Shown: one piece after another, positions 1 through 64,000 of the stretch
Layout: each line of letters starts with the position of its first letter
Position numbering within the stretch: position 1 is the first letter of the stretch
Assembly (NCBI RefSeq): GCF_963666195.1
Contig: NZ_OY762653.1
Coordinates: 806,001-870,000, forward strand
Origin: Trichococcus shcherbakoviae
GTDB lineage: Bacteria; Bacillota; Bacilli; Lactobacillales; Aerococcaceae
Length of the DNA: 64,000 nucleotides
Reading direction: 5' to 3'
Made by a program: the position numbers and the translations under genes
Notes under the pieces: generated by a model
What the model was told of the DNA's origin: nothing
The model's database searches: none
Seen by the model: only the letters and a program-made list of their open reading frames with translations

Positions 1-238
1 AAAAGACATATCCCAAAAACTTCCGCGTAATCAGAGCCATCACCAGCACAAGGACCACTTGGAAGAGAAAGTTCCAGCTGCCGATTGTCACGTGCGCAAA
101 CATTTCGTTCAACACCACCGGCACGGATGAAATCGTCGACACCCCTAATTCACTTTTAATCATCAACGACACGGCAATGGCATTGCACATCACGCCCATC
201 GCCAAAGCAAGTTCACTTGCCAACACTTTTTTCTCCAT
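1..238 (-). CDS. YczE/YyaS/YitT-like membrane protein, N-terminal part
   Basis: This is the first 79 codons of a gene that runs off the left edge of the window. The start is the ATG at 238, preceded by an AAGGA ribosome site. The protein begins MEKKVLASELALAMG and continues with two hydrophobic stretches, around residues 8-27 and 51-72. A segment resembling SELGVSTISSVPVVL lies between them. That pattern (a helix, a short 'LGVS.IS..P' loop, then a helix) is typical of the YczE/YyaS/YitT family of integral membrane proteins, whose transported substrate is unknown. The family call rests on this short N-terminus only. Confidence 0.6.
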   Translation of the reverse strand, partial: MEKKVLASELALAMGVMCNAIAVSLMIKSELGVSTISSVPVVLNEMFAHVTIGSWNFLFQVVLVLVMALITRKFLGYVF

Positions 239-269
239 ATCTTCATCCTTATTCTATCCTTCACATTTT

Positions 270-911
270 TTACTCTTTGATGACCAGTCCGAGCATCACA
301 ACGAAGTCCAGCGCCTGTTCTTCGCTGACGATTGCGCCTTTGAGATCCTCAAGTGTGACGCTGATGCGCTCAAATCGGCAACTGCTGATGTCGATTGCCT
401 TCAAAGGGGTTCCGGTGAAATTGATTCCGGACAGCTCACACTCCGAAAAATCGACTTTCTTCAGTTTGCATGTATAAAAATCGGCCTCATTCAGGCGACA
501 GTTCTCGTAACGGACATTCTTCTGCTTGCTGAATCCCAAAGCCGCCATCTGCAGGTTGCATTCCCGGAAAAGCACGTCCTCAAAGACCCCTTCGGTCATC
601 GAGGTACCAATGAGCCGGCAATTCACGAAGCGGACACGTTTCATCGTCACTTCATCCAGCTGCACATTGGCGAAATCGCAGCTTTCGAAGATGACATCCC
701 GCAAGTACAATTGCGGCACCGTCGCTTCGCTGAAAGTCACGTTCTGGAATCTGACTTCGGTGAACTCCACTCCTCGTCTGTCGCCAAGGTCGATGGCAGT
801 ATCTTTGAAGAGGGCATGCTCTAGGTAAGGTTCATCCGGATCGAAGCAGTCGTCGAAATTTATTTCAGGCAAATCCTTTGGTATTGCGGGTTCCATGATC
901 TTTACGGGCAC
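270..911 (-). CDS. pentapeptide-repeat protein
   Basis: This 213-residue protein carries repeated A(D/N)LXX-type pentapeptides from about residue 50 to residue 180, for example CDFANVQ, CRLIGTS, CNLQMAA, CRLNEADF, CELSGINF and CRFERISV. Such repeats fold into a right-handed quadrilateral beta-helix. There is no signal peptide or membrane segment, so it is probably cytosolic. The start is a GTG at 911 with GGAAGGA about 10 bases upstream; an internal ATG at 896 is the alternative. Family members range from gyrase-protecting proteins to proteins of no known role, and the sequence does not say which this is. It lies 31 bases upstream of the YczE-like gene on the same strand, so they may share a transcript. 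Confidence 0.8.
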   Translation of the reverse strand: MPVKIMEPAIPKDLPEINFDDCFDPDEPYLEHALFKDTAIDLGDRRGVEFTEVRFQNVTFSEATVPQLYLRDVIFESCDFANVQLDEVTMKRVRFVNCRLIGTSMTEGVFEDVLFRECNLQMAALGFSKQKNVRYENCRLNEADFYTCKLKKVDFSECELSGINFTGTPLKAIDISSCRFERISVTLEDLKGAIVSEEQALDFVVMLGLVIKE

Positions 912-1011
912 TTTGCTTCATTCCTTCCAAAAAGTTCGCTTACTCTAAGTATACACGAATAATCTTCGCTTAGATATCCTTGCTTTCGTGATCTGCTCTT
1001 TCGTCCGGAGT

Positions 1012-1019
1012 GATATAAT
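1012..1019 (+). promoter_or_regulatory. extended -10 promoter of guaD
   Basis: TGATATAAT is an extended -10 element about 35 bases before the guaD start codon. No good -35 box is seen at 17 bases. Confidence 0.4.
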
Positions 1020-1052
1020 GGAGGCAAGGAAACAGGACAAGGAGGAATTCAT

Positions 1053-2423
1053 ATGGATCATGCATATGCTAAAGTGTTTCGGGGGACTGCTTTCACGAGC
1101 AAGTCGCCTCAAGAAGTGAGCGTATGGGAGGATTGTCTGTTTTGTCTGGATGCGGATGGGGTGATCCGGTGCATACTGAAGCAGCAGGATCCTGAATATG
1201 ATAACGTTTTGGCCGCATACAAAGGATCGGAAAAATTCCGTGAACTTGCTGAGGGACAGTATTTTCTGCCGGGGTTCATCGATCTGCACATCCACGCTCC
1301 GCAATGGGCGCAAGCCGGCACTGCCATGGACATCCCATTACATGATTGGCTGGACACCTATACTTTCCCGCTGGAATCGAAATTCTCCGATCTAGATTTC
1401 GCCCGCAAAGTCTACCAGGATCTTGTCACAACGCTGTTGGCGAACGGTACGACGACTGCGCTCTATTTCGCGACCGTACACAAGGAAGCCAGCTTTCTTT
1501 TGGCCCAGCTTTGCGCCGACAAAGGCCAACGCGGTTTGGTCGGGAAAGTTGTCATGGACGACAAGGCAGAGAATCCGGATTTTTACCGGGATGAAAGCAC
1601 GGAAACCGCATTGGCGGACACGGAAAGTTTCATCCAACTGGTCCAAGAATTGAACAAGACGACCAAACAAGGCGTCTACCCGGTTGTGACTCCCCGCTTC
1701 ATCCCGAGCTGCACGGACGAAGCGCTGGCGGGTCTCGGCGAATTGGCGAAAAAATACGGCACGCACATCCAATCGCATTGCAGCGAAAGCGATTGGGAGC
1801 ACAACTATGTCCTCGAGCGGATGCACAAGAGCGACACGTTTGCGCTCCATGAGATGGGACTTCTGCAGGACAAAGCAGTCATGGCGCACGCCGTCTTCCT
1901 TTCGGATGCGGATGCCGATTTGTTTGCCGAAACCGGCACAGCAATCGCCCATTGTCCGATTTCGAATGTCTGCTTTTCGAACGGTGTCCTTCCCGCTGCC
2001 CGTTTCACTAGGAAAGGGATCGACATCGGCTTGGGAACGGACATCTCCGGAGGCTTCTCCCCCAGCCTTTTCGACAATATCCGACAGGCTGTCATCTCCT
2101 CGAGGATGCTGGAGGAAGGCGTTGATCCGTCGCTTGCGGCTCCGGAACGCGGCTTACCGCATTCTCGGATTACCGCTAACGAGGCGTTCTACTATGCGAC
2201 TGCCGGCGGAGGACAGAGCTTGAGCCTGCCGATCGGACGGTTAGAGGAAAACTATGCCTGGGATGTCCAAGTGATCGACGTCAACGCGCCTAACGCCAAA
2301 CTGCCGCTGTTCGACGAAGGGATTTCGATGGAAAATCTGCTGCACAAAATCCTCTTTTTGAGCCGCCCGGAAAACATCCGCGAGGTTTGGGTCCAGGGCG
2401 AATGCGTGCATAAAAGGAAGTAA
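1053..2423 (+). CDS. guaD: guanine deaminase
   Basis: This 456-residue amidohydrolase deaminates guanine to xanthine in the cytosol, part of purine salvage and catabolism. The metal-binding and catalytic set of the family is present: HIH at 79-81 in 'GFIDLHIHAP', His242 in 'SHCSE', His279 in 'AHAVFL' and Asp330 in 'GLGTDISGG'. The length matches bacterial GuaD. The start has a perfect AAGGAGG site 7-8 bases upstream, and a rho-independent terminator follows, so the gene is probably a single transcription unit. A purine permease of the NCS2 family lies nearby on the opposite strand, which fits a purine-use neighbourhood. Confidence 0.93.
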   Translation: MDHAYAKVFRGTAFTSKSPQEVSVWEDCLFCLDADGVIRCILKQQDPEYDNVLAAYKGSEKFRELAEGQYFLPGFIDLHIHAPQWAQAGTAMDIPLHDWLDTYTFPLESKFSDLDFARKVYQDLVTTLLANGTTTALYFATVHKEASFLLAQLCADKGQRGLVGKVVMDDKAENPDFYRDESTETALADTESFIQLVQELNKTTKQGVYPVVTPRFIPSCTDEALAGLGELAKKYGTHIQSHCSESDWEHNYVLERMHKSDTFALHEMGLLQDKAVMAHAVFLSDADADLFAETGTAIAHCPISNVCFSNGVLPAARFTRKGIDIGLGTDISGGFSPSLFDNIRQAVISSRMLEEGVDPSLAAPERGLPHSRITANEAFYYATAGGGQSLSLPIGRLEENYAWDVQVIDVNAPNAKLPLFDEGISMENLLHKILFLSRPENIREVWVQGECVHKRK

Positions 2424-2487
2424 ATGAGTCGCAAGGCGAATTTACGTTGTGCTGCATTTGGTTTGCTGCCGAGGCAACTCCAGCTAG

Positions 2488-2519
2488 CCTCCGGATTGTT
2501 GATGATTCGGAGGTTTTTT
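2488..2519 (+). terminator. terminator after guaD
   Basis: A 9-bp stem (CCTCCGGAT / ATTCGGAGG, one G-U pair) with an 8-base loop is followed directly by a run of T. Confidence 0.8.
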
Positions 2520-2550
2520 GTATTTTCGAAACGTGGTTGTCCGGGGGCTG

Positions 2551-2736
2551 GTTGTCCGATTCTTCTGGGTTATCGGACATCCGCATCATCAGCGGGGCTC
2601 TGGTTGTCCGATTCTTCCGGGTTATCGGACAACCGCATCATCAGCCGGGCTCCGGTTGTCCGATTCTTCCGGGTTATCGGACATCCGCATCATCGTAGAA
2701 GGCCGGGATGTCCGATTCTTTCGGGTTATCGGACAA
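2551..2736 (+). repeat. four tandem 52-bp units, each a hairpin
   Basis: Four units start at 2551, 2603, 2655 and 2707, exactly 52 bases apart. Each has the inverted arms TTGTCCGAT and ATCGGACAA (or TGTCCGAT / ATCGGACA) around a TCTTCYGGGTT loop, then a linker like CCGCATCATCAGC. A partial unit (GGTTGTCCGGGGG) precedes the first. The array fills the gap between guaD and the VOC gene and encodes nothing obvious. Confidence 0.9.
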
Positions 2737-2887
2737 CTACCTTATCGTTTGTTGCTGCGTTTTTTTAATCAGTACTTCCCATACGGGTCCCTCAACGCCT
2801 TTAATAAGTTCCGCTTCGGGTAAATAAAATGCCTATATGACCTATTCATGTTAGAATGAAAATAATATACTATTGGAGGATGCTATT

Positions 2888-3268
2888 ATGAACCAAAAAC
2901 TCGTTGAAATTTGCCTGCGTGTCAGAGATATTGACGCTACTTTAGACTTCTATACTAATCTATTTGATTTTGAAGTTGCCAGCCACAGAAAATTCCCTGA
3001 AGATAAGTTTGATTTAGTTTATCTGAATTCTCCCGGCTCTTCTGTACAAATTGAACTCACTTACAATTACGATGCCGAGCCATATAATGTAGGAAATGGC
3101 TTCAGTCATTTAGGTGTGACTGTCAGTGACTTAGAAAAAATGCATGAAGTTTGTAAAGCTTCTGCTTACGAAACAGGTGAATTAAAAGGACTTTCAGGCG
3201 GCACACCAACCTATTTCTTTGTGACGGACCCTGATGGCTATCGAATTGAAGTAAAGCGCGCAAAATAA
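2888..3268 (+). CDS. VOC-family protein, glyoxalase I-like
   Basis: This 126-residue protein has the two beta-alpha-beta-beta-beta modules of the vicinal oxygen chelate fold. 'EICLRVRDIDATLDFYTNLF' opens the first module, 'GFSHLGVTVSDLEKM' opens the second, and 'TDPDGYRIEV' closes it with the terminal Glu ligand. The pattern resembles lactoylglutathione lyase, which removes methylglyoxal, but the substrate cannot be fixed from sequence. The start is the ATG at 2888, which has GGAGG 9 bases upstream; the TTG at 2873 lies before that site and is not credible. The gene is visibly more AT-rich than its neighbours, which may mean recent acquisition. Confidence 0.75.
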   Translation: MNQKLVEICLRVRDIDATLDFYTNLFDFEVASHRKFPEDKFDLVYLNSPGSSVQIELTYNYDAEPYNVGNGFSHLGVTVSDLEKMHEVCKASAYETGELKGLSGGTPTYFFVTDPDGYRIEVKRAK

Positions 3269-3330
3269 TTTTTCGAAAATTATTAATGGAAGCCTATCGT
3301 CTTTTCAATATGCCTTCATTTACCCAAAAA

Positions 3331-3368
3331 GAAACACGCAAGCAGCCAAGCGGATGCTTACGTGTTTC
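3331..3368. terminator. bidirectional terminator between convergent genes
   Basis: The long stem GAAACACGCAAGCA / TGCTTACGTGTTTC has A-rich sequence on its left and CTTTT on its right. It can serve both the VOC gene and the purine permease gene, which converge here. Confidence 0.8.
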
Positions 3369-3399
3369 TTTTCATTCAAGCTGCTCAAGCAGCGTATGT

Positions 3400-4713
3400 T
3401 CAGACTTTTTCTTTCAGGATGATGTTCAAGACCAATGCAACGATCGTACCTGCCGAGATACCGGAAGAGAACAATCCGCTCAAGATGCCTGGCAATTGTG
3501 CCACTGTATCGGGAACAAAGGAAACTCCCAGACCGACACCCAACGCAGAAGCGACGATGATCATGTTGCGGTTGTTGAATTCAACGCGGGACAGTGATTG
3601 CACACCGGCAGCGGCAACTGTACCGAACATCAAGATGCCTGCACCACCCAAAACAGGTTGCGGCATGATTGAAATCAGGGTAGCAAATTTAGGGAACAGG
3701 CTCATCACGATCATGATGATACCGCCCATGATGGCTACTTTACGGGAAGCATTGCGGGTCAACGGGATCAATCCGGCATTTTGGCTGAAAGTTGCAGCTG
3801 GACCGGACCCGATGAAAGGCGCGATGAACGAACCGAAACCATCCGCACGGACACCGGCAGCAATTCTTTCATCCGTCAGTTTTGTTTCCGTAACGGCACC
3901 CAAAGTCTGCATAACGCCGACTGTTTCAATGACGGTTACGAGATAGCCGGATACGAAAGGAATCGCGTATTCAAGCTTGAAATCAGGCACTCCAAATTTG
4001 AAGAATTGTGGTAAGGCAAACCATTCAGCGGCAACTACCTGGCCGAAGTCGACCATCCCCAACGGAATGCAGACGACATAACCGATTGCGGCACCGATCA
4101 GAACAGCGGCTGGCGCGATTCTGCTTGGTCCGTAATGGTTGATCAAAGCGATGATCAGGAACACGAGCACTGCGATACCGATATTCATCGGATTACCGAA
4201 ATCCTCAGATCCGAAGCCACCGCCTGCCCAGCCCATCGCAACGGACATCAGCGTCATCCCCATCAAAGAGATAACCGAACCGGTAACAACCGGCGGGAAA
4301 AACTTCAACAATGGTTTTACAAAATAACTTAAACCAACTTCAAGTAAAGCACCCAACATCGTACCACCGAAGTAGGCAGTGATGCCGCCCGCTCCGATGA
4401 CGGCAGCAGCCGGTGCCACAAATGCAAAGTCAGTTCCCATGATCGTCGGCAAGCCCGCTCCGACGCGGAACCATTTCGGACCGAAACCTTTGGATTGAAT
4501 GATTGAAACGATACCCGAAGCCAAAAGCGCCGCGCTGACCATATAAGCAGTATCCTCAACCCCGAAACCTGCGATTCCGGCAATGATAAGCGGTACTGCC
4601 ACTAAACCACCGAAAGCGGTGATGACGTTCTGAAATCCTAAAACGATTGTCGTGCCTAAATCCGGTTTATCTTCCACACCGTAAGTCAGGCCTGTATGTA
4701 CTTTCTCTTCCAT
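3400..4713 (-). CDS. NCS2-family purine (xanthine/uracil-type) permease
   Basis: This 437-residue integral membrane transporter has about 12-14 hydrophobic segments. Family signatures are 'GFQNVITAFGGLVAVPLI' near the N-terminus, the substrate-site region 'VIETVGVMQTLGAVT', and 'GFGSFIAPFIGSGPAATFSQNAG'. NCS2 proteins import uracil, xanthine or urate by proton symport; the neighbouring guanine deaminase makes a xanthine- or guanine-type substrate plausible. The start is the ATG at 4713 (MEEKVHTG), preceded by GGAGGAG. An in-frame upstream extension exists but has no such site. Confidence 0.85.
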   Translation of the reverse strand: MEEKVHTGLTYGVEDKPDLGTTIVLGFQNVITAFGGLVAVPLIIAGIAGFGVEDTAYMVSAALLASGIVSIIQSKGFGPKWFRVGAGLPTIMGTDFAFVAPAAAVIGAGGITAYFGGTMLGALLEVGLSYFVKPLLKFFPPVVTGSVISLMGMTLMSVAMGWAGGGFGSEDFGNPMNIGIAVLVFLIIALINHYGPSRIAPAAVLIGAAIGYVVCIPLGMVDFGQVVAAEWFALPQFFKFGVPDFKLEYAIPFVSGYLVTVIETVGVMQTLGAVTETKLTDERIAAGVRADGFGSFIAPFIGSGPAATFSQNAGLIPLTRNASRKVAIMGGIIMIVMSLFPKFATLISIMPQPVLGGAGILMFGTVAAAGVQSLSRVEFNNRNMIIVASALGVGLGVSFVPDTVAQLPGILSGLFSSGISAGTIVALVLNIILKEKV

Positions 4714-5024
4714 GTTTCTCCTCCTGATAACGAACATTAATGATTGCAAAACAAAATATAATTCGTTTATTAACGACAAATAAAATTATATCGATATCAC
4801 ATACAATTGTAAAGTGTAAAAAACGAATTATAAGGGCTTTCATTATGAGAATCTTCACATTTTTAGACGTTAAAAGGGTTAAAAGCGAACGTTTCGAATT
4901 TTTTTTGGGTATTTGTATTGAAATAACGAATTATGCTTTATATATCATTGTCAGATACGGGTGCGATGTAGTCTGATTTTTTGTTATACTGTAGTAAATG
5001 AAACAGATGAATGGAGCATAAGCA
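4714..5024. promoter_or_regulatory. divergent control region with CGAA motifs
   Basis: This roughly 310-base AT-rich gap separates the divergent permease and Nudix genes. It contains several AACGAAC / AACGAAT-type motifs, near 4730, 4762 (inverted), 4825 and 4925, which loosely resemble PurR boxes. I could not build a purine riboswitch here. Purine regulation is an inference. Confidence 0.3.
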
Positions 5025-5441
5025 ATGAAATCAGAAAAATCGTGCGGAGCCATCGTGCTCTCCCCAGATAACACTAACCGAAAAGTATTATTGATCAAAC
5101 ACGAAAACGGCGGCCATTGGGCATTCCCGAAAGGCCACGTCGAGGAAGGCGAAACGGAAGTCGAAACAGCATTGAGGGAAATCAAGGAAGAAACCGGCTT
5201 GAGCACCGATCTAAGCACCACCTTCCGGAAATCCGTCAGCTACTCCCCTGCTCCCGGCGTAATGAAAGAAGTCGTCTACTTCATCGCCTTCGCCCATACG
5301 GAAACAATCGAAAAGCAGGATGCCGAGATCACCGACTTCGCCTGGATGCCGTTCAATGAAGCTTTGCAGGCCATCACCTACGACAACGACAAAAGCATCC
5401 TGCAGTCCGCCATCGATTTTATCGAAGGCATGAAAAACTAA
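5025..5441 (+). CDS. Nudix hydrolase, diadenosine tetraphosphatase-like
   Basis: This 138-residue protein has a complete Nudix box at residues 37-59, from GHVEEGE through REIKEETGL, which binds the divalent metal and cuts a nucleoside diphosphate linked to another group. Its short single-domain form with the early 'SCGAIVL' strand and 'HWAFPKGHVE' resembles bis(5'-nucleosyl)-tetraphosphatases, but substrate assignment within the family is unreliable. The start ATG follows GGAGC by about 8 bases. The hairpin after it is shared with the convergent GntR gene. Confidence 0.8.
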   Translation: MKSEKSCGAIVLSPDNTNRKVLLIKHENGGHWAFPKGHVEEGETEVETALREIKEETGLSTDLSTTFRKSVSYSPAPGVMKEVVYFIAFAHTETIEKQDAEITDFAWMPFNEALQAITYDNDKSILQSAIDFIEGMKN

Positions 5442-5443
5442 GA

Positions 5444-5484
5444 AAAGCAAAGAAGGACCGCCTCAAATGAGGCGACCCTTCTTT
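5444..5484. terminator. hairpin between convergent genes
   Basis: The stem GCAAAGAAGG..CGCCTC / GAGGCG..CCTTCTTTGC is strong. The T-run is on the minus strand side (CTTTTC after the stem), so it best serves the GntR gene. Confidence 0.65.
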
Positions 5485-5504
5485 GCATCCAAAATTCCAG
5501 TAAT

Positions 5505-5573
5505 GTATCCTGCTCCGGCGAACGACGGCTTAGTCGGAGGTCTTTATGCTCTTCGAGTATCCTGCTCCGGCGA
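5505..5573 (+). repeat. direct repeats with CTCCGGCGA motif
   Basis: GTATCCTGCTCCGGCGA occurs at 5505-5521 and again at 5557-5573, 52 bases apart, in an otherwise non-coding gap (5442-5690). An inverted copy of the core (CGCCGGAG) follows near 5634. Related CTCCGGCG / CGCCGGAG motifs recur at about 52.73-52.88 kb. Confidence 0.7.
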
Positions 5574-5690
5574 GCTCTGCGCCACCGTAGGACCGGATCG
5601 ATTCAACTCCCCTTCTCCGTCCAATACCAATCTCGCCGGAGGTCAAGCCACCGAACGGTCGAATCGCAACTGCCCTCACAGAACTTCCGC

Positions 5691-6404
5691 TCAATTGCGC
5701 GTCAAAACGATTTCGACGGCAAACTTGTCGTAGCGATGGACAGAAGTGGAGAACTCAAACGCATTACCGGTATCAAGATAGCCGACCTGCTCGGCTACCG
5801 CCACTGGATCACCCTTGTCCAGTCCAAGCTCCTCCGCCTCAAAATCAGTGGCTTTGCGAACAGCAACCGTCCTATGCGCGCTCTGAATGTTCAACTTTAG
5901 ATCATTTTCAATATATTCATAGATCGAGCCTTTGAGATTTTTATCCTTGATGTTCGGTATCAGATCAATCGGCATGTAGATTTTTTCCATTACGATTGGT
6001 TCGTCTTCCAAATAGCGTACCCGATAGATGTCATACACAAAGCTGCCAAGCGAAATATTCAACTTTTTGGCTGCAACCTCCGGCACCTTCACAATCGAAA
6101 AATTCAGTATTTTGCTGTGGACCTTTTTCCCGGCATATAGCGCAGTCATGCCGCGGAATTGATTCGCCATCGTCACGCGCTTGATTTCCTCCAGATTCAG
6201 GTCCTTCACAAAAGTACCGGAACCTCTCCGCTTGATGACCAATCCTTCTGCTACCAAGATGTCCAATGCCTTTTTTACAGTCATTTTGCTTGCATTGTAA
6301 TGAATACACATATCTTTTTCGAAGGGAATCTGTTGATTGGCAACGTACTCTCCGTTTACGATTTTATTCCGAATATCATTGGATATGATGACATATTTTT
6401 GCAT
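5691..6404 (-). CDS. GntR-family regulator with UTRA domain (HutC type)
   Basis: This 237-residue protein is a DNA-binding repressor or activator controlled by a small molecule. The first ~70 residues form the winged helix-turn-helix ('YVIISNDIRNKIVNGEY', 'ASKMTVKKALDILVAEGLVIKRRGSGTFV'). From about residue 90 there is an effector-binding UTRA domain of the HutC subgroup, ending 'FEFSTSVHRYDKFAVEIVL'. HutC-type members often sense sugars or sugar phosphates, but no metabolic gene adjoins this one, so its target is unknown. AGAGGTG lies 12 bases before the ATG. The gene stands alone at the left border of the defence island. Confidence 0.88.
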   Translation of the reverse strand: MQKYVIISNDIRNKIVNGEYVANQQIPFEKDMCIHYNASKMTVKKALDILVAEGLVIKRRGSGTFVKDLNLEEIKRVTMANQFRGMTALYAGKKVHSKILNFSIVKVPEVAAKKLNISLGSFVYDIYRVRYLEDEPIVMEKIYMPIDLIPNIKDKNLKGSIYEYIENDLKLNIQSAHRTVAVRKATDFEAEELGLDKGDPVAVAEQVGYLDTGNAFEFSTSVHRYDKFAVEIVLTRN

Positions 6405-6623
6405 ATTTTAGCATTGCACCTCTCGTAAAATAATTAAGCTTGACGCAAGAAAAATCAAAAAAATTAGGCTTTGTCGAAAAAAGTCTATATTTTCAGTATA
6501 CATAAAATATGGCTCTAAGACAATCCTTCTTCAAGCTTGTCGATATCAGCAGGCGTATTCTACTTTATACGATAGTTGATAGGATCTCAAATCAGTCAAT
6601 TTCAAAATCGTATCCATAAACAC

Positions 6624-6667
6624 GAAAAAGAGCACTCCACCAAAAACGATGGTATGCGCTCTTTCGT
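6624..6667 (-). terminator. terminator of the helicase operon
   Basis: On the minus strand, GAGCGCATACCA pairs with GGTGGAGTGCTC across an A/T-rich loop and is followed by TTTTTCG, directly after the helicase stop codon. Confidence 0.7.
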
Positions 6668-6679
6668 CGTCTGTCACAT

Positions 6680-8755
6680 TCAAATCGAAAAGAAGTTGTT
6701 CAGAATCCACTTGATTTTCAAGCTTGCGGGAACCAATTGCATGAATTTTTGATGGGCCGTCAACTCTTCGATGGCCTTCTCGTTTTTCTCCAGATACGCT
6801 ACGACATTATCCAGAGAAACATCCCCTCCAGCAAGTCGTTCCACCATCCTTTTTATGTCGGGACCCGTGATCAAGGAGTGTTTGTCATGCAGTTGATATT
6901 TTTCTCCCTCAGTTGCGATGCTCTTGATGAGCAGCAGCAACGCGATATTGAACTTAGTCCCCCTGAATGTCACGATGCCTATATTCGTCTGATTGTCCTC
7001 ATACCAATAGTTCCCGTCATCGTAGTATAGTTCACTCTTCAAAAAATCAAAATCGCGGGTGATCTTGTCATTGTTCAGGGTCAGATAATCTCCCGTCCGC
7101 AAGAGCTTTTCCATATTCTCACGCACTTCGTTGGAGACGAAGCCTTCGTCGCTGATGAATTTCGGGGGTCTTCCTTCTTTCGTCATTTCCACCATGATGC
7201 GCTTAGCCTTCACATCGATATCTTTCACGATCCACACCCGGGCCGCCAACAGAATTTTGCTTTCGATCTGGATATCGGGTGTGAACGGCAGACTGCCGAT
7301 GCGCTCATGCTGGTAATGGACAGAAAAATCACTGGTAGTGAAAAACAGTGCATAGAAATCTCTGGAACGCAGCAGACGCTCTCCCTCCAAACCGACAATC
7401 GCCTCTTCATCCATGATTTCGATGAAGTCTTTTTCAACCATATAATCAATCAACAGCGCCAAATCTGCATCCGAAATCGCTGACCAGACCGGAAAGGTTT
7501 TATTCAGCTGCAACAATTGCGTCATCGGCATACTGACCTTTTGGAAAAGGATTGCCATCACCTGATGCGCCAAAGCATTGTAGGGAGTCTCGATCATTTC
7601 TGTTGCATCCAATTCACCCCGTTCCAGCAAATCCAATGCGGCATAGGTCTGAAGCATTTCCCAGGAGTCATCTTCCACAATGTGAAGGATGCTTTGGTGG
7701 CTTCTCCGTCCGCTGCGCCCCAGTCTTTGGCTCAACGAAGAAGTGGATGGAGGAGAACCGTACTGCACCACACTGTCCACCGATCCGATATCTATTCCCA
7801 ATTCCAAGGTGGAGGTGCAGGTGATCGTGAACAGCTGATCCTCATTATTTTTGGCAAAAAATTCCACTTCTTCACGCAAAAGTTTGTCCACCGATGAGTG
7901 ATGGGCAAAATAGCGGATGGGCGCGTTCTCTTTTTTTGCCATCTTATCCAATTTATGGGTGATTTCTTCCACTCTGTTGCGGGAATTCGGAAAAATCAGC
8001 ATCGTTTCCGTTTTGGAATACTGATAGATCGCTGCCAAGGATTCCCTTGCGACAAAGGGACCCGCCTCACCACTCGTGTAGTCTATCGTGACGAGCAGAT
8101 CATTTTTATCGCGGTCCACGAGAATATCCGTATCCCTCTGGCTGCCGAAGAAGGCTTTCGCATAACCGAAATCCTTCTTGTTCAAGGTTGCGCTCATCGC
8201 GATGAAACGTGGCGCTTGCATGAATTGGCTGATCCGTTGCAGCAACGATTGCAAATGAACACCACGTTCCGTCCCAAGAAAACTGTGCAACTCATCGATG
8301 ATGATCCATTCCACCCCTTTAAAGAGGTGCTGCGCCTTGCCAGGACGATTCACCAGCATGCCCTCTATCGATTCCGGTGTGATCAACAGAATACCTTTTG
8401 GTTGATTGACAACTTTCTTTTTCTGAGCCTGGGAAACCTCACCATGCCAGGGCGTGATCGGTATATCCAAATACGCACTGAGTTCGCTGATGCGCTGAAA
8501 TTGATCATTGATCAGTGCTTTCAAAGGAGAGATGTACAGCACCTTCAGCCCCGTATCCCAATCTTCCACGCTGTTCAGCGCCGGAATGAATGCCGCTTCC
8601 GTTTTCCCCGATGCCGTCGGAGCTGACAGAATAATGTTATGATCGGTATTGGCAACCTGTTTGATGGCAGCATTTTGAATACGCGTTAAGCTCGGCCAGC
8701 CTTTATCATAGATGTACTGCTGGATGTCCCGGCTGAGACTGTCAAATGCCTGCAT
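6680..8755 (-). CDS. brxHI: DEAD/DEAH-box helicase, BrxHI/Lhr-like
   Basis: This 691-residue superfamily 2 helicase has Walker A 'APTASGKT' at 45-52, the DEVH-type box 'DELH' at 154-157, 'SAT' at 188-190 and motif VI 'QRLGRSGRR' at 343-351. It lacks the long C-terminal Lhr extension and is about the size of BREX BrxHI helicases. Its ATG overlaps the stop codon of the BrxD-like gene (TGATG), so the two are probably translationally coupled. The three-gene operon, and BREX genes elsewhere in the window, point to phage defence. The symbol is by similarity; the trio could also act as a stand-alone system. Confidence 0.7.
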   Translation of the reverse strand: MQAFDSLSRDIQQYIYDKGWPSLTRIQNAAIKQVANTDHNIILSAPTASGKTEAAFIPALNSVEDWDTGLKVLYISPLKALINDQFQRISELSAYLDIPITPWHGEVSQAQKKKVVNQPKGILLITPESIEGMLVNRPGKAQHLFKGVEWIIIDELHSFLGTERGVHLQSLLQRISQFMQAPRFIAMSATLNKKDFGYAKAFFGSQRDTDILVDRDKNDLLVTIDYTSGEAGPFVARESLAAIYQYSKTETMLIFPNSRNRVEEITHKLDKMAKKENAPIRYFAHHSSVDKLLREEVEFFAKNNEDQLFTITCTSTLELGIDIGSVDSVVQYGSPPSTSSLSQRLGRSGRRSHQSILHIVEDDSWEMLQTYAALDLLERGELDATEMIETPYNALAHQVMAILFQKVSMPMTQLLQLNKTFPVWSAISDADLALLIDYMVEKDFIEIMDEEAIVGLEGERLLRSRDFYALFFTTSDFSVHYQHERIGSLPFTPDIQIESKILLAARVWIVKDIDVKAKRIMVEMTKEGRPPKFISDEGFVSNEVRENMEKLLRTGDYLTLNNDKITRDFDFLKSELYYDDGNYWYEDNQTNIGIVTFRGTKFNIALLLLIKSIATEGEKYQLHDKHSLITGPDIKRMVERLAGGDVSLDNVVAYLEKNEKAIEELTAHQKFMQLVPASLKIKWILNNFFSI

Positions 8756-10083
8756 CAGTAAACCTCTATTTCATCGTGGTCATCTGCGTCCTTCGCCACA
8801 ACTGAAGGCTTTCTGCCGAAGCGATCGGCAAGGATATGGCTGAAAGAATAGTCCGGGTTCTGGCGCTGCAAGGACAGAATTTCGATATAATCCTTGATGA
8901 CGGACCGCGGCGTCAGAAAGGCAGCAGCTCCTGGTCGGTTCAATTGTTCTTCCATATATTGCTTGATTTCGCTGTCCTTCACGGTCAGCGTCGTTTGATA
9001 GGCCGTATTGTATATTTCCAACAGCTTGGTCAAAAGGATAAAGATTTCCTCCGCTGTCAGCGGCTTCAGATCGATGACGGTGCTGTTCACATTGACATAG
9101 TCCTTATTTTTCATCAATTCGTTCCCGAAGCGTGTTTTCAAAGCGCCATAACTGGCCAGCCCTCTGCGTTCGTCATATACCGTGTTCTTCGTAGCGCCAA
9201 AATTGATGAATAAGCCTTTTGCTTCATTCGTTTTCGTTTCGTTGTACAGATTGAGGATCATTTCATAATTTTTTTCACGGGTCAACGAACGCGGTAATTT
9301 GTACAGATTGACGGATTCATCAAAGTTTATGACAAATCCCTTGTAGCCGATCTTCAGGAATAATTCCGCCAGATTTTTCAAGGCGATGAGATAATTCGAG
9401 TCGTTGATGACGTTCTTGATGCCCAATTCTTTGGAGGCTTCCGTTTTCGTCGTGATATCCCCGCGGATCCAGCGAATCGCCTCAATCTGAAGGGACATAT
9501 TGTCGCCCGCAATCCCCTCGAAATACTTCATCAGCGCTTGCCCGAATTCATAGGAAAGCCCCGATGAATAGAAGGAATTCGTCGTCTTCAGAATGGCATT
9601 CTCCACCAATTTCCAATGGGTCTTTTCCATCAAAACGGGAACGGTGAGACTGTTTTCCGCGGCAATCTGCTCGAGCAGAACCTGAATCCATTGCTGCACG
9701 ATAGTCTCAATCGCATTCCCGTCGCGGTTGTTCTTGATGACGATCTTATTGACGACTTCATTGTACAACGCCAACGCTTTCCCGGATGAATCATAGAAAC
9801 GACGCGTTGGGGTCAAGTCGATCGTGGAGACGACGAAATTCTTTTGCAGCGCCAACGATTCGATCGTCCGCAACACGAAACTTTTGCCTGACCCGAAATC
9901 GCCTACCCAAAACCGCAAATCACTGTTGCCGTCCTCCAATTTTTGCAAGGTGTCAATGATTTCCTTGACTTCATTGCTCCTGCCTACCAACACATGCTGT
10001 ACCCCTTTTACCGGAACAACGCCTGCCTCAAGCGAGGCAATAATCGTTTGGGCATCCTTCTTTCTTAGCTTGATTTCAGCCAT
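8755..10083 (-). CDS. brxD: BrxD-like ATP-binding protein (DUF2791 family)
   Basis: This 442-residue P-loop ATPase has Walker A 'GDFGSGKS' at residues 61-68. The region after it (strand, 'TIDLTPTRRFYDSSGKALALYNEVVNKIV', later 'GFVINFDESVNLYKL', which looks like the Walker B region) matches the DUF2791 family known in BREX types 2 and 6 as BrxD. Its start overlaps the upstream TerB-like gene by 8 bases and its stop overlaps the helicase start by one, so the three genes form a tight operon. No membrane segments are present. In BREX, BrxD is a putative ATPase partner of the helicase, but its exact job is not established. Confidence 0.72.
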   Translation of the reverse strand: MAEIKLRKKDAQTIIASLEAGVVPVKGVQHVLVGRSNEVKEIIDTLQKLEDGNSDLRFWVGDFGSGKSFVLRTIESLALQKNFVVSTIDLTPTRRFYDSSGKALALYNEVVNKIVIKNNRDGNAIETIVQQWIQVLLEQIAAENSLTVPVLMEKTHWKLVENAILKTTNSFYSSGLSYEFGQALMKYFEGIAGDNMSLQIEAIRWIRGDITTKTEASKELGIKNVINDSNYLIALKNLAELFLKIGYKGFVINFDESVNLYKLPRSLTREKNYEMILNLYNETKTNEAKGLFINFGATKNTVYDERRGLASYGALKTRFGNELMKNKDYVNVNSTVIDLKPLTAEEIFILLTKLLEIYNTAYQTTLTVKDSEIKQYMEEQLNRPGAAAFLTPRSVIKDYIEILSLQRQNPDYSFSHILADRFGRKPSVVAKDADDHDEIEVY

Positions 10084-11947
10084 CTATCCATTCCCTCATT
10101 TCTTCCATAAAATCCTCTTCAATGATGACCTGCTGTTGGCTTATCACAAGCACTTGATCATCAAATATTTCATACAGCACTTCATTCAATTCTGTTAGGT
10201 ACGCCTGATGGAGTTTTCCTTTAGTTTTTGCGTGTTCCTTGAAATCATTCAAAGATATCCCGTTGCCTACCACCAACTGTTTCAGGAACAGCATATGCTC
10301 AGACTCCTGCTCGCTGTCCGGATTTTCGGGCTCTTCTATAATAGAAGCCGAAGGAGATACCAATGTGGAGACCCTACTTTCTGCTTCGTTTTGCTCCTCA
10401 GCCAGTGACATTTCAATCTCTGCAAAAATATTCAGGCTCAAAGCCGAATCCAGCCCTTCATCGGTTTTCTCCTCACTCAGGTAAGAGTCAACCATATCAA
10501 TAATGGTATCCAAAGCAGAATGTGATGCGGTGATTAAGGCTGTGTCCAGTTTGATTTCTCTGCGTACCGGTTGCGTGCATTCCTTCAAAAGCCCCGGCAA
10601 CCTTTCGAATGTCAGATCCGCATCAGCCAGTAACCGCTGATAATCGGCCTGTCTGGTTGGCTGAATGAAGCCATCCCGCTCTTTTTGCAGCGCTTTTGAT
10701 ACCGGCAAAGCCATCCTTTCCATTAAAAATATAAAAATGATGCGCTTATCCGGATCCTCGCTTTGCTTGATCACCTTCGTGGCTATCTTCTTCAAGTCCG
10801 GATCTTTTGCAAAAACCTCAAGCAGCCCGCTGATCTGCTCAAGCGATTGGCTGATTAACAGATTGGCGGCCTCATGCCAGACGGTTTTGTTCACGTCCCG
10901 CAAGGCTGTTATGGTTTGATAATCCAGCTCCAGCTCAACTTCTTGGCTCAGATAGCCTTGAATCTTCATGAACGTTTCATCCGGCAAATATTTTTGCAGA
11001 TTCTGCAGGCTTTCCTCAGCAGGCACCACGCGGAGACCCTCGACCTCCTTGCGGATCATGTTTTCGGCTAGGAGATAAAGGTCTGCCGGCAAACGGACCG
11101 TTTCTGCCCAGATACGCTCATCATCCAGTGGTAATTGGAAATATTTCCTAAAATAATTATTGGGCTTGATCTTCCATTTGATGGAGCCATCCTCCAGATC
11201 ATGCAACACAAGCTGCATAAGGTCTGCGTAATTCCGCAAACAAAGGCTCATGACAGACGGTACTTCCGTAAACCTCGTCACCCTTTTCCTCAGCTGATCG
11301 AAATACGCCATTTCGATCCCGTCAAAAAATTGTTTGTCGCGTAGCATTCCTGATGGATCCCACCAAACAATTTTGGTGCCGAATTGCGTCAATCCAAATT
11401 TTATTCTGGTCTCCTCATCCGGAAAGGGTAAATTTTTTCGGTACGCATCTACTTCATGCGTAAGGATTTTTTGGATATCCAAGGGTAGCATGGTTCTCAG
11501 GTCATAGGAAAAAAACACAGACACTTGAACATTATCCAGTCGATACGAAGAACAAACAACCTCTCTGGATAACCGATAGATTTCGTCAAAAGCAGTCACA
11601 TGATAATAGTAACGCTCATATTTCACATGTTTTATGTTTTTATGCTTCTTTTTCAATTCCACATCGACGATGGCGCATAATCTTTCAAATAATGCACCAA
11701 CCACTTCCTCGATTTGCCTAGTAAAATTGTCATTCAATCTTACGGGCGGCGAAACATAGCTGATCCAAGCTCTTTCTGAGGCCTTCTGCTCAGCTCTCTC
11801 TTTAGCTTTTTTCTGATGCCTCTGCTCCACGATGAGATCTCTTGGTTTGATGAAAGACTCCTCATTATTCACCAATTCAATGATCGATATCTTTTCTTCT
11901 TCAGTAAGCTTCTTATTTTTGAATATTTTATTTATGAAATCGAACAT
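10076..11947 (-). CDS. TerB-C-like protein, first gene of the BrxD/BrxHI operon
   Basis: This protein of about 623 residues has no enzymatic motif I recognise. It begins MFDFINKIFKNKKL, has a basic coiled segment (about residues 35-60, 'RHQKKAKERAEQKASERAW'), a long helical middle, an acidic linker rich in E and S (about 520-560), and a C-terminal module ('FLKQLVVGNGISLNDFKEHAKTKGKL...DQVLVISQQQVIIEEDF') like TerB C-terminal domains. Proteins of this type are usually encoded just before a DUF2791 ATPase and a helicase. The ATG at 11947 is chosen because AAGGGGG precedes it and a good promoter lies 44 bases upstream; the frame stays open further but that part overlaps the promoter and hicA. 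The domain call is moderate. Confidence 0.6.
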   Translation of the reverse strand: MFDFINKIFKNKKLTEEEKISIIELVNNEESFIKPRDLIVEQRHQKKAKERAEQKASERAWISYVSPPVRLNDNFTRQIEEVVGALFERLCAIVDVELKKKHKNIKHVKYERYYYHVTAFDEIYRLSREVVCSSYRLDNVQVSVFFSYDLRTMLPLDIQKILTHEVDAYRKNLPFPDEETRIKFGLTQFGTKIVWWDPSGMLRDKQFFDGIEMAYFDQLRKRVTRFTEVPSVMSLCLRNYADLMQLVLHDLEDGSIKWKIKPNNYFRKYFQLPLDDERIWAETVRLPADLYLLAENMIRKEVEGLRVVPAEESLQNLQKYLPDETFMKIQGYLSQEVELELDYQTITALRDVNKTVWHEAANLLISQSLEQISGLLEVFAKDPDLKKIATKVIKQSEDPDKRIIFIFLMERMALPVSKALQKERDGFIQPTRQADYQRLLADADLTFERLPGLLKECTQPVRREIKLDTALITASHSALDTIIDMVDSYLSEEKTDEGLDSALSLNIFAEIEMSLAEEQNEAESRVSTLVSPSASIIEEPENPDSEQESEHMLFLKQLVVGNGISLNDFKEHAKTKGKLHQAYLTELNEVLYEIFDDQVLVISQQQVIIEEDFMEEMREWIDG

Positions 11948-11990
11948 TTTGGAGGTCCCCCTTCCCCAGTCACAGTAAAGATACGTCCTA

Positions 11991-12019
11991 AGTATACGTC
12001 TATTGGACCGCATATTCAA
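11991..12019 (-). promoter_or_regulatory. promoter of the TerB-brxD-brxHI operon
   Basis: On the minus strand TTGAAT (12019-12014), a 17-base spacer and TATACT (11996-11991) form a good sigma-70-type promoter, and they support the start at 11947. Confidence 0.6.
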
Positions 12020-12211
12020 GAACGCTTGTTCTATGAATTTTGGATTAAAGCCCTGTTCAATTGCCTTAGAGTTAGATTGGCGAAACACGGTCCGAAATGA
12101 GTTGCACATAGACGAAATTTTAAAGTTTCCAGAGTATATTTCCGTATATTCTAGAAGATTGATGGAATAGGTAAAATCTGTAGAATTAGATTGTTTTAAT
12201 GAATCACAAAA

Positions 12212-12240
12212 TTGATAAATGCGCATAGTGCGTATATAAT
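12212..12240 (+). promoter_or_regulatory. hicAB promoter with overlapping palindrome
   Basis: TTGATA (12212-12217), 17 bases, TATAAT (12235-12240). The spacer contains the near-palindrome ATGCGCA-TAG-TGCGTAT (about 12219-12235), a likely operator for autoregulation by the HicA-HicB complex. Confidence 0.65.
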
Positions 12241-12265
12241 GTAAATATGGACAGGAGTTGCAGTA

Positions 12266-12457
12266 ATGCCACAGACAGCCAGACAAGTTTTGAAGTTATT
12301 AAAAGAGCTTGGGTTTATGGAAGTTCGCATCATCGGTGACCATCATCGTTATGAAGATGGCAACGGACATAAAGTAACGGTTCCCTACAGTAGTCTCAAA
12401 GATGAAATAGCTCCGGGCACATACAACAACATCCTGAAGCAAGCCGGACTAAAATAA
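12266..12457 (+). CDS. hicA: HicA toxin
   Basis: This 63-residue protein is the HicA mRNA interferase of a type II toxin-antitoxin pair. It has the small double-stranded RNA-binding-like fold: 'TARQVLKLLKELGF', then the catalytic region 'GDHHRYEDGNGHKVTVP' with His26/His27, then 'APGTYNNILKQAGL'. HicA cleaves mRNA in the cytosol and is held inactive by HicB. The ATG follows AGGAG by 8 bases. hicB starts 27 bases after its stop, in the usual toxin-first order. The pair sits inside the defence island, divergent from the TerB operon. Confidence 0.9.
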   Translation: MPQTARQVLKLLKELGFMEVRIIGDHHRYEDGNGHKVTVPYSSLKDEIAPGTYNNILKQAGLK

Positions 12458-12484
12458 TTGATTTATATAGAGGAGGAAATCATT

Positions 12485-12886
12485 ATGGCGCACACGCACT
12501 ATGTTGCTTATCCAGCAGTTCTCGACGATAGCGAAAATGATACAGGAACATACACAGTAACCTTTCCGGATGTACCGGGCGCAATTTCCGAAGGAGTCGG
12601 AATTCCAGATGCACTGGCCAACGGCGCTGAAGCATTGGAATTGATGCTTTATGATGAAAAAAACCTACCAACAGCATCTCACTTATCAGATGTCCAAGCC
12701 GATAATCCCAAAGCGATTGTGAGCTATATTATGGTTGATCTTATTGCAGCCGCTAAAAAAGTAAAAATGCCTGTTGTCAGAAAAAATACAACGATTCCTG
12801 TCGATTTGGCTGAAAAAGCTGAAGAAGCCGGCATCAATTTTTCCGCGACATTGACAGAAGCTTTAAAAGATAAATTAGGAGTCTAG
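12485..12886 (+). CDS. hicB: HicB antitoxin
   Basis: This 133-residue protein has the partial RNase H-like HicB fold in its first ~70 residues ('YPAVLDDSENDTGTYTVTFPDVPGAISEGVGIPDALANGAEAL') and a C-terminal DNA-binding part ('TTIPVDLAEKAEEAGINFSATLTEAL', ribbon-helix-helix type), so it should both neutralise HicA and bind its own promoter. The ATG at 12485 has GAGGAGG just upstream; the ORF is open further 5' but without a ribosome site. A hairpin terminator overlaps the end of the gene. Confidence 0.9.
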   Translation: MAHTHYVAYPAVLDDSENDTGTYTVTFPDVPGAISEGVGIPDALANGAEALELMLYDEKNLPTASHLSDVQADNPKAIVSYIMVDLIAAAKKVKMPVVRKNTTIPVDLAEKAEEAGINFSATLTEALKDKLGV

Positions 12887-12905
12887 CTCGCTGGGCTCTT
12901 TTTTC
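12879..12905 (+). terminator. terminator of hicAB
   Basis: The stem GAGTCTAGC / GCTGGGCTC contains G-U pairs and includes the hicB stop codon. It is followed by CTTTTTT. Confidence 0.6.
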
Positions 12906-13112
12906 GTATCCACATATTCCACTCAAAACACATGGGAATGAATGGGAAATTTTGAAATGGAGGAATATTTGTGAAGATTGTTTCTTGGAACTGCAATGGT
13001 GCATTTCGTAATAAGTTTAGTAGGTTGAACGAACTTAATGCGGATATTTATATCATACAAGAATGTGAAGACCCAAATAAAACAAATGCAGCAAGCTATA
13101 CGCAGTTTGCAA

Positions 13113-14856
13113 CCTGAATTCCCGGAATTTATAACGAGGGAAGGGCAACGCCTAACGCCTCGTATAATTCCTTCTGCTTCGTCGTAACCTCTCCCAACAC
13201 GCGACCGTGCCCGGGGGCCTCAAATAATTCAATCATGTCCAGTTCGTCCAGTACACCTTGAAGGGTCCATTGGTTAAATAGCTCGGCATCCTGCATCTTC
13301 TTTTTCACGTAGGATAAGTAGATTAAGGCGATGAATTCCACAAAAAGCTTCCCATTCAGGGACAATTCGGATGAAACTTGCATTCTTCTGAAGTTGAGGC
13401 GCTCTTTTAAATTGCCGAAGGCTTTTTCAACAACATCCTTGCTGCGATAAAGAGACAACGCTTCAAACGGATCATTGACCTCATTAGAAAGCAAGGCGAA
13501 GTAACCATAATTTCTAACCGCATTGCGCATCGCCTCTTCTTTAGGCGTGATTTTCTTCCCTCGTTTAGGTGTCTCAGTAACTTCGAAGTACTTATCATAA
13601 TCTTTCATACGATAATCTTTTAGTGTATTTTCCTTCAGATCTTGGTGAAGGGCTGTCAGATAGTCGTTCATGTCTACCTGATCTTTAATCGCTTTTTCAG
13701 GATTGTAGAACAGATGCAGATACGCGCGCTTTTCCAATTTTATCACATCACCTTTATACGGACGTTCCTGTTCGTATTCCCAGTTTATTGTGCGACATAC
13801 ACCGTAGGTGTTGAACTGTGTTTCGAAGTTTGACCAAAGTTTCAAGTTCTCACGTTCCGCTTCCAACACACCCTTGACATATTTGAGTTTGAGTTGCACT
13901 CCTATCACGAATTTCTGGTGGTGTTTATACAAGGCGTTGATATTATCCTTGCTGTAAAAACCTCGATCAAATATCACGTTGACCTTTTTGTAGCCCATTA
14001 CATCAAATTCCTTCATGAGTTGCCGAACCGTTTTAACATCGGTGATATTTCCGGAGAGCTTGTGGTAATAAAAGGGCAGTCCGGATTGCGCCCCAAACAA
14101 GAGTGCCAAGTTGATTTGTGGCAAGCGGTCGTGTTCCTTGTTTCGTCCCTTCTTCACTTGCGATAAGACCTCTGAGTAACTCGATATCGACGTAGTGTCA
14201 AATGCCCAATACTCCTTTTCCATCCGGCGGTTGCCTTGTTTCTGAAAGAAGGCCATCCGGCCTTCCTCATCGATTGCTTGGAATAGGTCGCTGCTTCGTT
14301 GTGAAGGAATATCCTGGCAATACGGGTGATGATGCAGTTTTTGCCAATGGGAAAAACGACTCAAGGCGTTATTCTCTTCGAGAATCAAGTAATAGGCGAT
14401 CGACAGAATTTGCTTATAATGCTCCGGGAAGATGGCCTTAAGGTCCGCGTATACGCCTGTCTGCTTGCCAATTTGATCGAGCAGATAACCTGCCCCATAG
14501 AAGATTCTTCGGACTTGTGTCATTGGAATCGGCCCTGGCTTAACTTCCGATGAAGTCGGGGCCGGTTTCTTTTTGTACGAACGTGTTGGGATGATTTCAC
14601 CTGTAACCGGATCGACTTTTCCAATCAGTGTCCTCTTAGCGCGTGATTGTTGCTTTTCCTTATCCCAGTAGGGTTCATTCTGATAGGCATAAGTAATGCC
14701 CGTTTTCTTGTTTGTCTGAAAAATAACTGCCATATCAACACTCCTCGTTATACATTATATTATATAACGAGTTATAAGTCTACAAAAAAACCGCTATATA
14801 TCAATCGTTACAGCGGTTTTTCGAATGATTATCGTTACACAATTCGGGAATGCAGG
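13113..14856 (-). mobile_element. IS1634-family insertion sequence, 1744 bp
   Basis: The ends are inverted repeats: CCTGAATTCCCGGAATT on the left, and CCTGCATTCCCGAATTG as the complement of the right. They are flanked by the 6-bp target duplication TTGCAA at 13107-13112 and 14857-14862. A hairpin with T-rich flanks (ACCGCT...AGCGGT, about 14790-14817) lies near the right end and may block incoming transcription. The element carries one intact transposase gene. Confidence 0.92.
13129..14733 (-). CDS. IS1634-family transposase
   Basis: This 534-residue DDE transposase of the IS4-like superfamily has the IS1634 pattern: the basic N-terminus 'AVIFQTNKKTGITYAYQ', the first catalytic Asp in 'WAFDTTSISSYSE', the second in 'NVIFDRGFYSKDNI', and the Glu region 'SKDVVEKAFGNLKERL', followed by 'YLSYVKKKM'. 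The reading frame is intact, so the element may still be active. It fills almost the whole element and reads against the gene it interrupts. Confidence 0.9.
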   Translation of the reverse strand: MAVIFQTNKKTGITYAYQNEPYWDKEKQQSRAKRTLIGKVDPVTGEIIPTRSYKKKPAPTSSEVKPGPIPMTQVRRIFYGAGYLLDQIGKQTGVYADLKAIFPEHYKQILSIAYYLILEENNALSRFSHWQKLHHHPYCQDIPSQRSSDLFQAIDEEGRMAFFQKQGNRRMEKEYWAFDTTSISSYSEVLSQVKKGRNKEHDRLPQINLALLFGAQSGLPFYYHKLSGNITDVKTVRQLMKEFDVMGYKKVNVIFDRGFYSKDNINALYKHHQKFVIGVQLKLKYVKGVLEAERENLKLWSNFETQFNTYGVCRTINWEYEQERPYKGDVIKLEKRAYLHLFYNPEKAIKDQVDMNDYLTALHQDLKENTLKDYRMKDYDKYFEVTETPKRGKKITPKEEAMRNAVRNYGYFALLSNEVNDPFEALSLYRSKDVVEKAFGNLKERLNFRRMQVSSELSLNGKLFVEFIALIYLSYVKKKMQDAELFNQWTLQGVLDELDMIELFEAPGHGRVLGEVTTKQKELYEALGVALPSL

Positions 14857-15439
14857 TTGCAAACAACCATATTTGGATTGGGCATGGACATAAAGGTTTG
14901 GGAATCTTTGCAAGAGATACGATAAAATTGAAAAATAATAATTGGCCAAGTTATGGTTTAGAGTACTTTCTATCTTGCAGAGTCGATGATAAATTCAATT
15001 TATTGGGCATATGGGGATGTAATAACTACATAGAAGATATTCACACCTACGTCCAAATCCATAAGCGGCATTTAGAAAATTGTATAATCGGGGGAGACTT
15101 TAACAGTAACGCTATATGGGATAAAAACATCAACGCAGAAATCACTCAGCGGTTGTCAGTGAATTAAAATCTGCAGGATTAGATAGCGCCTATCATGTAT
15201 TGAACAAAGAAATTCAAGGATGCGAAACGCAAAATACCTTTTATTTATACAGACACCAAGCTCAACCATATCACATAGATTATTTCTTTTGCTCAACAAA
15301 CATTATACAATCATTGGAAATAGGAGCTCACGACAAATGGATTTGCTACAGTGATCATATTCCTGTCATGGTAGAAATCGATTTATAAAACATTTATCCT
15401 CCCATCGTTTCGAACCTCAATAAAGCTCTTTATTATGAA

Positions 15440-15468
15440 TTGATTTAAATGCCTTTTACCATTATAAT
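15440..15468 (+). promoter_or_regulatory. promoter of the Phd/YefM-RelE pair
   Basis: TTGATT (15440-15445), a 17-base spacer and TATAAT (15463-15468) lie 32 bases before the antitoxin start. Confidence 0.65.
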
Positions 15469-15500
15469 AAGATCAAGATAAGAAATCGGGGGTGTCTCAG

Positions 15501-15824
15501 ATGCTAAAAATATTAGATGTTAACACTAAATCAGTTACTGAAGCCAAAAAAGAATTTTCAAAAATTATCAAAGATATCAATCAAACCGGAGAGCCAACTT
15601 TTATTTTTAATCACAACAAGCCTGAAGCTGTCATACTCAGCAACACCACTTACGAAGAACTTGTAAAAAGAAACATGGTCCTTGAAGAAAAACTCTTTTA
15701 TAGCCAACTAAACAATCGAGTTAAAGACGGTCCCGGTGAGCTCATTCCCTCTGAAAAGGTGATCGAATCCAACCAAGAACATAATCCTTTCTCCGCATTG
15801 TCTGATAAGGATTTGTTTGACTAA
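15501..15824 (+). CDS. Phd/YefM-family antitoxin
   Basis: This 107-residue protein has the Phd/YefM N-terminal DNA-binding fold ('DVNTKSVTEAKKEFSKIIKDINQTGEPTFIFNHNKPEAVILSNTTYEEL'), followed by a charged, probably disordered tail that would wrap the toxin. The ATG at 15501 is preceded by GGGGG with 8-base spacing; an upstream GTG at 15492 overlaps that site. Its stop overlaps the toxin start (TAATG), the normal coupling for this class of toxin-antitoxin pair. Confidence 0.88.
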   Translation: MLKILDVNTKSVTEAKKEFSKIIKDINQTGEPTFIFNHNKPEAVILSNTTYEELVKRNMVLEEKLFYSQLNNRVKDGPGELIPSEKVIESNQEHNPFSALSDKDLFD

Positions 15825-16138
15825 TGGCTGAGGTGTATTTTTGGAAAGAAGCCGAAAGAGATTATAAAAAATTGGATGGCACTTTGAAACAGTGGGTCAA
15901 CGCTGCTGAAGATCGACTAAAAGAAAGAGGATCAGAAATTGGTAAAGACATCGGAAACACTACCTATTCGAAGTTAGCAGGTTTTAAAGAACTAAAGAAT
16001 CAAAGACTGGGTATTCGTCTCATTTTCAAACCCTGCAAAGATGGTAGTATAGAAATCATTGAGATCATTGCTATCGGAAGAAGAGCAGATGATGAAATAT
16101 TCTTTACTGCGGAAAAAAGAAGAAAAAAACATTTATAA
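15824..16138 (+). CDS. RelE/ParE-family toxin
   Basis: This 104-residue protein matches the RelE/ParE superfamily: 'VYFWKEAERDYKKLDGTLKQWVNAAEDRLKERG' (two N-terminal helices), then strands 'YSKLAGFKELKNQRLGIRLIFKPCKDGSIEIIEIIAIGRRADDEIF'. RelE members cut mRNA at the ribosome and ParE members poison gyrase; the sequence does not decide. The C-terminal 'IGRRADDEIF' is common in RelE-like toxins paired with Phd/YefM antitoxins. The CRISPR array begins 126 bases downstream. Confidence 0.85.
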   Translation: MAEVYFWKEAERDYKKLDGTLKQWVNAAEDRLKERGSEIGKDIGNTTYSKLAGFKELKNQRLGIRLIFKPCKDGSIEIIEIIAIGRRADDEIFFTAEKRRKKHL

Positions 16139-16181
16139 AGTGCTGATCATAATGTACCCTGCCCGATGAAAGATAAACTAG

Positions 16182-16218
16182 TCCAATCTTCACATTTTGA
16201 GGATTGGATTAGTTTTTT
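16182..16218 (+). terminator. terminator of the toxin-antitoxin pair
   Basis: The stem CCAATCTTCA / TGAGGATTGG is followed by a run of seven T a few bases later. It separates the pair from the CRISPR array. Confidence 0.8.
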
Positions 16219-16264
16219 TGCTCTATAAAATAAACCCAGTTCGATCTGACGTTAAACTGTTGAA

Positions 16265-19200
16265 GCTATAGTTTCCTTATAAAATCGGCTAAACTAAAAT
16301 GTTACATTATTCTAAGGAGTGAAGAAGCATGCCATAGTTTCCTTACAAAATCGGTTAAAATAAAACGTAAGTCGATTCGAGCAAAAGTGTCGGGTCGCCA
16401 TAGTTTCCTTACAAAATCGGTTAAAATAAAACCACCCCTCACGGCTCTTTCGGCTGCGGGCAGCTATAGTTTCCTTACAAAATCGGCTAAAATAAAACTC
16501 AGCTGGAAAGGTGATCCGCTTTAGCTAAGGCTATAGTTTCCTTACAAAATCGGCTAAAATAAAACGATACTGTGGTAGAAGTCTGTACTTTTGCGGCTAT
16601 AGTTTCCTTACAAAATCGGCTAAAATAAAACAAGCAGGCCGTCGCACATTGACTATCAAGGGCTATAGTTTCCTTACAAAATCGGCTAAAATAAAACATT
16701 CTTCTTCAATGGCCTCTCTCGCTTGTTGCTATAGTTTCCTTACAAAATCGGCTAAAATAAAACGTGTGGCGGCTAACTTATTCATGCTGATAGGCTATAG
16801 TTTCCTTACAAAATCGGCTAAAATAAAACAACACGAAAAAAGGAAAACAGAAATTTTTGGCTATAGTTTCCTTACAAAATCGGCTAAAATAAAACATCGC
16901 AGATTTAATCAATCCTCAAGTAATGGCTATAGTTTCCTTACAAAATCGGCTAAAATAAAACCGCAACGCCTTCTGCAACGTCCACTGCATCGCTATAGTT
17001 TCCTTACAAAATCGGCTAAAATAAAACTGATTGCCTTGCTGCTTGTTTACATGATGGGCTATAGTTTCCTTACAAAATCGGCTAAAATAAAACACGCTGC
17101 TTGAATGGCATGAGCGTCAAGGCGCTATAGTTTCCTTACAAAATCGGCTAAAATAAAACAATAAGCCTGATCAGATTGAGGATAGCATCGCTATAGTTTC
17201 CTTACAAAATCGGCTAAAATAAAACGCAAGCAAGCTTTAAAAGTCAGCATCCCGGGCTATAGTTTCCTTACAAAATCGGCTAAAATAAAACAATTTTCTC
17301 ACCTCGCTTTCAGTTGTTTTAGCTATAGTTTCCTTACAAAATCGGCTAAAATAAAACAAAATTATTGTAATACCGTTCCATTGTTACGCTATAGTTTCCT
17401 TACAAAATCGGCTAAAATAAAACAAACCTGAAACCTCGTGAAACTCAATGGCAGCTATAGTTTCCTTACAAAATCGGCTAAAATAAAACCAAGGACACGA
17501 AAGATGTTGCGTTGGCAATCGCTATAGTTTCCTTACAAAATCGGCTAAAATAAAACGTGGCTGCACGTGGAAAGACAACACAACTTGCTATAGTTTCCTT
17601 ACAAAATCGGCTAAAATAAAACTTACAAAATCAAACAAACTCATTCAGAAGAGCTATAGTTTCCTTACAAAATCGGCTAAAATAAAACAAACAATGGACT
17701 GATACCGATTTAGCAGAGGCTATAGTTTCCTTACAAAATCGGCTAAAATAAAACCTAAAGTATAACGTTGAAGCGAATGCTTCGGCTATAGTTTCCTTAC
17801 AAAATCGGCTAAAATAAAACTACCATGGGTCTATGAAATAATAGAATTCAGCTATAGTTTCCTTACAAAATCGGCTAAAATAAAACATACCGGAAGAGTA
17901 TTAAAGGATTTGAACGCTATAGTTTCCTTACAAAATCGGCTAAAATAAAACTGTCGGCTTTGTATGGCATTGTTGTTACCTGCTATAGTTTCCTTACAAA
18001 ATCGGCTAAAATAAAACTCCGGAGAAACCGAAAAACTCTTGTGTCAAGAGCTATAGTTTCCTTACAAAATCGGCTAAAATAAAACTCAGCGTTATTGTTT
18101 TAGCACTTCCATTCTGCTATAGTTTCCTTACAAAATCGGCTAAAATAAAACCCGCAACGGCTCTAGATAAAGTCATGGAGGGCTATAGTTTCCTTACAAA
18201 ATCGGCTAAAATAAAACCGGTCAATGTGTCGGGTCATGTCGAAGTTGGCTATAGTTTCCTTACAAAATCGGCTAAAATAAAACCACGTAGTTGATGCCGC
18301 CTGATCTGCGAATGCTATAGTTTCCTTACAAAATCGGCTAAAATAAAACAATTAAGATGTACGGCTTATAGCTTTGTAAGCTATAGTTTCCTTACAAAAT
18401 CGGCTAAAATAAAACTCCATTGCAATCTATAATGAAATGCAATAGGCTATAGTTTCCTTACAAAATCGGCTAAAATAAAACATGAACCCTTGATCTCCCT
18501 CTTGTATGTAGGCTATAGTTTCCTTACAAAATCGGCTAAAATAAAACAGCGTGAAATATATAGGTGCAGGCGGAACGGCTATAGTTTCCTTACAAAATCG
18601 GCTAAAATAAAACAGCCGTGAAAACATTAGAAGGAGCTTTGAAGCTATAGTTTCCTTACAAAATCGGCTAAAATAAAACCATTGAACCCGCATATCGCAC
18701 GTATGGTGCGCTATAGTTTCCTTACAAAATCGGCTAAAATAAAACTTTCATGATGCTTTGGTAGTTCTTGTTCATGCTATAGTTTCCTTACAAAATCGGC
18801 TAAAATAAAACCCGAACTCTTTCCAGCTTTTAAATGCTTAGCTATAGTTTCCTTACAAAATCGGCTAAAATAAAACCCTGACGACGCGCCAACCGTTGAA
18901 CCAGAAGCTATAGTTTCCTTACAAAATCGGCTAAAATAAAACACCAACCATCCCATCATGTGTTTTGTAATAGCTATAGTTTCCTTACAAAATCGGCTAA
19001 AATAAAACAACAGGTCTGTTATAGTGCTATATGTGATTGCTATAGTTTCCTTACAAAATCGGCTAAAATAAAACATAAAGACTATTTACTGGAGAACGTC
19101 GCCAGCTATAGTTTCCTTACAAAATCGGCTAAAATAAAACATGAATTCGAACTTATGAAGCGCTTACATTGCTATAGTTTCCTTACAAAATCGGCTAAAA

Positions 19201-22200
19201 TAAAACCACGTAGTTGATGCCGCCTGATCTGCGAATGCTATAGTTTCCTTACAAAATCGGCTAAAATAAAACTTAGCTGTGTCGACTTTACCAGTTGCCT
19301 TAGGCTATAGTTTCCTTACAAAATCGGCTAAAATAAAACAGAGGCGATGCCGGAAGCCGATGCCATCATGCTATAGTTTCCTTACAAAATCGGCTAAAAT
19401 AAAACAATGGTACTTAATAGCGCATCACATTCCTTGCTATAGTTTCCTTACAAAATCGGCTAAAATAAAACAAGGGTTACAAAATGGGTACGAGGACAAT
19501 GGCTATAGTTTCCTTACAAAATCGGCTAAAATAAAACTCCCTCTTCCATCTCTTATTTGATTACATAGCTATAGTTTCCTTACAAAATCGGCTAAAATAA
19601 AACCTCAGTCATAGGCGCATTGCCGAACTCTCTGCTATAGTTTCCTTACAAAATCGGCTAAAATAAAACTCGGGATTCAGCTATCTGAAGCAGTCGTGAG
19701 CTATAGTTTCCTTACAAAATCGGCTAAAATAAAACTTTAATCATTGATTACCCCTCCGCCGGTTTGCTATAGTTTCCTTACAAAATCGGCTAAAATAAAA
19801 CATCTTTCCTCAACAAGAATGCACTGGGCTTGCTATAGTTTCCTTACAAAATCGGCTAAAATAAAACAAATGTACCCGACATTTAAACTGGCAACCAGCT
19901 ATAGTTTCCTTACAAAATCGGCTAAAATAAAACAACTTTTTTTGTTTTATTTTCCCCCTACTAGCTATAGTTTCCTTACAAAATCGGCTAAAATAAAACG
20001 AATTCCATTGACTATTCAAGATGCAATCAGCTATAGTTTCCTTACAAAATCGGCTAAAATAAAACAAAATTACGGTATCACCTTTTTTGAATTTCGCTAT
20101 AGTTTCCTTACAAAATCGGCTAAAATAAAACTTTTTCACAAACTTGCTTTGTTCCCCTATAGCTATAGTTTCCTTACAAAATCGGCTAAAATAAAACAAA
20201 AGTAGGTGAACTAAATGCTAGTTGACCGCTATAGTTTCCTTACAAAATCGGCTAAAATAAAACAACTAGCTTTCTTCCCTATATAGGTGTATAGCTATAG
20301 TTTCCTTACAAAATCGGCTAAAATAAAACCCTTGTCCCCTAATTCTTTTTATCTATATAGCTATAGTTTCCTTACAAAATCGGCTAAAATAAAACTGACG
20401 CGCTGGTTTACTTGGATCAAACGGCGCTATAGTTTCCTTACAAAATCGGCTAAAATAAAACGCCACGCGCTCCCAGAAACATTAACCGTACGCTATAGTT
20501 TCCTTACAAAATCGGCTAAAATAAAACAGTCAAAAATGATTGAAGTCGGAAGCACAGGCTATAGTTTCCTTACAAAATCGGCTAAAATAAAACAAGCGCG
20601 AGCTTTCGGATACTGAGAAACTAGCTATAGTTTCCTTACAAAATCGGCTAAAATAAAACATGCAACAATCCCACAAACCTATTTCACGGGCTATAGTTTC
20701 CTTACAAAATCGGCTAAAATAAAACTTAAAAGTAGGAATGCCGTTGTGCAGGGTGGCTATAGTTTCCTTACAAAATCGGCTAAAATAAAACTCACAGACC
20801 CAACTGGTGAAGACAAAGCCATTGCTATAGTTTCCTTACAAAATCGGCTAAAATAAAACGGTCCTCGTAACTTATTAGACCTGTGTATTGCTATAGTTTC
20901 CTTACAAAATCGGCTAAAATAAAACGAAACAATTGCAGCCACTCTCATTCCTAGTGCTATAGTTTCCTTACAAAATCGGCTAAAATAAAACGCCTCTGCA
21001 CAGCAGGTCCTAACCTTCCTAGCTATAGTTTCCTTACAAAATCGGCTAAAATAAAACTCACTCCTGTTGGGTTTATAAACTTCTTAAGCTATAGTTTCCT
21101 TACAAAATCGGCTAAAATAAAACCCATTTTACTGAGTACCCCGCTTCCCCTTGGCTATAGTTTCCTTACAAAATCGGCTAAAATAAAACAAACGGTGGCG
21201 GGTTTGCAGGCGCAGTTTGGCTATAGTTTCCTTACAAAATCGGCTAAAATAAAACATGGGACGACGAGCTGGGCAGCAACGACTAGCTATAGTTTCCTTA
21301 CAAAATCGGCTAAAATAAAACAGGTACGGCTGCTGTTCATACCTCCTCCTGGCTATAGTTTCCTTACAAAATCGGCTAAAATAAAACTTGGTGGAAGTTT
21401 GTTTCATCGACAATGCCGCTATAGTTTCCTTACAAAATCGGCTAAAATAAAACGATGTTGCTCATTTGTTTACTGATACACTAGCTATAGTTTCCTTACA
21501 AAATCGGCTAAAATAAAACTTAAATAAAAGTGCAAACACTTCTGTATGTTGCTATAGTTTCCTTACAAAATCGGCTAAAATAAAACTACGTCCGGCATCT
21601 GCCAGACGAAAGACAAGCTATAGTTTCCTTACAAAATCGGCTAAAATAAAACTTTATCTTGAAAGAAAACGAGGTCCAACATGCTATAGTTTCCTTACAA
21701 AATCGGCTAAAATAAAACGCACCTGGTCTATCGTGTCTCCTGTGTAGCGGCTATAGTTTCCTTACAAAATCGGCTAAAATAAAACTTCTAACATGATTAA
21801 GGCATTAAAGCCGTAGCTATAGTTTCCTTACAAAATCGGCTAAAATAAAACAAAAGGCTTCTAGGGAGTACCGCAAGGCATCGCTATAGTTTCCTTACAA
21901 AATCGGCTAAAATAAAACATGCGTATGAGACAAGTGATTATTTGATTGGCTATAGTTTCCTTACAAAATCGGCTAAAATAAAACGCAAGAGCAACAGCGG
22001 AGAGATAGAGAATTGCTATAGTTTCCTTACAAAATCGGCTAAAATAAAACTGACGCGCTGGTTTACTTGGATCAAACGGCGCTATAGTTTCCTTACAAAA
22101 TCGGCTAAAATAAAACAAAGATGAAATGTATAACGAACAAGTCGAGGCTATAGTTTCCTTACAAAATCGGCTAAAATAAAACACATGGCATTTAACAAAC

Positions 22201-22649
22201 GCATACCACTTGAGCTATAGTTTCCTTACAAAATCGGCTAAAATAAAACCCGATCCGAGCGTTTATGAAAAGCTGAAGGGCTATAGTTTCCTTACAAAAT
22301 CGGCTAAAATAAAACTAAGTCAATTTTCAAGTTCTGCAATCGTTTGCTATAGTTTCCTTACAAAATCGGCTAAAATAAAACTCATGGACCGATGATGGCG
22401 GTATCACAAGAGCTATAGTTTCCTTACAAAATCGGCTAAAATAAAACTCATCTCTAAGAACTTGAGATAGTGACCTTGCTATAGTTTCCTTCCTTACAAA
22501 ATCGGCTAAAATAAAACATATAGGTTCTCTACAGCAGTTCCTGATGAGCTATAGTTTCCTTACAAAATCGGCTAAAATAAAACGCGACTATGATAATTCA
22601 GATGATGAAATAGGCTATAGTTTCCTTACAAAATCGGCTAAAATAAAAC
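16265..22649 (+). CRISPR. type II-C CRISPR array, first block (97 repeats)
   Basis: The 36-bp repeat begins GCTATAGTTTCCTTAC and ends GGCTAAAATAAAAC. Spacers are mostly 30 bp (range 29-32), giving a period of 66. By my count there are 97 repeats here. The first (16265) is clearly degenerate, and the second and third (16331, 16397) share GCCATAG and GGTTAAAA variants. One late repeat (22478) has a 4-bp internal duplication. Pairing with the tracrRNA shows that the plus strand carries the crRNA. Long open frames encoding 'YSFLTKSAKIK' or 'FYFSRFCKETIA' are artefacts of the 66-bp period. The block ends in a 26-bp partial spacer at the insertion sequence. Confidence 0.98.
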
Positions 22650-22675
22650 TTCATCATCTATGTATTTAATGTCTA

Positions 22676-24254
22676 CTGAATAATTAACAAACCTTATCAT
22701 AACAGCGTTTTTAGATGTTTTTTGGTATAATAGATACATGGAATCCAGGGCAAAACACCAAAAACCCGTGCACTTTTTTCAAAAATGATACGAAGAGGCG
22801 ATGAAAATGTACAAAAAGCAGACGAATCGGCAATTAACCATTTATGACTTCGATCAGCCATTGGGCCTTACGATGAACCCAGAAAACCGTTGGGTCAAAA
22901 AAGCGGATTCGATTCCCTGGTCAGTCATTGAAGATAAGTATGCTGCTCTGTTCAACAGTGACAGAGGAAACATCGCCAAACCGGTAAGGATGGCACTAGG
23001 TGCCTTGATTATTCAAAGCGAATTTCAGTATGCAGATACCGAAGTCGTCAATCAGATTCGCGAAAATCCCTATCTGCAGTACTTTGTCGGACTACCTTCC
23101 TATAAGGATGAAAAGCCATTCGATGCTTCTTCGATGGTGCACTTCCGCAAACGTCTCTCGTCCGAAATTCTGATTGAAATCAATGAATTGATCCTCAAAC
23201 CTATAGAGGATGGAGCAGATGATTCCCAAACTGACGATAATGACAATAATGATGACAATGATGCATCAGGATCTGAGAATGAAGGGACGCTCATTCTAGA
23301 TGCCACTTGCGCGCCTTCAGAAATCAAGTTCCCGCAAGACACGGAACTGTTGAACGAATGTCGGGAAAAGTTGGAAGGCATCATCGACGTAATCTGCGAA
23401 GCAAACCACCTTCCCAAACCCCGCACCTATCGGAAAATGGCCCGAAGGGATTATCTCAACATCGCGCGCAAGAAAAAGAAAAGCAGCAAACAAATTCGCA
23501 AAGCCATCGGCAAGCAACTGAACTACATCCGGCGAGATTTAGGGTACATCGACGCATTTCTGGAGCAAGGTTATACGCTAGGAACGAAGCAAGTCGACCT
23601 GTTGGGGACTTTGCGGAAATTGTATGAACAGCAGCTCTATATGCACACAAGCAGGACGCACAAAGTGCAGGATCGCATCGTCAGTATCAGCCAGCCGTTT
23701 ATTCGCCCGATTGTCCGCGGAAAAGCCAAGAACCCGGTGGAGTTCGGAGCCAAACTGGACATGAGCATAACCAATGGGTACGCCCGACTCGAAAAAATTT
23801 CCTTCGATGCCTACAACGAGAGCGAATGCCTCATAGTTGCAGTGGAACGCTACAAAGAACGGATGGGAGTGTATCCTGAACGAGTTTTGGCGGATAAAAT
23901 ATACCGAAATCGCACAAACTTGAGCTACTGCAAAGAACTCGGAATCCGATTATCCGGCCCGTCGCTCGGCAGGCCCAAGAAGGATCAAAAGGTTGACAAA
24001 AAACAAGAATACACCGACAACTGCGATCGAGTAGAGGTCGAAAGAGGCTTCAGCCTGGCGAAAAGAAAGTTCGGGCTCAGGCTTATTCGAACACGCCTTG
24101 AAGAGACCAGTCTGTGTGTGATTGCTTTATCCATTCTTACAATGAACCTGTCCAAGGTTTCATTGCGCATTTTTTTGACTATCATCCAATTGATGAGCTT
24201 ACCCAGAATTGAACCCCTTGTGAACCCGTAAGCTAAAAATAGCTATTTATTCAG
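22676..24254 (+). mobile_element. IS1182-like insertion sequence inside the CRISPR array
   Basis: Short imperfect inverted ends (CTGAATAATTAAC on the left, CTGAATAAATAGC as the complement of the right) bound about 1.58 kb holding one transposase gene. No target duplication is visible. The left spacer remnant is 26 bp and the right one 24 bp, too much together for one 30-bp spacer, so the flanks appear to come from two different spacers. Confidence 0.8.
22801..24231 (+). CDS. IS1182/IS5-like transposase
   Basis: This 476-residue transposase has the N-terminal domain typical of the group ('QTNRQLTIYDFDQPLGL', 'VRMALGALIIQSEFQYADTEVVNQIRENPYLQYFVGL', 'SSMVHFRKRLS'), the first catalytic Asp in 'LILDATCAPSEIKFP', and a later DDE region ('PERVLADKIYRNRTNLSYCKELGIRLSGP', 'NCDRVEVERGFSLAKRKFGL'). 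A 25-residue acidic insert (Asp/Asn-rich, about residues 135-160) sits between the two parts. The frame is intact. GAAGAGG precedes the ATG. Confidence 0.82.
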   Translation: MKMYKKQTNRQLTIYDFDQPLGLTMNPENRWVKKADSIPWSVIEDKYAALFNSDRGNIAKPVRMALGALIIQSEFQYADTEVVNQIRENPYLQYFVGLPSYKDEKPFDASSMVHFRKRLSSEILIEINELILKPIEDGADDSQTDDNDNNDDNDASGSENEGTLILDATCAPSEIKFPQDTELLNECREKLEGIIDVICEANHLPKPRTYRKMARRDYLNIARKKKKSSKQIRKAIGKQLNYIRRDLGYIDAFLEQGYTLGTKQVDLLGTLRKLYEQQLYMHTSRTHKVQDRIVSISQPFIRPIVRGKAKNPVEFGAKLDMSITNGYARLEKISFDAYNESECLIVAVERYKERMGVYPERVLADKIYRNRTNLSYCKELGIRLSGPSLGRPKKDQKVDKKQEYTDNCDRVEVERGFSLAKRKFGLRLIRTRLEETSLCVIALSILTMNLSKVSLRIFLTIIQLMSLPRIEPLVNP

Positions 24255-24278
24255 CAGGCATTATTTAAAGAGCTTAGA

Positions 24279-26559
24279 GCTATAGTTTCCTTACAAAATC
24301 GGCTAAAATAAAACTGTGGAATTCTACTAAGAGAAAAGATAATCGCTATAGTTTCCTTACAAAATCGGCTAAAATAAAACCCGGAAGCGTCTTGCTTTGT
24401 AGCTTCAGCAGCTATAGTTTCCTTACAAAATCGGCTAAAATAAAACTGCTTCTTTCGGTACAGCCGGAGCCTCTTCGCTATAGTTTCCTTACAAAATCGG
24501 CTAAAATAAAACTCTGCTCTCCAGAACTCATCATAGCGATAGGCTATAGTTTCCTTACAAAATCGGCTAAAATAAAACCGTTCACTGTATCGGTGACTTT
24601 ACCATAACGCTATAGTTTCCTTACAAAATCGGCTAAAATAAAACCAGTTGTCAAAAAACAGATCGTACCCAAAGGCTATAGTTTCCTTACAAAATCGGCT
24701 AAAATAAAACTAGCAAAAGTATCGGAAATAATCCGCAAGGGCTATAGTTTCCTTACAAAATCGGCTAAAATAAAACTCGTGGGTGCATAAAATAGGCCGA
24801 ATCATAAGCTATAGTTTCCTTACAAAATCGGCTAAAATAAAACCGAGCCTACCACCTGTTTGTATTGGGTCGGGCTATAGTTTCCTTACAAAATCGGCTA
24901 AAATAAAACGTGTGGCGGCTAACTTATTCATGCTGATAGGCTATAGTTTCCTTACAAAATCGGCTAAAATAAAACTGATTGCTTTGCTGCTTGTTTACAT
25001 GATGGGCTATAGTTTCCTTACAAAATCGGCTAAAATAAAACGCAAGCTAGGTAGCGGTGTGAACCTTTGTAGCTATAGTTTCCTTACAAAATCGGCTAAA
25101 ATAAAACAAGAAATATTACAAGCTGAAGCAGCAGCTGGCTATAGTTTCCTTACAAAATCGGCTAAAATAAAACTCAATTCTAAATCCTTACGTTGCGACA
25201 GTGGCTATAGTTTCCTTACAAAATCGGCTAAAATAAAACCGAGAAGGGAAGTATTAACGATGCATGAAAGCTATAGTTTCCTTACAAAATCGGCTAAAAT
25301 AAAACCCATTAAAAAAACTCCTATCCATTTTCATGGCTATAGTTTCCTTACAAAATCGGCTAAAATAAAACTTGCTAGCAATAACATATCTTGTTCGTTT
25401 GGCTATAGTTTCCTTACAAAATCGGCTAAAATAAAACTATTTATCAAATAACGCTCAACATAGAAAGGCTATAGTTTCCTTACAAAATCGGCTAAAATAA
25501 AACTCAATCGCATGTTGCTGAAGCTTTATCGTTGCTATAGTTTCCTTACAAAATCGGCTAAAATAAAACGCGAATCCGATCGCGCCATGCAGCCCCTCGG
25601 CTATAGTTTCCTTACAAAATCGGCTAAAATAAAACAACTGGAACGGAAAGGAAGAACGACGATGCGCTATAGTTTCCTTACAAAATCGGCTAAAATAAAA
25701 CTACATCAACTCACTTGGAGATACCCCTCAAGCTATAGTTTCCTTACAAAATCGGCTAAAATAAAACTTAAATATCTTTGTATAGTGTATTGTTCGCGCT
25801 ATAGTTTCCTTACAAAATCGGCTAAAATAAAACGTAAATAGAATCCCTGTTTCGGTGCTTCTTGCTATAGTTTCCTTACAAAATCGGCTAAAATAAAACT
25901 TAGTTTTGCGATTGCTTGTTCGTTGGACAGCTATAGTTTCCTTACAAAATCGGCTAAAATAAAACGGAGCTAAAGAAATAGCGAATTCAACTATCGCTAT
26001 AGTTTCCTTACAAAATCGGCTAAAATAAAACAAACAATTCAATAGCATGAGAGGGATTGTAGCTATAGTTTCCTTACAAAATCGGCTAAAATAAAACAAG
26101 ACTACCCTGTTGAGCAGTTGTTGGGTAAGCTATAGTTTCCTTACAAAATCGGCTAAAATAAAACTTTTTGGACGCACAAGAAGAAATGCGAAAGGCTATA
26201 GTTTCCTTACAAAATCGGCTAAAATAAAACACTCCTCTGTCGTCCATGACGCACTCGTTTGCTATAGTTTCCTTACAAAATCGGCTAAAATAAAACCAGC
26301 CACGTCTTTGCCAACAAACCAAGGTTGCTATAGTTTCCTTACAAAATCGGCTAAAATAAAACTACCGATTGGATATAGACCTCCACACACCAGCTATAGT
26401 TTCCTTACAAAATCGGCTAAAATAAAACTGTGTAATCTAACAGGCGCACATCTAATGCGCTATAGTTTCCTTACAAAATCGGCTAAAATAAAACCTATAA
26501 AGGAGATTGTCAAAAGATTTTTCGCTATAGTTTCCTTACAAAATCGGCTAAAATAAAAC
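24279..26559 (+). CRISPR. type II-C CRISPR array, second block (35 repeats)
   Basis: This continues the first block with the same 36-bp repeat, 35 copies by my count, almost all identical. It begins after a 24-bp partial spacer beside the insertion sequence and ends with a perfect repeat 52 bases from the cas2 stop codon. Two of its spacers (24910-24939 and 24976-25005) match spacers near the far end of the first block. The uniform repeats at this end, against degenerate ones at 16265, suggest that new spacers enter here. Confidence 0.98.
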
Positions 26560-26569
26560 ATCTCGCGCG

Positions 26570-26599
26570 AAAAAGCCCTTCATATCAACTATGAGGGGC
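26570..26599 (-). terminator. terminator of the cas operon, before the array
   Basis: On the minus strand GCCCCTCATA pairs with TATGAAGGGC around GTTGA and is followed by TTTTT. It would stop cas transcription before the repeats. Confidence 0.75.
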
Positions 26600-26611
26600 C
26601 GTTTGGCGTGT

Positions 26612-26935
26612 CTAAAATACGGACAGATTGCTGGAATCCAGCTTCTCTTCTATGGGTGAAACGCCACCTACCAAAACTTTCATTTCACTAAATTGCTTTT
26701 CTGTCAAGGTAATTAACCTGACAGAACCCTTTTCCGGAACATTATCTTCCAAGCGCAACAGATATTTATTCACCATGTCTTTTCCGTTACAAATCCGATA
26801 ATAAACCGAAAACTGCATCATTACATATCCCTCATCCAATAGGTACTTCCTAAATTTTGTTGCAATTTTTCTTTGTTCTCTCGTTTCCACGGGTAAGTCG
26901 AACATAACCACCATTCTCATAAAGCGGCTACTCAT
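26612..26935 (-). CDS. cas2: Cas2, CRISPR adaptation protein
   Basis: This 107-residue protein has the ferredoxin-like Cas2 fold. The conserved first strand 'MVVMFDLPVET' carries the Asp that binds metal, and 'FRKYLLDEGYVMMQFSVYYRI' follows. Cas2 dimers bridge two Cas1 dimers in the complex that inserts new spacers. The gene overlaps the end of cas1 by 8 bases and is the last of the cas9-cas1-cas2 operon. No csn2 or cas4 follows, which defines subtype II-C. Confidence 0.95.
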   Translation of the reverse strand: MSSRFMRMVVMFDLPVETREQRKIATKFRKYLLDEGYVMMQFSVYYRICNGKDMVNKYLLRLEDNVPEKGSVRLITLTEKQFSEMKVLVGGVSPIEEKLDSSNLSVF

Positions 26936-27830
26936 ACTCGTGCGGTCGCAACGGAACCAATTCGGGCAATTTCAAATTGGTCGTTGTGTTATTTCTGCAA
27001 CAATTGGTGTAGGAAGCTACCGTTTTTCGGATTGCATTGGTAAGGGAATGTAATTCATTATCGATTTTTACTTCTGTAAACAATAAGGAAACAAGATCAC
27101 GTTTGTAAGAGGAAGTAAGAACTTTTTCTTCGGGATCAACATTTTGTGCCACCCATAAATCTACATATGGCCTGAACGGCTCAATCAGATCATCCGCAAG
27201 ATTGAATGCATTCAGTTCATTGTGGTGATGGATCCCGAATGCTGGCTCAAAACCATATGCACACAGATCTCTAGAAATCGCTCCGCGCACTATGGCGTAA
27301 CCGTAATTCAGTGCTGCGTTATGAACCGTTTCGTGCCTGCGATTAAAACTTGTATCAAATAGCGAACGAAAGTACAGAGCTGCTGCACTTGATTCTTTGA
27401 AAGATTTATCGCCTTCCAAAACTTGTGTGGCCAACTGATTCAATTCAGCAACATTGGGAGACGAAGTCAACTCCAAGCATCTAGCTTGATTCAACACTTT
27501 TTGCCGGATAATTTTTTGCCAAGCCCTATCTTTGAATCGTTTAGTCACACCCATCTGGTTCTGTAAAATGCTTAACTTTCTGGAATGATTTCCCAAAGGA
27601 TTCAAGACTGCGCAGGGCATATGCTGCTTATTGCACGTATAAAGGACAACCTGATTTTCTGCCAAAAAAGAAATGGTTGGTGCTGTTAATGTACATTGTA
27701 AAGAATCAATCACAATGCTATCAATATCATCAACGGGGACCGAAATATCCTGATCCTGAGAAATAATTAATTGACGATTTTTAATACTTAATCGAGCTGG
27801 ATTTTCAATATAGATATTTCGAAACCCCAT
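26928..27830 (-). CDS. cas1: Cas1 integrase
   Basis: This 300-residue metal-dependent integrase of CRISPR adaptation has the N-terminal beta domain ('RNIYIENPARLSIKNRQLIISQ', 'PVDDIDSIVIDSLQCTLTAP') and the helical catalytic domain with 'AAALYFRSLFDTSF', 'HNAALNYGYAIVRGAI' and the His-containing 'GFEPAFGIHHHNELNAFNLADDLIEPFRP'. The ATG at 27830 is preferred because AGAGGTG precedes it by 6 bases; the GTG at 27839 overlaps that site. Its start lies inside the end of the cas9 region, so translation of the operon is coupled. Confidence 0.96.
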   Translation of the reverse strand: MGFRNIYIENPARLSIKNRQLIISQDQDISVPVDDIDSIVIDSLQCTLTAPTISFLAENQVVLYTCNKQHMPCAVLNPLGNHSRKLSILQNQMGVTKRFKDRAWQKIIRQKVLNQARCLELTSSPNVAELNQLATQVLEGDKSFKESSAAALYFRSLFDTSFNRRHETVHNAALNYGYAIVRGAISRDLCAYGFEPAFGIHHHNELNAFNLADDLIEPFRPYVDLWVAQNVDPEEKVLTSSYKRDLVSLLFTEVKIDNELHSLTNAIRKTVASYTNCCRNNTTTNLKLPELVPLRPHEYE

Positions 27831-27835
27831 CACTA

Positions 27836-30800
27836 TCACCTCTTCATATTAGAAAACGTTTGTCTGGTTTTTTCTTTGACTTTACTCAGATTGCCTAAAT
27901 AATCCACTTGCATTTTTTCAAGCGAACGTAATGTTGCAATACCGACGTTGACAGCTGAAAACGAGCTATCATTTGATCTGATTGTTATACAACCTAGAGC
28001 GATATTTGCACTTGAATAATATCCAATTAAATTCTCCATTTTTTCAACACCAATATTTTCTCCAGAATACGTTAAAGGCATCCCACTTTTGTGATCAACT
28101 CGTACAACGTCATTCTGATAAAGAGAGAAAACAAATTGATCCTCATCTGAGATTTCTGGCCAATCAACATAATTCTTCCCTTGGACACAATACTTCTCCG
28201 GCAGTTCCTTCGCCACGGTATCCTTCACATACACCGGCACAAACACATACTTCTTAGGTGTTCTGAACACATCAATACGCACCATTGAACCATTGTCAGC
28301 CATTGCCTTGCCGTCATTCAGTACAGCTTGCAGCGTAGATTTTTGAATGACTTTCACTTTTCGGACGGTATGGGTTTGCCCATTTTCTTGTGTATAGGTG
28401 AATACGCCATCCGGAAAAGCTTTCTCACCGCTGCCGCCGTTTTGCTCCATTTCTGCTTTCAAGGCATTATAAACAGGCATCCAGCCATTATCCTCTGACT
28501 TGTAAAACTCAGCATTTCCCGTTCCAATTTCACCGTTCTTGTTCAGTTTCAGTTTGCTGATGCTGACGCGACTCAGGGATTTCCCTTCATTCAACAATTT
28601 GCCGCTGCGGATTGTTTCCAAATGCGCCGGTCCGGTAATTTTCTTATTCGGTCTTCGCACCACAAACATCGGTTTCAGTTTATCGATTTCTTCATCGGTA
28701 TAGGTGCCCAATGTATTCTTGATGTTCTTGATCAGTTCTTTCGGGTTATCCGATAATCGCGCATTCAATTCGTCCCGGAACCCTTCCCAAGGCTGAGGGA
28801 AAGCTTTACTGAACATTTTTTCGTATTCTTCACGCTTCTCCAAACTCATGTGGGCTAGATCTGATTCCAATGTGCCCTCATTCCACAAGGATTTGTTGAA
28901 GCGCACTTCTTGGCGCTTACTGTAGACTGTGACCCTTCTGACAAATGCGGGAGTCATACAAGCAACCACGACTGCATCCATCGCATGATGTCGATCATTA
29001 TCCCTATATTTTGGACCGAGTCCCCAGCGTGCACGCATCCGAGCGGTTACGACACCATTATTAACGGCAACTTTCTCTTTAATGTTTTCCTTCTCGGAAA
29101 ATTCGATATTCTGTCTGAAGTAATTGCGCAACAGTCTGGCAATGTATCGCGTGTCATTGATATTACGTGATTTCCAGCCGTCCACATCTTCAGGGCTTAA
29201 TTTTTTCTTCAGTAATTTTTCACGTTTATTATAATTACGGATGGTTCCCGCAATTTTTTCCAAGTTCTGAATACCAACCGGATCATTCGCCAAATACTCC
29301 ATCGGAATGCGGTTCCCCTTTTCACGGTTGGCGGCTGAACTGACCAACACCTTGTTGCCGAAACTATCGTCAAAGGAAATGCTGTAAGGAATAATATGGT
29401 CAACATCATAATGCCCATAGAATACATCTCCATACTGAATTTCTTTCCCAGTATATGGATCCATGTTGCCCTGTTCTCGCCACAATTTCAATCGGGTAAT
29501 GTTCTCTCCGTTAACAGCTATGCCGTTTTCGCGTAATTCATTGGCAATACTTTCATTGCGCGCCATATTTTCTTTTTGGTTCTTCTCAATTTTACGGCGC
29601 TCTTCAAAGTTCTTTCCGAGCTCACGAGAAAACTCGATATTGATTGCATCCGGTTTACCGTACTCGCGGGTCAATTGGCTTACAACCTTGATGCATTGGC
29701 TGACAGCGCGTTTCACGACCGGATTGGACACATTCTCATGGATAAAGGCTCTGTCTATTGCGTTGTGTTTAAAATCATATCCAGCAGACTCTGCGGCTTT
29801 ATCATAAGTTAGTCCCATCTCTAAATAAGGGATGATATTTCGCATTGCTTTCAAGGAAAGATGCCCGTATTGCGTCATCGTAAGCGGCAAGAGTGCTTCA
29901 ACCTGTTCAGACGTCAAACTCAACCTGTCGGCAAATACTCTGCGGCGGCTCTTGTCGCTGGAATAAGTCGTCAGGATTGTACCGATTTCATCCTTTAAAC
30001 TGCTCGGCATTGCTTCATAGACTTCCTTGCCAAGCGCTTTGCGTACTTTGTCATAGCTACGTAGTGCGACGAAGTTCGTCTTCTCAGTTTTGTCCTGTTC
30101 AGTCTTGCTGCCATAGGACAACAAATTGAATTTCGCTTCCGGTTCTAACTTCAACATTTTTTTGATTTCCGCATATTGCAGCTTATCCTTGCTGAAGGCT
30201 TTGTCGATGATCAATTGCCTTTGATCAGGGTTCAATTCTTTCCAATCGTCCCCGGCAAATTCCTGTATTTTCAGATTATTAAGTTTGCTCAACAGTTCAA
30301 AATATTGGAAAGTATAAGTTCCCTTTGCTGCACGATGTTCTTCTTTCTCAAAGGTGCACCAGCCGATCATCTTCTCGATTTGATCGCCGCCATATGGGCT
30401 TCCCTTGCCTGGACCCTCATCAAAATCACGCTGGGCAGTGAAGATTCCGGCTGCTTCGCCTTCACCATTACCAATGAATTCTTGTTCGAACGTATCCGTC
30501 AAAGCCTCATTGCCGAATCCGCGTTGAGCATTTACGATCTGTTTAATTTCGTCAGTGATAAAATCTCGCCGAGCGGTACCTAAATAACGATCTTTGCCAT
30601 CTTTATTTCGTTTATGCTCCTCATATTTCGGATGGGCGTGCATATATTCGCCCAAAGTACGGTAAGTTCCCTCTTCCAATGCTGTTTTGATTTCGCTGAT
30701 TGCTGATAGCACCATTCCCGTTTCAGCATCTGCATTCTCGATTTCAGCCTTCCGATTCGATTTAAAGCCACGATGTCCGGCGAAGAAGTAAAGGATTCGG

Positions 30801-31159
30801 AATAACTCTTCATTTGTAAGCTTCCGATCCAAAGCTTCTGTCCGCAGTTCATAAATCGTTTTGTGCCCTAATTTATGATTGAAAATATCCTCAATTTCCT
30901 CGGCTGTCAATAAACCATGACGAATAAACAAGCGCTTCGTCCGATATTTACGGAACTTGGTACGGCGTGTCCTTCTGCGAGAGCCTCTGTTGCCTCTACG
31001 CGGAGCTGCCAAAGACTCGCCCGATTTTGGATTTTCCGCAGCGGGAAAGATAACGGAATTCAGTATTTCTATTTTATAAGGGACGCCTTCATCGTCGGTA
31101 CGTAACACAGCATACCCAACCGATGTGATTCCCACATCCAACCCAATCTTGATTCCCAT
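27836..31159 (-). CDS. cas9: Cas9 endonuclease, type II-C
   Basis: This 1107-residue protein is a compact Cas9. RuvC-I is 'GLDVGITSVGYA' (Asp8), followed by the arginine-rich bridge helix ('RRGNRGSRRRTRRTKFRKYR'). RuvC-II 'IEFSREL' has Glu509. The HNH domain 'DVDHIIPYS' has His588. RuvC-III 'DRHHAMDA' has His725 and Asp728. All catalytic residues are present, so it should cut both strands of DNA paired with a crRNA. Length and residue spacing are close to those of Geobacillus Cas9. The ATG at 31159 follows AGGAGG; the longer frame upstream has no such site. The C-terminal ~250 residues would read the PAM, which cannot be predicted here. Confidence 0.97.
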   Translation of the reverse strand: MGIKIGLDVGITSVGYAVLRTDDEGVPYKIEILNSVIFPAAENPKSGESLAAPRRGNRGSRRRTRRTKFRKYRTKRLFIRHGLLTAEEIEDIFNHKLGHKTIYELRTEALDRKLTNEELFRILYFFAGHRGFKSNRKAEIENADAETGMVLSAISEIKTALEEGTYRTLGEYMHAHPKYEEHKRNKDGKDRYLGTARRDFITDEIKQIVNAQRGFGNEALTDTFEQEFIGNGEGEAAGIFTAQRDFDEGPGKGSPYGGDQIEKMIGWCTFEKEEHRAAKGTYTFQYFELLSKLNNLKIQEFAGDDWKELNPDQRQLIIDKAFSKDKLQYAEIKKMLKLEPEAKFNLLSYGSKTEQDKTEKTNFVALRSYDKVRKALGKEVYEAMPSSLKDEIGTILTTYSSDKSRRRVFADRLSLTSEQVEALLPLTMTQYGHLSLKAMRNIIPYLEMGLTYDKAAESAGYDFKHNAIDRAFIHENVSNPVVKRAVSQCIKVVSQLTREYGKPDAINIEFSRELGKNFEERRKIEKNQKENMARNESIANELRENGIAVNGENITRLKLWREQGNMDPYTGKEIQYGDVFYGHYDVDHIIPYSISFDDSFGNKVLVSSAANREKGNRIPMEYLANDPVGIQNLEKIAGTIRNYNKREKLLKKKLSPEDVDGWKSRNINDTRYIARLLRNYFRQNIEFSEKENIKEKVAVNNGVVTARMRARWGLGPKYRDNDRHHAMDAVVVACMTPAFVRRVTVYSKRQEVRFNKSLWNEGTLESDLAHMSLEKREEYEKMFSKAFPQPWEGFRDELNARLSDNPKELIKNIKNTLGTYTDEEIDKLKPMFVVRRPNKKITGPAHLETIRSGKLLNEGKSLSRVSISKLKLNKNGEIGTGNAEFYKSEDNGWMPVYNALKAEMEQNGGSGEKAFPDGVFTYTQENGQTHTVRKVKVIQKSTLQAVLNDGKAMADNGSMVRIDVFRTPKKYVFVPVYVKDTVAKELPEKYCVQGKNYVDWPEISDEDQFVFSLYQNDVVRVDHKSGMPLTYSGENIGVEKMENLIGYYSSANIALGCITIRSNDSSFSAVNVGIATLRSLEKMQVDYLGNLSKVKEKTRQTFSNMKR

Positions 31160-31203
31160 ATGTAGTCCTCCTGATTTTTGGATCATGTCAATATTTTAAT
31201 ATT

Positions 31204-31232
31204 ATCGTACCAAAAGAAAACGTTTTATACAA
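31204..31232 (-). promoter_or_regulatory. cas9 operon promoter
   Basis: On the minus strand TTGTAT (31232-31227), a 17-base spacer and TACGAT (31209-31204) lie about 45 bases before the cas9 start. It abuts the fic terminator. Confidence 0.5.
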
Positions 31233-31261
31233 CAAAAAAAAGGCCTCCGAAGAAGCCTCTG
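31233..31261 (-). terminator. terminator of fic
   Basis: On the minus strand AGGCTTC-TTCG-GAGGCCT (a UUCG-type tetraloop, one G-U pair) is followed by a run of eight T. Confidence 0.75.
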
Positions 31262-31281
31262 CTGTCCAAAACGATAGTTAT

Positions 31282-32403
31282 TCAGTCCAAAATTCGCATT
31301 AAATCATAGTTGCGATACTTCCTGTTTCTGATTGCAGTCTCGTCTGTATACAAAAGACCTGCATCAGATAAGGCTTTTAATCCCTTTCTGGCGGTGCCAG
31401 GAGCAAGATGCAAGTTTTCTGCTACGCGAGTTGCAGTTGTGTAGGGGTCGGAAAAAGTATACAGCCAAATATTTTTCTCGGATTCTAACGAACATTTTTT
31501 TAATCCATTCGAGGCGAGTTCTTCGACTGCTTTTAATTTGCTCAACAAAGAATCAGCCATCCGTCCGCATGCGGTGATAAAAAACTTGATCCAAGAATAC
31601 CAATCAGGGTTGTCTCCTCTTACCCCGTTCAGCATGGCATAATAGCGAGCACGTTCTTTTTCCAACTCTTCGCTCACAAAGAATACCGGGACATCCACCA
31701 GATCTTCTTTAATAGCGATAAGAGCAATCAGAATTCTTCCCAACCTGCCGTTCCCATCCAAAAACGGATGAATCGACTCAAATTGAACATGCATGACAGC
31801 CGCTTTAATGATCGGATCGCACTCTTCATCAAATACGAATCCGTCCGTTTTGTTGAATTTACGGAAACTACTGTTAGGAACGCCATTCATGTAAAAATTT
31901 AAATTCTCCATGTATTCATCGATTTCATTTGCCGCAATCGGAATATACACAGCATCCTCTATCCTGTTGCTGGGACCTATGAAATTCTGTATATTTCTGA
32001 ATTCACCGCCGGATGCGTTGGAACCTCGCGCATTTCCCATCAAAGTCCGGTGCAATTCTTTGATTAAACGTGTGCTGATGGGATAGCCAGTTTTAATGCT
32101 TGAAGCCCCTTGCCGCAAGGCTTCCTGATAATTGAGTACCTCTATCCTTTCCCAACTCGGATTTTTCTCGCCTCTTTCTTCTACCATATCGGTAAAAGTG
32201 ACTGGTGTTCCTTCAATTCTGGTTGAGTGTATAGATTCCTTCAAATAGAACAAATTCTCAATATATTTCTTCATGAAAGACCGATTGTACTGACCGCTTG
32301 CATATCCAACCTTATAGTTGACCTCAGCCAACAGTTTGTAGATAACAAGCGCATGTTCGTTCGGTATCATAATAGGTAACTTTGATGTTCCTTCTTTCGA
32401 CAT
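31282..32403 (-). CDS. Fic-domain protein with N-terminal inhibitory helix
   Basis: This protein of about 373 residues has the full Fic active site 'HPFLDGNGRLGR' (His212 to Arg223), so it should transfer AMP (or another nucleotide) to a protein target. 'STRIEGT' at residues 60-66 fits the (S/T)xxxE(G/N) inhibitory motif, placing it in the class whose own N-terminus blocks ATP binding. The C-terminal ~90 residues look like a winged helix ('PYTTATRVAENLHLAPGTARKGLKALSDAGLL'), suggesting DNA binding or autoregulation. The ATG at 32403 has GGAGG 6 bases upstream. It sits between the tracrRNA gene and cas9 on the same strand. Its target is unknown. Confidence 0.88.
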   Translation of the reverse strand: MSKEGTSKLPIMIPNEHALVIYKLLAEVNYKVGYASGQYNRSFMKKYIENLFYLKESIHSTRIEGTPVTFTDMVEERGEKNPSWERIEVLNYQEALRQGASSIKTGYPISTRLIKELHRTLMGNARGSNASGGEFRNIQNFIGPSNRIEDAVYIPIAANEIDEYMENLNFYMNGVPNSSFRKFNKTDGFVFDEECDPIIKAAVMHVQFESIHPFLDGNGRLGRILIALIAIKEDLVDVPVFFVSEELEKERARYYAMLNGVRGDNPDWYSWIKFFITACGRMADSLLSKLKAVEELASNGLKKCSLESEKNIWLYTFSDPYTTATRVAENLHLAPGTARKGLKALSDAGLLYTDETAIRNRKYRNYDLMRILD

Positions 32404-32423
32404 GATAGCCTCCAAAAAAAGTG

Positions 32424-32528
32424 TAAAAGATAACCCCAGCTTCCGAAGAAACTGGGGTTAGAGCTTTGCGAGAGTCCCCGAAGGGAGCTCTTACTATAAT
32501 TTCCTTATAAAGTCGGCTAAAACTTTAT
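32424..32528 (-). ncRNA. tracrRNA
   Basis: The minus strand carries an anti-repeat (32523-32493) that can pair with about 27 of the first 31 bases of the CRISPR repeat, including TTTTAGCCGA and AAGGAAA. It is followed by a GAGCTC...GAGCTC-type hairpin (about 32490-32461) and then AACCCCAG-loop-CTGGGGTT with a T-rich tail as terminator (about 32459-32424). A good promoter lies just upstream. Anti-repeat first, hairpins next and terminator last is the standard tracrRNA order, and it fixes the orientation of the crRNAs to the plus strand. The ends are estimates. Confidence 0.9.
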
Positions 32529-32534
32529 AAACAA

Positions 32535-32563
32535 ACTATACTCTATTATTTAATGAAATGCAA
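32535..32563 (-). promoter_or_regulatory. tracrRNA promoter
   Basis: On the minus strand TTGCAT (32563-32558), a 17-base spacer and TATAGT (32540-32535) place the start of the RNA near 32528, just ahead of the anti-repeat. Confidence 0.7.
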
Positions 32564-32606
32564 ACACTTTCTTAAACTTTATTATCCGAAAATTTAAACA
32601 GTGTTA

Positions 32607-35156
32607 CTAGAATAATCCTGCATCCGGCAAATCAATCACAAATTTCTTGCGGTTGATTTCTTCTCCTGTTTCCAGATCAATCATGATGAATTGGTACTCG
32701 CTGAGCAGATCATAGGCTTGGCTCATCAAGACAAATTTCTCACGAACCATCCGATCACTGGCCTGTTCATTGGGCGAATCCGCCAAGAGCGTGACTTCAT
32801 TGGAAATAAGATTATCCATCCCATCGCTGAAGTACAGTTTCACTTTCCTTGCCCTTCGTTCCGCTGAAACAGCTTGTACCTGTAGGAAATCAAGGTACGT
32901 AACGATATTCGTGATGCGGTCGGTATTGCTGATCAACTGTACATCCACCGATTTATGGATTTCCTTTCCGCGCTCCGTTGTGATTTCCAAGACAGGTATC
33001 ATCACTTCCTGAGGCAAAATACCGCCGTGGACAAAGTTGGATCCGCCGCCTTGAATAGCCAATCGAGCCGCACCCCTTGGGATATGCACATGAACATCTC
33101 CATCGGCCAAGGCATCCACTTTGAAATCCAGCAACCCCGGATTCTGGCTGTCAGCTTCCCGATTCGTGAAGAAACGACGGTTCGAGGCGATGACATCCGT
33201 TCTGTCGGCATTCACTTTATCCAACGTACGCAAGGCATCCCGCGTGTAAAGGAAGCCGTGATCCGCCGTCACAAGGAAGCGAACGGCACTGACTCCGTTG
33301 AAGAGTTTGTCGATCAATCGAATCAGTTCCTGCTGTGCAAGTTCGACAGCCTCAAAAACATGGCTTTCGCTAGCAGCATGATCTCCGATCGCATCAATCG
33401 TATTGTGATAGATGTAGTAGATTGAGTTGCTGCCTTTAAACATTTCCCGCAGTTCGCTTCTGGAGCTGTTCAATACCGCTTTGGCATCGACAGCCTTCGC
33501 TCTATCTACACCCAACTTGGCTTCCAGGACGGCATTCCGTTGGTGCAGGCCTTTTGTGCCCATTTCATCGGCAACAACCTCGCCAGATGCGGACAGGCTC
33601 AACTGATGATGCGGCAGGAGACTTGCCATGCCCAGTTCGGTGTAGGAAGGAACGACACCCTGGAGAGCATGCGTTGTCACATTGTAATGCGTGCTTGCTT
33701 CCAGTTGTTGCCCCAACTCGACGGCCACTTCATAGCGCAATGCATCAGAGATGATCACAAAGATCCTGTTCTCTTTTACGGCATAGCTACTGACCCAATC
33801 TTTGTAAAAACGCTCCTGCTTCAAGGTGTTCTCAACTGAAAAAGCAGGAGCATCTTTGAAGAAAGTCATCCAAGTCTCGGCCAATTTGGCAAGAAAACCA
33901 TTCTTATAATAGTTTTCTACCGTCATGCGCAAGTCCGCAAAAGCATCGGACAACGCGCTCCCTTTGTCAAAGGCAACGTAGAATTGGCGATAATAGCTAT
34001 CCAATTGATAATAGCGTTCCTGATAGCTTTTCCAGAATGCCTCTTTCTGATAAGGGAACCCTTCCTTTTCGATCAGATGAATTTGCTTCAGCAAGCGGCT
34101 AGCCGCCAGCAAAGCTTCATACTCATTACCGAAGGAATCAAACCAATAGGACGCGCGACGGTTCAAGATGATGTTCTCGAATTCATCAAATAGGATAGCG
34201 CCTTCCGCCAATTGCACAGCGATGCCTTCTACCAGTTGCTTATCAAAAGCTTGGAACGTATCCGACTGCGCCAACCATTTCGCCGGCTTATTCTTCATCC
34301 ATTTTACGATCTGCAATTCTTCGAAGACGTTATCCGACAGTCGGTTGTAGCTGTCCTGTTCATCACGCAGGTTCATCCAGCGGTTCAGGAATACGACGCA
34401 GTTATTCGCTTGTCTCAGCAACTGCTTCTCCCAATTCGCCGGGATTTTCCCTTCGAACTCTGCATCCAGCTTCGTTTGGAATACAGCTTGGAGCAAAGTG
34501 GCGATGCTTGGCTCAGCTTCCACGTAACCGAAGGATAATTTGGCCAAACGCCAGAATGCATCCGCTCTTCCGAATTTGATTACTTGTTGCCACAAGGTGT
34601 CCTGTCCGGCCCCATATTCCGCGAAGAGTGAGCGGAAGACGCCAAAAGCAGTCAATTCCTTCGTCTTCGTCAACACGCATAGCACTGCTAGCTCCAAGTC
34701 GTTTTCAGTGATATCCTGCTTCTCTGCCAGCACAGTTACAAATTGATTGCGGCGTTTTTTATTGTTGAAGAACAATTGATAGGATTTGAAGAACACATCA
34801 CTGGTCTCAAACCTGATGCCCAACTCGTCCTTCAGGTTCTCCATAGGGTCCATCTTGAATTCTTGGCTGTAAAAATACATATCCAACAACGGATTCTTTT
34901 CGTTCTCCGGCCGCTCATGCTCAAAATAGATGAGCACATTCTGCTCGGGATGCACATGTTCCACCAAATACTTCGTTTCAAAATAATGCTGGTCATCGCA
35001 GCGCAAGACCAACACATCCTCCAGTTGATATTCCTTCAGTTCATCCGAAAATGATTGGGATTTATCATACCAGAAGACGATGCGGCGTTTCTGATAATCC
35101 TTTAACGGCTGTTGGAAAACTTCCAGCAGCCTTTTTTCTGCTTCATACATGTCCAT
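32607..35156 (-). CDS. pglZ: BREX phosphatase-like protein PglZ
   Basis: This 849-residue protein belongs to the alkaline-phosphatase-like PglZ family (type A) of BREX defence. The metal-site regions are 'IISDALRYEVA' (Asp471) and 'VTADHGFLYTR' (Asp632, His633), separated by the family spacer containing 'GVVPSYTELGMASLLPH'. The N-terminal 400 residues are the helical PglZ extension. BREX PglZ is needed for defence and for host methylation, though its substrate is not known. The first ATG lies only 3 bases after GAGGGG, so Met3 (35150) may be the real start. A strong terminator separates it from pglX, and in the position where brxL would follow there is the tracrRNA gene instead. Confidence 0.92.
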   Translation of the reverse strand: MDMYEAEKRLLEVFQQPLKDYQKRRIVFWYDKSQSFSDELKEYQLEDVLVLRCDDQHYFETKYLVEHVHPEQNVLIYFEHERPENEKNPLLDMYFYSQEFKMDPMENLKDELGIRFETSDVFFKSYQLFFNNKKRRNQFVTVLAEKQDITENDLELAVLCVLTKTKELTAFGVFRSLFAEYGAGQDTLWQQVIKFGRADAFWRLAKLSFGYVEAEPSIATLLQAVFQTKLDAEFEGKIPANWEKQLLRQANNCVVFLNRWMNLRDEQDSYNRLSDNVFEELQIVKWMKNKPAKWLAQSDTFQAFDKQLVEGIAVQLAEGAILFDEFENIILNRRASYWFDSFGNEYEALLAASRLLKQIHLIEKEGFPYQKEAFWKSYQERYYQLDSYYRQFYVAFDKGSALSDAFADLRMTVENYYKNGFLAKLAETWMTFFKDAPAFSVENTLKQERFYKDWVSSYAVKENRIFVIISDALRYEVAVELGQQLEASTHYNVTTHALQGVVPSYTELGMASLLPHHQLSLSASGEVVADEMGTKGLHQRNAVLEAKLGVDRAKAVDAKAVLNSSRSELREMFKGSNSIYYIYHNTIDAIGDHAASESHVFEAVELAQQELIRLIDKLFNGVSAVRFLVTADHGFLYTRDALRTLDKVNADRTDVIASNRRFFTNREADSQNPGLLDFKVDALADGDVHVHIPRGAARLAIQGGGSNFVHGGILPQEVMIPVLEITTERGKEIHKSVDVQLISNTDRITNIVTYLDFLQVQAVSAERRARKVKLYFSDGMDNLISNEVTLLADSPNEQASDRMVREKFVLMSQAYDLLSEYQFIMIDLETGEEINRKKFVIDLPDAGLF

Positions 35157-35255
35157 TATCCCCTCAAAAAAATATCTCCCTTTATCTTATAGCAAACGGG
35201 ACCGAACCACAATTCTATTGTTGCCAAAATGTCACATCCACCAGTTAGCAAATAC

Positions 35256-35300
35256 AAAAAAGTTGCCAAAAGGAAACATTTTTCCCTCTTGGCAACTTTT
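35256..35300 (-). terminator. terminator between pglX and pglZ
   Basis: On the minus strand AGTTGCCAAGAGGGAAA pairs with TTTCCTTTTGGCAACT, then TTTTTT follows. It lies within 10 bases of the pglX stop codon and would separate pglZ from the upstream operon. Confidence 0.8.
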
Positions 35301-35307
35301 TCTATTA

Positions 35308-38300
35308 TTAGATTTTTTCGAATAGATTTTTTTTATCAGAACGGCCATTGTCTTTCTTAAACGGGATGTCCTGAAATTTGGCATAGTTCACTTTTACGCC
35401 ATCGTCCAAATCCAAATCGATTTCCTGATCGGCCAACTGTTTCAGAATCAGATCGTATTCGCGCAACTCCTGCAGTTGCGCTTCATAAGCTTCTCTTTCC
35501 TTTCGCGCACGCGCCACTTCTTTAGCGGAAACATTGCCGTCGATGATGACCTGCGCATGTTCGATCAGTTGGTTCAAGGTAGTCGTCAATTTCAAGACAT
35601 AGTCGGTACGGATACGCGCCAACGTGTATTTATCATAACGGTGCAGATACATCAAGCCCTTGAAGGCGCCCTTCTTCCCGCTGCTGAACTGCCAATAAAT
35701 CGGACGCTTTTGGTAAATCTTCAGATGATCCTTGTAGAAATCCTTCATGAAATAACGGCGGATCGTGTCTTCAGCTGTCTCGGATTCCTTCATCCCCAAA
35801 TGCGTTGCGATGAACTGCAGGTTTTCATTCAATGTATCCTTGCCATAAATGATCGCAACCAATTCTGTAATCTTCGAAACGATATCATCTTCAAAATAAT
35901 GTTCAGCTGTAATCGGTATGATATTATCCTTATCCGGTTTGTACGAACCAAATTCATCAAGGTTGAATTCACCACCCGCAAAGGCAAGACCTGGTTTATC
36001 CAAGCGGTATCGACCGAATATTACACCGACCAAATAAGACAAGAAGCTGCGGACATCACGATCGACCTCTGCTTTACGAACGGTGACGTCTTTGTCTTCG
36101 ACTTCTGGAGTCAGTTCATCTTGCAAGTCATAAATCTCTATGAAAATGCGGTTCAGTTCTTCTTCGTTGGATTTTAATTGGTTGAATCGTTCTTCTGCAA
36201 TAGCATTCCAATTTGCATACGCTTCGAAAATTGTTGAATAACGTTCTGAATCAATTATCAGAGGATGTTTTTCAAAATCCCATGAGGTTTCAAATGAGTT
36301 CCAATCATTTTTAGAAATACTTATATTTTCACAAACTGTAGATTGTATATCTACATCAAATTCTTTATATGGCATTTTTGCAACACTACCATTCGTATAG
36401 TGCATAGTTGACATCGTGTATTTTGCTAAAAAATTAAATACTTTACTATTAAAATAGCCAAGTGTATTTTCTAGGTCTTCACTAAAAAAAGATGGTCCAG
36501 TAGCTTCAAAAATAAAACCTTCTGGAAAATAACGTGCTCCAAAATCTCCACTGGTTAAGTCTGACCATGTTATTCCTTCTTTAAAGTAAAATTTTTCATT
36601 TCTTATATTTGAAGATTTATAATTTTTAAGTTTTTTACCATTTTCTTCCCAATCTATTACATAATACTGATTCCCATACCATTTTCTAAATTGGCCCCCC
36701 TTATTTAATGGAACCCATTTTTCTCCTTTGAGATTAATGTCTATTTCATGCCATCCTCTTAAAAAAATATCATTCTTACTGGTATCTAAACCTTTTTTGG
36801 CATGTCCTATATCATCAATTTTTAAGCTACTAGAAAATATATCAAATACTTTCTCACTTGCCCAATACGCTATTGGACAACTTGGAATGCTTTTAAATTT
36901 ATTTTGGTTTCTGTAGTAAGTACAATCTTCATTCATTATATTTCTTGCTTTCTCATCAGTATTGGTGAAAGAAACTAATCGAACGTAGCGACCTTTATAT
37001 AAATCAAGCAAAAAATTTTTAACTATAAACGCAGTATTCTGAACAACTTCTCCCCCTATTTCCGGGAAAGTTCTGGTCCCTGTATGCAACATATTTACTA
37101 TTGTCTGATTCCGAATAATATTTTCTCTTAAATTTTCAAATGATGATAGAAACATCCAAGAATGTTGATTAATCATTCCATAGTAACCATATTTTTGTGT
37201 CACAATTATTGATACATCCATAAAAACTGCATATAAATCTGATTTTGTATTTGGATAATGTTTTTTAACATATTTATCAAGTTTTTCATCCATACCTTTT
37301 CCACCCATATACGGCGGATTCGTCACAACAATATCATATTTCATTGTTAGCAATCTATATTGTTCAAGAAGTTCTTCAATAATAGGAACCTCAAAATTTA
37401 AATAGCCTTGAGCTATGATATCTTCAACACGGCTAGTTCTTAACTGTTTGATAGCTTCTTCTATAAGCTCCACATCAATGAATTCAAATTTTAGAATAGA
37501 ACCATATATCCTTGCATCAAAAAATTGAGCATACAGATTTTCTAGTGCCGCATTTACGTCATCTTCATTAGGTAAAGATGTATTGTGGAATAATGCTAAC
37601 CCATTGCTTTCCTCAAATCCAATCAGATTAAACGTAACTTCTCTGCTGAAGAAGCGTCTGTCATAGGAACGAGCCTTCATGGCGATTGCGAATGAAGCTA
37701 ATTGTGCTGCGCGTTTATCGATATCCATTCCATACAGATTATTTTCCACAATCAATTGCGGAATTTCTCTTGGATTGTATCCTCGTTCCAGATAGATTTC
37801 ACGAAGAACATCAAAGGCATGTAGCAGCATATGTCCAGACCCCATAGCGGGATCCATCACTTTGATGTCTTCCGGTTTCAAACTCTCATACTTTAGGGCT
37901 GCCAATTGTTCCATAACTTCCGGTGTTTGTTCGGCTGCATCCAAATAGTAATGCAGTTTATCCTTCAGATTGCTGGATGCATTATTCTCTAGCCACAGGC
38001 GCCCCAAAGAATTATCGACCAGATACTCAACGATCCATTTAGGCGTGAACAGTTGTGTAGCGGGTCCTATCGATTGTTTGCCGATTTTCTTGTTCTTCTT
38101 CAAGTCCGAAAAGATCTGGTCTTTTTCTTCGGAAACATAGAATTGATACAACCACCCAACGATTTCGATATCATCCCATGCTTCTTCAGGGATAAGCGTA
38201 ATCAAGTCCCTGATGATGCCGTTGTCCTGCAACAAATCATTCGGTAGCAGCAGATAGAAATCTCCTTCCACTGGCGAAAAAACATTCGGCAACATTTTTT

Positions 38301-38781
38301 CCAGTTGCATCCCTTGTTTTTCGATGATGTATTTAAATAATTCGTTGGTATTATGCGTATCTTGTAAGTGATAGATCAGTTCCTTATCAAGCGACAATTC
38401 CTCAACCAGTTGCAGGACTTCCGTAACCGCATCCGGCTCCACTTTATTCGCCTTCAAAGACGATAAAATGCGCGTTCGGATCGGCAAGTAATCATGGACT
38501 TCCATGAAACGCAAGGCGACCAGACGATTGAACCAAGTATAACTTGCCGTCTCCATAACTGCTTCGTAGCCATCAATCTCTACTCTTCTGCGCAGATGTT
38601 CATATTGCGTTTGCGTCTTGTTATCAAAAATGTGTCCATTTACGATAAAACCGTCAGCAAGGGATTGGATAGGTGCAATCCCTTGGGCGGTAATACCAAA
38701 CTGGGCCGCACGATTGCGGACACCAGTTGTTATTTTGTGTCGGGCACTAACTGCAAATTTCTTTAATGCTGTATTATCCAT
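35308..38781 (-). CDS. pglX: BREX adenine-specific DNA methyltransferase PglX
   Basis: This 1157-residue N6-adenine methyltransferase marks host DNA in BREX and helps recognise the target site. SAM-binding motif I is 'DPAMGSGH' (residues 310-317) and the catalytic motif is 'NPPY' (488-491). The N-terminus 'MDNTALKKFAVSARHKI' is the usual PglX opening; that ATG (38781) has GAGGG 5 bases upstream, better than the ATG at 38814, which overlaps the brxC stop. The part between about residues 410 and 870 is distinctly AT-rich at the DNA level and includes the likely target-recognition region, while both ends match the local base composition. Confidence 0.95.
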   Translation of the reverse strand: MDNTALKKFAVSARHKITTGVRNRAAQFGITAQGIAPIQSLADGFIVNGHIFDNKTQTQYEHLRRRVEIDGYEAVMETASYTWFNRLVALRFMEVHDYLPIRTRILSSLKANKVEPDAVTEVLQLVEELSLDKELIYHLQDTHNTNELFKYIIEKQGMQLEKMLPNVFSPVEGDFYLLLPNDLLQDNGIIRDLITLIPEEAWDDIEIVGWLYQFYVSEEKDQIFSDLKKNKKIGKQSIGPATQLFTPKWIVEYLVDNSLGRLWLENNASSNLKDKLHYYLDAAEQTPEVMEQLAALKYESLKPEDIKVMDPAMGSGHMLLHAFDVLREIYLERGYNPREIPQLIVENNLYGMDIDKRAAQLASFAIAMKARSYDRRFFSREVTFNLIGFEESNGLALFHNTSLPNEDDVNAALENLYAQFFDARIYGSILKFEFIDVELIEEAIKQLRTSRVEDIIAQGYLNFEVPIIEELLEQYRLLTMKYDIVVTNPPYMGGKGMDEKLDKYVKKHYPNTKSDLYAVFMDVSIIVTQKYGYYGMINQHSWMFLSSFENLRENIIRNQTIVNMLHTGTRTFPEIGGEVVQNTAFIVKNFLLDLYKGRYVRLVSFTNTDEKARNIMNEDCTYYRNQNKFKSIPSCPIAYWASEKVFDIFSSSLKIDDIGHAKKGLDTSKNDIFLRGWHEIDINLKGEKWVPLNKGGQFRKWYGNQYYVIDWEENGKKLKNYKSSNIRNEKFYFKEGITWSDLTSGDFGARYFPEGFIFEATGPSFFSEDLENTLGYFNSKVFNFLAKYTMSTMHYTNGSVAKMPYKEFDVDIQSTVCENISISKNDWNSFETSWDFEKHPLIIDSERYSTIFEAYANWNAIAEERFNQLKSNEEELNRIFIEIYDLQDELTPEVEDKDVTVRKAEVDRDVRSFLSYLVGVIFGRYRLDKPGLAFAGGEFNLDEFGSYKPDKDNIIPITAEHYFEDDIVSKITELVAIIYGKDTLNENLQFIATHLGMKESETAEDTIRRYFMKDFYKDHLKIYQKRPIYWQFSSGKKGAFKGLMYLHRYDKYTLARIRTDYVLKLTTTLNQLIEHAQVIIDGNVSAKEVARARKEREAYEAQLQELREYDLILKQLADQEIDLDLDDGVKVNYAKFQDIPFKKDNGRSDKKNLFEKI

Positions 38782-38813
38782 TGTTACCCTCACTTTGTTG
38801 CAATTTTTAATCA

Positions 38814-41800
38814 TTAGATGAAACGAATGGTTTTGCCTTGTTCGAGAACTTTTTCCAGTTCGTCGTGGATGGCAAGTAACAAGGCATCTAGCTCTGCTTC
38901 CGTTTCGATTTTCTCGTAGTTTTGCGGAATCAGTTTGTTTTTATGTACAAATTCCGGTTTCTTGGCTATTGGCTTTACCGGATCTACAACAACAGGATCG
39001 CCTCCGCCGTCTATTGGTGGTTTCGGAGATACAGGTATAGGCGGAGGTGTAGGCTGTATTTTCGAGATGAAATCATTGATTTGCGTGCTTAACTGTTGCG
39101 TCAAATGATCGATTTGTGACCGATATGAGAAAAGATCCGTCAATGTTTCCGCACTCAATATCTTGTTCTTCAAAAGCGTGAAACGCTCTTTGATGACCGG
39201 TTCAAATTTAGCTCTGACTGTTTCCATCGCTGTAATGGTGTCCTCCAAAGTGGCTACTTTTTGTTGGATTACTTCCAGCAGGGGTTCAGATTCTTTATCC
39301 AATTCTGCAATCAAGGCTTGCTCATATTGCATATTCAGATCGGGTAATTCTTTGATGAAATCATAGGGCATACTCATCGCCAATATTTCCGAGATGCGCT
39401 GACCGGCTGCTTTTGCTTCGGCAGTCTGCAATAAGTCTTTGTCGATCTCATAGCGTTTACGTAGCTTGAAGCTGGTATCGAATACTGGTTTTTGGGATTC
39501 GAAAAAGGATTGGACGGGCTGGATATCGTCGTACAGATCCAGAAGTTCGTCACGTTTATCGTACAGACATCTGAAGAATTGATCGGCATCTTGGTACTTG
39601 AGGATTTCTTTCAATGTCTGCAATAACGCTTCGATTTCCTTTTCGCCAGGATAGCTACGGTGACGATATTCATCCAGCAAGTTTGCCATTGTCTTTTGGG
39701 TACCGATAAACAACCGCATCGTTTCTTCTTTCAACTCATCTTCTTTTTCGGACACCAGATTTTTCCCGTACATTTCTTTCGCGATTACTTTCGCATTGCG
39801 GATCAGTTCTTCGCCGATGACTTTGCGTTTTTCGACCATGATTTTTGCCTGCGATGGATTTTGTTTGATTGTTCTTGGGAACATGGCATCATGAATGTTC
39901 ATTGTATTGCCGCTGGATTTGAACTGGATTTTTTCGTCTTTCAACAAGCGGATCAAACTAACCAAAATGTCGTCCTCACGCCAACCGTATGGCGCTTTCC
40001 CGAACACTTGGACGATTTCGAATAAGGACGTGATCATCTTGCGTTCCGTATGTTGTTCGATGTATTGTTCCAAAGCGTCAGTTGCCAAACGGTTCGGATC
40101 ATCCGAATTATCGTGCATAAAGTTGATTTGGCCTTGTGAAATGACGCCGCTGAAATCATCGCGGTCGTAGAACTTATTGATGTACTTGATTTTCAGATAC
40201 ATATTTTCTACTACGTCATGCAGCCCTTGATCAACCTTTGTGGTCGGATTTCCTGCAAGGGATACTTCACTGCCGTTGATGTAATAGGTGGCGTTTTGGA
40301 CAGTTTCGCGCACTTGCCGTTCAACAGACTTCATCAGGTCATTCCGTTCATTGGATTTGCGGTCGATGATTTCACGTTTCATTCCTGAGTTTTGTTTGCT
40401 TGATTGGTTGCGCAAATACTCATTGATTTTCAACAGCATCATCGTGTCATCGTAGAACGTTCCGGAATCGCCCAATGCGATGACCAAACGGTTTTCGCGC
40501 GTGGACAGTTGTTGAAGCGTTTCACGATTGCGGTAATCATCGCTGTATGGTGTCACCACATGAATGCCGATTTCCGCAGTTGCATTCCCGCGTGCGGATT
40601 CATCGATCCATTTGGCGCAGTCAAAGTCATAAGCGACAGTCTTCTTCTCCGCAAAAGGTACGTATTTATATTTCTTCAGTTCCAACACGGTGTCATAGAT
40701 CATTTCACCGATATATGATTGCATCTTCGAAGTCGGTATATCCATATGGTTGATTTCACGATTGATGTCCTGCTCTTCATTCGTCAAGAACAGGTATTCC
40801 AATCCTGTACGTTGTACCAAGTACTCTTTTGTCAAACGGTCCAAAGCAGCAGTGATATCTTCAGTCAATTTCAAACGGTCAGCATCCAGTTCATCCAACA
40901 TCAAGGTCGTGATATTCTCGACTGTGCTCGGAACGGATTTCAAATAGCGGATCAGATAGAGGACTTTCAGCACATCAACATCAAAAGATTGTAACGTCGG
41001 AGTGGACTGTGCTTTGATGATGGTCGCTCGGACAGAGTGATCCAAGCCTTGGTCAAGGTGACCATAGAAGGTTTGGAACGGAACCAGGATACCCAGATTT
41101 TTTTCAGCATATTCCAACGCGGCATATTGGACCGCACCCAACAAATTCCGCTCTCCGCTGGCAAAGTGCTTCCCGGCCGAACTGTTCTCACGGATTTTCG
41201 TGAACACTTGCTGCAGCAGATCCAATTGATACGGGATCATCGGATAAAATTCACTGAAATTCTTTAGGGAATCATATTTTTTCAATGAAATGGTCCCATC
41301 GGAAAAGTTGATTTTGTTTCGTAATGAGGCCTGAACTTCGCCTGTATACAATAACTGCACTGCATCTTTGCCTGTATCATTCTTTTCCAACAGACGTTTT
41401 TTGATTACTTCATCCGCATTAGCGGAGCTTAAGCTCAATCGCGTATTAAAGCGGCCTTGGATTTTAGAGAAGTCCTGAGAAGAATGGATATCTTTTTCAA
41501 GTTCATCGATATCTTGTTGGCTCGTTACGATGACCCAAACTTTTCCGAGCGTGTACTTGCCCAAATCTTCAACGATTGTTTGCAGGTCCAGCATACGGTG
41601 GACATCATCGGAGACGAACTGCCCCATTTCATCAGCCAGGAAAACCAAGTGATAGTCAGCCGGCTGCTTGTCCACATATTTTTTGATACGTTTTGCGAAG
41701 GAATCCACACTGATTTCATAGCTTTCTTCACCGTTGTCGATCCAGCGGCGGGCGCTCTCTTCGCTCATATTGGCGACTTCAACAAGGGTTTCTACAATCA

Positions 41801-42419
41801 TATCTTCGTTGTAATAAATCTCCTCGCGGGCATCTTCCCAGGCCAGATCAGACTTCTCTTGGAAGACTTGCTTAAAAGGCTTATATTGGCCATTTTGATC
41901 AAGGATTTCTTCCATTTGCGCAACCCAAGGGATGCTAGCGGAATAGCCCAACTTTTCATTGAAGACTTTGTTGAAGACTTTGACGATCGAAAGCTTACTG
42001 TCGCCGTTATCATCCTCAGATTTCGAAGGTGTGTTGAACAGGATAATATCGCTTGGTGCATCTGCTACCTGCTGCATTTGATCCAATAAGGCATGATCCT
42101 CAATTTTCTCTCTGAAGAACTCGACCGCCTTTTTTCCGTCTACTTCAAGATTGCTGTCCAATAAATAAGACAGGATTTTCAAGAAATGCGATTTCCCGGA
42201 ACCAAAGAATCCGGAAATCCAGACGCCCATCTGATCCGTTGGCACATCCAGTGATTTCAGATATTGCTTGAAGAAATAAACAAAATGCGCCTGTAATTCA
42301 TCGGTCACGACATATTCATCCAACTCTTGGCGGACATCGTTCTCAGCTTCTTGGCCGACTTTGATAACACCTTTAATTTCACGCGCGATATCTTTTTTGA
42401 ACAGTTGCTTGATTTTCAT
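38814..42419 (-). CDS. brxC: BREX ATPase BrxC
   Basis: This 1201-residue protein is the large P-loop ATPase of BREX. Walker A is 'GFFGSGKS' at residues 70-77, preceded by the conserved 'YVVTDELQAHFVYFFKQYL'. The likely Walker B region is 'DYHLVFLADEMGQFV'. It has extensive helical and coiled-coil stretches (about 900-1080) and a proline-rich linker ('PTPPPIPVSPKPPIDGGGDP') before the C-terminal ~60 residues. The length is normal for type 1-like BrxC. AGGAGG precedes the ATG, 12 bases after brxB. Confidence 0.95.
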   Translation of the reverse strand: MKIKQLFKKDIAREIKGVIKVGQEAENDVRQELDEYVVTDELQAHFVYFFKQYLKSLDVPTDQMGVWISGFFGSGKSHFLKILSYLLDSNLEVDGKKAVEFFREKIEDHALLDQMQQVADAPSDIILFNTPSKSEDDNGDSKLSIVKVFNKVFNEKLGYSASIPWVAQMEEILDQNGQYKPFKQVFQEKSDLAWEDAREEIYYNEDMIVETLVEVANMSEESARRWIDNGEESYEISVDSFAKRIKKYVDKQPADYHLVFLADEMGQFVSDDVHRMLDLQTIVEDLGKYTLGKVWVIVTSQQDIDELEKDIHSSQDFSKIQGRFNTRLSLSSANADEVIKKRLLEKNDTGKDAVQLLYTGEVQASLRNKINFSDGTISLKKYDSLKNFSEFYPMIPYQLDLLQQVFTKIRENSSAGKHFASGERNLLGAVQYAALEYAEKNLGILVPFQTFYGHLDQGLDHSVRATIIKAQSTPTLQSFDVDVLKVLYLIRYLKSVPSTVENITTLMLDELDADRLKLTEDITAALDRLTKEYLVQRTGLEYLFLTNEEQDINREINHMDIPTSKMQSYIGEMIYDTVLELKKYKYVPFAEKKTVAYDFDCAKWIDESARGNATAEIGIHVVTPYSDDYRNRETLQQLSTRENRLVIALGDSGTFYDDTMMLLKINEYLRNQSSKQNSGMKREIIDRKSNERNDLMKSVERQVRETVQNATYYINGSEVSLAGNPTTKVDQGLHDVVENMYLKIKYINKFYDRDDFSGVISQGQINFMHDNSDDPNRLATDALEQYIEQHTERKMITSLFEIVQVFGKAPYGWREDDILVSLIRLLKDEKIQFKSSGNTMNIHDAMFPRTIKQNPSQAKIMVEKRKVIGEELIRNAKVIAKEMYGKNLVSEKEDELKEETMRLFIGTQKTMANLLDEYRHRSYPGEKEIEALLQTLKEILKYQDADQFFRCLYDKRDELLDLYDDIQPVQSFFESQKPVFDTSFKLRKRYEIDKDLLQTAEAKAAGQRISEILAMSMPYDFIKELPDLNMQYEQALIAELDKESEPLLEVIQQKVATLEDTITAMETVRAKFEPVIKERFTLLKNKILSAETLTDLFSYRSQIDHLTQQLSTQINDFISKIQPTPPPIPVSPKPPIDGGGDPVVVDPVKPIAKKPEFVHKNKLIPQNYEKIETEAELDALLLAIHDELEKVLEQGKTIRFI

Positions 42420-42431
42420 AGTATTCCTCCT

Positions 42432-43013
42432 CTATCTACCTACTAATTGAAAGGCACGATAATAATGATCGTCCTTGAATTCTCCAAACAGTTGCATTTT
42501 GTTGTCCTCGTATGTTCCCGGGAAAAATAAAATCAAGGGCTGGTCCTCGACTACAATCTGCAGGTTATTCAATAGTACATGTGAGCGCAGAATCGGATAG
42601 ATTTTACCGATACCTGTGATGAAAACGATCGCTCCCGGCTCCAACTCTTCCCGGATGGTCTGCACGAATACATCCCGATTGGTTGCGATTTTGAGGGCTT
42701 TACGCATGACACTGAACAATTCTTCGCTGGACTTCTGCTGTTCCATTTTGATGTTTTTTTCGATGTATCCTCGCTTTTCGAAAAAGCGGATCATCATATC
42801 GTATAAATCGAATACTTGGAATCGTAAAGCTTCATTTCTTTTTTTGCTATATTGGATCAGGTCCGGGATTGCTTGACGGACAATCAGTTCATCAGCTGCA
42901 TCATAATCGAAGATGTAAAAGCCGATTTCGCCACCCAAGCCTTTTTTGTTTGTGAAGTCCGGTTCCAATATGATTTCCTGTAGATCGTTCAGTCTTTCGA
43001 TAATTTGTTTCAT
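42432..43013 (-). CDS. brxB: BREX protein BrxB
   Basis: This 193-residue protein of the DUF1788 family is the small BREX component encoded between brxA and brxC. Recognisable parts are 'ERLNDLQEIILEPDFTNKKGLGGEIGFYIFDYD' and the C-terminal 'PLILFFPGTYEDNKMQLFGEFKDDHYYRAF'. It has no known catalytic motif; in BREX it is required for defence, probably as a structural partner. Its ATG overlaps the brxA stop codon by 4 bases (ATGA). Confidence 0.92.
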   Translation of the reverse strand: MKQIIERLNDLQEIILEPDFTNKKGLGGEIGFYIFDYDAADELIVRQAIPDLIQYSKKRNEALRFQVFDLYDMMIRFFEKRGYIEKNIKMEQQKSSEELFSVMRKALKIATNRDVFVQTIREELEPGAIVFITGIGKIYPILRSHVLLNNLQIVVEDQPLILFFPGTYEDNKMQLFGEFKDDHYYRAFQLVGR

Positions 43014-43609
43014 AGTAATTCTCCTAACATGATCTCAACAATGGGTTTGATGCCGTTTTTTCGCAGATACTCTCCCACGCTTTGGTTAATCAAAGGGCGC
43101 TTGACTTGATGCTCCTCATGATTGCTCATGATAAACTCGGATTCTCGCATCATTTGGATAAATCCACTCGCTAAACGTTCTTTCGTATTATCTGCCCACT
43201 TGGCGACGACTTCACTCTGTTCCGATTTTTTGTACAGGAAATTGATGACTTCTTTTTTAGTCAGTTCTTTTTGTAAAAGTAAGATTTTTTCAAGATATAC
43301 TTCACGCATAAATTCAAAATAAAGCTTATCTGCCTGCAAAATCGCATAAGCGAGGATTGCTTTCGCAGTATCAGCATCGCTGTTCATGAATTTTTCCAAC
43401 AAGAACTCATCCAAAAAGGATAAGCGGTGACTGATTTCCTTGTATGATGTCTTTCTTCGATCAGGGGAAGGCATCTGGAGGGCATTCAATTCGATTGCTT
43501 CATACCATCGCTCTTCTTCCGTCTTTCCTTGAAGTATCATTTCTGCAATGCGTTTACTCTCAATATACATAAAGGGACGATTCATCAATGCCGTCCGATA
43601 TTTATTCAT
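43010..43609 (-). CDS. brxA: BREX protein BrxA
   Basis: This 199-residue protein of the DUF1819 family has the BrxA signature 'YRTALMNRPFMYIESKRIAEMILQGKTEEER' and the C-terminal 'RKNGIKPIVEIMLGELL'. BrxA is a small helical DNA-binding protein and the first gene of the BREX operon here. GAGGGTG lies 6 bases before the ATG. No brxR-type regulator or brxE is found upstream; the next genes are the AbiE pair on the same strand. Confidence 0.92.
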   Translation of the reverse strand: MNKYRTALMNRPFMYIESKRIAEMILQGKTEEERWYEAIELNALQMPSPDRRKTSYKEISHRLSFLDEFLLEKFMNSDADTAKAILAYAILQADKLYFEFMREVYLEKILLLQKELTKKEVINFLYKKSEQSEVVAKWADNTKERLASGFIQMMRESEFIMSNHEEHQVKRPLINQSVGEYLRKNGIKPIVEIMLGELL

Positions 43610-43679
43610 ATGTTCACCCTCTTTTATCCCATTAAAACGTTGTTATTTATGTATTTCAAAAATTATTTATACCAAGTTA

Positions 43680-43685
43680 ATTATA
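43680..43685 (-). promoter_or_regulatory. possible BREX operon -10 box
   Basis: A perfect TATAAT on the minus strand lies about 70 bases before brxA. No clear -35 box is seen at 17 bases. The rest of the gap (43610-43914) has nothing coding. Confidence 0.35.
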
Positions 43686-43851
43686 CCGTAGATTTTTGGA
43701 AAGGGAATGGGCAGAAAAAATACCTTATACATTCTGCTTTGATTCTTTTCCAAGAATTGTGTTCCTTCATTCCATCACCTTTGTCTACAATTTGAATTAG
43801 GATCTTTAAAATATTCATGATTACACTCACTTAACACCATTTGTGATTAAT

Positions 43852-43880
43852 GCACGTTAAATGCAAATCAATTAACGTGC
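43852..43880. repeat. inverted repeat after abiEii
   Basis: GCACGTTAA and TTAACGTGC are separated by 11 bases. There is no T-run, so it may be an operator rather than a terminator. Confidence 0.45.
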
Positions 43881-43914
43881 AATATTCACGTATGAACATT
43901 CTAAAACATCTTGT

Positions 43915-44760
43915 CTATACGGATACAATAATTCTATCAAGTACAGCTTTTACTGACTGTATTGTTTCATTAAATGAGATATTACCTACGTAGCTGTTTT
44001 TATCTTGATAACGTATCCATAGTTTTTGAAGGTTATCGTCTGCTTCAATAAGCATAAGCACAGAAGAATAGTCATCCAACAGATCGACTGTTTCTCTCTT
44101 AATCATCGTTGCTTGAAGAGATTCGTTCAATGCCTTCCAATTGATTTCATCTTTTTTTAACAGATAGAGCATATGAATATCATAATAATCCCGCGCTCTT
44201 GTGCTCAAAGTCGTCCTATATAGGACCGTTTGAAGCTTTTCGGCTAAAACTGTTTCTATGGGATAACTCCATAATTCGATTTCCTTGTCATCTAAAATAG
44301 AAGTGTACTTTGTCAGTTCTTCTTTTGGTGTAATGGCGTCGCCAGTTGTCAGGTCTACCTTAAATGGAACACCCATTGTTTGGATAGTTGCGATCATCGA
44401 CACGCGGAACCCCGGATAATCATCTTCCTCCCGGATTTCTTCTATTTTTTCTACCCTAAAGGATATTCCTTCAATGGTATTGGCTGAACATATTTCATTA
44501 AAGATGGCGGCTAAGTTTTCTCTGTTTAGCGTAAATCCTTTAACGGTTGTATCAATATCCATAGTAGTCCGTTTTTCTACACCAAGCAGTGAACGAATAA
44601 GGAAGCCACCTTTAATAATGAAGTTGTCTTTGTGTTTTGTGAGTCCCAGCAAAAACAAAAATTGTTCCATGACAAAGGCCCGCTGGAGTAATTGTGGGTC
44701 CATTTTCTTTTGTGCTGCTAGATGACGAATCTTTTGCTTCAATTGCGTTGCTGTTATCAA
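43915..44760 (-). CDS. abiEii: AbiEii nucleotidyltransferase toxin
   Basis: This 281-residue protein is the toxin of a type IV-class AbiE pair, first known as phage abortive infection. The nucleotidyltransferase signature is 'FIIKGGFLIRSLLGVEKRTTMDIDTTVKG' (GG plus DxD), with 'PFKVDLTTGDAITP' and 'YPIETVLAEKLQTVLYRTTLSTRARDYYDIHMLY' completing the family pattern. Related enzymes add nucleotides to tRNA acceptor ends. Its start overlaps the antitoxin stop by 4 bases. It lies directly upstream of the BREX operon, same strand. Confidence 0.92.
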   Translation of the reverse strand: MITATQLKQKIRHLAAQKKMDPQLLQRAFVMEQFLFLLGLTKHKDNFIIKGGFLIRSLLGVEKRTTMDIDTTVKGFTLNRENLAAIFNEICSANTIEGISFRVEKIEEIREEDDYPGFRVSMIATIQTMGVPFKVDLTTGDAITPKEELTKYTSILDDKEIELWSYPIETVLAEKLQTVLYRTTLSTRARDYYDIHMLYLLKKDEINWKALNESLQATMIKRETVDLLDDYSSVLMLIEADDNLQKLWIRYQDKNSYVGNISFNETIQSVKAVLDRIIVSV

Positions 44761-45434
44761 AGGAGCACCTCCAAATATGGCCGCATTCCTTTTTCAACTT
44801 TTAGTAGTTTCGCGTAACGCATTAATTCGGAAAGTTTTTTATTTTTTCGTTTCATGTATCTTCTTAAAGCAGTCAATTGTACATCCTTGTCAGCTTTATG
44901 GCCGGGCATGAACATGTCGCAAAGCGTTTTCTCAACATCATATACTCGGATGGGATTTCCTGACGGACTTTCCATTATGATGACGCCAAGATTATAACGG
45001 TTAGGCACCGCATACGAAGGGATGACGCCTGATTCGGCAAGGTGTTTATTGTTGTATCCCTGCGGAAAGGTCATGTGATAATCGAATGGCGTCACATCCG
45101 TCAAGTCATGCAGGAACAGGGCTGTTTCGAACGAAAAGACTCCTTTTTTGAAGCGGGTTTGTAGAAGTTGTAATTCATCGGTAAAATCGTCAACATTCAC
45201 ATACATGCCGTGAGCAACTTTTTCGATTTTCCCACTTTTTTTTAAATATCTCTGAAATTGTTCAGGGTGAATGCCGCGCTTTGTCAGATCCTTCGTTTGA
45301 ATGATTCCTTTACTTTCGCTAACGAAAACACTCAAAGTCTCTTCAATTTGCGATTCTTGTCCCTTTTGTTCAATTTTTTTCGGATCCATTTTATTGGCAC
45401 GATCACTCTTTGCTTTCACTTCTTCGTCCTTCAC
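44757..45434 (-). CDS. abiEi: AbiEi-family antitoxin
   Basis: This protein of about 225 residues has the AbiEi layout: an N-terminal winged-helix region ('IIQTKDLTKRGIHPEQFQRYLKKSGKIEKVAHGMYV') and a C-terminal antitoxin domain ('FKKGVFSFETALFLHDLTDVTPFDYHMTFPQGYN', 'VYDVEKTLCDMFMPGHKADKDVQLTALRRYM'). The start is a GTG with GGAGGGG 6 bases upstream. A lysine-rich N-terminal tail of about 25 residues precedes the domain. AbiEi proteins repress their own promoter; an inverted repeat fitting that role overlaps the -10 box. Confidence 0.88.
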   Translation of the reverse strand: MKDEEVKAKSDRANKMDPKKIEQKGQESQIEETLSVFVSESKGIIQTKDLTKRGIHPEQFQRYLKKSGKIEKVAHGMYVNVDDFTDELQLLQTRFKKGVFSFETALFLHDLTDVTPFDYHMTFPQGYNNKHLAESGVIPSYAVPNRYNLGVIIMESPSGNPIRVYDVEKTLCDMFMPGHKADKDVQLTALRRYMKRKNKKLSELMRYAKLLKVEKGMRPYLEVLL

Positions 45435-45460
45435 AATTAACCCCTCCTTATCGTGATTTT

Positions 45461-45499
45461 CATACTATAAATTATACCCTGTTATAGTACGATTATCAA
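45461..45499 (-). promoter_or_regulatory. abiE promoter with overlapping inverted repeat
   Basis: On the minus strand TTGATA (45499-45494), 17 bases, TATAAT (45476-45471). CGTACTATAA (45491-45482) and TTATAGTATG (45470-45461) are inverted around the -10 box, a likely AbiEi operator. Confidence 0.75.
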
Positions 45500-45598
45500 A
45501 CTACACAATCTCTTTGCTTTTCGCATTCAATTATCTTCACTCTGCTCATATCATTTCCCCACCCCATCTAAAAGTGCTACACTTTAGTTGATTAAAAA

Positions 45599-45768
45599 CC
45601 TGGATTCCCGGTAAAATTATAACGCGGAGCGTTGAAAGGTTGATAAATCAATGTTTCTTAGTTAAACCTCGTTATAAATATTTGTAGCGATTTATAACGA
45701 GGTTGGTGAAAAAAGGCCGTAGGTACGGGCTCTTTCAGTACCACGTTATAATAATCCGGGAATGAAGG
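45599..45768. mobile_element. 170-bp MITE with IS1634-like ends
   Basis: The ends CCTGGATTCCCGGTAAAATT and, as the complement of the right, CCTTCATTCCCGGATTATT match the terminal repeats of the IS1634-family element at 13113-14856. The element is flanked by a perfect 6-bp duplication TAAAAA (45593-45598 and 45769-45774), the same length as for the full element. Inside is a palindrome CCTCGTTATAAAT / ATTTATAACGAGG that also echoes the element's left end. It has no coding capacity. Confidence 0.85.
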
Positions 45769-45856
45769 TAAAAAGCTATTATCATATCAACCTCAGTTAT
45801 GTAAGGTTCACATTCACAACAGCTAGCAAATCAGAATCAAGAATGGAGAGAATACT

Positions 45857-46837
45857 ATGGACACGATCAGCAATTATGTAGATTCTGTCTTTGCAACAGT
45901 TCCGGAGTCACCTGAACTGTCGGCCCAAAAACAAGCCATGCTAAATAGGATGCAGGACAAGTACCAACAGCTGAAATCAGCAGGCAAAAGTGAGTACGAA
46001 GCAATCAGCGGCGCCATAGCGGCTCATGGCAATATTGATGATTTCACCAAATCAGACTTAGCGGCTGTACCTGCAGAAATTCCCGATAATGAAGTCTACC
46101 TTACTCCCGAACAAGTCGACGAGTACATCGATCATCGTCATCACTTCGCCTGGGCGATGGCGACAGGTGTTTTCCTGTGCATCATGGGTCCAGCCAGCCT
46201 GTTTCTCGGTCAGTACCTTGCCGGCTACCGAGATGGTCAGGGAGGCCGTACGAGTGACCTGATGGATATTCTGACACTCGTGCCGCTGTTCATCTTTGTC
46301 GCAGCCGGCGTCGCGTTGTTTATCCTTTACGGCATGAAGGAACAGCAATTTGAACTTGAGGAGAAACGAGTCCAACTCGACGCCACAACCTACGCTAGGC
46401 TGAAAGCTGCTCACAAAGCCTTCCGTCCGCGGTTGGCCGTCGCTGTCGCGATTGGGGTCGCGCTCTGCATCCTGGCTCCCGTCTCTATGCTGCTTTCCGT
46501 CGTCTTTCTCGGGGAAGAGAATGGTCTGTCGCTTGTGTTCCTGCTCAGCTTCATCGCAATCGGCGTCTTCCTGTTTATCTTTTACGGCATCCAGGATGAG
46601 ACCTACGAAAAACTGCTGTCAATTGGTGAGTTTGCGAAGGACAAAGCCGAGAAGAACAAGGTGGTCGGAATCGTTGCGGGCGTCGTCTTCCCGCTTGCCG
46701 CGGCCGTTTACCTGATTGCCGGCTTCGTGTATTACGCTTGGGCGAGCGCCTGGATCATCTTTCCAATCGTCGGCATCCTCTTCGGGATCTTCGCAACTGT
46801 GTACAACGGCTACATGGATCTGAAGAAGAAAAAATAA
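45857..46837 (+). CDS. permease-prefix-type membrane protein
   Basis: This 326-residue protein has an N-terminal soluble helical part of about 80 residues ('ELSAQKQAMLNRMQDKYQQLKSAGKSEYEAISGAIAAHGNIDDF'), like the permease-prefix or HAAS domains that precede membrane modules. Two similar pairs of transmembrane helices follow (around 98-165 and 196-245; note 'LFILYGMKEQQFELEEKRVQLDA' and 'LFIFYGIQDETYEKLLSIGEFA'), then a final pair (about 262-315). The internal duplication is clear. Such proteins often go with a PadR-type regulator, but none is next to it. The function is unknown. Confidence 0.65.
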   Translation: MDTISNYVDSVFATVPESPELSAQKQAMLNRMQDKYQQLKSAGKSEYEAISGAIAAHGNIDDFTKSDLAAVPAEIPDNEVYLTPEQVDEYIDHRHHFAWAMATGVFLCIMGPASLFLGQYLAGYRDGQGGRTSDLMDILTLVPLFIFVAAGVALFILYGMKEQQFELEEKRVQLDATTYARLKAAHKAFRPRLAVAVAIGVALCILAPVSMLLSVVFLGEENGLSLVFLLSFIAIGVFLFIFYGIQDETYEKLLSIGEFAKDKAEKNKVVGIVAGVVFPLAAAVYLIAGFVYYAWASAWIIFPIVGILFGIFATVYNGYMDLKKKK

Positions 46838-46883
46838 AAAAACCGGCACAAGCTGAAAACAGCGTCCGGAAATAAAACGAAGT

Positions 46884-46936
46884 AAAAGAGAAGGAACACT
46901 CACCTCCGCGGCTGACTGTTCCTTCTCTTCTTTTTG
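46884..46936. terminator. bidirectional terminator
   Basis: AAGAGAAGGAACA pairs with TGTTCCTTCTCTT and is followed by CTTTTT on the plus strand. It serves the membrane protein gene and possibly the convergent transporter operon. Confidence 0.75.
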
Positions 46937-46944
46937 CTATCCAA

Positions 46945-47781
46945 CTAAACCCCGGTGTTCTCATCCATAATTTCAATGTTCGTACGGATCAGCTCCTCGA
47001 TCTTGCCGCTGTCTTCCATTTCGTCAAGGATGTCATTCACTTCCTCCAGAAAATCTTCGCTGTCTTTCGCGACGGCGATGGCTGATTCGTTCGGCGTGCT
47101 CGATACGTCGAAGTCGGCGATTTCAAGGCCTTCGTTCTCTTCGACATATCGCCTTGCAACAGTCTCCACCATCAATACGGCATCCGCTTTGCCGGTCACC
47201 AAATACAGGATGGCCGTGTTCCATTTCGGCACGGACTTGATTTCAGCATCCGGGAAATTTCCCAGCAGATACTCCTCTTGGATCGTCGCCTTTTGCGTCG
47301 CCAGGCTGGACTTCTTCAGGTCGTTTTCCGATCGGATATTCTTCGCATCCTCCGACTTGATCACCAGGGCATCCTTTTGAGTATAGTAAATGTCCGTGAA
47401 ATCAACGCTTTGTTTTCTTTCTTCCGTAGGGTTCATGCCGGCGATGATCATATCGACCTTGCCTGTGGACAATGCCGGAATCAGGCCGTCGAAGTCCATA
47501 TCTATGACCTCCAGCTCGACCCCCAGTTCATCCGCGATGGTTTGGGCGATATCGATGTCGAAACCGATGATTTTGTCCTCTCCGTCCTGCACAAGATGCC
47601 ACTCATACGGGGGATAATCGGCACAGGTTCCGACGACCAATTTACCGCTGTCTTTGATTTCCTGCAATGCGCCGTCTGCCTCAGCAGCAACGCTGTTCGC
47701 TTTCCCGCTCGTGTTTCCGCATGCTGCCAAAGCCAAGAGGCTCATCGTTCCCAAAACCATTTTCATAAACCCTTTTTTCAA
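46945..47781 (-). CDS. amino-acid ABC transporter lipoprotein (second copy)
   Basis: This protein of about 278 residues is a family 3 extracellular solute-binding lipoprotein. The signal peptide ends in the lipobox 'LAAC' (Cys21), then comes the binding domain with 'GKLVVGTCADYPPYEWH', 'FDIDIAQTIADELGVELEVIDMDFDGLIPALSTGKVDMIIAGMNPTEERK'. A TTG start at 47781 is chosen because GGAGG lies 8 bases upstream and the N-terminus then aligns exactly with the neighbouring paralogue (MKKGF / MKKGL); the ATG at 47802 lies before the ribosome site. The two copies are close paralogues, probably a tandem duplication. A weak hairpin separates them, so this copy may be expressed less. Confidence 0.9.
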   Translation of the reverse strand: MKKGFMKMVLGTMSLLALAACGNTSGKANSVAAEADGALQEIKDSGKLVVGTCADYPPYEWHLVQDGEDKIIGFDIDIAQTIADELGVELEVIDMDFDGLIPALSTGKVDMIIAGMNPTEERKQSVDFTDIYYTQKDALVIKSEDAKNIRSENDLKKSSLATQKATIQEEYLLGNFPDAEIKSVPKWNTAILYLVTGKADAVLMVETVARRYVEENEGLEIADFDVSSTPNESAIAVAKDSEDFLEEVNDILDEMEDSGKIEELIRTNIEIMDENTGV

Positions 47782-47808
47782 TCCTGATTCCTCCGCATTC
47801 ATTGCCTT

Positions 47809-47837
47809 AAAAAAGGATGCCCTTTTCAGAGCACCCC
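47809..47837 (-). terminator. weak terminator between the two lipoprotein genes
   Basis: On the minus strand GGGTGC pairs with GCATCC (one G-U) and is followed by six T. It may lower expression of the downstream copy. Confidence 0.5.
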
Positions 47838-47864
47838 TTGCACTTTTATTGGTATGTTAATTTT

Positions 47865-48719
47865 TTATTCTGCTGTATTGTCTGTTACGATTTGATCGTT
47901 AAGTTGGTATAACTCTTCGATTTTGCCGCTTTCTTTCATTTCATTTACGATATTGTTGACTGTTTCCAGGAAGTCGCCGCCGTTTTTCGCAACTGCGATA
48001 GCTGCTGCATTTGGCGTGCTGTTGATATCAAAGTCGGCAACCATCAAATCATCATTTTGTGCAATGAATTGTTTCGCAACGGTATCCACCATCATTACGG
48101 CATCCACTTTTCCGGTCGTCAAGGACATGATTGCTGTGTTCCATTTCGGTACGGATTGGATTTCAGCGTCTGGGAAAGCTTCCAGTAGATACGTTTCTTG
48201 GACTGTCGCTTTTTGCGTAGCCAATTTAGCTGTCTTCAAGCTGTCTTCTGAAGTGAACTTATCCGCATCTTCTTTTCTGATCACGACAATGTCTGTTTGC
48301 GTATAATAGACATCCGTGAAATCAACGCTTTGTTTTCTTTCTTCAGTGGCGTTCATGCCAGCGATGATCATATCGATTTTCCCTGTAGACAACGCTGGGA
48401 TCAGGCCGTCAAAGGCCATATCCTTCACTTCCAGTTCAACGCCAAGTTCATCTGCGATTGCTTGGGCGATGTCAATGTCGAATCCAATGATTTCATCTTT
48501 TCCATCTTTTATCAGATGCCATTCGTATGGAGGATAGTCGGCGGACGTACCCATCACTAACTTGCCCTTATCTTTGATTTCTTGCAATTTATCGGTCGTA
48601 GCCGTGGACGCTGCCGAATCTGTTGCAGAGCTGTCTGCCGTATCGCTTGTGTTGCCGCATGCTGCTAAAGCTAAAATACTCATTGTTCCCAAAACTAATT
48701 TCAGTAATCCTTTTTTCAT
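47865..48719 (-). CDS. amino-acid ABC transporter lipoprotein (first copy)
   Basis: This 284-residue lipoprotein binds an amino acid outside the cell and delivers it to the membrane permease. It has a signal peptide with 'LAAC' (Cys21), a Ser/Thr/Ala linker of about 25 residues, and a binding domain beginning 'GKLVMGTSADYPPYEWH'. The conserved ligand regions ('MIIAGMNATEERKQSVDFTDVYYTQ', 'VPKWNTAIMSLTTGKVDAVMMVDTVA') are those of polar amino-acid binders. It follows the ATPase gene in an operon led by a T-box, which points to arginine or a related amino acid. Confidence 0.92.
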   Translation of the reverse strand: MKKGLLKLVLGTMSILALAACGNTSDTADSSATDSAASTATTDKLQEIKDKGKLVMGTSADYPPYEWHLIKDGKDEIIGFDIDIAQAIADELGVELEVKDMAFDGLIPALSTGKIDMIIAGMNATEERKQSVDFTDVYYTQTDIVVIRKEDADKFTSEDSLKTAKLATQKATVQETYLLEAFPDAEIQSVPKWNTAIMSLTTGKVDAVMMVDTVAKQFIAQNDDLMVADFDINSTPNAAAIAVAKNGGDFLETVNNIVNEMKESGKIEELYQLNDQIVTDNTAE

Positions 48720-48748
48720 CTTAACCCCTCCAAATTTTGTTTTTTGTA

Positions 48749-49471
48749 TTATAGGACTTTTGACAAAAAGTCCTTTGTACGCTCATTTTGTGGATTGTCG
48801 AAAACTTGTTCCGGCGTTCCTTGTTCCACGATATAGCCGCCATCCATGAAGAGGATGCGGTCCCCCACTTCCTTCGCGAATCCCATTTCGTGCGTTACCA
48901 CAACCATGGTCATCCCTTCAAGCGCCAAGTCTTTCATTACCTGCAATACTTCCCCGACCATTTCCGGATCAAGGGCCGATGTCGGCTCATCGAATAGCAT
49001 CATTTTGGGTTCCATCGCCAAAGCTCGTGCGATTGCGATCCGTTGTTGCTGGCCGCCGGATAAGGATTTCGGATAGACATTCGCTTTTTCAGTCATGCCC
49101 ATGCGCGCCAACAACTTCATGGCGATTGCTTCCGCTTGTTCTTTTGGTACTTTCTTTATTTGAGTCGGCCCGATGGTGATGTTCTCCAAGACCGTCAAAT
49201 GCGGGAAGAGATTGAAGCTTTGGAACACCATCCCCATCTTTGTGCGGATTGCATCGATGTTCGTCTCTTTTTTATTGATGACCTGCTCTTCGAAAATCAC
49301 TTCTCCTGAGCTAGGTTCTTCCAAAAGGTTCAGGCACCGGAGAAACGTGCTCTTTCCAGATCCAGATGGGCCGATGATGACGACCACTTCGCCAGCTTGG
49401 ATTTCTTCCGTTATGCCCTTCAATACTTCTTTATCGCCAAATGATTTGGTAAGATTTTCTGTTTTAATCAC
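48749..49471 (-). CDS. amino-acid ABC transporter ATPase (GlnQ type)
   Basis: This 240-residue protein has Walker A 'GPSGSGKST', the Q-loop in '[19 protein letters not shown]', the signature 'LSGGQQQR', and Walker B '[14 protein letters not shown]' with the H-loop 'VVTHEMGFA'. It powers import of a polar amino acid. It overlaps the permease gene by 8 bases. Length and motifs match HisP/GlnQ-type ATPases. Confidence 0.95.
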
Positions 49472-50135
49472 TTTGTTTCATCTTCCTTTCTAGCATATCC
49501 ACTAACTTCGAAACGGATGTCGTCAGGATGAAGTAAATCACGGCGACTATCACCAACGGGAAGAATGGCATAAAGGTTGCTCCGCGGACGATGTCGGATG
49601 CGAACATTAAGTCCCGCAGTCCCAGCACGGACACGATGGATGTTTCCTTGATCAGTGTTGCGACCTCGTTCCCCAACGCCGGCAGGATATTTTTGACCGC
49701 TTGCGGGTAAATGATTTTCTGCATGGCCAAACGCTTGCTCATCCCGATGGAACGGGCTGCTTCCATCTGGCCTTTGTCGACCGCTTGGATACCGGAACGG
49801 ATGATTTCAGCGATATAAGCCGCTGAGTTGATCGAGATGGCGATGACCCCTGACAGGAAGTCCGGCAGTTCGATGTTGATGACATACAATCCGTAATAGA
49901 TGATAAACAACTGCACAAGCAGCGGGGTCCCTCGGATGATCTGAATATAACCGTAAGCCAGTTTTTGAAGTATCTTGTTCGGTGACATCCTCATCAATGC
50001 CAACCCTGTACCCAATATTACCCCTATAATGATTGAACTGATGGAAAGTGAGATTGTATACCCAGCGCCTTGCAAGTAAATCGGCATGTAGGTCTGAAGT
50101 ACGTCTGTGTATTTCTGAATAAAATCTAAATTCAT
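49464..50135 (-). CDS. amino-acid ABC transporter permease
   Basis: This 223-residue membrane protein of the HisMQ/GlnP type has five transmembrane segments and the ABC-coupling loop '[34 protein letters not shown]' (the EAA motif). It is the first gene of the four-gene operon (permease, ATPase, two lipoproteins). As the only permease it would work as a homodimer. Transcription starts at a strong promoter and passes a T-box leader. Confidence 0.93.
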
Positions 50136-50193
50136 TTGCTTGCATTCTCCTTCTTTATTATGATTGCTATGATTGATGCGGTCTTTTAGGGTA

Positions 50194-50230
50194 TAAAAAA
50201 TCCGCCCCTTGTATTGCTACAAGAGACGGG
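50194..50230 (-). terminator. T-box terminator
   Basis: CCGTCTCTTGTA pairs with TACAAGGGGCGG on the minus strand, followed by ATTTTTT. It is the off-state hairpin of the T-box leader. Confidence 0.85.
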
Positions 50231-50467
50231 TCAATGTTTGATTCCGCGGTACCACTCTAGTTGATCTGTTGCGAAACAACAAATCCACCTCGATTAAAAT
50301 AACGCATAAATTGCGTAAAAGGCTACTGAACGTTCACCTTTTCGTCATCCGAAGTGCGCTTCAATTTGATATTTTACTGCTGGGCTTCCACTCTGTCCCG
50401 GCTCGCTGGAGAAAATATTCAAATCTACTCTCTTCATCACTGACTTTGTTCTATTCAGTTGTGGTAT
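50194..50467 (-). promoter_or_regulatory. T-box riboswitch, arginine-type specifier
   Basis: The leader has a stem I with AGUA/GAA loop elements. The specifier loop reads GAA-G-CGC-A, which by the common GAA-N-codon-A layout makes CGC (50358-50356) the specifier, an arginine codon. GCG (alanine) would be read if the frame were one base earlier. The T-box AGAGTGGTACCGCG (50258-50245) and a terminator follow. Uncharged tRNA should pair with both and allow transcription of the ABC operon. Confidence 0.85.
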
Positions 50468-50473
50468 GAAATC

Positions 50474-50502
50474 ATAATATAAGATTTGAAAAGAACTGTC
50501 AA
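50474..50502 (-). promoter_or_regulatory. promoter of the T-box operon
   Basis: On the minus strand TTGACA (50502-50497), 17 bases, TATTAT (50479-50474), a near-consensus promoter. Confidence 0.85.
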
Positions 50503-50534
50503 CAAAAAAACTATCATCGGATTTTCATCTGGTT

Positions 50535-50576
50535 CTTTTTTCTGAGAAAAGTAGCGATCAATCGATCTTTTTCTCA
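50535..50576 (-). terminator. terminator of pepF-ywbE
   Basis: On the minus strand GAGAAAAAG pairs with CTTTTCTC around a GATCGATTGATC palindrome and is followed by AGAAAAAAG. The weak T-run lowers confidence. Confidence 0.4.
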
Positions 50577-50590
50577 TTTTCTAATCCAAT

Positions 50591-50794
50591 TTATACCTCA
50601 TCCACGATCTGTTGCACGCGGCCGACTTGGTCGCCTTCAACCAGCATGACTTTGATGCCGTGCGGATGATTGGGGCTGTTCGTCAACAGCCGTTTCACAT
50701 GCCCTCTTGTCAGTTTTCCTGTGCGTTGGTCTTTCTTCAAGACAATGTCGACCAAAGCGCCGATTTTGATGTTTTTTCTAAGTTTTCCGTCCAT
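50591..50794 (-). CDS. ywbE: YwbE-family protein
   Basis: This 67-residue protein has the whole YwbE (DUF2196) sequence: 'KIGALVDIVLKKDQRTGKLTRGHVKRLLTNSPNHPHGIKVMLVEGDQVGRV'. It is a small beta-rich cytosolic protein of unknown function, found alone in many bacteria. The ATG at 50794 has AAAGAGG 5-6 bases upstream. It follows pepF by 13 bases and is probably on the same transcript. Confidence 0.88.
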   Translation of the reverse strand: MDGKLRKNIKIGALVDIVLKKDQRTGKLTRGHVKRLLTNSPNHPHGIKVMLVEGDQVGRVQQIVDEV

Positions 50795-50807
50795 AAATTC
50801 CTCTTTC

Positions 50808-52616
50808 TTAAGCAAGCTCTTTGCTTAGTGTGATGATTTGATCGACCGCTTCATCCAAATAATGGATCGTATCCTGCAGCGCCTGATCTGTTTTGATGTC
50901 CACGCCTGCCAAGGCTGCTGCTTCTGCGGCTTCCAATTGGTCCCCTAGAGCCAGGAATTCCAACCATTTTCCGACAGCCGGTTCACCTTCCGTTTTGACG
51001 CGCAGGAAGGCTTGCGTCGCGATCGTCAGACCGGCCGAATAGGTATAGGAATACAGGCCCATGTAGTAATGGATCTGGCGCATCCATGTCAGCTCCGCTC
51101 CGGCGTTGATTTCCACAGCATCACCCCAAAATCGCTCCAGCACGCTCCGTTTGATTTCGCTCAATTTGCCGGCATCGAAGCTCTTGCCCGCGTCGATAAA
51201 ATCGTAGACTTCCCTTTGATAGGCTGCTTCCAGCAAGTGTGTGACGAAATTGTGGAAATAGGTATCGGAAAGCATCTTCGTCAAAGCGAATCGCTGCATG
51301 CGCGCATCCGTGCTCTTGCGTGCCAATGACTCCGTCAACAGCAGTTCATTGAAGGTGGATGGACCTTCGATCAGGTACAACGATGGCTCCGATCCGAGGA
51401 TGCTGTTGTTTTCGTTCGACAAGATCATCTGTCCGGCATGGCCCAATTCATGGATCAGCGTGTAGACGTCCGAAAGTTGGTTCGCCCATGACATCAGGAT
51501 GTACGGGTGCGTGCCGTACGGGCTCGTGCAGAATCCACCTGTCGATTTGCCGATGTTCTGGGTGAAATCGATCCAACGCTCCGGATAAGCCTGCATGATC
51601 CGATCCGTATAGTCCTGGCCCAATACCGCTATGGCATCCTCCACCATCGTCTGCGACTCTTCGATCGAAACTTGCGGCGAATATTCCGGATCCAGCGCGA
51701 TTTTCAAGTCGGCGTAGGTCATTTTGTCCAGCCCGCGTATTTCCTTCAGATGCGTGATGTATTTCTGCATCACCGGCGCTAGGTCGTTCATGATCGTGTC
51801 GATTTGACGGTCATACAACTCCCGAGTCACTTCCTGACCGTAAAGCAGATAGTCGACCACGGAATCGAAACCGCGCATCGTCGCCAGCGTCTTTTCCTTC
51901 TGCAGCTGGGTATAATAGGCAGTCGCGACCACGTTCTCGTAATCGCTGAGGACAGCGGAGAATTTATCGAAAGCAGCCCGACGGATCGCCGTATCGTCAT
52001 GGTACATGTAGTAATCTTCGTAGAGCACGAAGCTCAGCGGATATTCCTTCCCGTCGGCCGTGAAGGTGCCGAAGTCCATATCGCCAAGGCGGGCCTGCTC
52101 ATAGATGGCGCTCGGCGCATCCAAGGTCGGGGCCAATTGGGCCAACGCTTTTTCGACTTCAGGCGCCAGCTGGATACGTTTGTTTTTCTTGATGTGGCGG
52201 ATATAGGAAGCGAAACGCGCTTCTTCCGAAACGACCTGATCAAGGATAGCGGCGTCGCAGCCGATCAGTTCCGATTCAAAGAATGTCAGTTGGGCGCTGA
52301 TGTCAGCCATCGCGTTCGCCGTTTGGCGGGACAGCTCGACGTTGTCCGGATCGGTCAAGTCGGTCGCTTCCGGCACCATCGCATAGTGATCCGCCAATGT
52401 CGCGGTTTCGATGAGCATTTCGTATTCCTTCATTGCAGCAAGGATCGTTTTGGCATCCGTTAGTTTACCTTCGTACGTCGTTGCGAAGGCTGCGGTCGCT
52501 GCCTTAAGGCCATTCAAAGCTGCCTCGAAGTCTGCTCTTGTTTTATAGAGTGCAGTCACATCCCAAGTCAATGCCTCAGGGACGTCCGCGCGGTTTTTCA
52601 GTTGTTCTTGTGTCAT
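50808..52616 (-). CDS. pepF: oligoendopeptidase F
   Basis: This 602-residue zinc peptidase of family M3 has the HEXXH site 'HELGHAGQM' (His389, Glu390, His393) and the downstream 'GPSTFNELLLTESL', which supplies the third zinc ligand. The N-terminal ~200 residues are the helical lid of M3B enzymes. It cuts short peptides in the cytosol, feeding on imported peptides. AAAGGAG precedes the ATG. The length is normal. Confidence 0.95.
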   Translation of the reverse strand: MTQEQLKNRADVPEALTWDVTALYKTRADFEAALNGLKAATAAFATTYEGKLTDAKTILAAMKEYEMLIETATLADHYAMVPEATDLTDPDNVELSRQTANAMADISAQLTFFESELIGCDAAILDQVVSEEARFASYIRHIKKNKRIQLAPEVEKALAQLAPTLDAPSAIYEQARLGDMDFGTFTADGKEYPLSFVLYEDYYMYHDDTAIRRAAFDKFSAVLSDYENVVATAYYTQLQKEKTLATMRGFDSVVDYLLYGQEVTRELYDRQIDTIMNDLAPVMQKYITHLKEIRGLDKMTYADLKIALDPEYSPQVSIEESQTMVEDAIAVLGQDYTDRIMQAYPERWIDFTQNIGKSTGGFCTSPYGTHPYILMSWANQLSDVYTLIHELGHAGQMILSNENNSILGSEPSLYLIEGPSTFNELLLTESLARKSTDARMQRFALTKMLSDTYFHNFVTHLLEAAYQREVYDFIDAGKSFDAGKLSEIKRSVLERFWGDAVEINAGAELTWMRQIHYYMGLYSYTYSAGLTIATQAFLRVKTEGEPAVGKWLEFLALGDQLEAAEAAALAGVDIKTDQALQDTIHYLDEAVDQIITLSKELA

Positions 52617-52732
52617 GATTTTGGCTCCTTTAATCGTGCTATTCGACGAATGTCGAATGGAATGCTTCCATTATAACAAAAAAATGCGGCCGGCGTCGTG
52701 CTGTACCCTGGTGAGCGGTTTCTTTTCATTGG

Positions 52733-52880
52733 AGCTGGCCAGCTCCGGGCAGGAGTCCTTCCGCCGGAGGAAAGCATCGATAGTGACCATCACCTCCGAC
52801 CACAGCGGCTTCGCCGGAGATCGGCATCCCACAGCTCTCTGACCTCCGGCGAGGAGGGCCCCGCCGGAGTTGGGCTCGCC
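52733..52880. repeat. intergenic GC-rich inverted motifs (CTCCGGCG / CGCCGGAG)
   Basis: The gap 52617-52980 has no gene. It holds many copies of the half-sites CCGCCGGAG, CTCCGGC and GCCGGAG, near 52758, 52810, 52845 and 52861, that can fold on each other. Related motifs lie at 5505-5650. Confidence 0.55.
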
Positions 52881-52921
52881 AAAAATCATCCAGCGCTGCC
52901 TGAAACCTCAGCAACAATGCA

Positions 52922-52964
52922 AAAGCCCCCGCAGGCGAGGGCTTGATGCCTTCGCCTGCGAAGG
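52922..52964 (-). terminator. terminator after panE-like gene
   Basis: GCAGGCGAAGGC pairs with GCCCTCGCCTGC on the minus strand; GGGGGCTTTT follows. Confidence 0.65.
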
Positions 52965-52980
52965 CCGGTAATCCGTTCTC

Positions 52981-53898
52981 TCAGTATGTTGCTTCGATAG
53001 CTTGGACCTGGTCGTAGAGGTACTGGTTCGTTGGGGAAGGCAATCCGTACTTTTTAGCTTTTTTCAGGATGGTGCCGGAAAAAAGTTCGACCTCTGAAGG
53101 CCGTTTCGCAATGCCGTCCTGGCGCATCGATGGCATCCCCAGCGGCGTCAGTCCGTCGATGATCGCCAAATCATTTTCCAGATCGGTTTCCGTCAAGTTG
53201 ACGCCTTCCTTCTGGGCTATAGGCAAGACCTCGCGCATGGCGGCGATCATCAGATTGCGGGTTGGTCCCTCTTTGTGGATGTCGCGGAAAGTGCCTTCCT
53301 TCACCATCAAGACTTGATTCACGCCGACATTCAGCATGAATTTCGCCCACATGCGGTGCAGGATATCCGCTTCAACTACGTGCGGCAAGGCCGTTTCTTC
53401 GAAGAAAGCTGCCACCGCATCCAAACGCGCTTGTTTTTCAGGAGCGTCGAGGCCGATGCGCAGTTCGCCGATATGCACAGATTTCACATCGTTGCCGATG
53501 CGCAGTGCGTCCATTCCTTGGGCTACGCAGTGGATGACTTTCTCATCGCCGAATGTTGCGCCGATGACTTCCTCGCTGGCAATGCCGTTCAGGACCGAAA
53601 TGATCGTCGTCTCCGGTCCGACTTGGTTGCGGGCGGTTTTGATTGCTTCATCCAATTGGGTCCCCTTCACCGCCAGAATGACCAGGTCTGCAGGTTCCAG
53701 ACTGGCATCCGTTTCGTCGACGTATTGGAAATCGCATGGCTCTCCGTTGAAGGAAATGCCTTGTTCTTGGTAGCGCGCCATCCGTTCTTTGTTGACGACG
53801 ATGCGCACACGATCCTTCCCGATGGCCTTCGTGAAATGGTGACCATAGAGGATCCCTAATGCGCCCAATCCGACGATGGCTACAGTTTGTATCTTCAT
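52981..53898 (-). CDS. panE: 2-dehydropantoate 2-reductase family protein
   Basis: This 305-residue protein has the N-terminal Rossmann motif 'VAIVGLGALGILYG' (GxGxxG, NADPH), the domain link 'LVILAVKGTQLDEAI' and the catalytic Lys region 'LHRMWAKFMLNVGVNQ' of ketopantoate reductase, which makes pantoate for coenzyme A. The C-terminal 'PSMRQDGIAKRPSEVELFSGTI' fits the substrate-binding part. Several paralogues of this family exist in Firmicutes with other 2-oxoacid substrates, and no other pan gene is nearby, so the symbol is provisional. Confidence 0.8.
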   Translation of the reverse strand: MKIQTVAIVGLGALGILYGHHFTKAIGKDRVRIVVNKERMARYQEQGISFNGEPCDFQYVDETDASLEPADLVILAVKGTQLDEAIKTARNQVGPETTIISVLNGIASEEVIGATFGDEKVIHCVAQGMDALRIGNDVKSVHIGELRIGLDAPEKQARLDAVAAFFEETALPHVVEADILHRMWAKFMLNVGVNQVLMVKEGTFRDIHKEGPTRNLMIAAMREVLPIAQKEGVNLTETDLENDLAIIDGLTPLGMPSMRQDGIAKRPSEVELFSGTILKKAKKYGLPSPTNQYLYDQVQAIEATY

Positions 53899-53940
53899 TT
53901 TCTCACGCCTCTTTCCGAAAAAAATCTTGAAAAAATTTCT

Positions 53941-54813
53941 CTATTCAGCTGGTTTGTATTTACGCAACTGTTCGATCAGATACGGCAAATCCGTCTCGAA
54001 TTGGACGCCATAGTGCAGTTCGCGTCCGCTTTTCAGCGTGCGCTCGATCACCATGCTGTTGTATCGAACGGCAGTTTCGGTGGCTACGGTCAGCGGCAGG
54101 TTCTGGAAAAGCAAGCCGCCAACGACACTTGTGAACAAGTCTCCCGCGCCGTCATAATGGCCGGGAAAATGTTTCGCGAAGGCATAATGCGCTTCAGGCT
54201 CGCTTTGGCTAACGCAGACAGCACCTATCGTTTCCGATTCCAAGGAAACCCCCGTCAGTACAACATTATTCGGGTTCAAAGCGCGCAAGTCGGCAAGAAG
54301 TTCAGACACTTCCGATTCAGCGTAGGGTTTCTTCAAAATGGGCCGTTTCGTCAAAAAGCAGGCTTCGGTCACGTTCGGCGTGATTACGGTCGCTTCATTG
54401 CAGAGTGCCGCCATTTCATCCACATATTCCAGCGTGAATCCCGGATACAGCACGCCTTGGTCGCCCATCGCCGGATCAAGAATGATGTGGGCATCTTCGG
54501 CCGCAAATGTATGGATAATATCACGCACGATGTTTATTTGCTGACGCGAACCCAGATAGCCGATCAGGATGCCATCGAACTTGATGCCCAAAGACTGCCA
54601 ATGCTGCAGGATGCCGCCCATTTCCTGGGTCAGATCCAAAAAAGTATAGCCTTCAAATTCTTTACCCGTATGGGTGGACAACAGTGCTGTCGGCAGGATG
54701 CTCACCCAATTGTCCAGGCAGCTCACTACAGGAACCGCCACGTTCATCGAAATGCGGCAACTGGCGGAAATATCTTGGATAATCAATACTCTTGGTTGAC
54801 TCAAATGCTTCAC
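53941..54813 (-). CDS. pdxK: pyridoxal/pyridoxamine kinase
   Basis: This 290-residue ribokinase-fold kinase phosphorylates vitamin B6 vitamers. It has the opening 'VLIIQDISASCRISMNVAVPVVSCLDN', 'AHIILDPAMGDQGVLYPGF', 'VITPNVTEACFLT' and the anion-hole motif 'GHYDGAGDLFTSVVGGLL' with the catalytic Asp. ThiD-like kinases are similar, but 'DPAMGDQG' and the length favour a pyridoxal kinase. It is divergently transcribed from an ECF transporter S component, which suggests joint uptake and trapping of vitamin B6. Confidence 0.83.
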   Translation of the reverse strand: MKHLSQPRVLIIQDISASCRISMNVAVPVVSCLDNWVSILPTALLSTHTGKEFEGYTFLDLTQEMGGILQHWQSLGIKFDGILIGYLGSRQQINIVRDIIHTFAAEDAHIILDPAMGDQGVLYPGFTLEYVDEMAALCNEATVITPNVTEACFLTKRPILKKPYAESEVSELLADLRALNPNNVVLTGVSLESETIGAVCVSQSEPEAHYAFAKHFPGHYDGAGDLFTSVVGGLLFQNLPLTVATETAVRYNSMVIERTLKSGRELHYGVQFETDLPYLIEQLRKYKPAE

Positions 54814-54973
54814 CCCTTAACTTTAAAAACTCAATTATTCACATTCTATCATCTTTTCATTGGATTTTCTCATTTTTCCATCATTTTGGAAATTATTGTG
54901 AAAACGATGAGAAAAAGAGTGCAAACTTTTGCATAAGGGCTATAATAAAAAATAATGCTTGGAGGAGAGTTGC

Positions 54974-55471
54974 ATGAAAACTGAAAAAAACAGTACTTAC
55001 AGATTGGTTATTTTGGCCTTATTTATGGCGTTTACCGTCGTCATGACTTTATTGTTCCGCATCCCGATTCCTTTCGGCTACGTTAACTTGGGAGACATGG
55101 TGCTCCTGTTGGCCGGTCTATCCTTCGGAGGCAGCGCCGGCTTCTTCGTTGGATCACTCGGCAGCATGTTGGCCGACCTGTTCGCTGGCTATGCCTTCTA
55201 TGCACCGATCACTTTTGTCGTGAAAGGTTTGGAAGGATTCTTTGCCGGCTGGTTGTTCCAGAAAATGGATCACAAGAAGCCGCTGGTTGCCACGGTGATC
55301 GCCGGTATCTGGATGGCGATCGGATACGCCATCGGGGACACGATCCTTTTCGGGTTCGGTGCCGCGATCGCTTCATTCCCGCTGAACATTGCGCAGGGTC
55401 TCGTAGGGGCTTTCTTGTCCACCCTCTTGTATCGTTGGTTGAATCCTTACATCACGAAGAAATTGAAATGA
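54974..55471 (+). CDS. ECF transporter S component (possibly for vitamin B6)
   Basis: This 165-residue membrane protein has five to six hydrophobic segments. It is the substrate-capture subunit of an energy-coupling-factor transporter and would use the shared EcfA/EcfT module encoded elsewhere. Family features are the N-terminal 'LVILALFMAFTVVMTLLF' and 'GYVNLGDMVLLLAGLSFGGSAGFFVGSLGSMLADL'. Divergence from a pyridoxal kinase suggests a pyridoxine-type substrate (PdxU2-like), which is an inference from context. The ATG at 54974 follows GGAGGAG; the earlier in-frame start lies inside that site. Confidence 0.82.
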   Translation: MKTEKNSTYRLVILALFMAFTVVMTLLFRIPIPFGYVNLGDMVLLLAGLSFGGSAGFFVGSLGSMLADLFAGYAFYAPITFVVKGLEGFFAGWLFQKMDHKKPLVATVIAGIWMAIGYAIGDTILFGFGAAIASFPLNIAQGLVGAFLSTLLYRWLNPYITKKLK

Positions 55472-55478
55472 CGAATGT

Positions 55479-55528
55479 GCGCGCAAGCGATGAAAGCTGA
55501 TCTAGATTTCATCGCTTGCGCGCTTTTG
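55479..55528 (+). terminator. terminator after the S component
   Basis: The perfect 17-bp stem GCGCGCAAGCGATGAAA / TTTCATCGCTTGCGCGC is followed by TTTT. Confidence 0.9.
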
Positions 55529-55544
55529 TTGCTCAGTTGGTGTC

Positions 55545-55590
55545 AAAAAGAACGCCCATTCCGCGAACCGTGCGGAGTGGGCGTTCTTTG
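55545..55590 (-). terminator. terminator after the AEC permease
   Basis: AAAGAACGCCCACTCCGC pairs with GCGGAATGGGCGTTCTTT on the minus strand and is followed by T. Confidence 0.85.
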
Positions 55591-55604
55591 TGCATATATG
55601 CCGC

Positions 55605-56528
55605 TCAAAACAGCAGCGCCGCCAACAGCGGGATCGTGAACACCGATAGCAGTGTCGAAATGAAAACGTAGCGCGTTGAGAAGGCCGTGTTGCCTCCGTA
55701 CTGCATGGAAAGCGCCACAGCCATCGCCGGGCCGGGCATGGCCGAGATGATGACGAGGATCCCCAGCATGGTCGGGTTCGTCAGGATGCCCTTCAAAGCC
55801 CACCAGAGGAACAGCGGAATCACGATCATACGGTAGAACGCAAACAGATAGATTTTCCATTCCTTGAAGGCGCCTAGGATATCGATGTCGGCCAATGACG
55901 CGCCGATGATGATCATTGCCAATGGAGCCGTGATGTTTCCGATGCTGGTGACGGTGTCCATCACCAACGCCGGCAATTTGATGTCGAACAAGAAAACGAA
56001 AACCGCGAACAGCGAAGCGAGGTTGCCGGGATTCAGCAGGATCGCTTTCCAGTTCGCCCGCGATTTTTTCGAGCCTTTCGCAATCAGGAAGACACCCAAA
56101 GAGTAGATCAACAGGTTGTTCGGGATGCCGTACAGCGAGGCATAAAAAAGCGCGCCTGTGCCGAAAATGGCCTGAACGACCGGCAGCCCCATGAAGCCAT
56201 TGTTCGTGAAGATGGTCAGGAACTCGATGATTCCTTCCGTTTCTTTATCCGCTCGGAACAGTTTGGGACTGAACTTGGCCAATCCGACCGTGAAAAGATA
56301 CATCAGCGTCGCGGTCAACAAAACAAAGAGCGTGTCCGATTTCGTACCCACCTCACCTGCGCCTTCCACCGATGCGATGACGAGTGCCGGCACCGTGACA
56401 TAGGTGATCAATGCCGCAAAATTGGCGTTCGCGTGCTTGTCGAAAACCTTCATGACCGTCGCTAGATAGCCCACAAACATGATCAACACCAACATGATCA
56501 TCCTACCAAATACAACCCCAACATCCAA
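55605..56528 (-). CDS. AEC-family transporter
   Basis: This protein of about 307 residues has ten hydrophobic segments, in the auxin-efflux-carrier-type fold. Typical features are 'TYVTVPALVIASV', 'FTNNGFMGLPVVQAIFG' and the final 'SAMPGPAMAVALSMQYGG'. Bacterial members export or import organic acids such as malate or malonate; the substrate is unknown here. The frame is open to an ATG at 56579, but GGGAGG lies inside that extension, so a TTG at 56528 (about 10 bases after it) is more likely. Confidence 0.82.
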   Translation of the reverse strand: MDVGVVFGRMIMLVLIMFVGYLATVMKVFDKHANANFAALITYVTVPALVIASVEGAGEVGTKSDTLFVLLTATLMYLFTVGLAKFSPKLFRADKETEGIIEFLTIFTNNGFMGLPVVQAIFGTGALFYASLYGIPNNLLIYSLGVFLIAKGSKKSRANWKAILLNPGNLASLFAVFVFLFDIKLPALVMDTVTSIGNITAPLAMIIIGASLADIDILGAFKEWKIYLFAFYRMIVIPLFLWWALKGILTNPTMLGILVIISAMPGPAMAVALSMQYGGNTAFSTRYVFISTLLSVFTIPLLAALLF

Positions 56529-56734
56529 AACCCGAACGCCTCCCCTGTTCCATCCATTTATATATCCAAATTCTAACACAGTTCTGCGCTGAAATTGCGT
56601 TTTCGATTCAGTTTCACGATTCAGCCTCTACGATCCGGGGCATATCAATCGGTATCCTCCGCACAGAGTGTTAGAATGGAAACAATAATATAACCAATGC
56701 TACTGTCACATTTCGTCCAGAAAGGTGGATTCCT

Positions 56735-58168
56735 ATGCAGGAAAAATTGACGATCCTTCAGATCAACGACACCCACAGCTACTTGGAGCTTCACAACGAA
56801 CTGTTCTACGAAAAGGAAAAACTGGCGTTCCGCAAAGCTGGCGGCTATGCCCGTCTCCAAAGTCTGATCAAAGATTTCCGCAGCAAAAATCCGACACTCG
56901 TTTTCGATAACGGCGACACGATCCACGGCACTTATGAAGCGATCGATTCGAAAGGCTGGCACATGCTGCCGATCCTGAACGAAGTCGGTTTCGATGCCAT
57001 GACGTTCCATTGGGACACCGGCTTCGGGCCGGCCAATCTGAAACAAATCGGAAATCAGTTGGATTATCCGATTCTCGCAATCAATGCCTACGAAAAAGAA
57101 AGCGGCAATTTGGCGTTCGAGCCATATAAAATCCTCTCCGTTGGCGAACTTTCGATCGGCCTAATCGGCATCGCCTGCAACATCATCGACAAAACCATGC
57201 CGCCCCATTTCAGCGAAGGTCTTTCCTTCACTTTAGGCCGCGAGGAGCTGCCCGGCTATGTGGCGGAACTGAAGGAAAAAGGGGTCAATCTAATAATCGT
57301 CCTGTCCCATCTCGGTTTCCCGCAGGACCTGAAATTGATGAGCGAAGTCGAAGGCGTGGCGATCTGTCTGAGCGGCCATACCCATAATCGGCAGGAACAC
57401 ATTGTCACAGTAGGCGATACGGCAGTCATCCAGTCCGGTTCGCACGGCTCTTTCCTAGGCGCACTCGAACTGACCGTTGAGGACGGCGCGATCCAAAACA
57501 TCGAACATCAACTCATTCCGGTTACGGAGGACATCCCCGAAGATGCGGAAATGAAAGCTTTGATCGATGAAGCTTTAGCCCCTTACCGCGAAAAACTGGG
57601 TCGCCAAGTCGGCGAAACCAAAAAAGTGCTGCACCGCGGCTGGAGCGTCGAAACGACGATGGACAACTTCCTCTTGGATGCGATCCTTTTCCACACGAAA
57701 ACGGATCTGGCCTTCTCCAATGGCTGGCGCTACGGGGTTCCGATCCTGAAAGGCCCGGTGACGCTGAGGGAATTGTATCAGATCATTCCGATGGATCCGC
57801 CGATTTCAACTGCTATCCTGACTGGTTCGGAAATAGTCGCTCTGCTGGAAGAAAATCTCGAGAGCACCTACGCAGCGGACCCATTTGATCAGATGGGCGG
57901 CTACCTGAAGCGGGCGATGGGCTTGCACGCTTACCTGAAACTGGAGAATCCGAAAGGCACCCGTGTCCAAAAACTATTCATCGCGGGCGAAGAAGTCATC
58001 CCGGATAAAGAATACAACGTCAGCTATGTGACCAACCAAGGCGTTCCGAAGAAATTCGGAAAAGAACACAAGAATCTGGAAAAACATGCAGTCGAAGCCA
58101 TGATGGATTATCTGGCCGAGATGGGTCCTTACGAAAAAGAACTGCGCGGAACCTATCAGATCGTCTGA
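56735..58168 (+). CDS. metallophosphatase/5'-nucleotidase family protein, cytosolic
   Basis: This 477-residue protein has the calcineurin-like phosphatase domain of the 5'-nucleotidase family: 'LQINDTHS', 'VFDNGDTIHG', 'IVLSHLG' and 'LSGHTHNR'. It ends with the 5'-nucleotidase C-terminal domain ('TTMDNFLLDAILFHTKTDLAFSNGWRYG'). In place of the usual 'GNHE' motif there is 'TFHWDTGFG', so one metal or catalytic site is altered. There is no signal peptide or cell-wall anchor, unlike secreted nucleotidases, so it should act in the cytosol on nucleotides or similar phosphoesters. AAAGGTGG precedes the ATG. Confidence 0.82.
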   Translation: MQEKLTILQINDTHSYLELHNELFYEKEKLAFRKAGGYARLQSLIKDFRSKNPTLVFDNGDTIHGTYEAIDSKGWHMLPILNEVGFDAMTFHWDTGFGPANLKQIGNQLDYPILAINAYEKESGNLAFEPYKILSVGELSIGLIGIACNIIDKTMPPHFSEGLSFTLGREELPGYVAELKEKGVNLIIVLSHLGFPQDLKLMSEVEGVAICLSGHTHNRQEHIVTVGDTAVIQSGSHGSFLGALELTVEDGAIQNIEHQLIPVTEDIPEDAEMKALIDEALAPYREKLGRQVGETKKVLHRGWSVETTMDNFLLDAILFHTKTDLAFSNGWRYGVPILKGPVTLRELYQIIPMDPPISTAILTGSEIVALLEENLESTYAADPFDQMGGYLKRAMGLHAYLKLENPKGTRVQKLFIAGEEVIPDKEYNVSYVTNQGVPKKFGKEHKNLEKHAVEAMMDYLAEMGPYEKELRGTYQIV

Positions 58169-58184
58169 TCCGCCAACACAACAC

Positions 58185-58239
58185 AAAAAACAGCCCCGGC
58201 GGAAGCTGCATGTAAACTGCAGACTCCGCCGGGGCTGTT
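58185..58239. terminator. terminator between convergent genes
   Basis: ACAGCCCCGGCGGA pairs with TCCGCCGGGGCTGT. The minus side runs into TTTTTTGTGT, serving helD; the plus side has only a weak T-run. Confidence 0.8.
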
Positions 58240-58245
58240 CAAGTT

Positions 58246-60489
58246 TCACATTTTTCTTACGTCATAATAATCCGGATCCACGCGTTCCACCAGTCCGGCT
58301 TCCTTCTCGGAAACGGTCAGATAGAGCTCGTGCATCGCCCGGGTGCAGATTGTGTAGAGGATCTGCATTTCGTTCTGGGCAGCTTTTGCCGGATAGTGGC
58401 AAATCGCAAAAACGACATCGAATTCCAGACCTTTCGCCAAACGGGCCGGCGTGATCAATACCGGATGGTGGCTGTTGTCGGTATCCTGCTGCACGAGTTT
58501 GAAATCGAAGCCGGCAACCGACAGTTCCTGGCTGATGCGTTCCGCATCTTCCGCATTGCGGCTGATGAAAGCCACGCGCATGCCGGCAGCGACGCTCGCG
58601 TCCACCTTCTGTTTGATGTAGTCCATATCGAGCCCGCCATCGTCGGTCAGCAGTACTTCCGGTTTCTTGCCGGAACGGATATAGGTCCCTTCCGGTTTTT
58701 CGCCTTCGATGAAGCTTTCCGAGAAACGGACGATTTCATTCGTCGATCGGTAGCTGGTCAGCAAACGGTACGAACGGAATGTACTTTCGGAAAAAATGGT
58801 CCGGAGATCATCAAAGGAAAGGCGTCTGTTCAGGATATTCTGATTCAAGTCGCCGCTCAGGATGAAGCGTGCGCTCGGGTAGGCATGCTGCAGCATCTGC
58901 AGTTGGAAAGGTGAAAAGTCCTGCACCTCATCCAGGCAGATGTATTGGTATTTCATGTCGCTGGATGGTCCCTTCAGCAACAACCGCAGACTGTAGTAGG
59001 CATCCAGATCTTCCAGCAGCACGCTCTTCTCTGCCATGTGTGCCGCAACCACAGCGATGTGGGTGCGCCATTCATCCTCATCCAAGCCGAAAACATCCAA
59101 TGAGAGCAATTTAGGAACGGCTCTCAGGAAATGGATGTATTGGTTCTTATAACGGATAAAGGCCAGCGCTTCGATCCTCGCGACGATTGGTTCGAAAGCG
59201 TCCTCCAGGATATCCGCCGTCATGGCCTCTTCCATCGCTTTTTGGTTGTGGGTCTCTTTCTCGTAACGGTACAGATCCAGATCGGACATGGCGATCATTT
59301 CTTTTTCGACCCATGGCTTGCCTTTTTGCGACTGCTGGATGCGTTCCACGCGCTGCAGCAAGTGCCTTTTGAGGATATCCAATTTGCTGGCCAATGAACC
59401 TTGGCTTTCGATGCTGTAGAAGGCCGACTCGATCTCCTTCTCCGAGAGGATGATATCATCGCGGAAACGGATATCCGAGAATTTCAGGTAGCGCTTCTTC
59501 AGGAGCGTACCGTATTTCTGCAACGCTTCATAAAAGGCCAAGCTGCCCTTCAGTACCGTAACCTTGGCTAAGCTGTCCTCTTGATCGGCGCGCAAAGAAA
59601 ATCCGGTCACTTTCCGCTCCATGAATTCGCTGAAGGTTGTGTTCCCCACATTCAGTTCGCCCAATGCAGGCAACACTTGGGAAACATATTCCTGGAATAT
59701 TTTGTTCGGGGAAAACAGGACGACTTCTTCCGACTTCAATTGGTCCCGGAAAGCATACAGCAGATAGGCGATTTTCTGCATCAGGACAACCGTTTTCCCT
59801 GATCCGGCAACCCCTTCTATCAGCGTGACGGCCGCTTTGGTTTCCCTGACGATTTGGTTCTGCTCTTTCTGTAAGGTGGATACGACCGTGCCCATCTGAT
59901 AGGATGAAGGTCCTTCCAACACTTCCAGCAAATACGGATCGCCCATGACATTGTCCGTGTCCATCATGCGGATGATTTCCGCCTGTCTGATCAGAAATTG
60001 CCTCTTCAGGTCAACGCCGTAGGACATCGGTTGATCGGCTATCATCAGCTTCACTTTTTCGCCTTTGCTGCCTTCATAATAAAGCGAGGCAATCGGCGAA
60101 CGCCAGTCGACGATCAGGTTCTCATCTTTCTCGAACAAGGATCCGATCCCGATGTAGATCGTTTCATTGCCGAAATCATCGTGATAATCGATACGGCCGA
60201 AGTAAGGCTCATCCTGCATTTTTTCCAAGACAGCGACACGCTCGTTGCTGTTCTGCAATTCGTTGTTGCGGATCATCAGCTCCTGCTCAAAAGCCCGCAG
60301 TTCAGCCGACGATTCCCAGACGCTCTCTGAAGAACCTTGGCTGATTTTGATCTCTTTGGATTCCTTTAATTGCTGTCTTTGCTTTTCACTTTTTTCTTCT
60401 ACTTGCTCGGCCAATCGCGTTTTTTCGTTGTTGATGACTTTAATGACGCGATGGACACGTTCCTGTTCTTTCGTTAGATCTTTATGCAA
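58246..60489 (-). CDS. helD: RNA polymerase recycling ATPase HelD
   Basis: This 747-residue superfamily 1 protein removes stalled RNA polymerase from DNA. It has the N-terminal coiled-coil arm typical of HelD (about residues 1-90, 'EQVEEKSEKQRQQLKESKEIKI'), Walker A 'GVAGSGKT' (226-233), Walker B 'CLDEVQDFSPFQ', and motifs 'LSGDLNQNI', 'LTSYRST' and 'LAKGLEFDVVFAI'. UvrD-like helicases share these motifs, but the coiled-coil start and 'DYHDDFGNETIYIGIGSL' insertion point to HelD. Confidence 0.92.
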   Translation of the reverse strand: MHKDLTKEQERVHRVIKVINNEKTRLAEQVEEKSEKQRQQLKESKEIKISQGSSESVWESSAELRAFEQELMIRNNELQNSNERVAVLEKMQDEPYFGRIDYHDDFGNETIYIGIGSLFEKDENLIVDWRSPIASLYYEGSKGEKVKLMIADQPMSYGVDLKRQFLIRQAEIIRMMDTDNVMGDPYLLEVLEGPSSYQMGTVVSTLQKEQNQIVRETKAAVTLIEGVAGSGKTVVLMQKIAYLLYAFRDQLKSEEVVLFSPNKIFQEYVSQVLPALGELNVGNTTFSEFMERKVTGFSLRADQEDSLAKVTVLKGSLAFYEALQKYGTLLKKRYLKFSDIRFRDDIILSEKEIESAFYSIESQGSLASKLDILKRHLLQRVERIQQSQKGKPWVEKEMIAMSDLDLYRYEKETHNQKAMEEAMTADILEDAFEPIVARIEALAFIRYKNQYIHFLRAVPKLLSLDVFGLDEDEWRTHIAVVAAHMAEKSVLLEDLDAYYSLRLLLKGPSSDMKYQYICLDEVQDFSPFQLQMLQHAYPSARFILSGDLNQNILNRRLSFDDLRTIFSESTFRSYRLLTSYRSTNEIVRFSESFIEGEKPEGTYIRSGKKPEVLLTDDGGLDMDYIKQKVDASVAAGMRVAFISRNAEDAERISQELSVAGFDFKLVQQDTDNSHHPVLITPARLAKGLEFDVVFAICHYPAKAAQNEMQILYTICTRAMHELYLTVSEKEAGLVERVDPDYYDVRKM

Positions 60490-60621
60490 CCAAATGACAC
60501 CTCTCTCTTAAGAAAACTCTTGGACTATTCGGTCTACTCCACTAAATGCGACAATTAGTAGTATACCATCGCACAGGGATTCTGGCTATTCCTTGTACCT
60601 GGATTAAAACGTTCCAATTCA

Positions 60622-60676
60622 AAAAACAGCCGGTAGGAAAGACCTGTTGCAGCTCTCCCTTCCGGCTGTTTTTGTT
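60622..60676. terminator. terminator after the MBL-rhodanese gene
   Basis: AACAGCCGG...AGGGA and its complement form a long interrupted stem; the minus side is followed by TTTTTTG and the plus side by TTTTTG. Confidence 0.75.
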
Positions 60677-60714
60677 GTTCAGATTGCGTTTTGCAAGTCC
60701 TGGCGCATTTGTGT

Positions 60715-62079
60715 CTATTCGTTGAGGATCTTTTCGATTGCAGTGTATCCTCCCAGGATATTGACAATCTTTTTGAATCCCCTCTCCTCCAACGCACCGA
60801 TGGCGACGGCGGAACGGACGCCGGATTGGCAATGGACGTAAAGAGGCTCATCCCGCTTGAACGGCAACGGTTCCTCCAAGAGCTTGCCGAGTAGGACGCG
60901 TTTGGCATCGGACAGGTGCCCTTTATCCCATTCACTCTTCGAACGCACGTCCAATATTTGCAGATCCTTTGCTTGGCGCAATGCGATGAATGCGGCTGCC
61001 GTGATCGTTTCGGTCATCTTATCATCCTTGATCTGGCCGGCATCCAGATAGCCTCTGACTTGGTCGAACCCGATCAGTTGCAGGTGGCGGGCAGCCGTTT
61101 CAGCCTGCTCTTTGGTTCCGATGAGTGTCACTTGCCCTTCGTAATCCAGGAACCACCCGACGTAAGTCAAAAACTTTTTATTCAGCGGAATATTGAGCGT
61201 CCTTTCGATGTGTCCAGCTTGATAGATTTCTTTTGAGCGCAGATCGATCACCCTGTCATTTGGGCCGGCCTGCTGAAGCGGGAAGACCGGATAAGGCACG
61301 TAGGCGCCGCCGTCCAGTTTGTTGATCTTCTTCATCTGGGCAAAGTAGGTCGGGGGCTCAGGCTGATCATCCGTCAAAGCATCGATGAAACTCGTTTCCT
61401 CGTCATGTTGGAAAGCCCAGTTGTTGTCTTTTTCGTAGCCGAAAGTGGTCATCGGTACGGCGCCCAACGACTTCCCGCAGGCGCTGCCGGCACCGTGCCC
61501 GGGCCAAATCTGCAGATGGTCCGGATAGTCAGCCATTCTCTGAAGAGAGCGGAACATTTCTTTCGCTCCGATTTCGGTGGTGCCTTGCATATGCGCTGCC
61601 TCTTCCAGCAAGTCCGGTCGGCCGACGTCACCCACAAAGATAAAATCGCCGGTGAACAACCCCATCGGAATGTCCGAACCTCCGCCGATATCCGTCAACA
61701 GAAAGGACACACTCTCCGGCGTATGCCCAGGTGTGTGCAGCACCTCCAGTTTGACCTTCCCTACGGAGATGATATCCCCATCCTGCAGCAGCACGCTTCC
61801 TTCCGGCAGATCCTGGTAACGCCAGTCCTCCCCGCCCATGTCCGAGACATACAGTTTGGCGCCTAAACGCCTTTCGGTCTCCCGCAGGCCTGATGCATAA
61901 TCGGCATGGATATGCGTTTCCGTTGCCGCAGTGATGACCAACCCTTCGTCTTCGGCTGCCAAGATATAGTCATCCAACTTGCGCAAGGGATCGATAATGA
62001 TGGCTTCTCCTGTTTTTTGACACCCCACCAAATAGGAAAATTGCGCTACTTGGGGATCGAAAAATGATTTAAAAAACAT
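60715..62079 (-). CDS. MBL-fold/rhodanese fusion, persulfide dioxygenase-like
   Basis: This 454-residue fusion has an N-terminal metallo-beta-lactamase fold of the ETHE1 type ('ETHIHADYASG' with His56, His58 and Asp60; 'HTPGHTPESV'; 'IWPGHGAGSACG') and two rhodanese-like domains. The first rhodanese domain (about 265-350, 'VIDLRSKEIYQAGHIERTLNI') appears to lack a catalytic Cys. The second (about 365-454, 'ILDVRSKSEWDKGHLSD') has the active loop 'HCQSGVRSA'. The layout matches CstB-like enzymes, which oxidise persulfides and release sulfite or thiosulfate, in sulfide detoxification. No cst regulator is adjacent. Confidence 0.85.
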   Translation of the reverse strand: MFFKSFFDPQVAQFSYLVGCQKTGEAIIIDPLRKLDDYILAAEDEGLVITAATETHIHADYASGLRETERRLGAKLYVSDMGGEDWRYQDLPEGSVLLQDGDIISVGKVKLEVLHTPGHTPESVSFLLTDIGGGSDIPMGLFTGDFIFVGDVGRPDLLEEAAHMQGTTEIGAKEMFRSLQRMADYPDHLQIWPGHGAGSACGKSLGAVPMTTFGYEKDNNWAFQHDEETSFIDALTDDQPEPPTYFAQMKKINKLDGGAYVPYPVFPLQQAGPNDRVIDLRSKEIYQAGHIERTLNIPLNKKFLTYVGWFLDYEGQVTLIGTKEQAETAARHLQLIGFDQVRGYLDAGQIKDDKMTETITAAAFIALRQAKDLQILDVRSKSEWDKGHLSDAKRVLLGKLLEEPLPFKRDEPLYVHCQSGVRSAVAIGALEERGFKKIVNILGGYTAIEKILNE

Positions 62080-62126
62080 GCATGAACTCCTCCTTTATCC
62101 TCCACCAATCAAAAATTCAAAATGAT

Positions 62127-62789
62127 TCATCTGCTCAGGCTTGCGACAAAATTGATGGTCGTGGCGATGATGGCCGTCCCGAAAACGAAGGACAGCAGCG
62201 CATGGCCCAGCGCGGCCTTCCGGAATTCCGTTGTCGTGAAAGTCGTGTCGGAGACTTGATAAGTCATCCCGATCGTGAACGCCAGATAGGCGAAGTCCCA
62301 AAAATTAGGCTTTTCGGTACCCTCAAAGATGACGCCGCCGTTCACATCGCGGTAATAGAGTTCCGCGTACCGCAACATGTAGAGACTGTGCACCGTCGTC
62401 CAGGAGAGCACGATGCTGAACAGACCAAATCCGATCGTCCCGAAGCTGCGTACATGAGTCGTCAGCATCAACGCGACAGCCCCGATGCTGATCAGGCATG
62501 CCATAAGGACAAAAAAATCGATCGTCGAATATTGGATATCTTCCTCTTGCGCAATCCGCTCGGTTTCCGTGCCATCATGCGGATGAAAATCCTTCCACAG
62601 CAAATACAACAAAATGATTGCTGCACTGTCCCAACCGATCAAAGGGGCCAATTCCCAACGCAACCAGAATCCGCCGGCCAGCCCGATGCCCGTACCGATC
62701 GCTCCGGCAATCAGGAAGCGCGTCCTTTTTTTGCGCATATCCCTTCCGGCTTTCGTTTGATCGGCAAATAGATGGCTTCTTTTCTTCAT
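62127..62789 (-). CDS. DUF1345 membrane protein
   Basis: This 220-residue protein has about five transmembrane helices and the DUF1345 pattern 'TVHSLYMLRYAELYYRD...PNFWDFAYLAFTIGMTYQVSDTTFTTTEFRKAALGHALLSFVFGTAIIATTINFVASL'. The basic N-terminus (KKRSH, RKKRTR) suggests an inside orientation. The function of the family is unknown; the C-terminal half resembles ion-channel-like folds. It lies 47 bases upstream of the MBL-rhodanese gene on the same strand. Confidence 0.85.
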   Translation of the reverse strand: MKKRSHLFADQTKAGRDMRKKRTRFLIAGAIGTGIGLAGGFWLRWELAPLIGWDSAAIILLYLLWKDFHPHDGTETERIAQEEDIQYSTIDFFVLMACLISIGAVALMLTTHVRSFGTIGFGLFSIVLSWTTVHSLYMLRYAELYYRDVNGGVIFEGTEKPNFWDFAYLAFTIGMTYQVSDTTFTTTEFRKAALGHALLSFVFGTAIIATTINFVASLSR

Positions 62790-62828
62790 GGCTGACAGCC
62801 CCCCTGCTTTTTCGGCCTGACTGTTCTT

Positions 62829-63212
62829 TCAGATCGTGATTTCGATGACATTCTTTTCCGGATCAAGGAACATGCTTTCATAATAGCCATCCCCTGTAAT
62901 GCGCGGCTGGCTTTTGCATGTGTACCCCGCTTTGATGAGTCTATCAGTGAAATAGTCGACGTTCTGCTTGCTGCCGACGGAGACGGCCAGATGCGCCCAG
63001 CCAAGCATATCAAGGGGATAGCGTTCGTTGACATCCATCCTTTTCATAAGCTCCAAACGGGCCCCTCCTTCACGGAAAGTAATAAAGTAAGATTGGAAGT
63101 CTTTCTCAGGATTCCGGTATAATTTATTGGCCTTTCCATCAAAAAAACGAACATAAAAATCGCGCATCAGCTCCAAATCGCCCACCCACACTGCAACATG
63201 TTCAATCTTCAT
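62829..63212 (-). CDS. VOC-family protein
   Basis: This 127-residue protein has the glyoxalase/bleomycin-resistance fold, with 'KIEHVAVWVGDLELMRDFYVRFFDGKANKLY' and 'GWAHLAVSVGSKQNVDYFTDRLIKAGY...YYESMFLDPEKNVIEITI'. Putative metal ligands are His5, His74 (near 'GWAHLAV') and the last Glu. The substrate is unknown. It is only distantly similar to the VOC protein at 2888. It may be co-transcribed with the DUF1345 gene 39 bases downstream. Confidence 0.8.
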   Translation of the reverse strand: MKIEHVAVWVGDLELMRDFYVRFFDGKANKLYRNPEKDFQSYFITFREGGARLELMKRMDVNERYPLDMLGWAHLAVSVGSKQNVDYFTDRLIKAGYTCKSQPRITGDGYYESMFLDPEKNVIEITI

Positions 63213-63453
63213 CGCTATTCACGTCCTCTCATCATCCTTGCCGGTGCGCTGGAGATAAACTCTGCGCGGATGGCCTGCAACAAAACATCCCGGAATCCCT
63301 TTTTGGACTTTCCGTAAAAGCGTTTCCTCAATTTGATTTTATCACATTGGCGGCGCATATGCGTTCCCGGAAGCATCCTCATGTACCGTCACCTTATGTG
63401 TCTTTTTTGCCATCTTTTTCAAAGTATTTTCTCAGCATCCACTCAGAATATGA
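63213..63453. other. non-coding gap before dapA leader
   Basis: I see no convincing gene here. A 23-codon frame on the minus strand near 63340-63410 (MAKKTHKV...) has no good ribosome site. Confidence 0.4.
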
Positions 63454-63482
63454 TTGACAGACTGATTTGTATTTGATAGTGT
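63454..63482 (+). promoter_or_regulatory. promoter of the dapA leader
   Basis: TTGACA (63454-63459), a 17-base spacer and TAGTGT (63477-63482) lie just before the riboswitch. Confidence 0.55.
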
Positions 63483-63504
63483 GGAAGTAACAAAATACGA
63501 TTCG

Positions 63505-63750
63505 ATGTGATGAAGAGGTCGCGGTTAACAATCAGTAAGGGATTCCCTGAAAGGTGTTGCTGCCGAAATACTCTGTATTGGGGCCAAGGTTGAATAAATC
63601 TGGCACTGTCGGACAAAGCCGCCCAGCTTTGTTCGGTGAGCTTCTCACGTTGGGGCAAATTGGTGGAATTCACTATATGGATGCAACGCTTCAGCTTAAG
63701 CAGCCTGTTTTGAACGACTATGAGACCATTTGCTCATAGTCGTTTTTTGT
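63505..63750 (+). promoter_or_regulatory. lysine riboswitch (L box)
   Basis: The leader has the conserved L-box blocks GAAGAGGTCGCGG, CAGTAAGGG, GAAAGGTG and TTGCTGCCGAAA, then arms with paired ends and a terminator (ACGACTATGAG / CTCATAGTCGT + TTTTTT, 63714-63748). Lysine binding should favour the terminator and shut off dapA, the first step of lysine-specific synthesis. Confidence 0.9.
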
Positions 63751-63791
63751 CTATTCATAAATATAAAACAGAATTCAGGAGGAAGATAAGC

Positions 63792-64000
63792 ATGGCAATT
63801 TTTGAAGGATCAGGCGTTGCGATCGTTACGCCGTTTAAAGACACGGAGAACCAAGAAATCAACTACGAGGTATTGGAAGAGCTGATCGAGTTCCATATCG
63901 CGAACGGCACCGATTCGATCATCATCGCGGGCACAACCGGGGAAGCTTCAACGCTGACGGATGAAGAGCAACTTCATCTCATTCGTTTCACTGTCGAAAA
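63792..64000 (+). CDS. dapA: 4-hydroxy-tetrahydrodipicolinate synthase, N-terminal part
   Basis: These are the first 69 codons; the gene runs off the right edge. The sequence '[15 protein letters not shown]', '[30 protein letters not shown]' is the DapA signature, including the GTTGE loop that binds pyruvate and the conserved Thr pair. DapA joins pyruvate and aspartate semialdehyde at the start of the diaminopimelate/lysine branch. AGGAGGA precedes the ATG by about 8 bases. The upstream lysine riboswitch confirms the assignment. Confidence 0.93.

What the first reader, a model, noticed from the sequence alone, without database searches (positions are those of the whole stretch)
6680..11947. 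Compact TerB-C-like/BrxD/BrxHI operon as a possible stand-alone defence system
The three genes overlap by 8 bases and 1 base, share one promoter (11991-12019) and one terminator (6624-6667), and combine an uncharacterised 623-residue protein, a P-loop ATPase and an SF2 helicase. The first gene has no recognisable catalytic site. The tight coupling suggests a fixed-ratio complex.
Basis: partly seen in the sequence, partly recalled or inferred. Interest (0 to 1): 0.7.

Follow-up and report, generated by a model that had tools for sequence, protein, structure and literature searches.

The report
Divergent Shango phage-defence operon in Trichococcus
The three-gene cluster is a version of the known bacterial anti-phage system Shango, with an unusual first protein that evolves much faster than its partners and a promoter that looks as if it is switched on by DNA damage.

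Summary
In detail: three overlapping genes, one conserved promoter, one terminator hairpin. They are sngABC of Shango (PADLOC SngC 8e-186, SngB 4e-141, SngA 2e-15), a published phage-defence system, so the stand-alone defence idea is already known and "BrxD/BrxHI" is the wrong label. New here: (1) SngA lacks TerB_N; it has another N-terminal domain ("WWD") and shares only the TerB_C end with usual SngA. In 66 SngB-like loci the two never co-occurred (37 TerB_N, 25 WWD, 4 neither); WWD types form one clade in the SngB and SngC trees. (2) SngB is in 13 of 13 Trichococcus genomes, BREX PglZ in 5 of 13. (3) SngA is the most divergent subunit in 7 of 7 groups and has been exchanged: against the same-species genome sngC differs by 1.3%, sngA by 20%. 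(4) A GAAC-N4-GTTC dyad abuts the -35 in 13 of 13 genomes, resembling the genus's recA and lexA boxes, so SOS control is likely. Inferred mechanism: SngA recognises, SngB (AAA+) loads or drives helicase SngC on phage DNA. Function was not tested here. New variant of a known kind.

The parts
10076..11947 (-). sngA, 623 aa, divergent SngA (WWD type)
   Evidence: PADLOC SngA 1.7e-15 over residues 257-621 only; Pfam TerB_C; start ATG supported by aligned relatives
11312..11695 (-). SngA residues 85-212: the 'WWD' domain (name coined here) that stands where usual SngA has TerB_N
   Evidence: profile built here matches 23 SngA and none of the 37 with TerB_N; no profile similarity to TerB_N
10097..10576 (-). 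SngA residues 458-617: TerB_C (PF15615), the part shared with usual SngA
   Evidence: Pfam 3.1e-10; hhalign to TerB_N-type SngA, Prob 97.1, residues 462-622
10298..10447 (-). SngA residues 501-550: hypervariable linker inside the TerB_C match
   Evidence: mean pairwise identity 0.44-0.54 against 0.92-0.94 for residues 575-623, 11 Trichococcus SngA
8755..10083 (-). sngB, 442 aa P-loop ATPase (PF10923); Walker A GDFGSGKS present
   Evidence: PADLOC SngB 4.1e-141; Pfam 1.6e-117; motif read by eye
6680..8755 (-). sngC, 691 aa SF2 helicase; motifs APTASGKT, DELH, SAT and QRLGRSGR present
   Evidence: PADLOC SngC 8.3e-186; Pfam DEAD and Helicase_C; best solved chains 5v9x and 7lhl, 'ATP-dependent DNA helicase' (that these are Lhr is recalled); motifs read by eye
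11991..12019 (-). sigma-70-type promoter TTGAAT-17-TATACT
   Evidence: conserved in 13 of 13 Trichococcus but for one base in one genome
12020..12031 (-). GAACAAGCGTTC, LexA/DinR-like dyad abutting the -35
   Evidence: only strict match in the window; GAAC and GTTC invariant in 13 of 13; half-sites and spacing as in the genus's recA promoter, and but for the last base as in lexA
6624..6667 (-). terminator hairpin of the operon
   Evidence: fold z = -5.0

Best explanation
The operon is a Shango anti-phage system of a distinct subtype, seen here only in the order of the window's host. Shown by sequence: three overlapping genes behind one conserved promoter; ATPase and helicase motifs present in SngB and SngC; an SngA whose N-terminal half is a separate 'WWD' domain instead of TerB_N, joined to the TerB_C end found in both types; SngA is the most divergent subunit and has been exchanged by recombination; a LexA/DinR-like dyad abuts the promoter. 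Inferred: LexA holds the operon low, and DNA damage (incoming or replicating phage DNA, prophage induction) raises it. SngA is the recognition or adaptor subunit: its variable N-terminal half senses a phage product or DNA structure, and its TerB_C end docks on SngB/SngC. SngB, an ORC/Cdc6-like AAA+ ATPase, loads or drives SngC, an Lhr/Ski2-like SF2 helicase, onto phage DNA, whose remodelling blocks replication. No nuclease domain was found in the three proteins, so cleavage, if any, would be by host enzymes.
For: Family membership of all three proteins. SngC-like gene beside SngB in 64 of 66 loci (one of the two without is a short contig). Position of its SngB and SngC among Shango rows in the trees. 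TerB_C is the only part of SngA that aligns across the two types. Divergence of SngA exceeds SngB and SngC in 7 of 7 groups; dN/dS about 0.20 against 0.04 and 0.05. sngA replaced relative to the same-species genome. Conserved dyad, with similar boxes at recA, lexA and uvrB of the same genus; lexA present in 13 of 13. Defence by Shango shown by others (PMC10250203, passages). The loader-helicase idea is taken from what PMC12839542 proposes for BrxD/BrxHI (passages).
Against: No experiment on this operon or, as far as found, on any WWD-type Shango. SngA matches the PADLOC profile only over its C-terminal 60%. The dyad alone is statistically modest (0.28 strict matches expected per 64 kb, 19 of 100 shuffles with at least one; p = 0.013-0.057 per Trichococcus promoter with the 14-mer; no genome-wide excess), and no comparable site was found upstream of most Shango loci outside Trichococcus, two other genera of its family (G021, G031, G041, G050) and g29. 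Fast SngA evolution can also mean weak constraint: dN/dS stays well below 1. Recombination is not confined to sngA: a neighbouring gene (1053-2423) also differs by 11% from the same-species genome; sngB and sngC distances track recA only weakly (r 0.25 and 0.27), and sngA tracks uvrB better (r 0.54) than sngB (0.10) or sngC (0.22) do.
Confidence: 0.6

Rival explanations
1. Detached type 2 BREX module: BrxD and BrxHI work as accessories of the BREX system at about 32-44 kb of the window.
For: BrxD and BrxHI are a linked dyad in type 2 BREX (PMC12839542, passages); weaker PADLOC hits to BrxD and BrxHI; a BREX locus lies in the same window.
Against: Shango profiles score far higher for SngB and SngC; BrxD cut-off not reached; SngB in 13 of 13 genomes, PglZ in 5 of 13; the BREX genes found in the window are BrxA, BrxB, BrxC, PglX and PglZ, with no PglW found among the ORFs scanned.
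Confidence: 0.05
2. A housekeeping DNA-repair or genome-maintenance module, not a defence system: SOS-regulated, genus-core, helicase plus AAA+ ATPase.
For: 13 of 13 presence at a largely conserved site; LexA-like box; helicase relatives of Lhr type (name recalled).
Against: Patchy outside the genus: 36 of 395 genomes of the order and 26 of 398 of the phylum have an SngB-like match, a few of them BrxD-like; SngB-like genes are on 691 plasmid records (three of four records looked at had an annotated Shango trio); fast and exchanged SngA is typical of conflict genes; relatives protect against phages; damaged copies exist (an in-frame stop in sngA of G011).
Confidence: 0.12
3. SngA varies because it is weakly constrained scaffolding, not because it recognises anything.
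For: dN/dS about 0.2; of the 8 regions tested none has pN above pS, and the fastest is the linker (pN 0.22, pS 0.40).
Against: Variation runs along most of the protein; SngA is the most divergent in 7 of 7 groups; allele replacement at sngA inside one species is what changing specificity would give.
Confidence: 0.35

Closest known systems
Shango (SngABC), the TerB_N type seen on E. coli and Salmonella plasmids; by the literature also in P. aeruginosa PA14 (TerB-like)
   Same: Gene content and order, ATPase and helicase families, TerB_C end of SngA
   Different: SngA has the WWD domain instead of TerB_N; SngB about 30-32% identical to the enterobacterial plasmid copies listed; LexA-like box not seen upstream of the three proteobacterial plasmid copies checked
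Type 2 BREX BrxD and BrxHI dyad
   Same: Related AAA+ ATPase and SF2 helicase side by side
   Different: Part of a PglW/X/Y/Z system; curated BrxD cut-off not met; no methyltransferase or PglZ in this operon
Hachiman (HamAB)
   Same: Helicase in a defence complex that senses DNA state (PMC12278908, start of abstract seen in the listings)
   Different: No HamA nuclease; an AAA+ ATPase and SngA instead

Membership tests
Shango | SngB-type ATPase | tested here: met
   PADLOC SngB 4.1e-141, 469 bits, residues 1-427
Shango | SngC-type helicase | tested here: met
   PADLOC SngC 8.3e-186, residues 2-689
Shango | SngA with a TerB-type region in the same operon | tested here: met
   TerB_C above Pfam cut-off (40.9 against 26.3 bits); PADLOC SngA 1.7e-15 over profile 189-527 of 528, so partial
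Shango | SngB and SngC phylogeny among Shango rows | tested here: met
   WWD clade joins TerB_N-type rows with 99/96 support in the SngB tree (careful method) and 90, unstarred, in the SngC tree (quick method, SH-aLRT only); midpoint roots, and the tool warns of long branches, L065 beside the WWD rows among them
Shango | protects against phage | not testable with these tools
   shown for the PA14 system, and reported there for an E. coli one (PMC10250203, passages)
TerB_N-type (usual) Shango | TerB_N domain in SngA | tested here: not met
   no PF13208 hit at E up to 1; profile comparison of WWD and TerB_N Prob 0.1 (0.3 in global mode)
Type 2 BREX | BrxD equivalog | tested here: not met
   150.8 bits against cut-off 350
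Type 2 BREX | PglW, PglX, PglZ with the dyad | tested here: not met
   operon has three genes only; PglZ not found in 8 of 13 genomes that have SngB (two of the 13 genomes are only 51% and 63% complete, both among the 8); PglW not searched genome-wide
LexA (SOS) regulon | operator GAAC-N4-GTTC at the promoter | tested here: met
   13 of 13 promoters, like recA 13 of 13; lexA has GAAC-N4-GTTT in 13 of 13. Consensus recalled, not from a call
LexA (SOS) regulon | LexA binding and induction by DNA damage | not testable with these tools
   needs an experiment

The most novel reading that the evidence does not exclude
Shango is a sensor-swapping immune machine. A common TerB_C/AAA+/helicase chassis carries exchangeable N-terminal recognition halves (TerB_N, WWD, with or without membrane segments). 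In part of the Lactobacillales it is armed by LexA, so DNA damage caused by infection triggers it, and recombination of sngA retunes it within a species.
Probability: 0.35. Interest if true: 0.75.

Novelty: new variant of a known kind. Interest (0 to 1): 0.5.

Why it matters
I found no description of Shango's mechanism in the library searched (listings), and a 2026 review tabulates it as unknown (PMC12926258, passage). The variable subunit, the shared end that may dock on the motor, and a likely SOS promoter give three directly testable handles on it. A defence system found in every genome of a genus while BREX comes and goes is, in my judgement, unusual, and a search built on TerB_N or on full-length SngA could miss or under-call this subtype.

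Tried and rejected
Whole-SngA structure prediction (11 sequences) gave mean pLDDT 50.4 and no useful fold match: best Foldseek E 1.3, best VIA-align Z 5.2. The SngA 60-230 fragment gave pLDDT 71.4 in one of five models, 36-44 in the others. Its best second-look matches are three BLM helicase entries, two of them its HRDC domain (Z 6.6-7.0), below the level the tool calls trustworthy for helical folds; best Foldseek E 1.7. An HRDC-like nucleic-acid-binding role is a hint only and is not claimed; absence of other folds from these lists shows nothing.

Sequence search of solved structures: SngA one chance-level hit (E 0.73), SngB none. SngB had no match in phage records, the operon DNA and SngA none in plasmids. 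No Rfam family at 6000-33000. The genome-wide count of strict dyads (6 distinct sites; 8 strand matches against 6 for the reversed control pattern) is no enrichment; the argument rests on position, conservation and likeness to recA and lexA. An E. coli-type LexA box (CTGT-N8-ACAG) upstream of the three proteobacterial plasmid Shangos gave 2 or 3 mismatches only. A paper search pairing Trichococcus with defence words was uninformative (none of the 20 listed papers mentions the genus).

Rows handled by hand: among the 26 SngA-family hits, G117 reads as an ABC-F ATPase by eye, and G123, G117 and G145 have no SngB match in the fetched stretch. In the type count, L037 (frame interrupted) and L039 (the script picked the wrong ORF) were assigned WWD by hand. 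G378 was not fetched. G007 and G011 were left out of some alignments because a frame is broken; G149 was not yet held when the dN/dS was computed. One locus (L141) had too little upstream DNA for the box test.
Full report
What is there. Three - strand ORFs, 10076-11947, 8755-10083 and 6680-8755, overlap by 8 and 1 bases. PADLOC names them SngA (1.7e-15), SngB (4.1e-141) and SngC (8.3e-186); BrxD and BrxHI profiles also hit genes 2 and 3 but far lower (149.8 and 374.5 bits against 469 and 617.8). Pfam finds TerB_C in gene 1, BrxC_BrxD (PF10923) in gene 2, DEAD and Helicase_C in gene 3. The trio is therefore Shango. Shango from P. aeruginosa PA14, a TerB-like protein, an ATPase and a DEAD/DEAH helicase, gave 10- to 100-fold protection on plates against many but not all phages, and generally strong protection in liquid culture (PMC10250203, passages). 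That paper cites an earlier report of Shango in E. coli, which I know as Millman 2022 by recall and did not read.

Host and distribution. SngB is in 13 of 13 genomes of the genus. The genus SngA profile was found in 1 of 398 genomes spread over the phylum, the window itself. An SngB-like match at E up to 1e-30 is in 26 of 398 genomes of the phylum and 36 of 395 of the order; three of the 26 look BrxD-like. On the sngC side the permease (3400-4779) and the NUDIX gene (5025-5441) were found within the fetched stretches in 11 of 12 other genomes, at up to about 10 kb from the trio; the twelfth (G007, 51% complete) showed only the GntR gene. The other side is variable: BREX, Cas9 and a long CRISPR array here, but only about 0.4 to 1.9 kb between the trio and a relative of gene 45857-46837 in G149, G004, G006 and G009 (53% identity in G009, 86-88% in the others). 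PglZ was found in 5 of 13 genomes, so 8 of 13 carry the trio without it (two of these 8 genomes are incomplete); in G149 it is on another contig.

A different SngA. Of eight SngA proteins scanned with Pfam, two (L001, and L004 from G148) carry TerB_N plus TerB_C; the window's SngA and five relatives have TerB_C and no TerB_N. The E. coli and Salmonella plasmid copies are annotated 'TerB N-terminal domain-containing'. I built profiles for TerB_N and for the window's N-terminal region, which I call WWD after its motif (PFPDEETR..FGLT..GTK.VWWDPSG in the window). Among 66 loci with an SngB-like gene, 37 have TerB_N, 25 WWD (two of these assigned by hand) and 4 neither (L065 from Hymenobacter, and L145-L147, which look BrxD-like); none has both. 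These rows are related and not independent: the 25 are 13 Trichococcus and 12 others, all of the same order. Of the 26 SngB-positive genomes in the phylum sample, 21 have TerB_N, 3 neither, the window WWD, and 1 (G378) was not examined. WWD Shangos are one clade in the SngB tree (100/100, 100% of 200 bootstrap trees) and in the SngC tree (100, quick method); the tool warns of long branches in both. WWD and TerB_N profiles do not resemble each other (Prob 0.1). Across the two types only SngA residues 462-622 align (Prob 97.1), while the genus SngA and other WWD types align over residues 37-622 (E 9e-29). Some WWD-type SngA (L012, L153, L154) begin with hydrophobic, TM2-like segments (TM2 E 0.005, below the curated cut-off, for L012; the others by eye); the E. 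coli copy also begins with a hydrophobic stretch (by eye). In four genomes of the family (G021, G031, G041, G050) the order is B-C-A.

SngA varies most. In 11 to 12 Trichococcus genomes mean dN over mean dS is about 0.20 for sngA, 0.04 for sngB and 0.05 for sngC, at similar dS (0.62, 0.49, 0.57). SngA is the most divergent of the three in 7 of 7 groups, of both types; the A/B divergence ratio is 1.7 to 6.3 (groups of 2 to 11 loci, one a single pair). Against the same-species genome G149 the window differs by 0.1% in recA, 0.9% in the permease, 1.3% in sngC, 4.8% in sngB and 20.1% in sngA, while sngA of other species is closer (11.6% at best). In 200-base steps the nearest relative of window sngA keeps changing. 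So sngA has been exchanged by recombination. Against over-reading this: a neighbouring gene (1053-2423) also differs by 10.9% from G149; sngB and sngC distances correlate only weakly with recA (Pearson 0.25 and 0.27; sngA 0.32), whereas recA and uvrB agree at 0.98; and sngA tracks uvrB (0.54, G149 not included) better than sngB (0.10) or sngC (0.22) do. The whole locus recombines; sngA stands out by its divergence and by the G149 case.

A likely SOS promoter. The block upstream of ATG 11947 is conserved in 13 of 13 genomes: AGAAC-(A/G)-N-GC-GTTCTTGAA, then TATACT. Here 12020-12031 reads GAACAAGCGTTC, the only strict match in the window to GAAC-RNRY-GTTC; the Gram-positive LexA/DinR consensus behind this pattern is recalled from memory. 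In the same genus recA has GAAC-N4-GTTC 117 bases upstream of the match start in 13 of 13, lexA has GAAC-N4-GTTT in 13 of 13, and uvrB has CGAAAGTATGTTTG in 12 of 13 (the thirteenth stretch is shorter, so its offset is unsure). Of 16 GAAC-N4-GTTC sites in 16 fetched genus stretches, 13 are the sngA site, one of them seen twice in overlapping stretches. Similar boxes lie upstream of other Shangos: G021, G031, G041 and G050 (4 of 4; shuffles as good 0 to 3 of 300) and the g29 genomes, which are TerB_N type (8 of 10, 29 to 43 bases upstream, per-locus p 0.003 to 0.027); a few f10 loci have a weaker or lone match. Most of the remaining Shango loci, the plasmid copies included, have none. On count alone the site is not significant genome-wide. 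I found no paper linking Shango and LexA: the one paper holding both words mentions them separately.

How it most likely works. Shown by sequence: operon structure, conserved promoter, Walker A in SngB and helicase motifs in SngC, variable SngA with a conserved end. From the literature: BrxD is classed as an ORC-Cdc6-like AAA+ ATPase that may load BrxHI, a Ski2-like helicase with an Lhr-like C-terminus (PMC12839542, abstract, outline and passages); SngB and SngC are their relatives. Inferred: SngA recognises, TerB_C docks, SngB loads or drives SngC, phage DNA is remodelled so that replication fails, and LexA makes the system damage-inducible. My confidence by step: Shango identity 0.95, distinct subtype 0.85, SOS control 0.65, SngA as recognition subunit 0.5, helicase-based block without an own nuclease 0.35.

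Verdict. A defence operon of a known kind, complete in the window, in a variant whose SngA architecture and promoter I did not find described in the searches made (open-licence PubMed Central only, most subscription papers missing). Other papers: PMC10952713, PMC12926258 and PMC13216270 (passages); the rest as listings.

Noticed in passing
window 16265-26559: A CRISPR array of 131 repeats of 36 bases next to a Cas9, Cas1, Cas2 locus; it is interrupted at about 22650-24278, where a 476-aa ORF (22801-24231) sits. Spacers were not searched.
   Followed up: partly
window 31282-45434: BREX genes BrxA, BrxB, BrxC, PglX and PglZ with no unassigned ORF of BrxL size in the stretch; a Fic-family gene (SoFic profile) stands beyond PglZ and an AbiEi/AbiEii pair beside BrxA. 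BrxL was not searched elsewhere in the genome.
   Followed up: partly
window 12266-12886: A HicA/HicB toxin-antitoxin pair divergent from sngA, found at this spot in only some relatives.
   Followed up: no
window 45857-46837: A 326-aa protein without a Pfam or PADLOC match marks the far edge of the variable island in several Trichococcus genomes.
   Followed up: partly
L129, L130 (genes before SngB): SngA of 1431 and 1225 aa, with long extra N-terminal regions before TerB_N.
   Followed up: no
L005 (G145): A TerB_N-type SngA cut short at 401 aa beside an ORF that looks like a transposase by eye, with no SngB match in the fetched stretch.
   Followed up: no
L132, L133, L136, L141: TerB_N-type SngA of about 790-870 aa from one family (f69) with TerB_N starting only after residue 340, so an added N-terminal module.
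   Followed up: no
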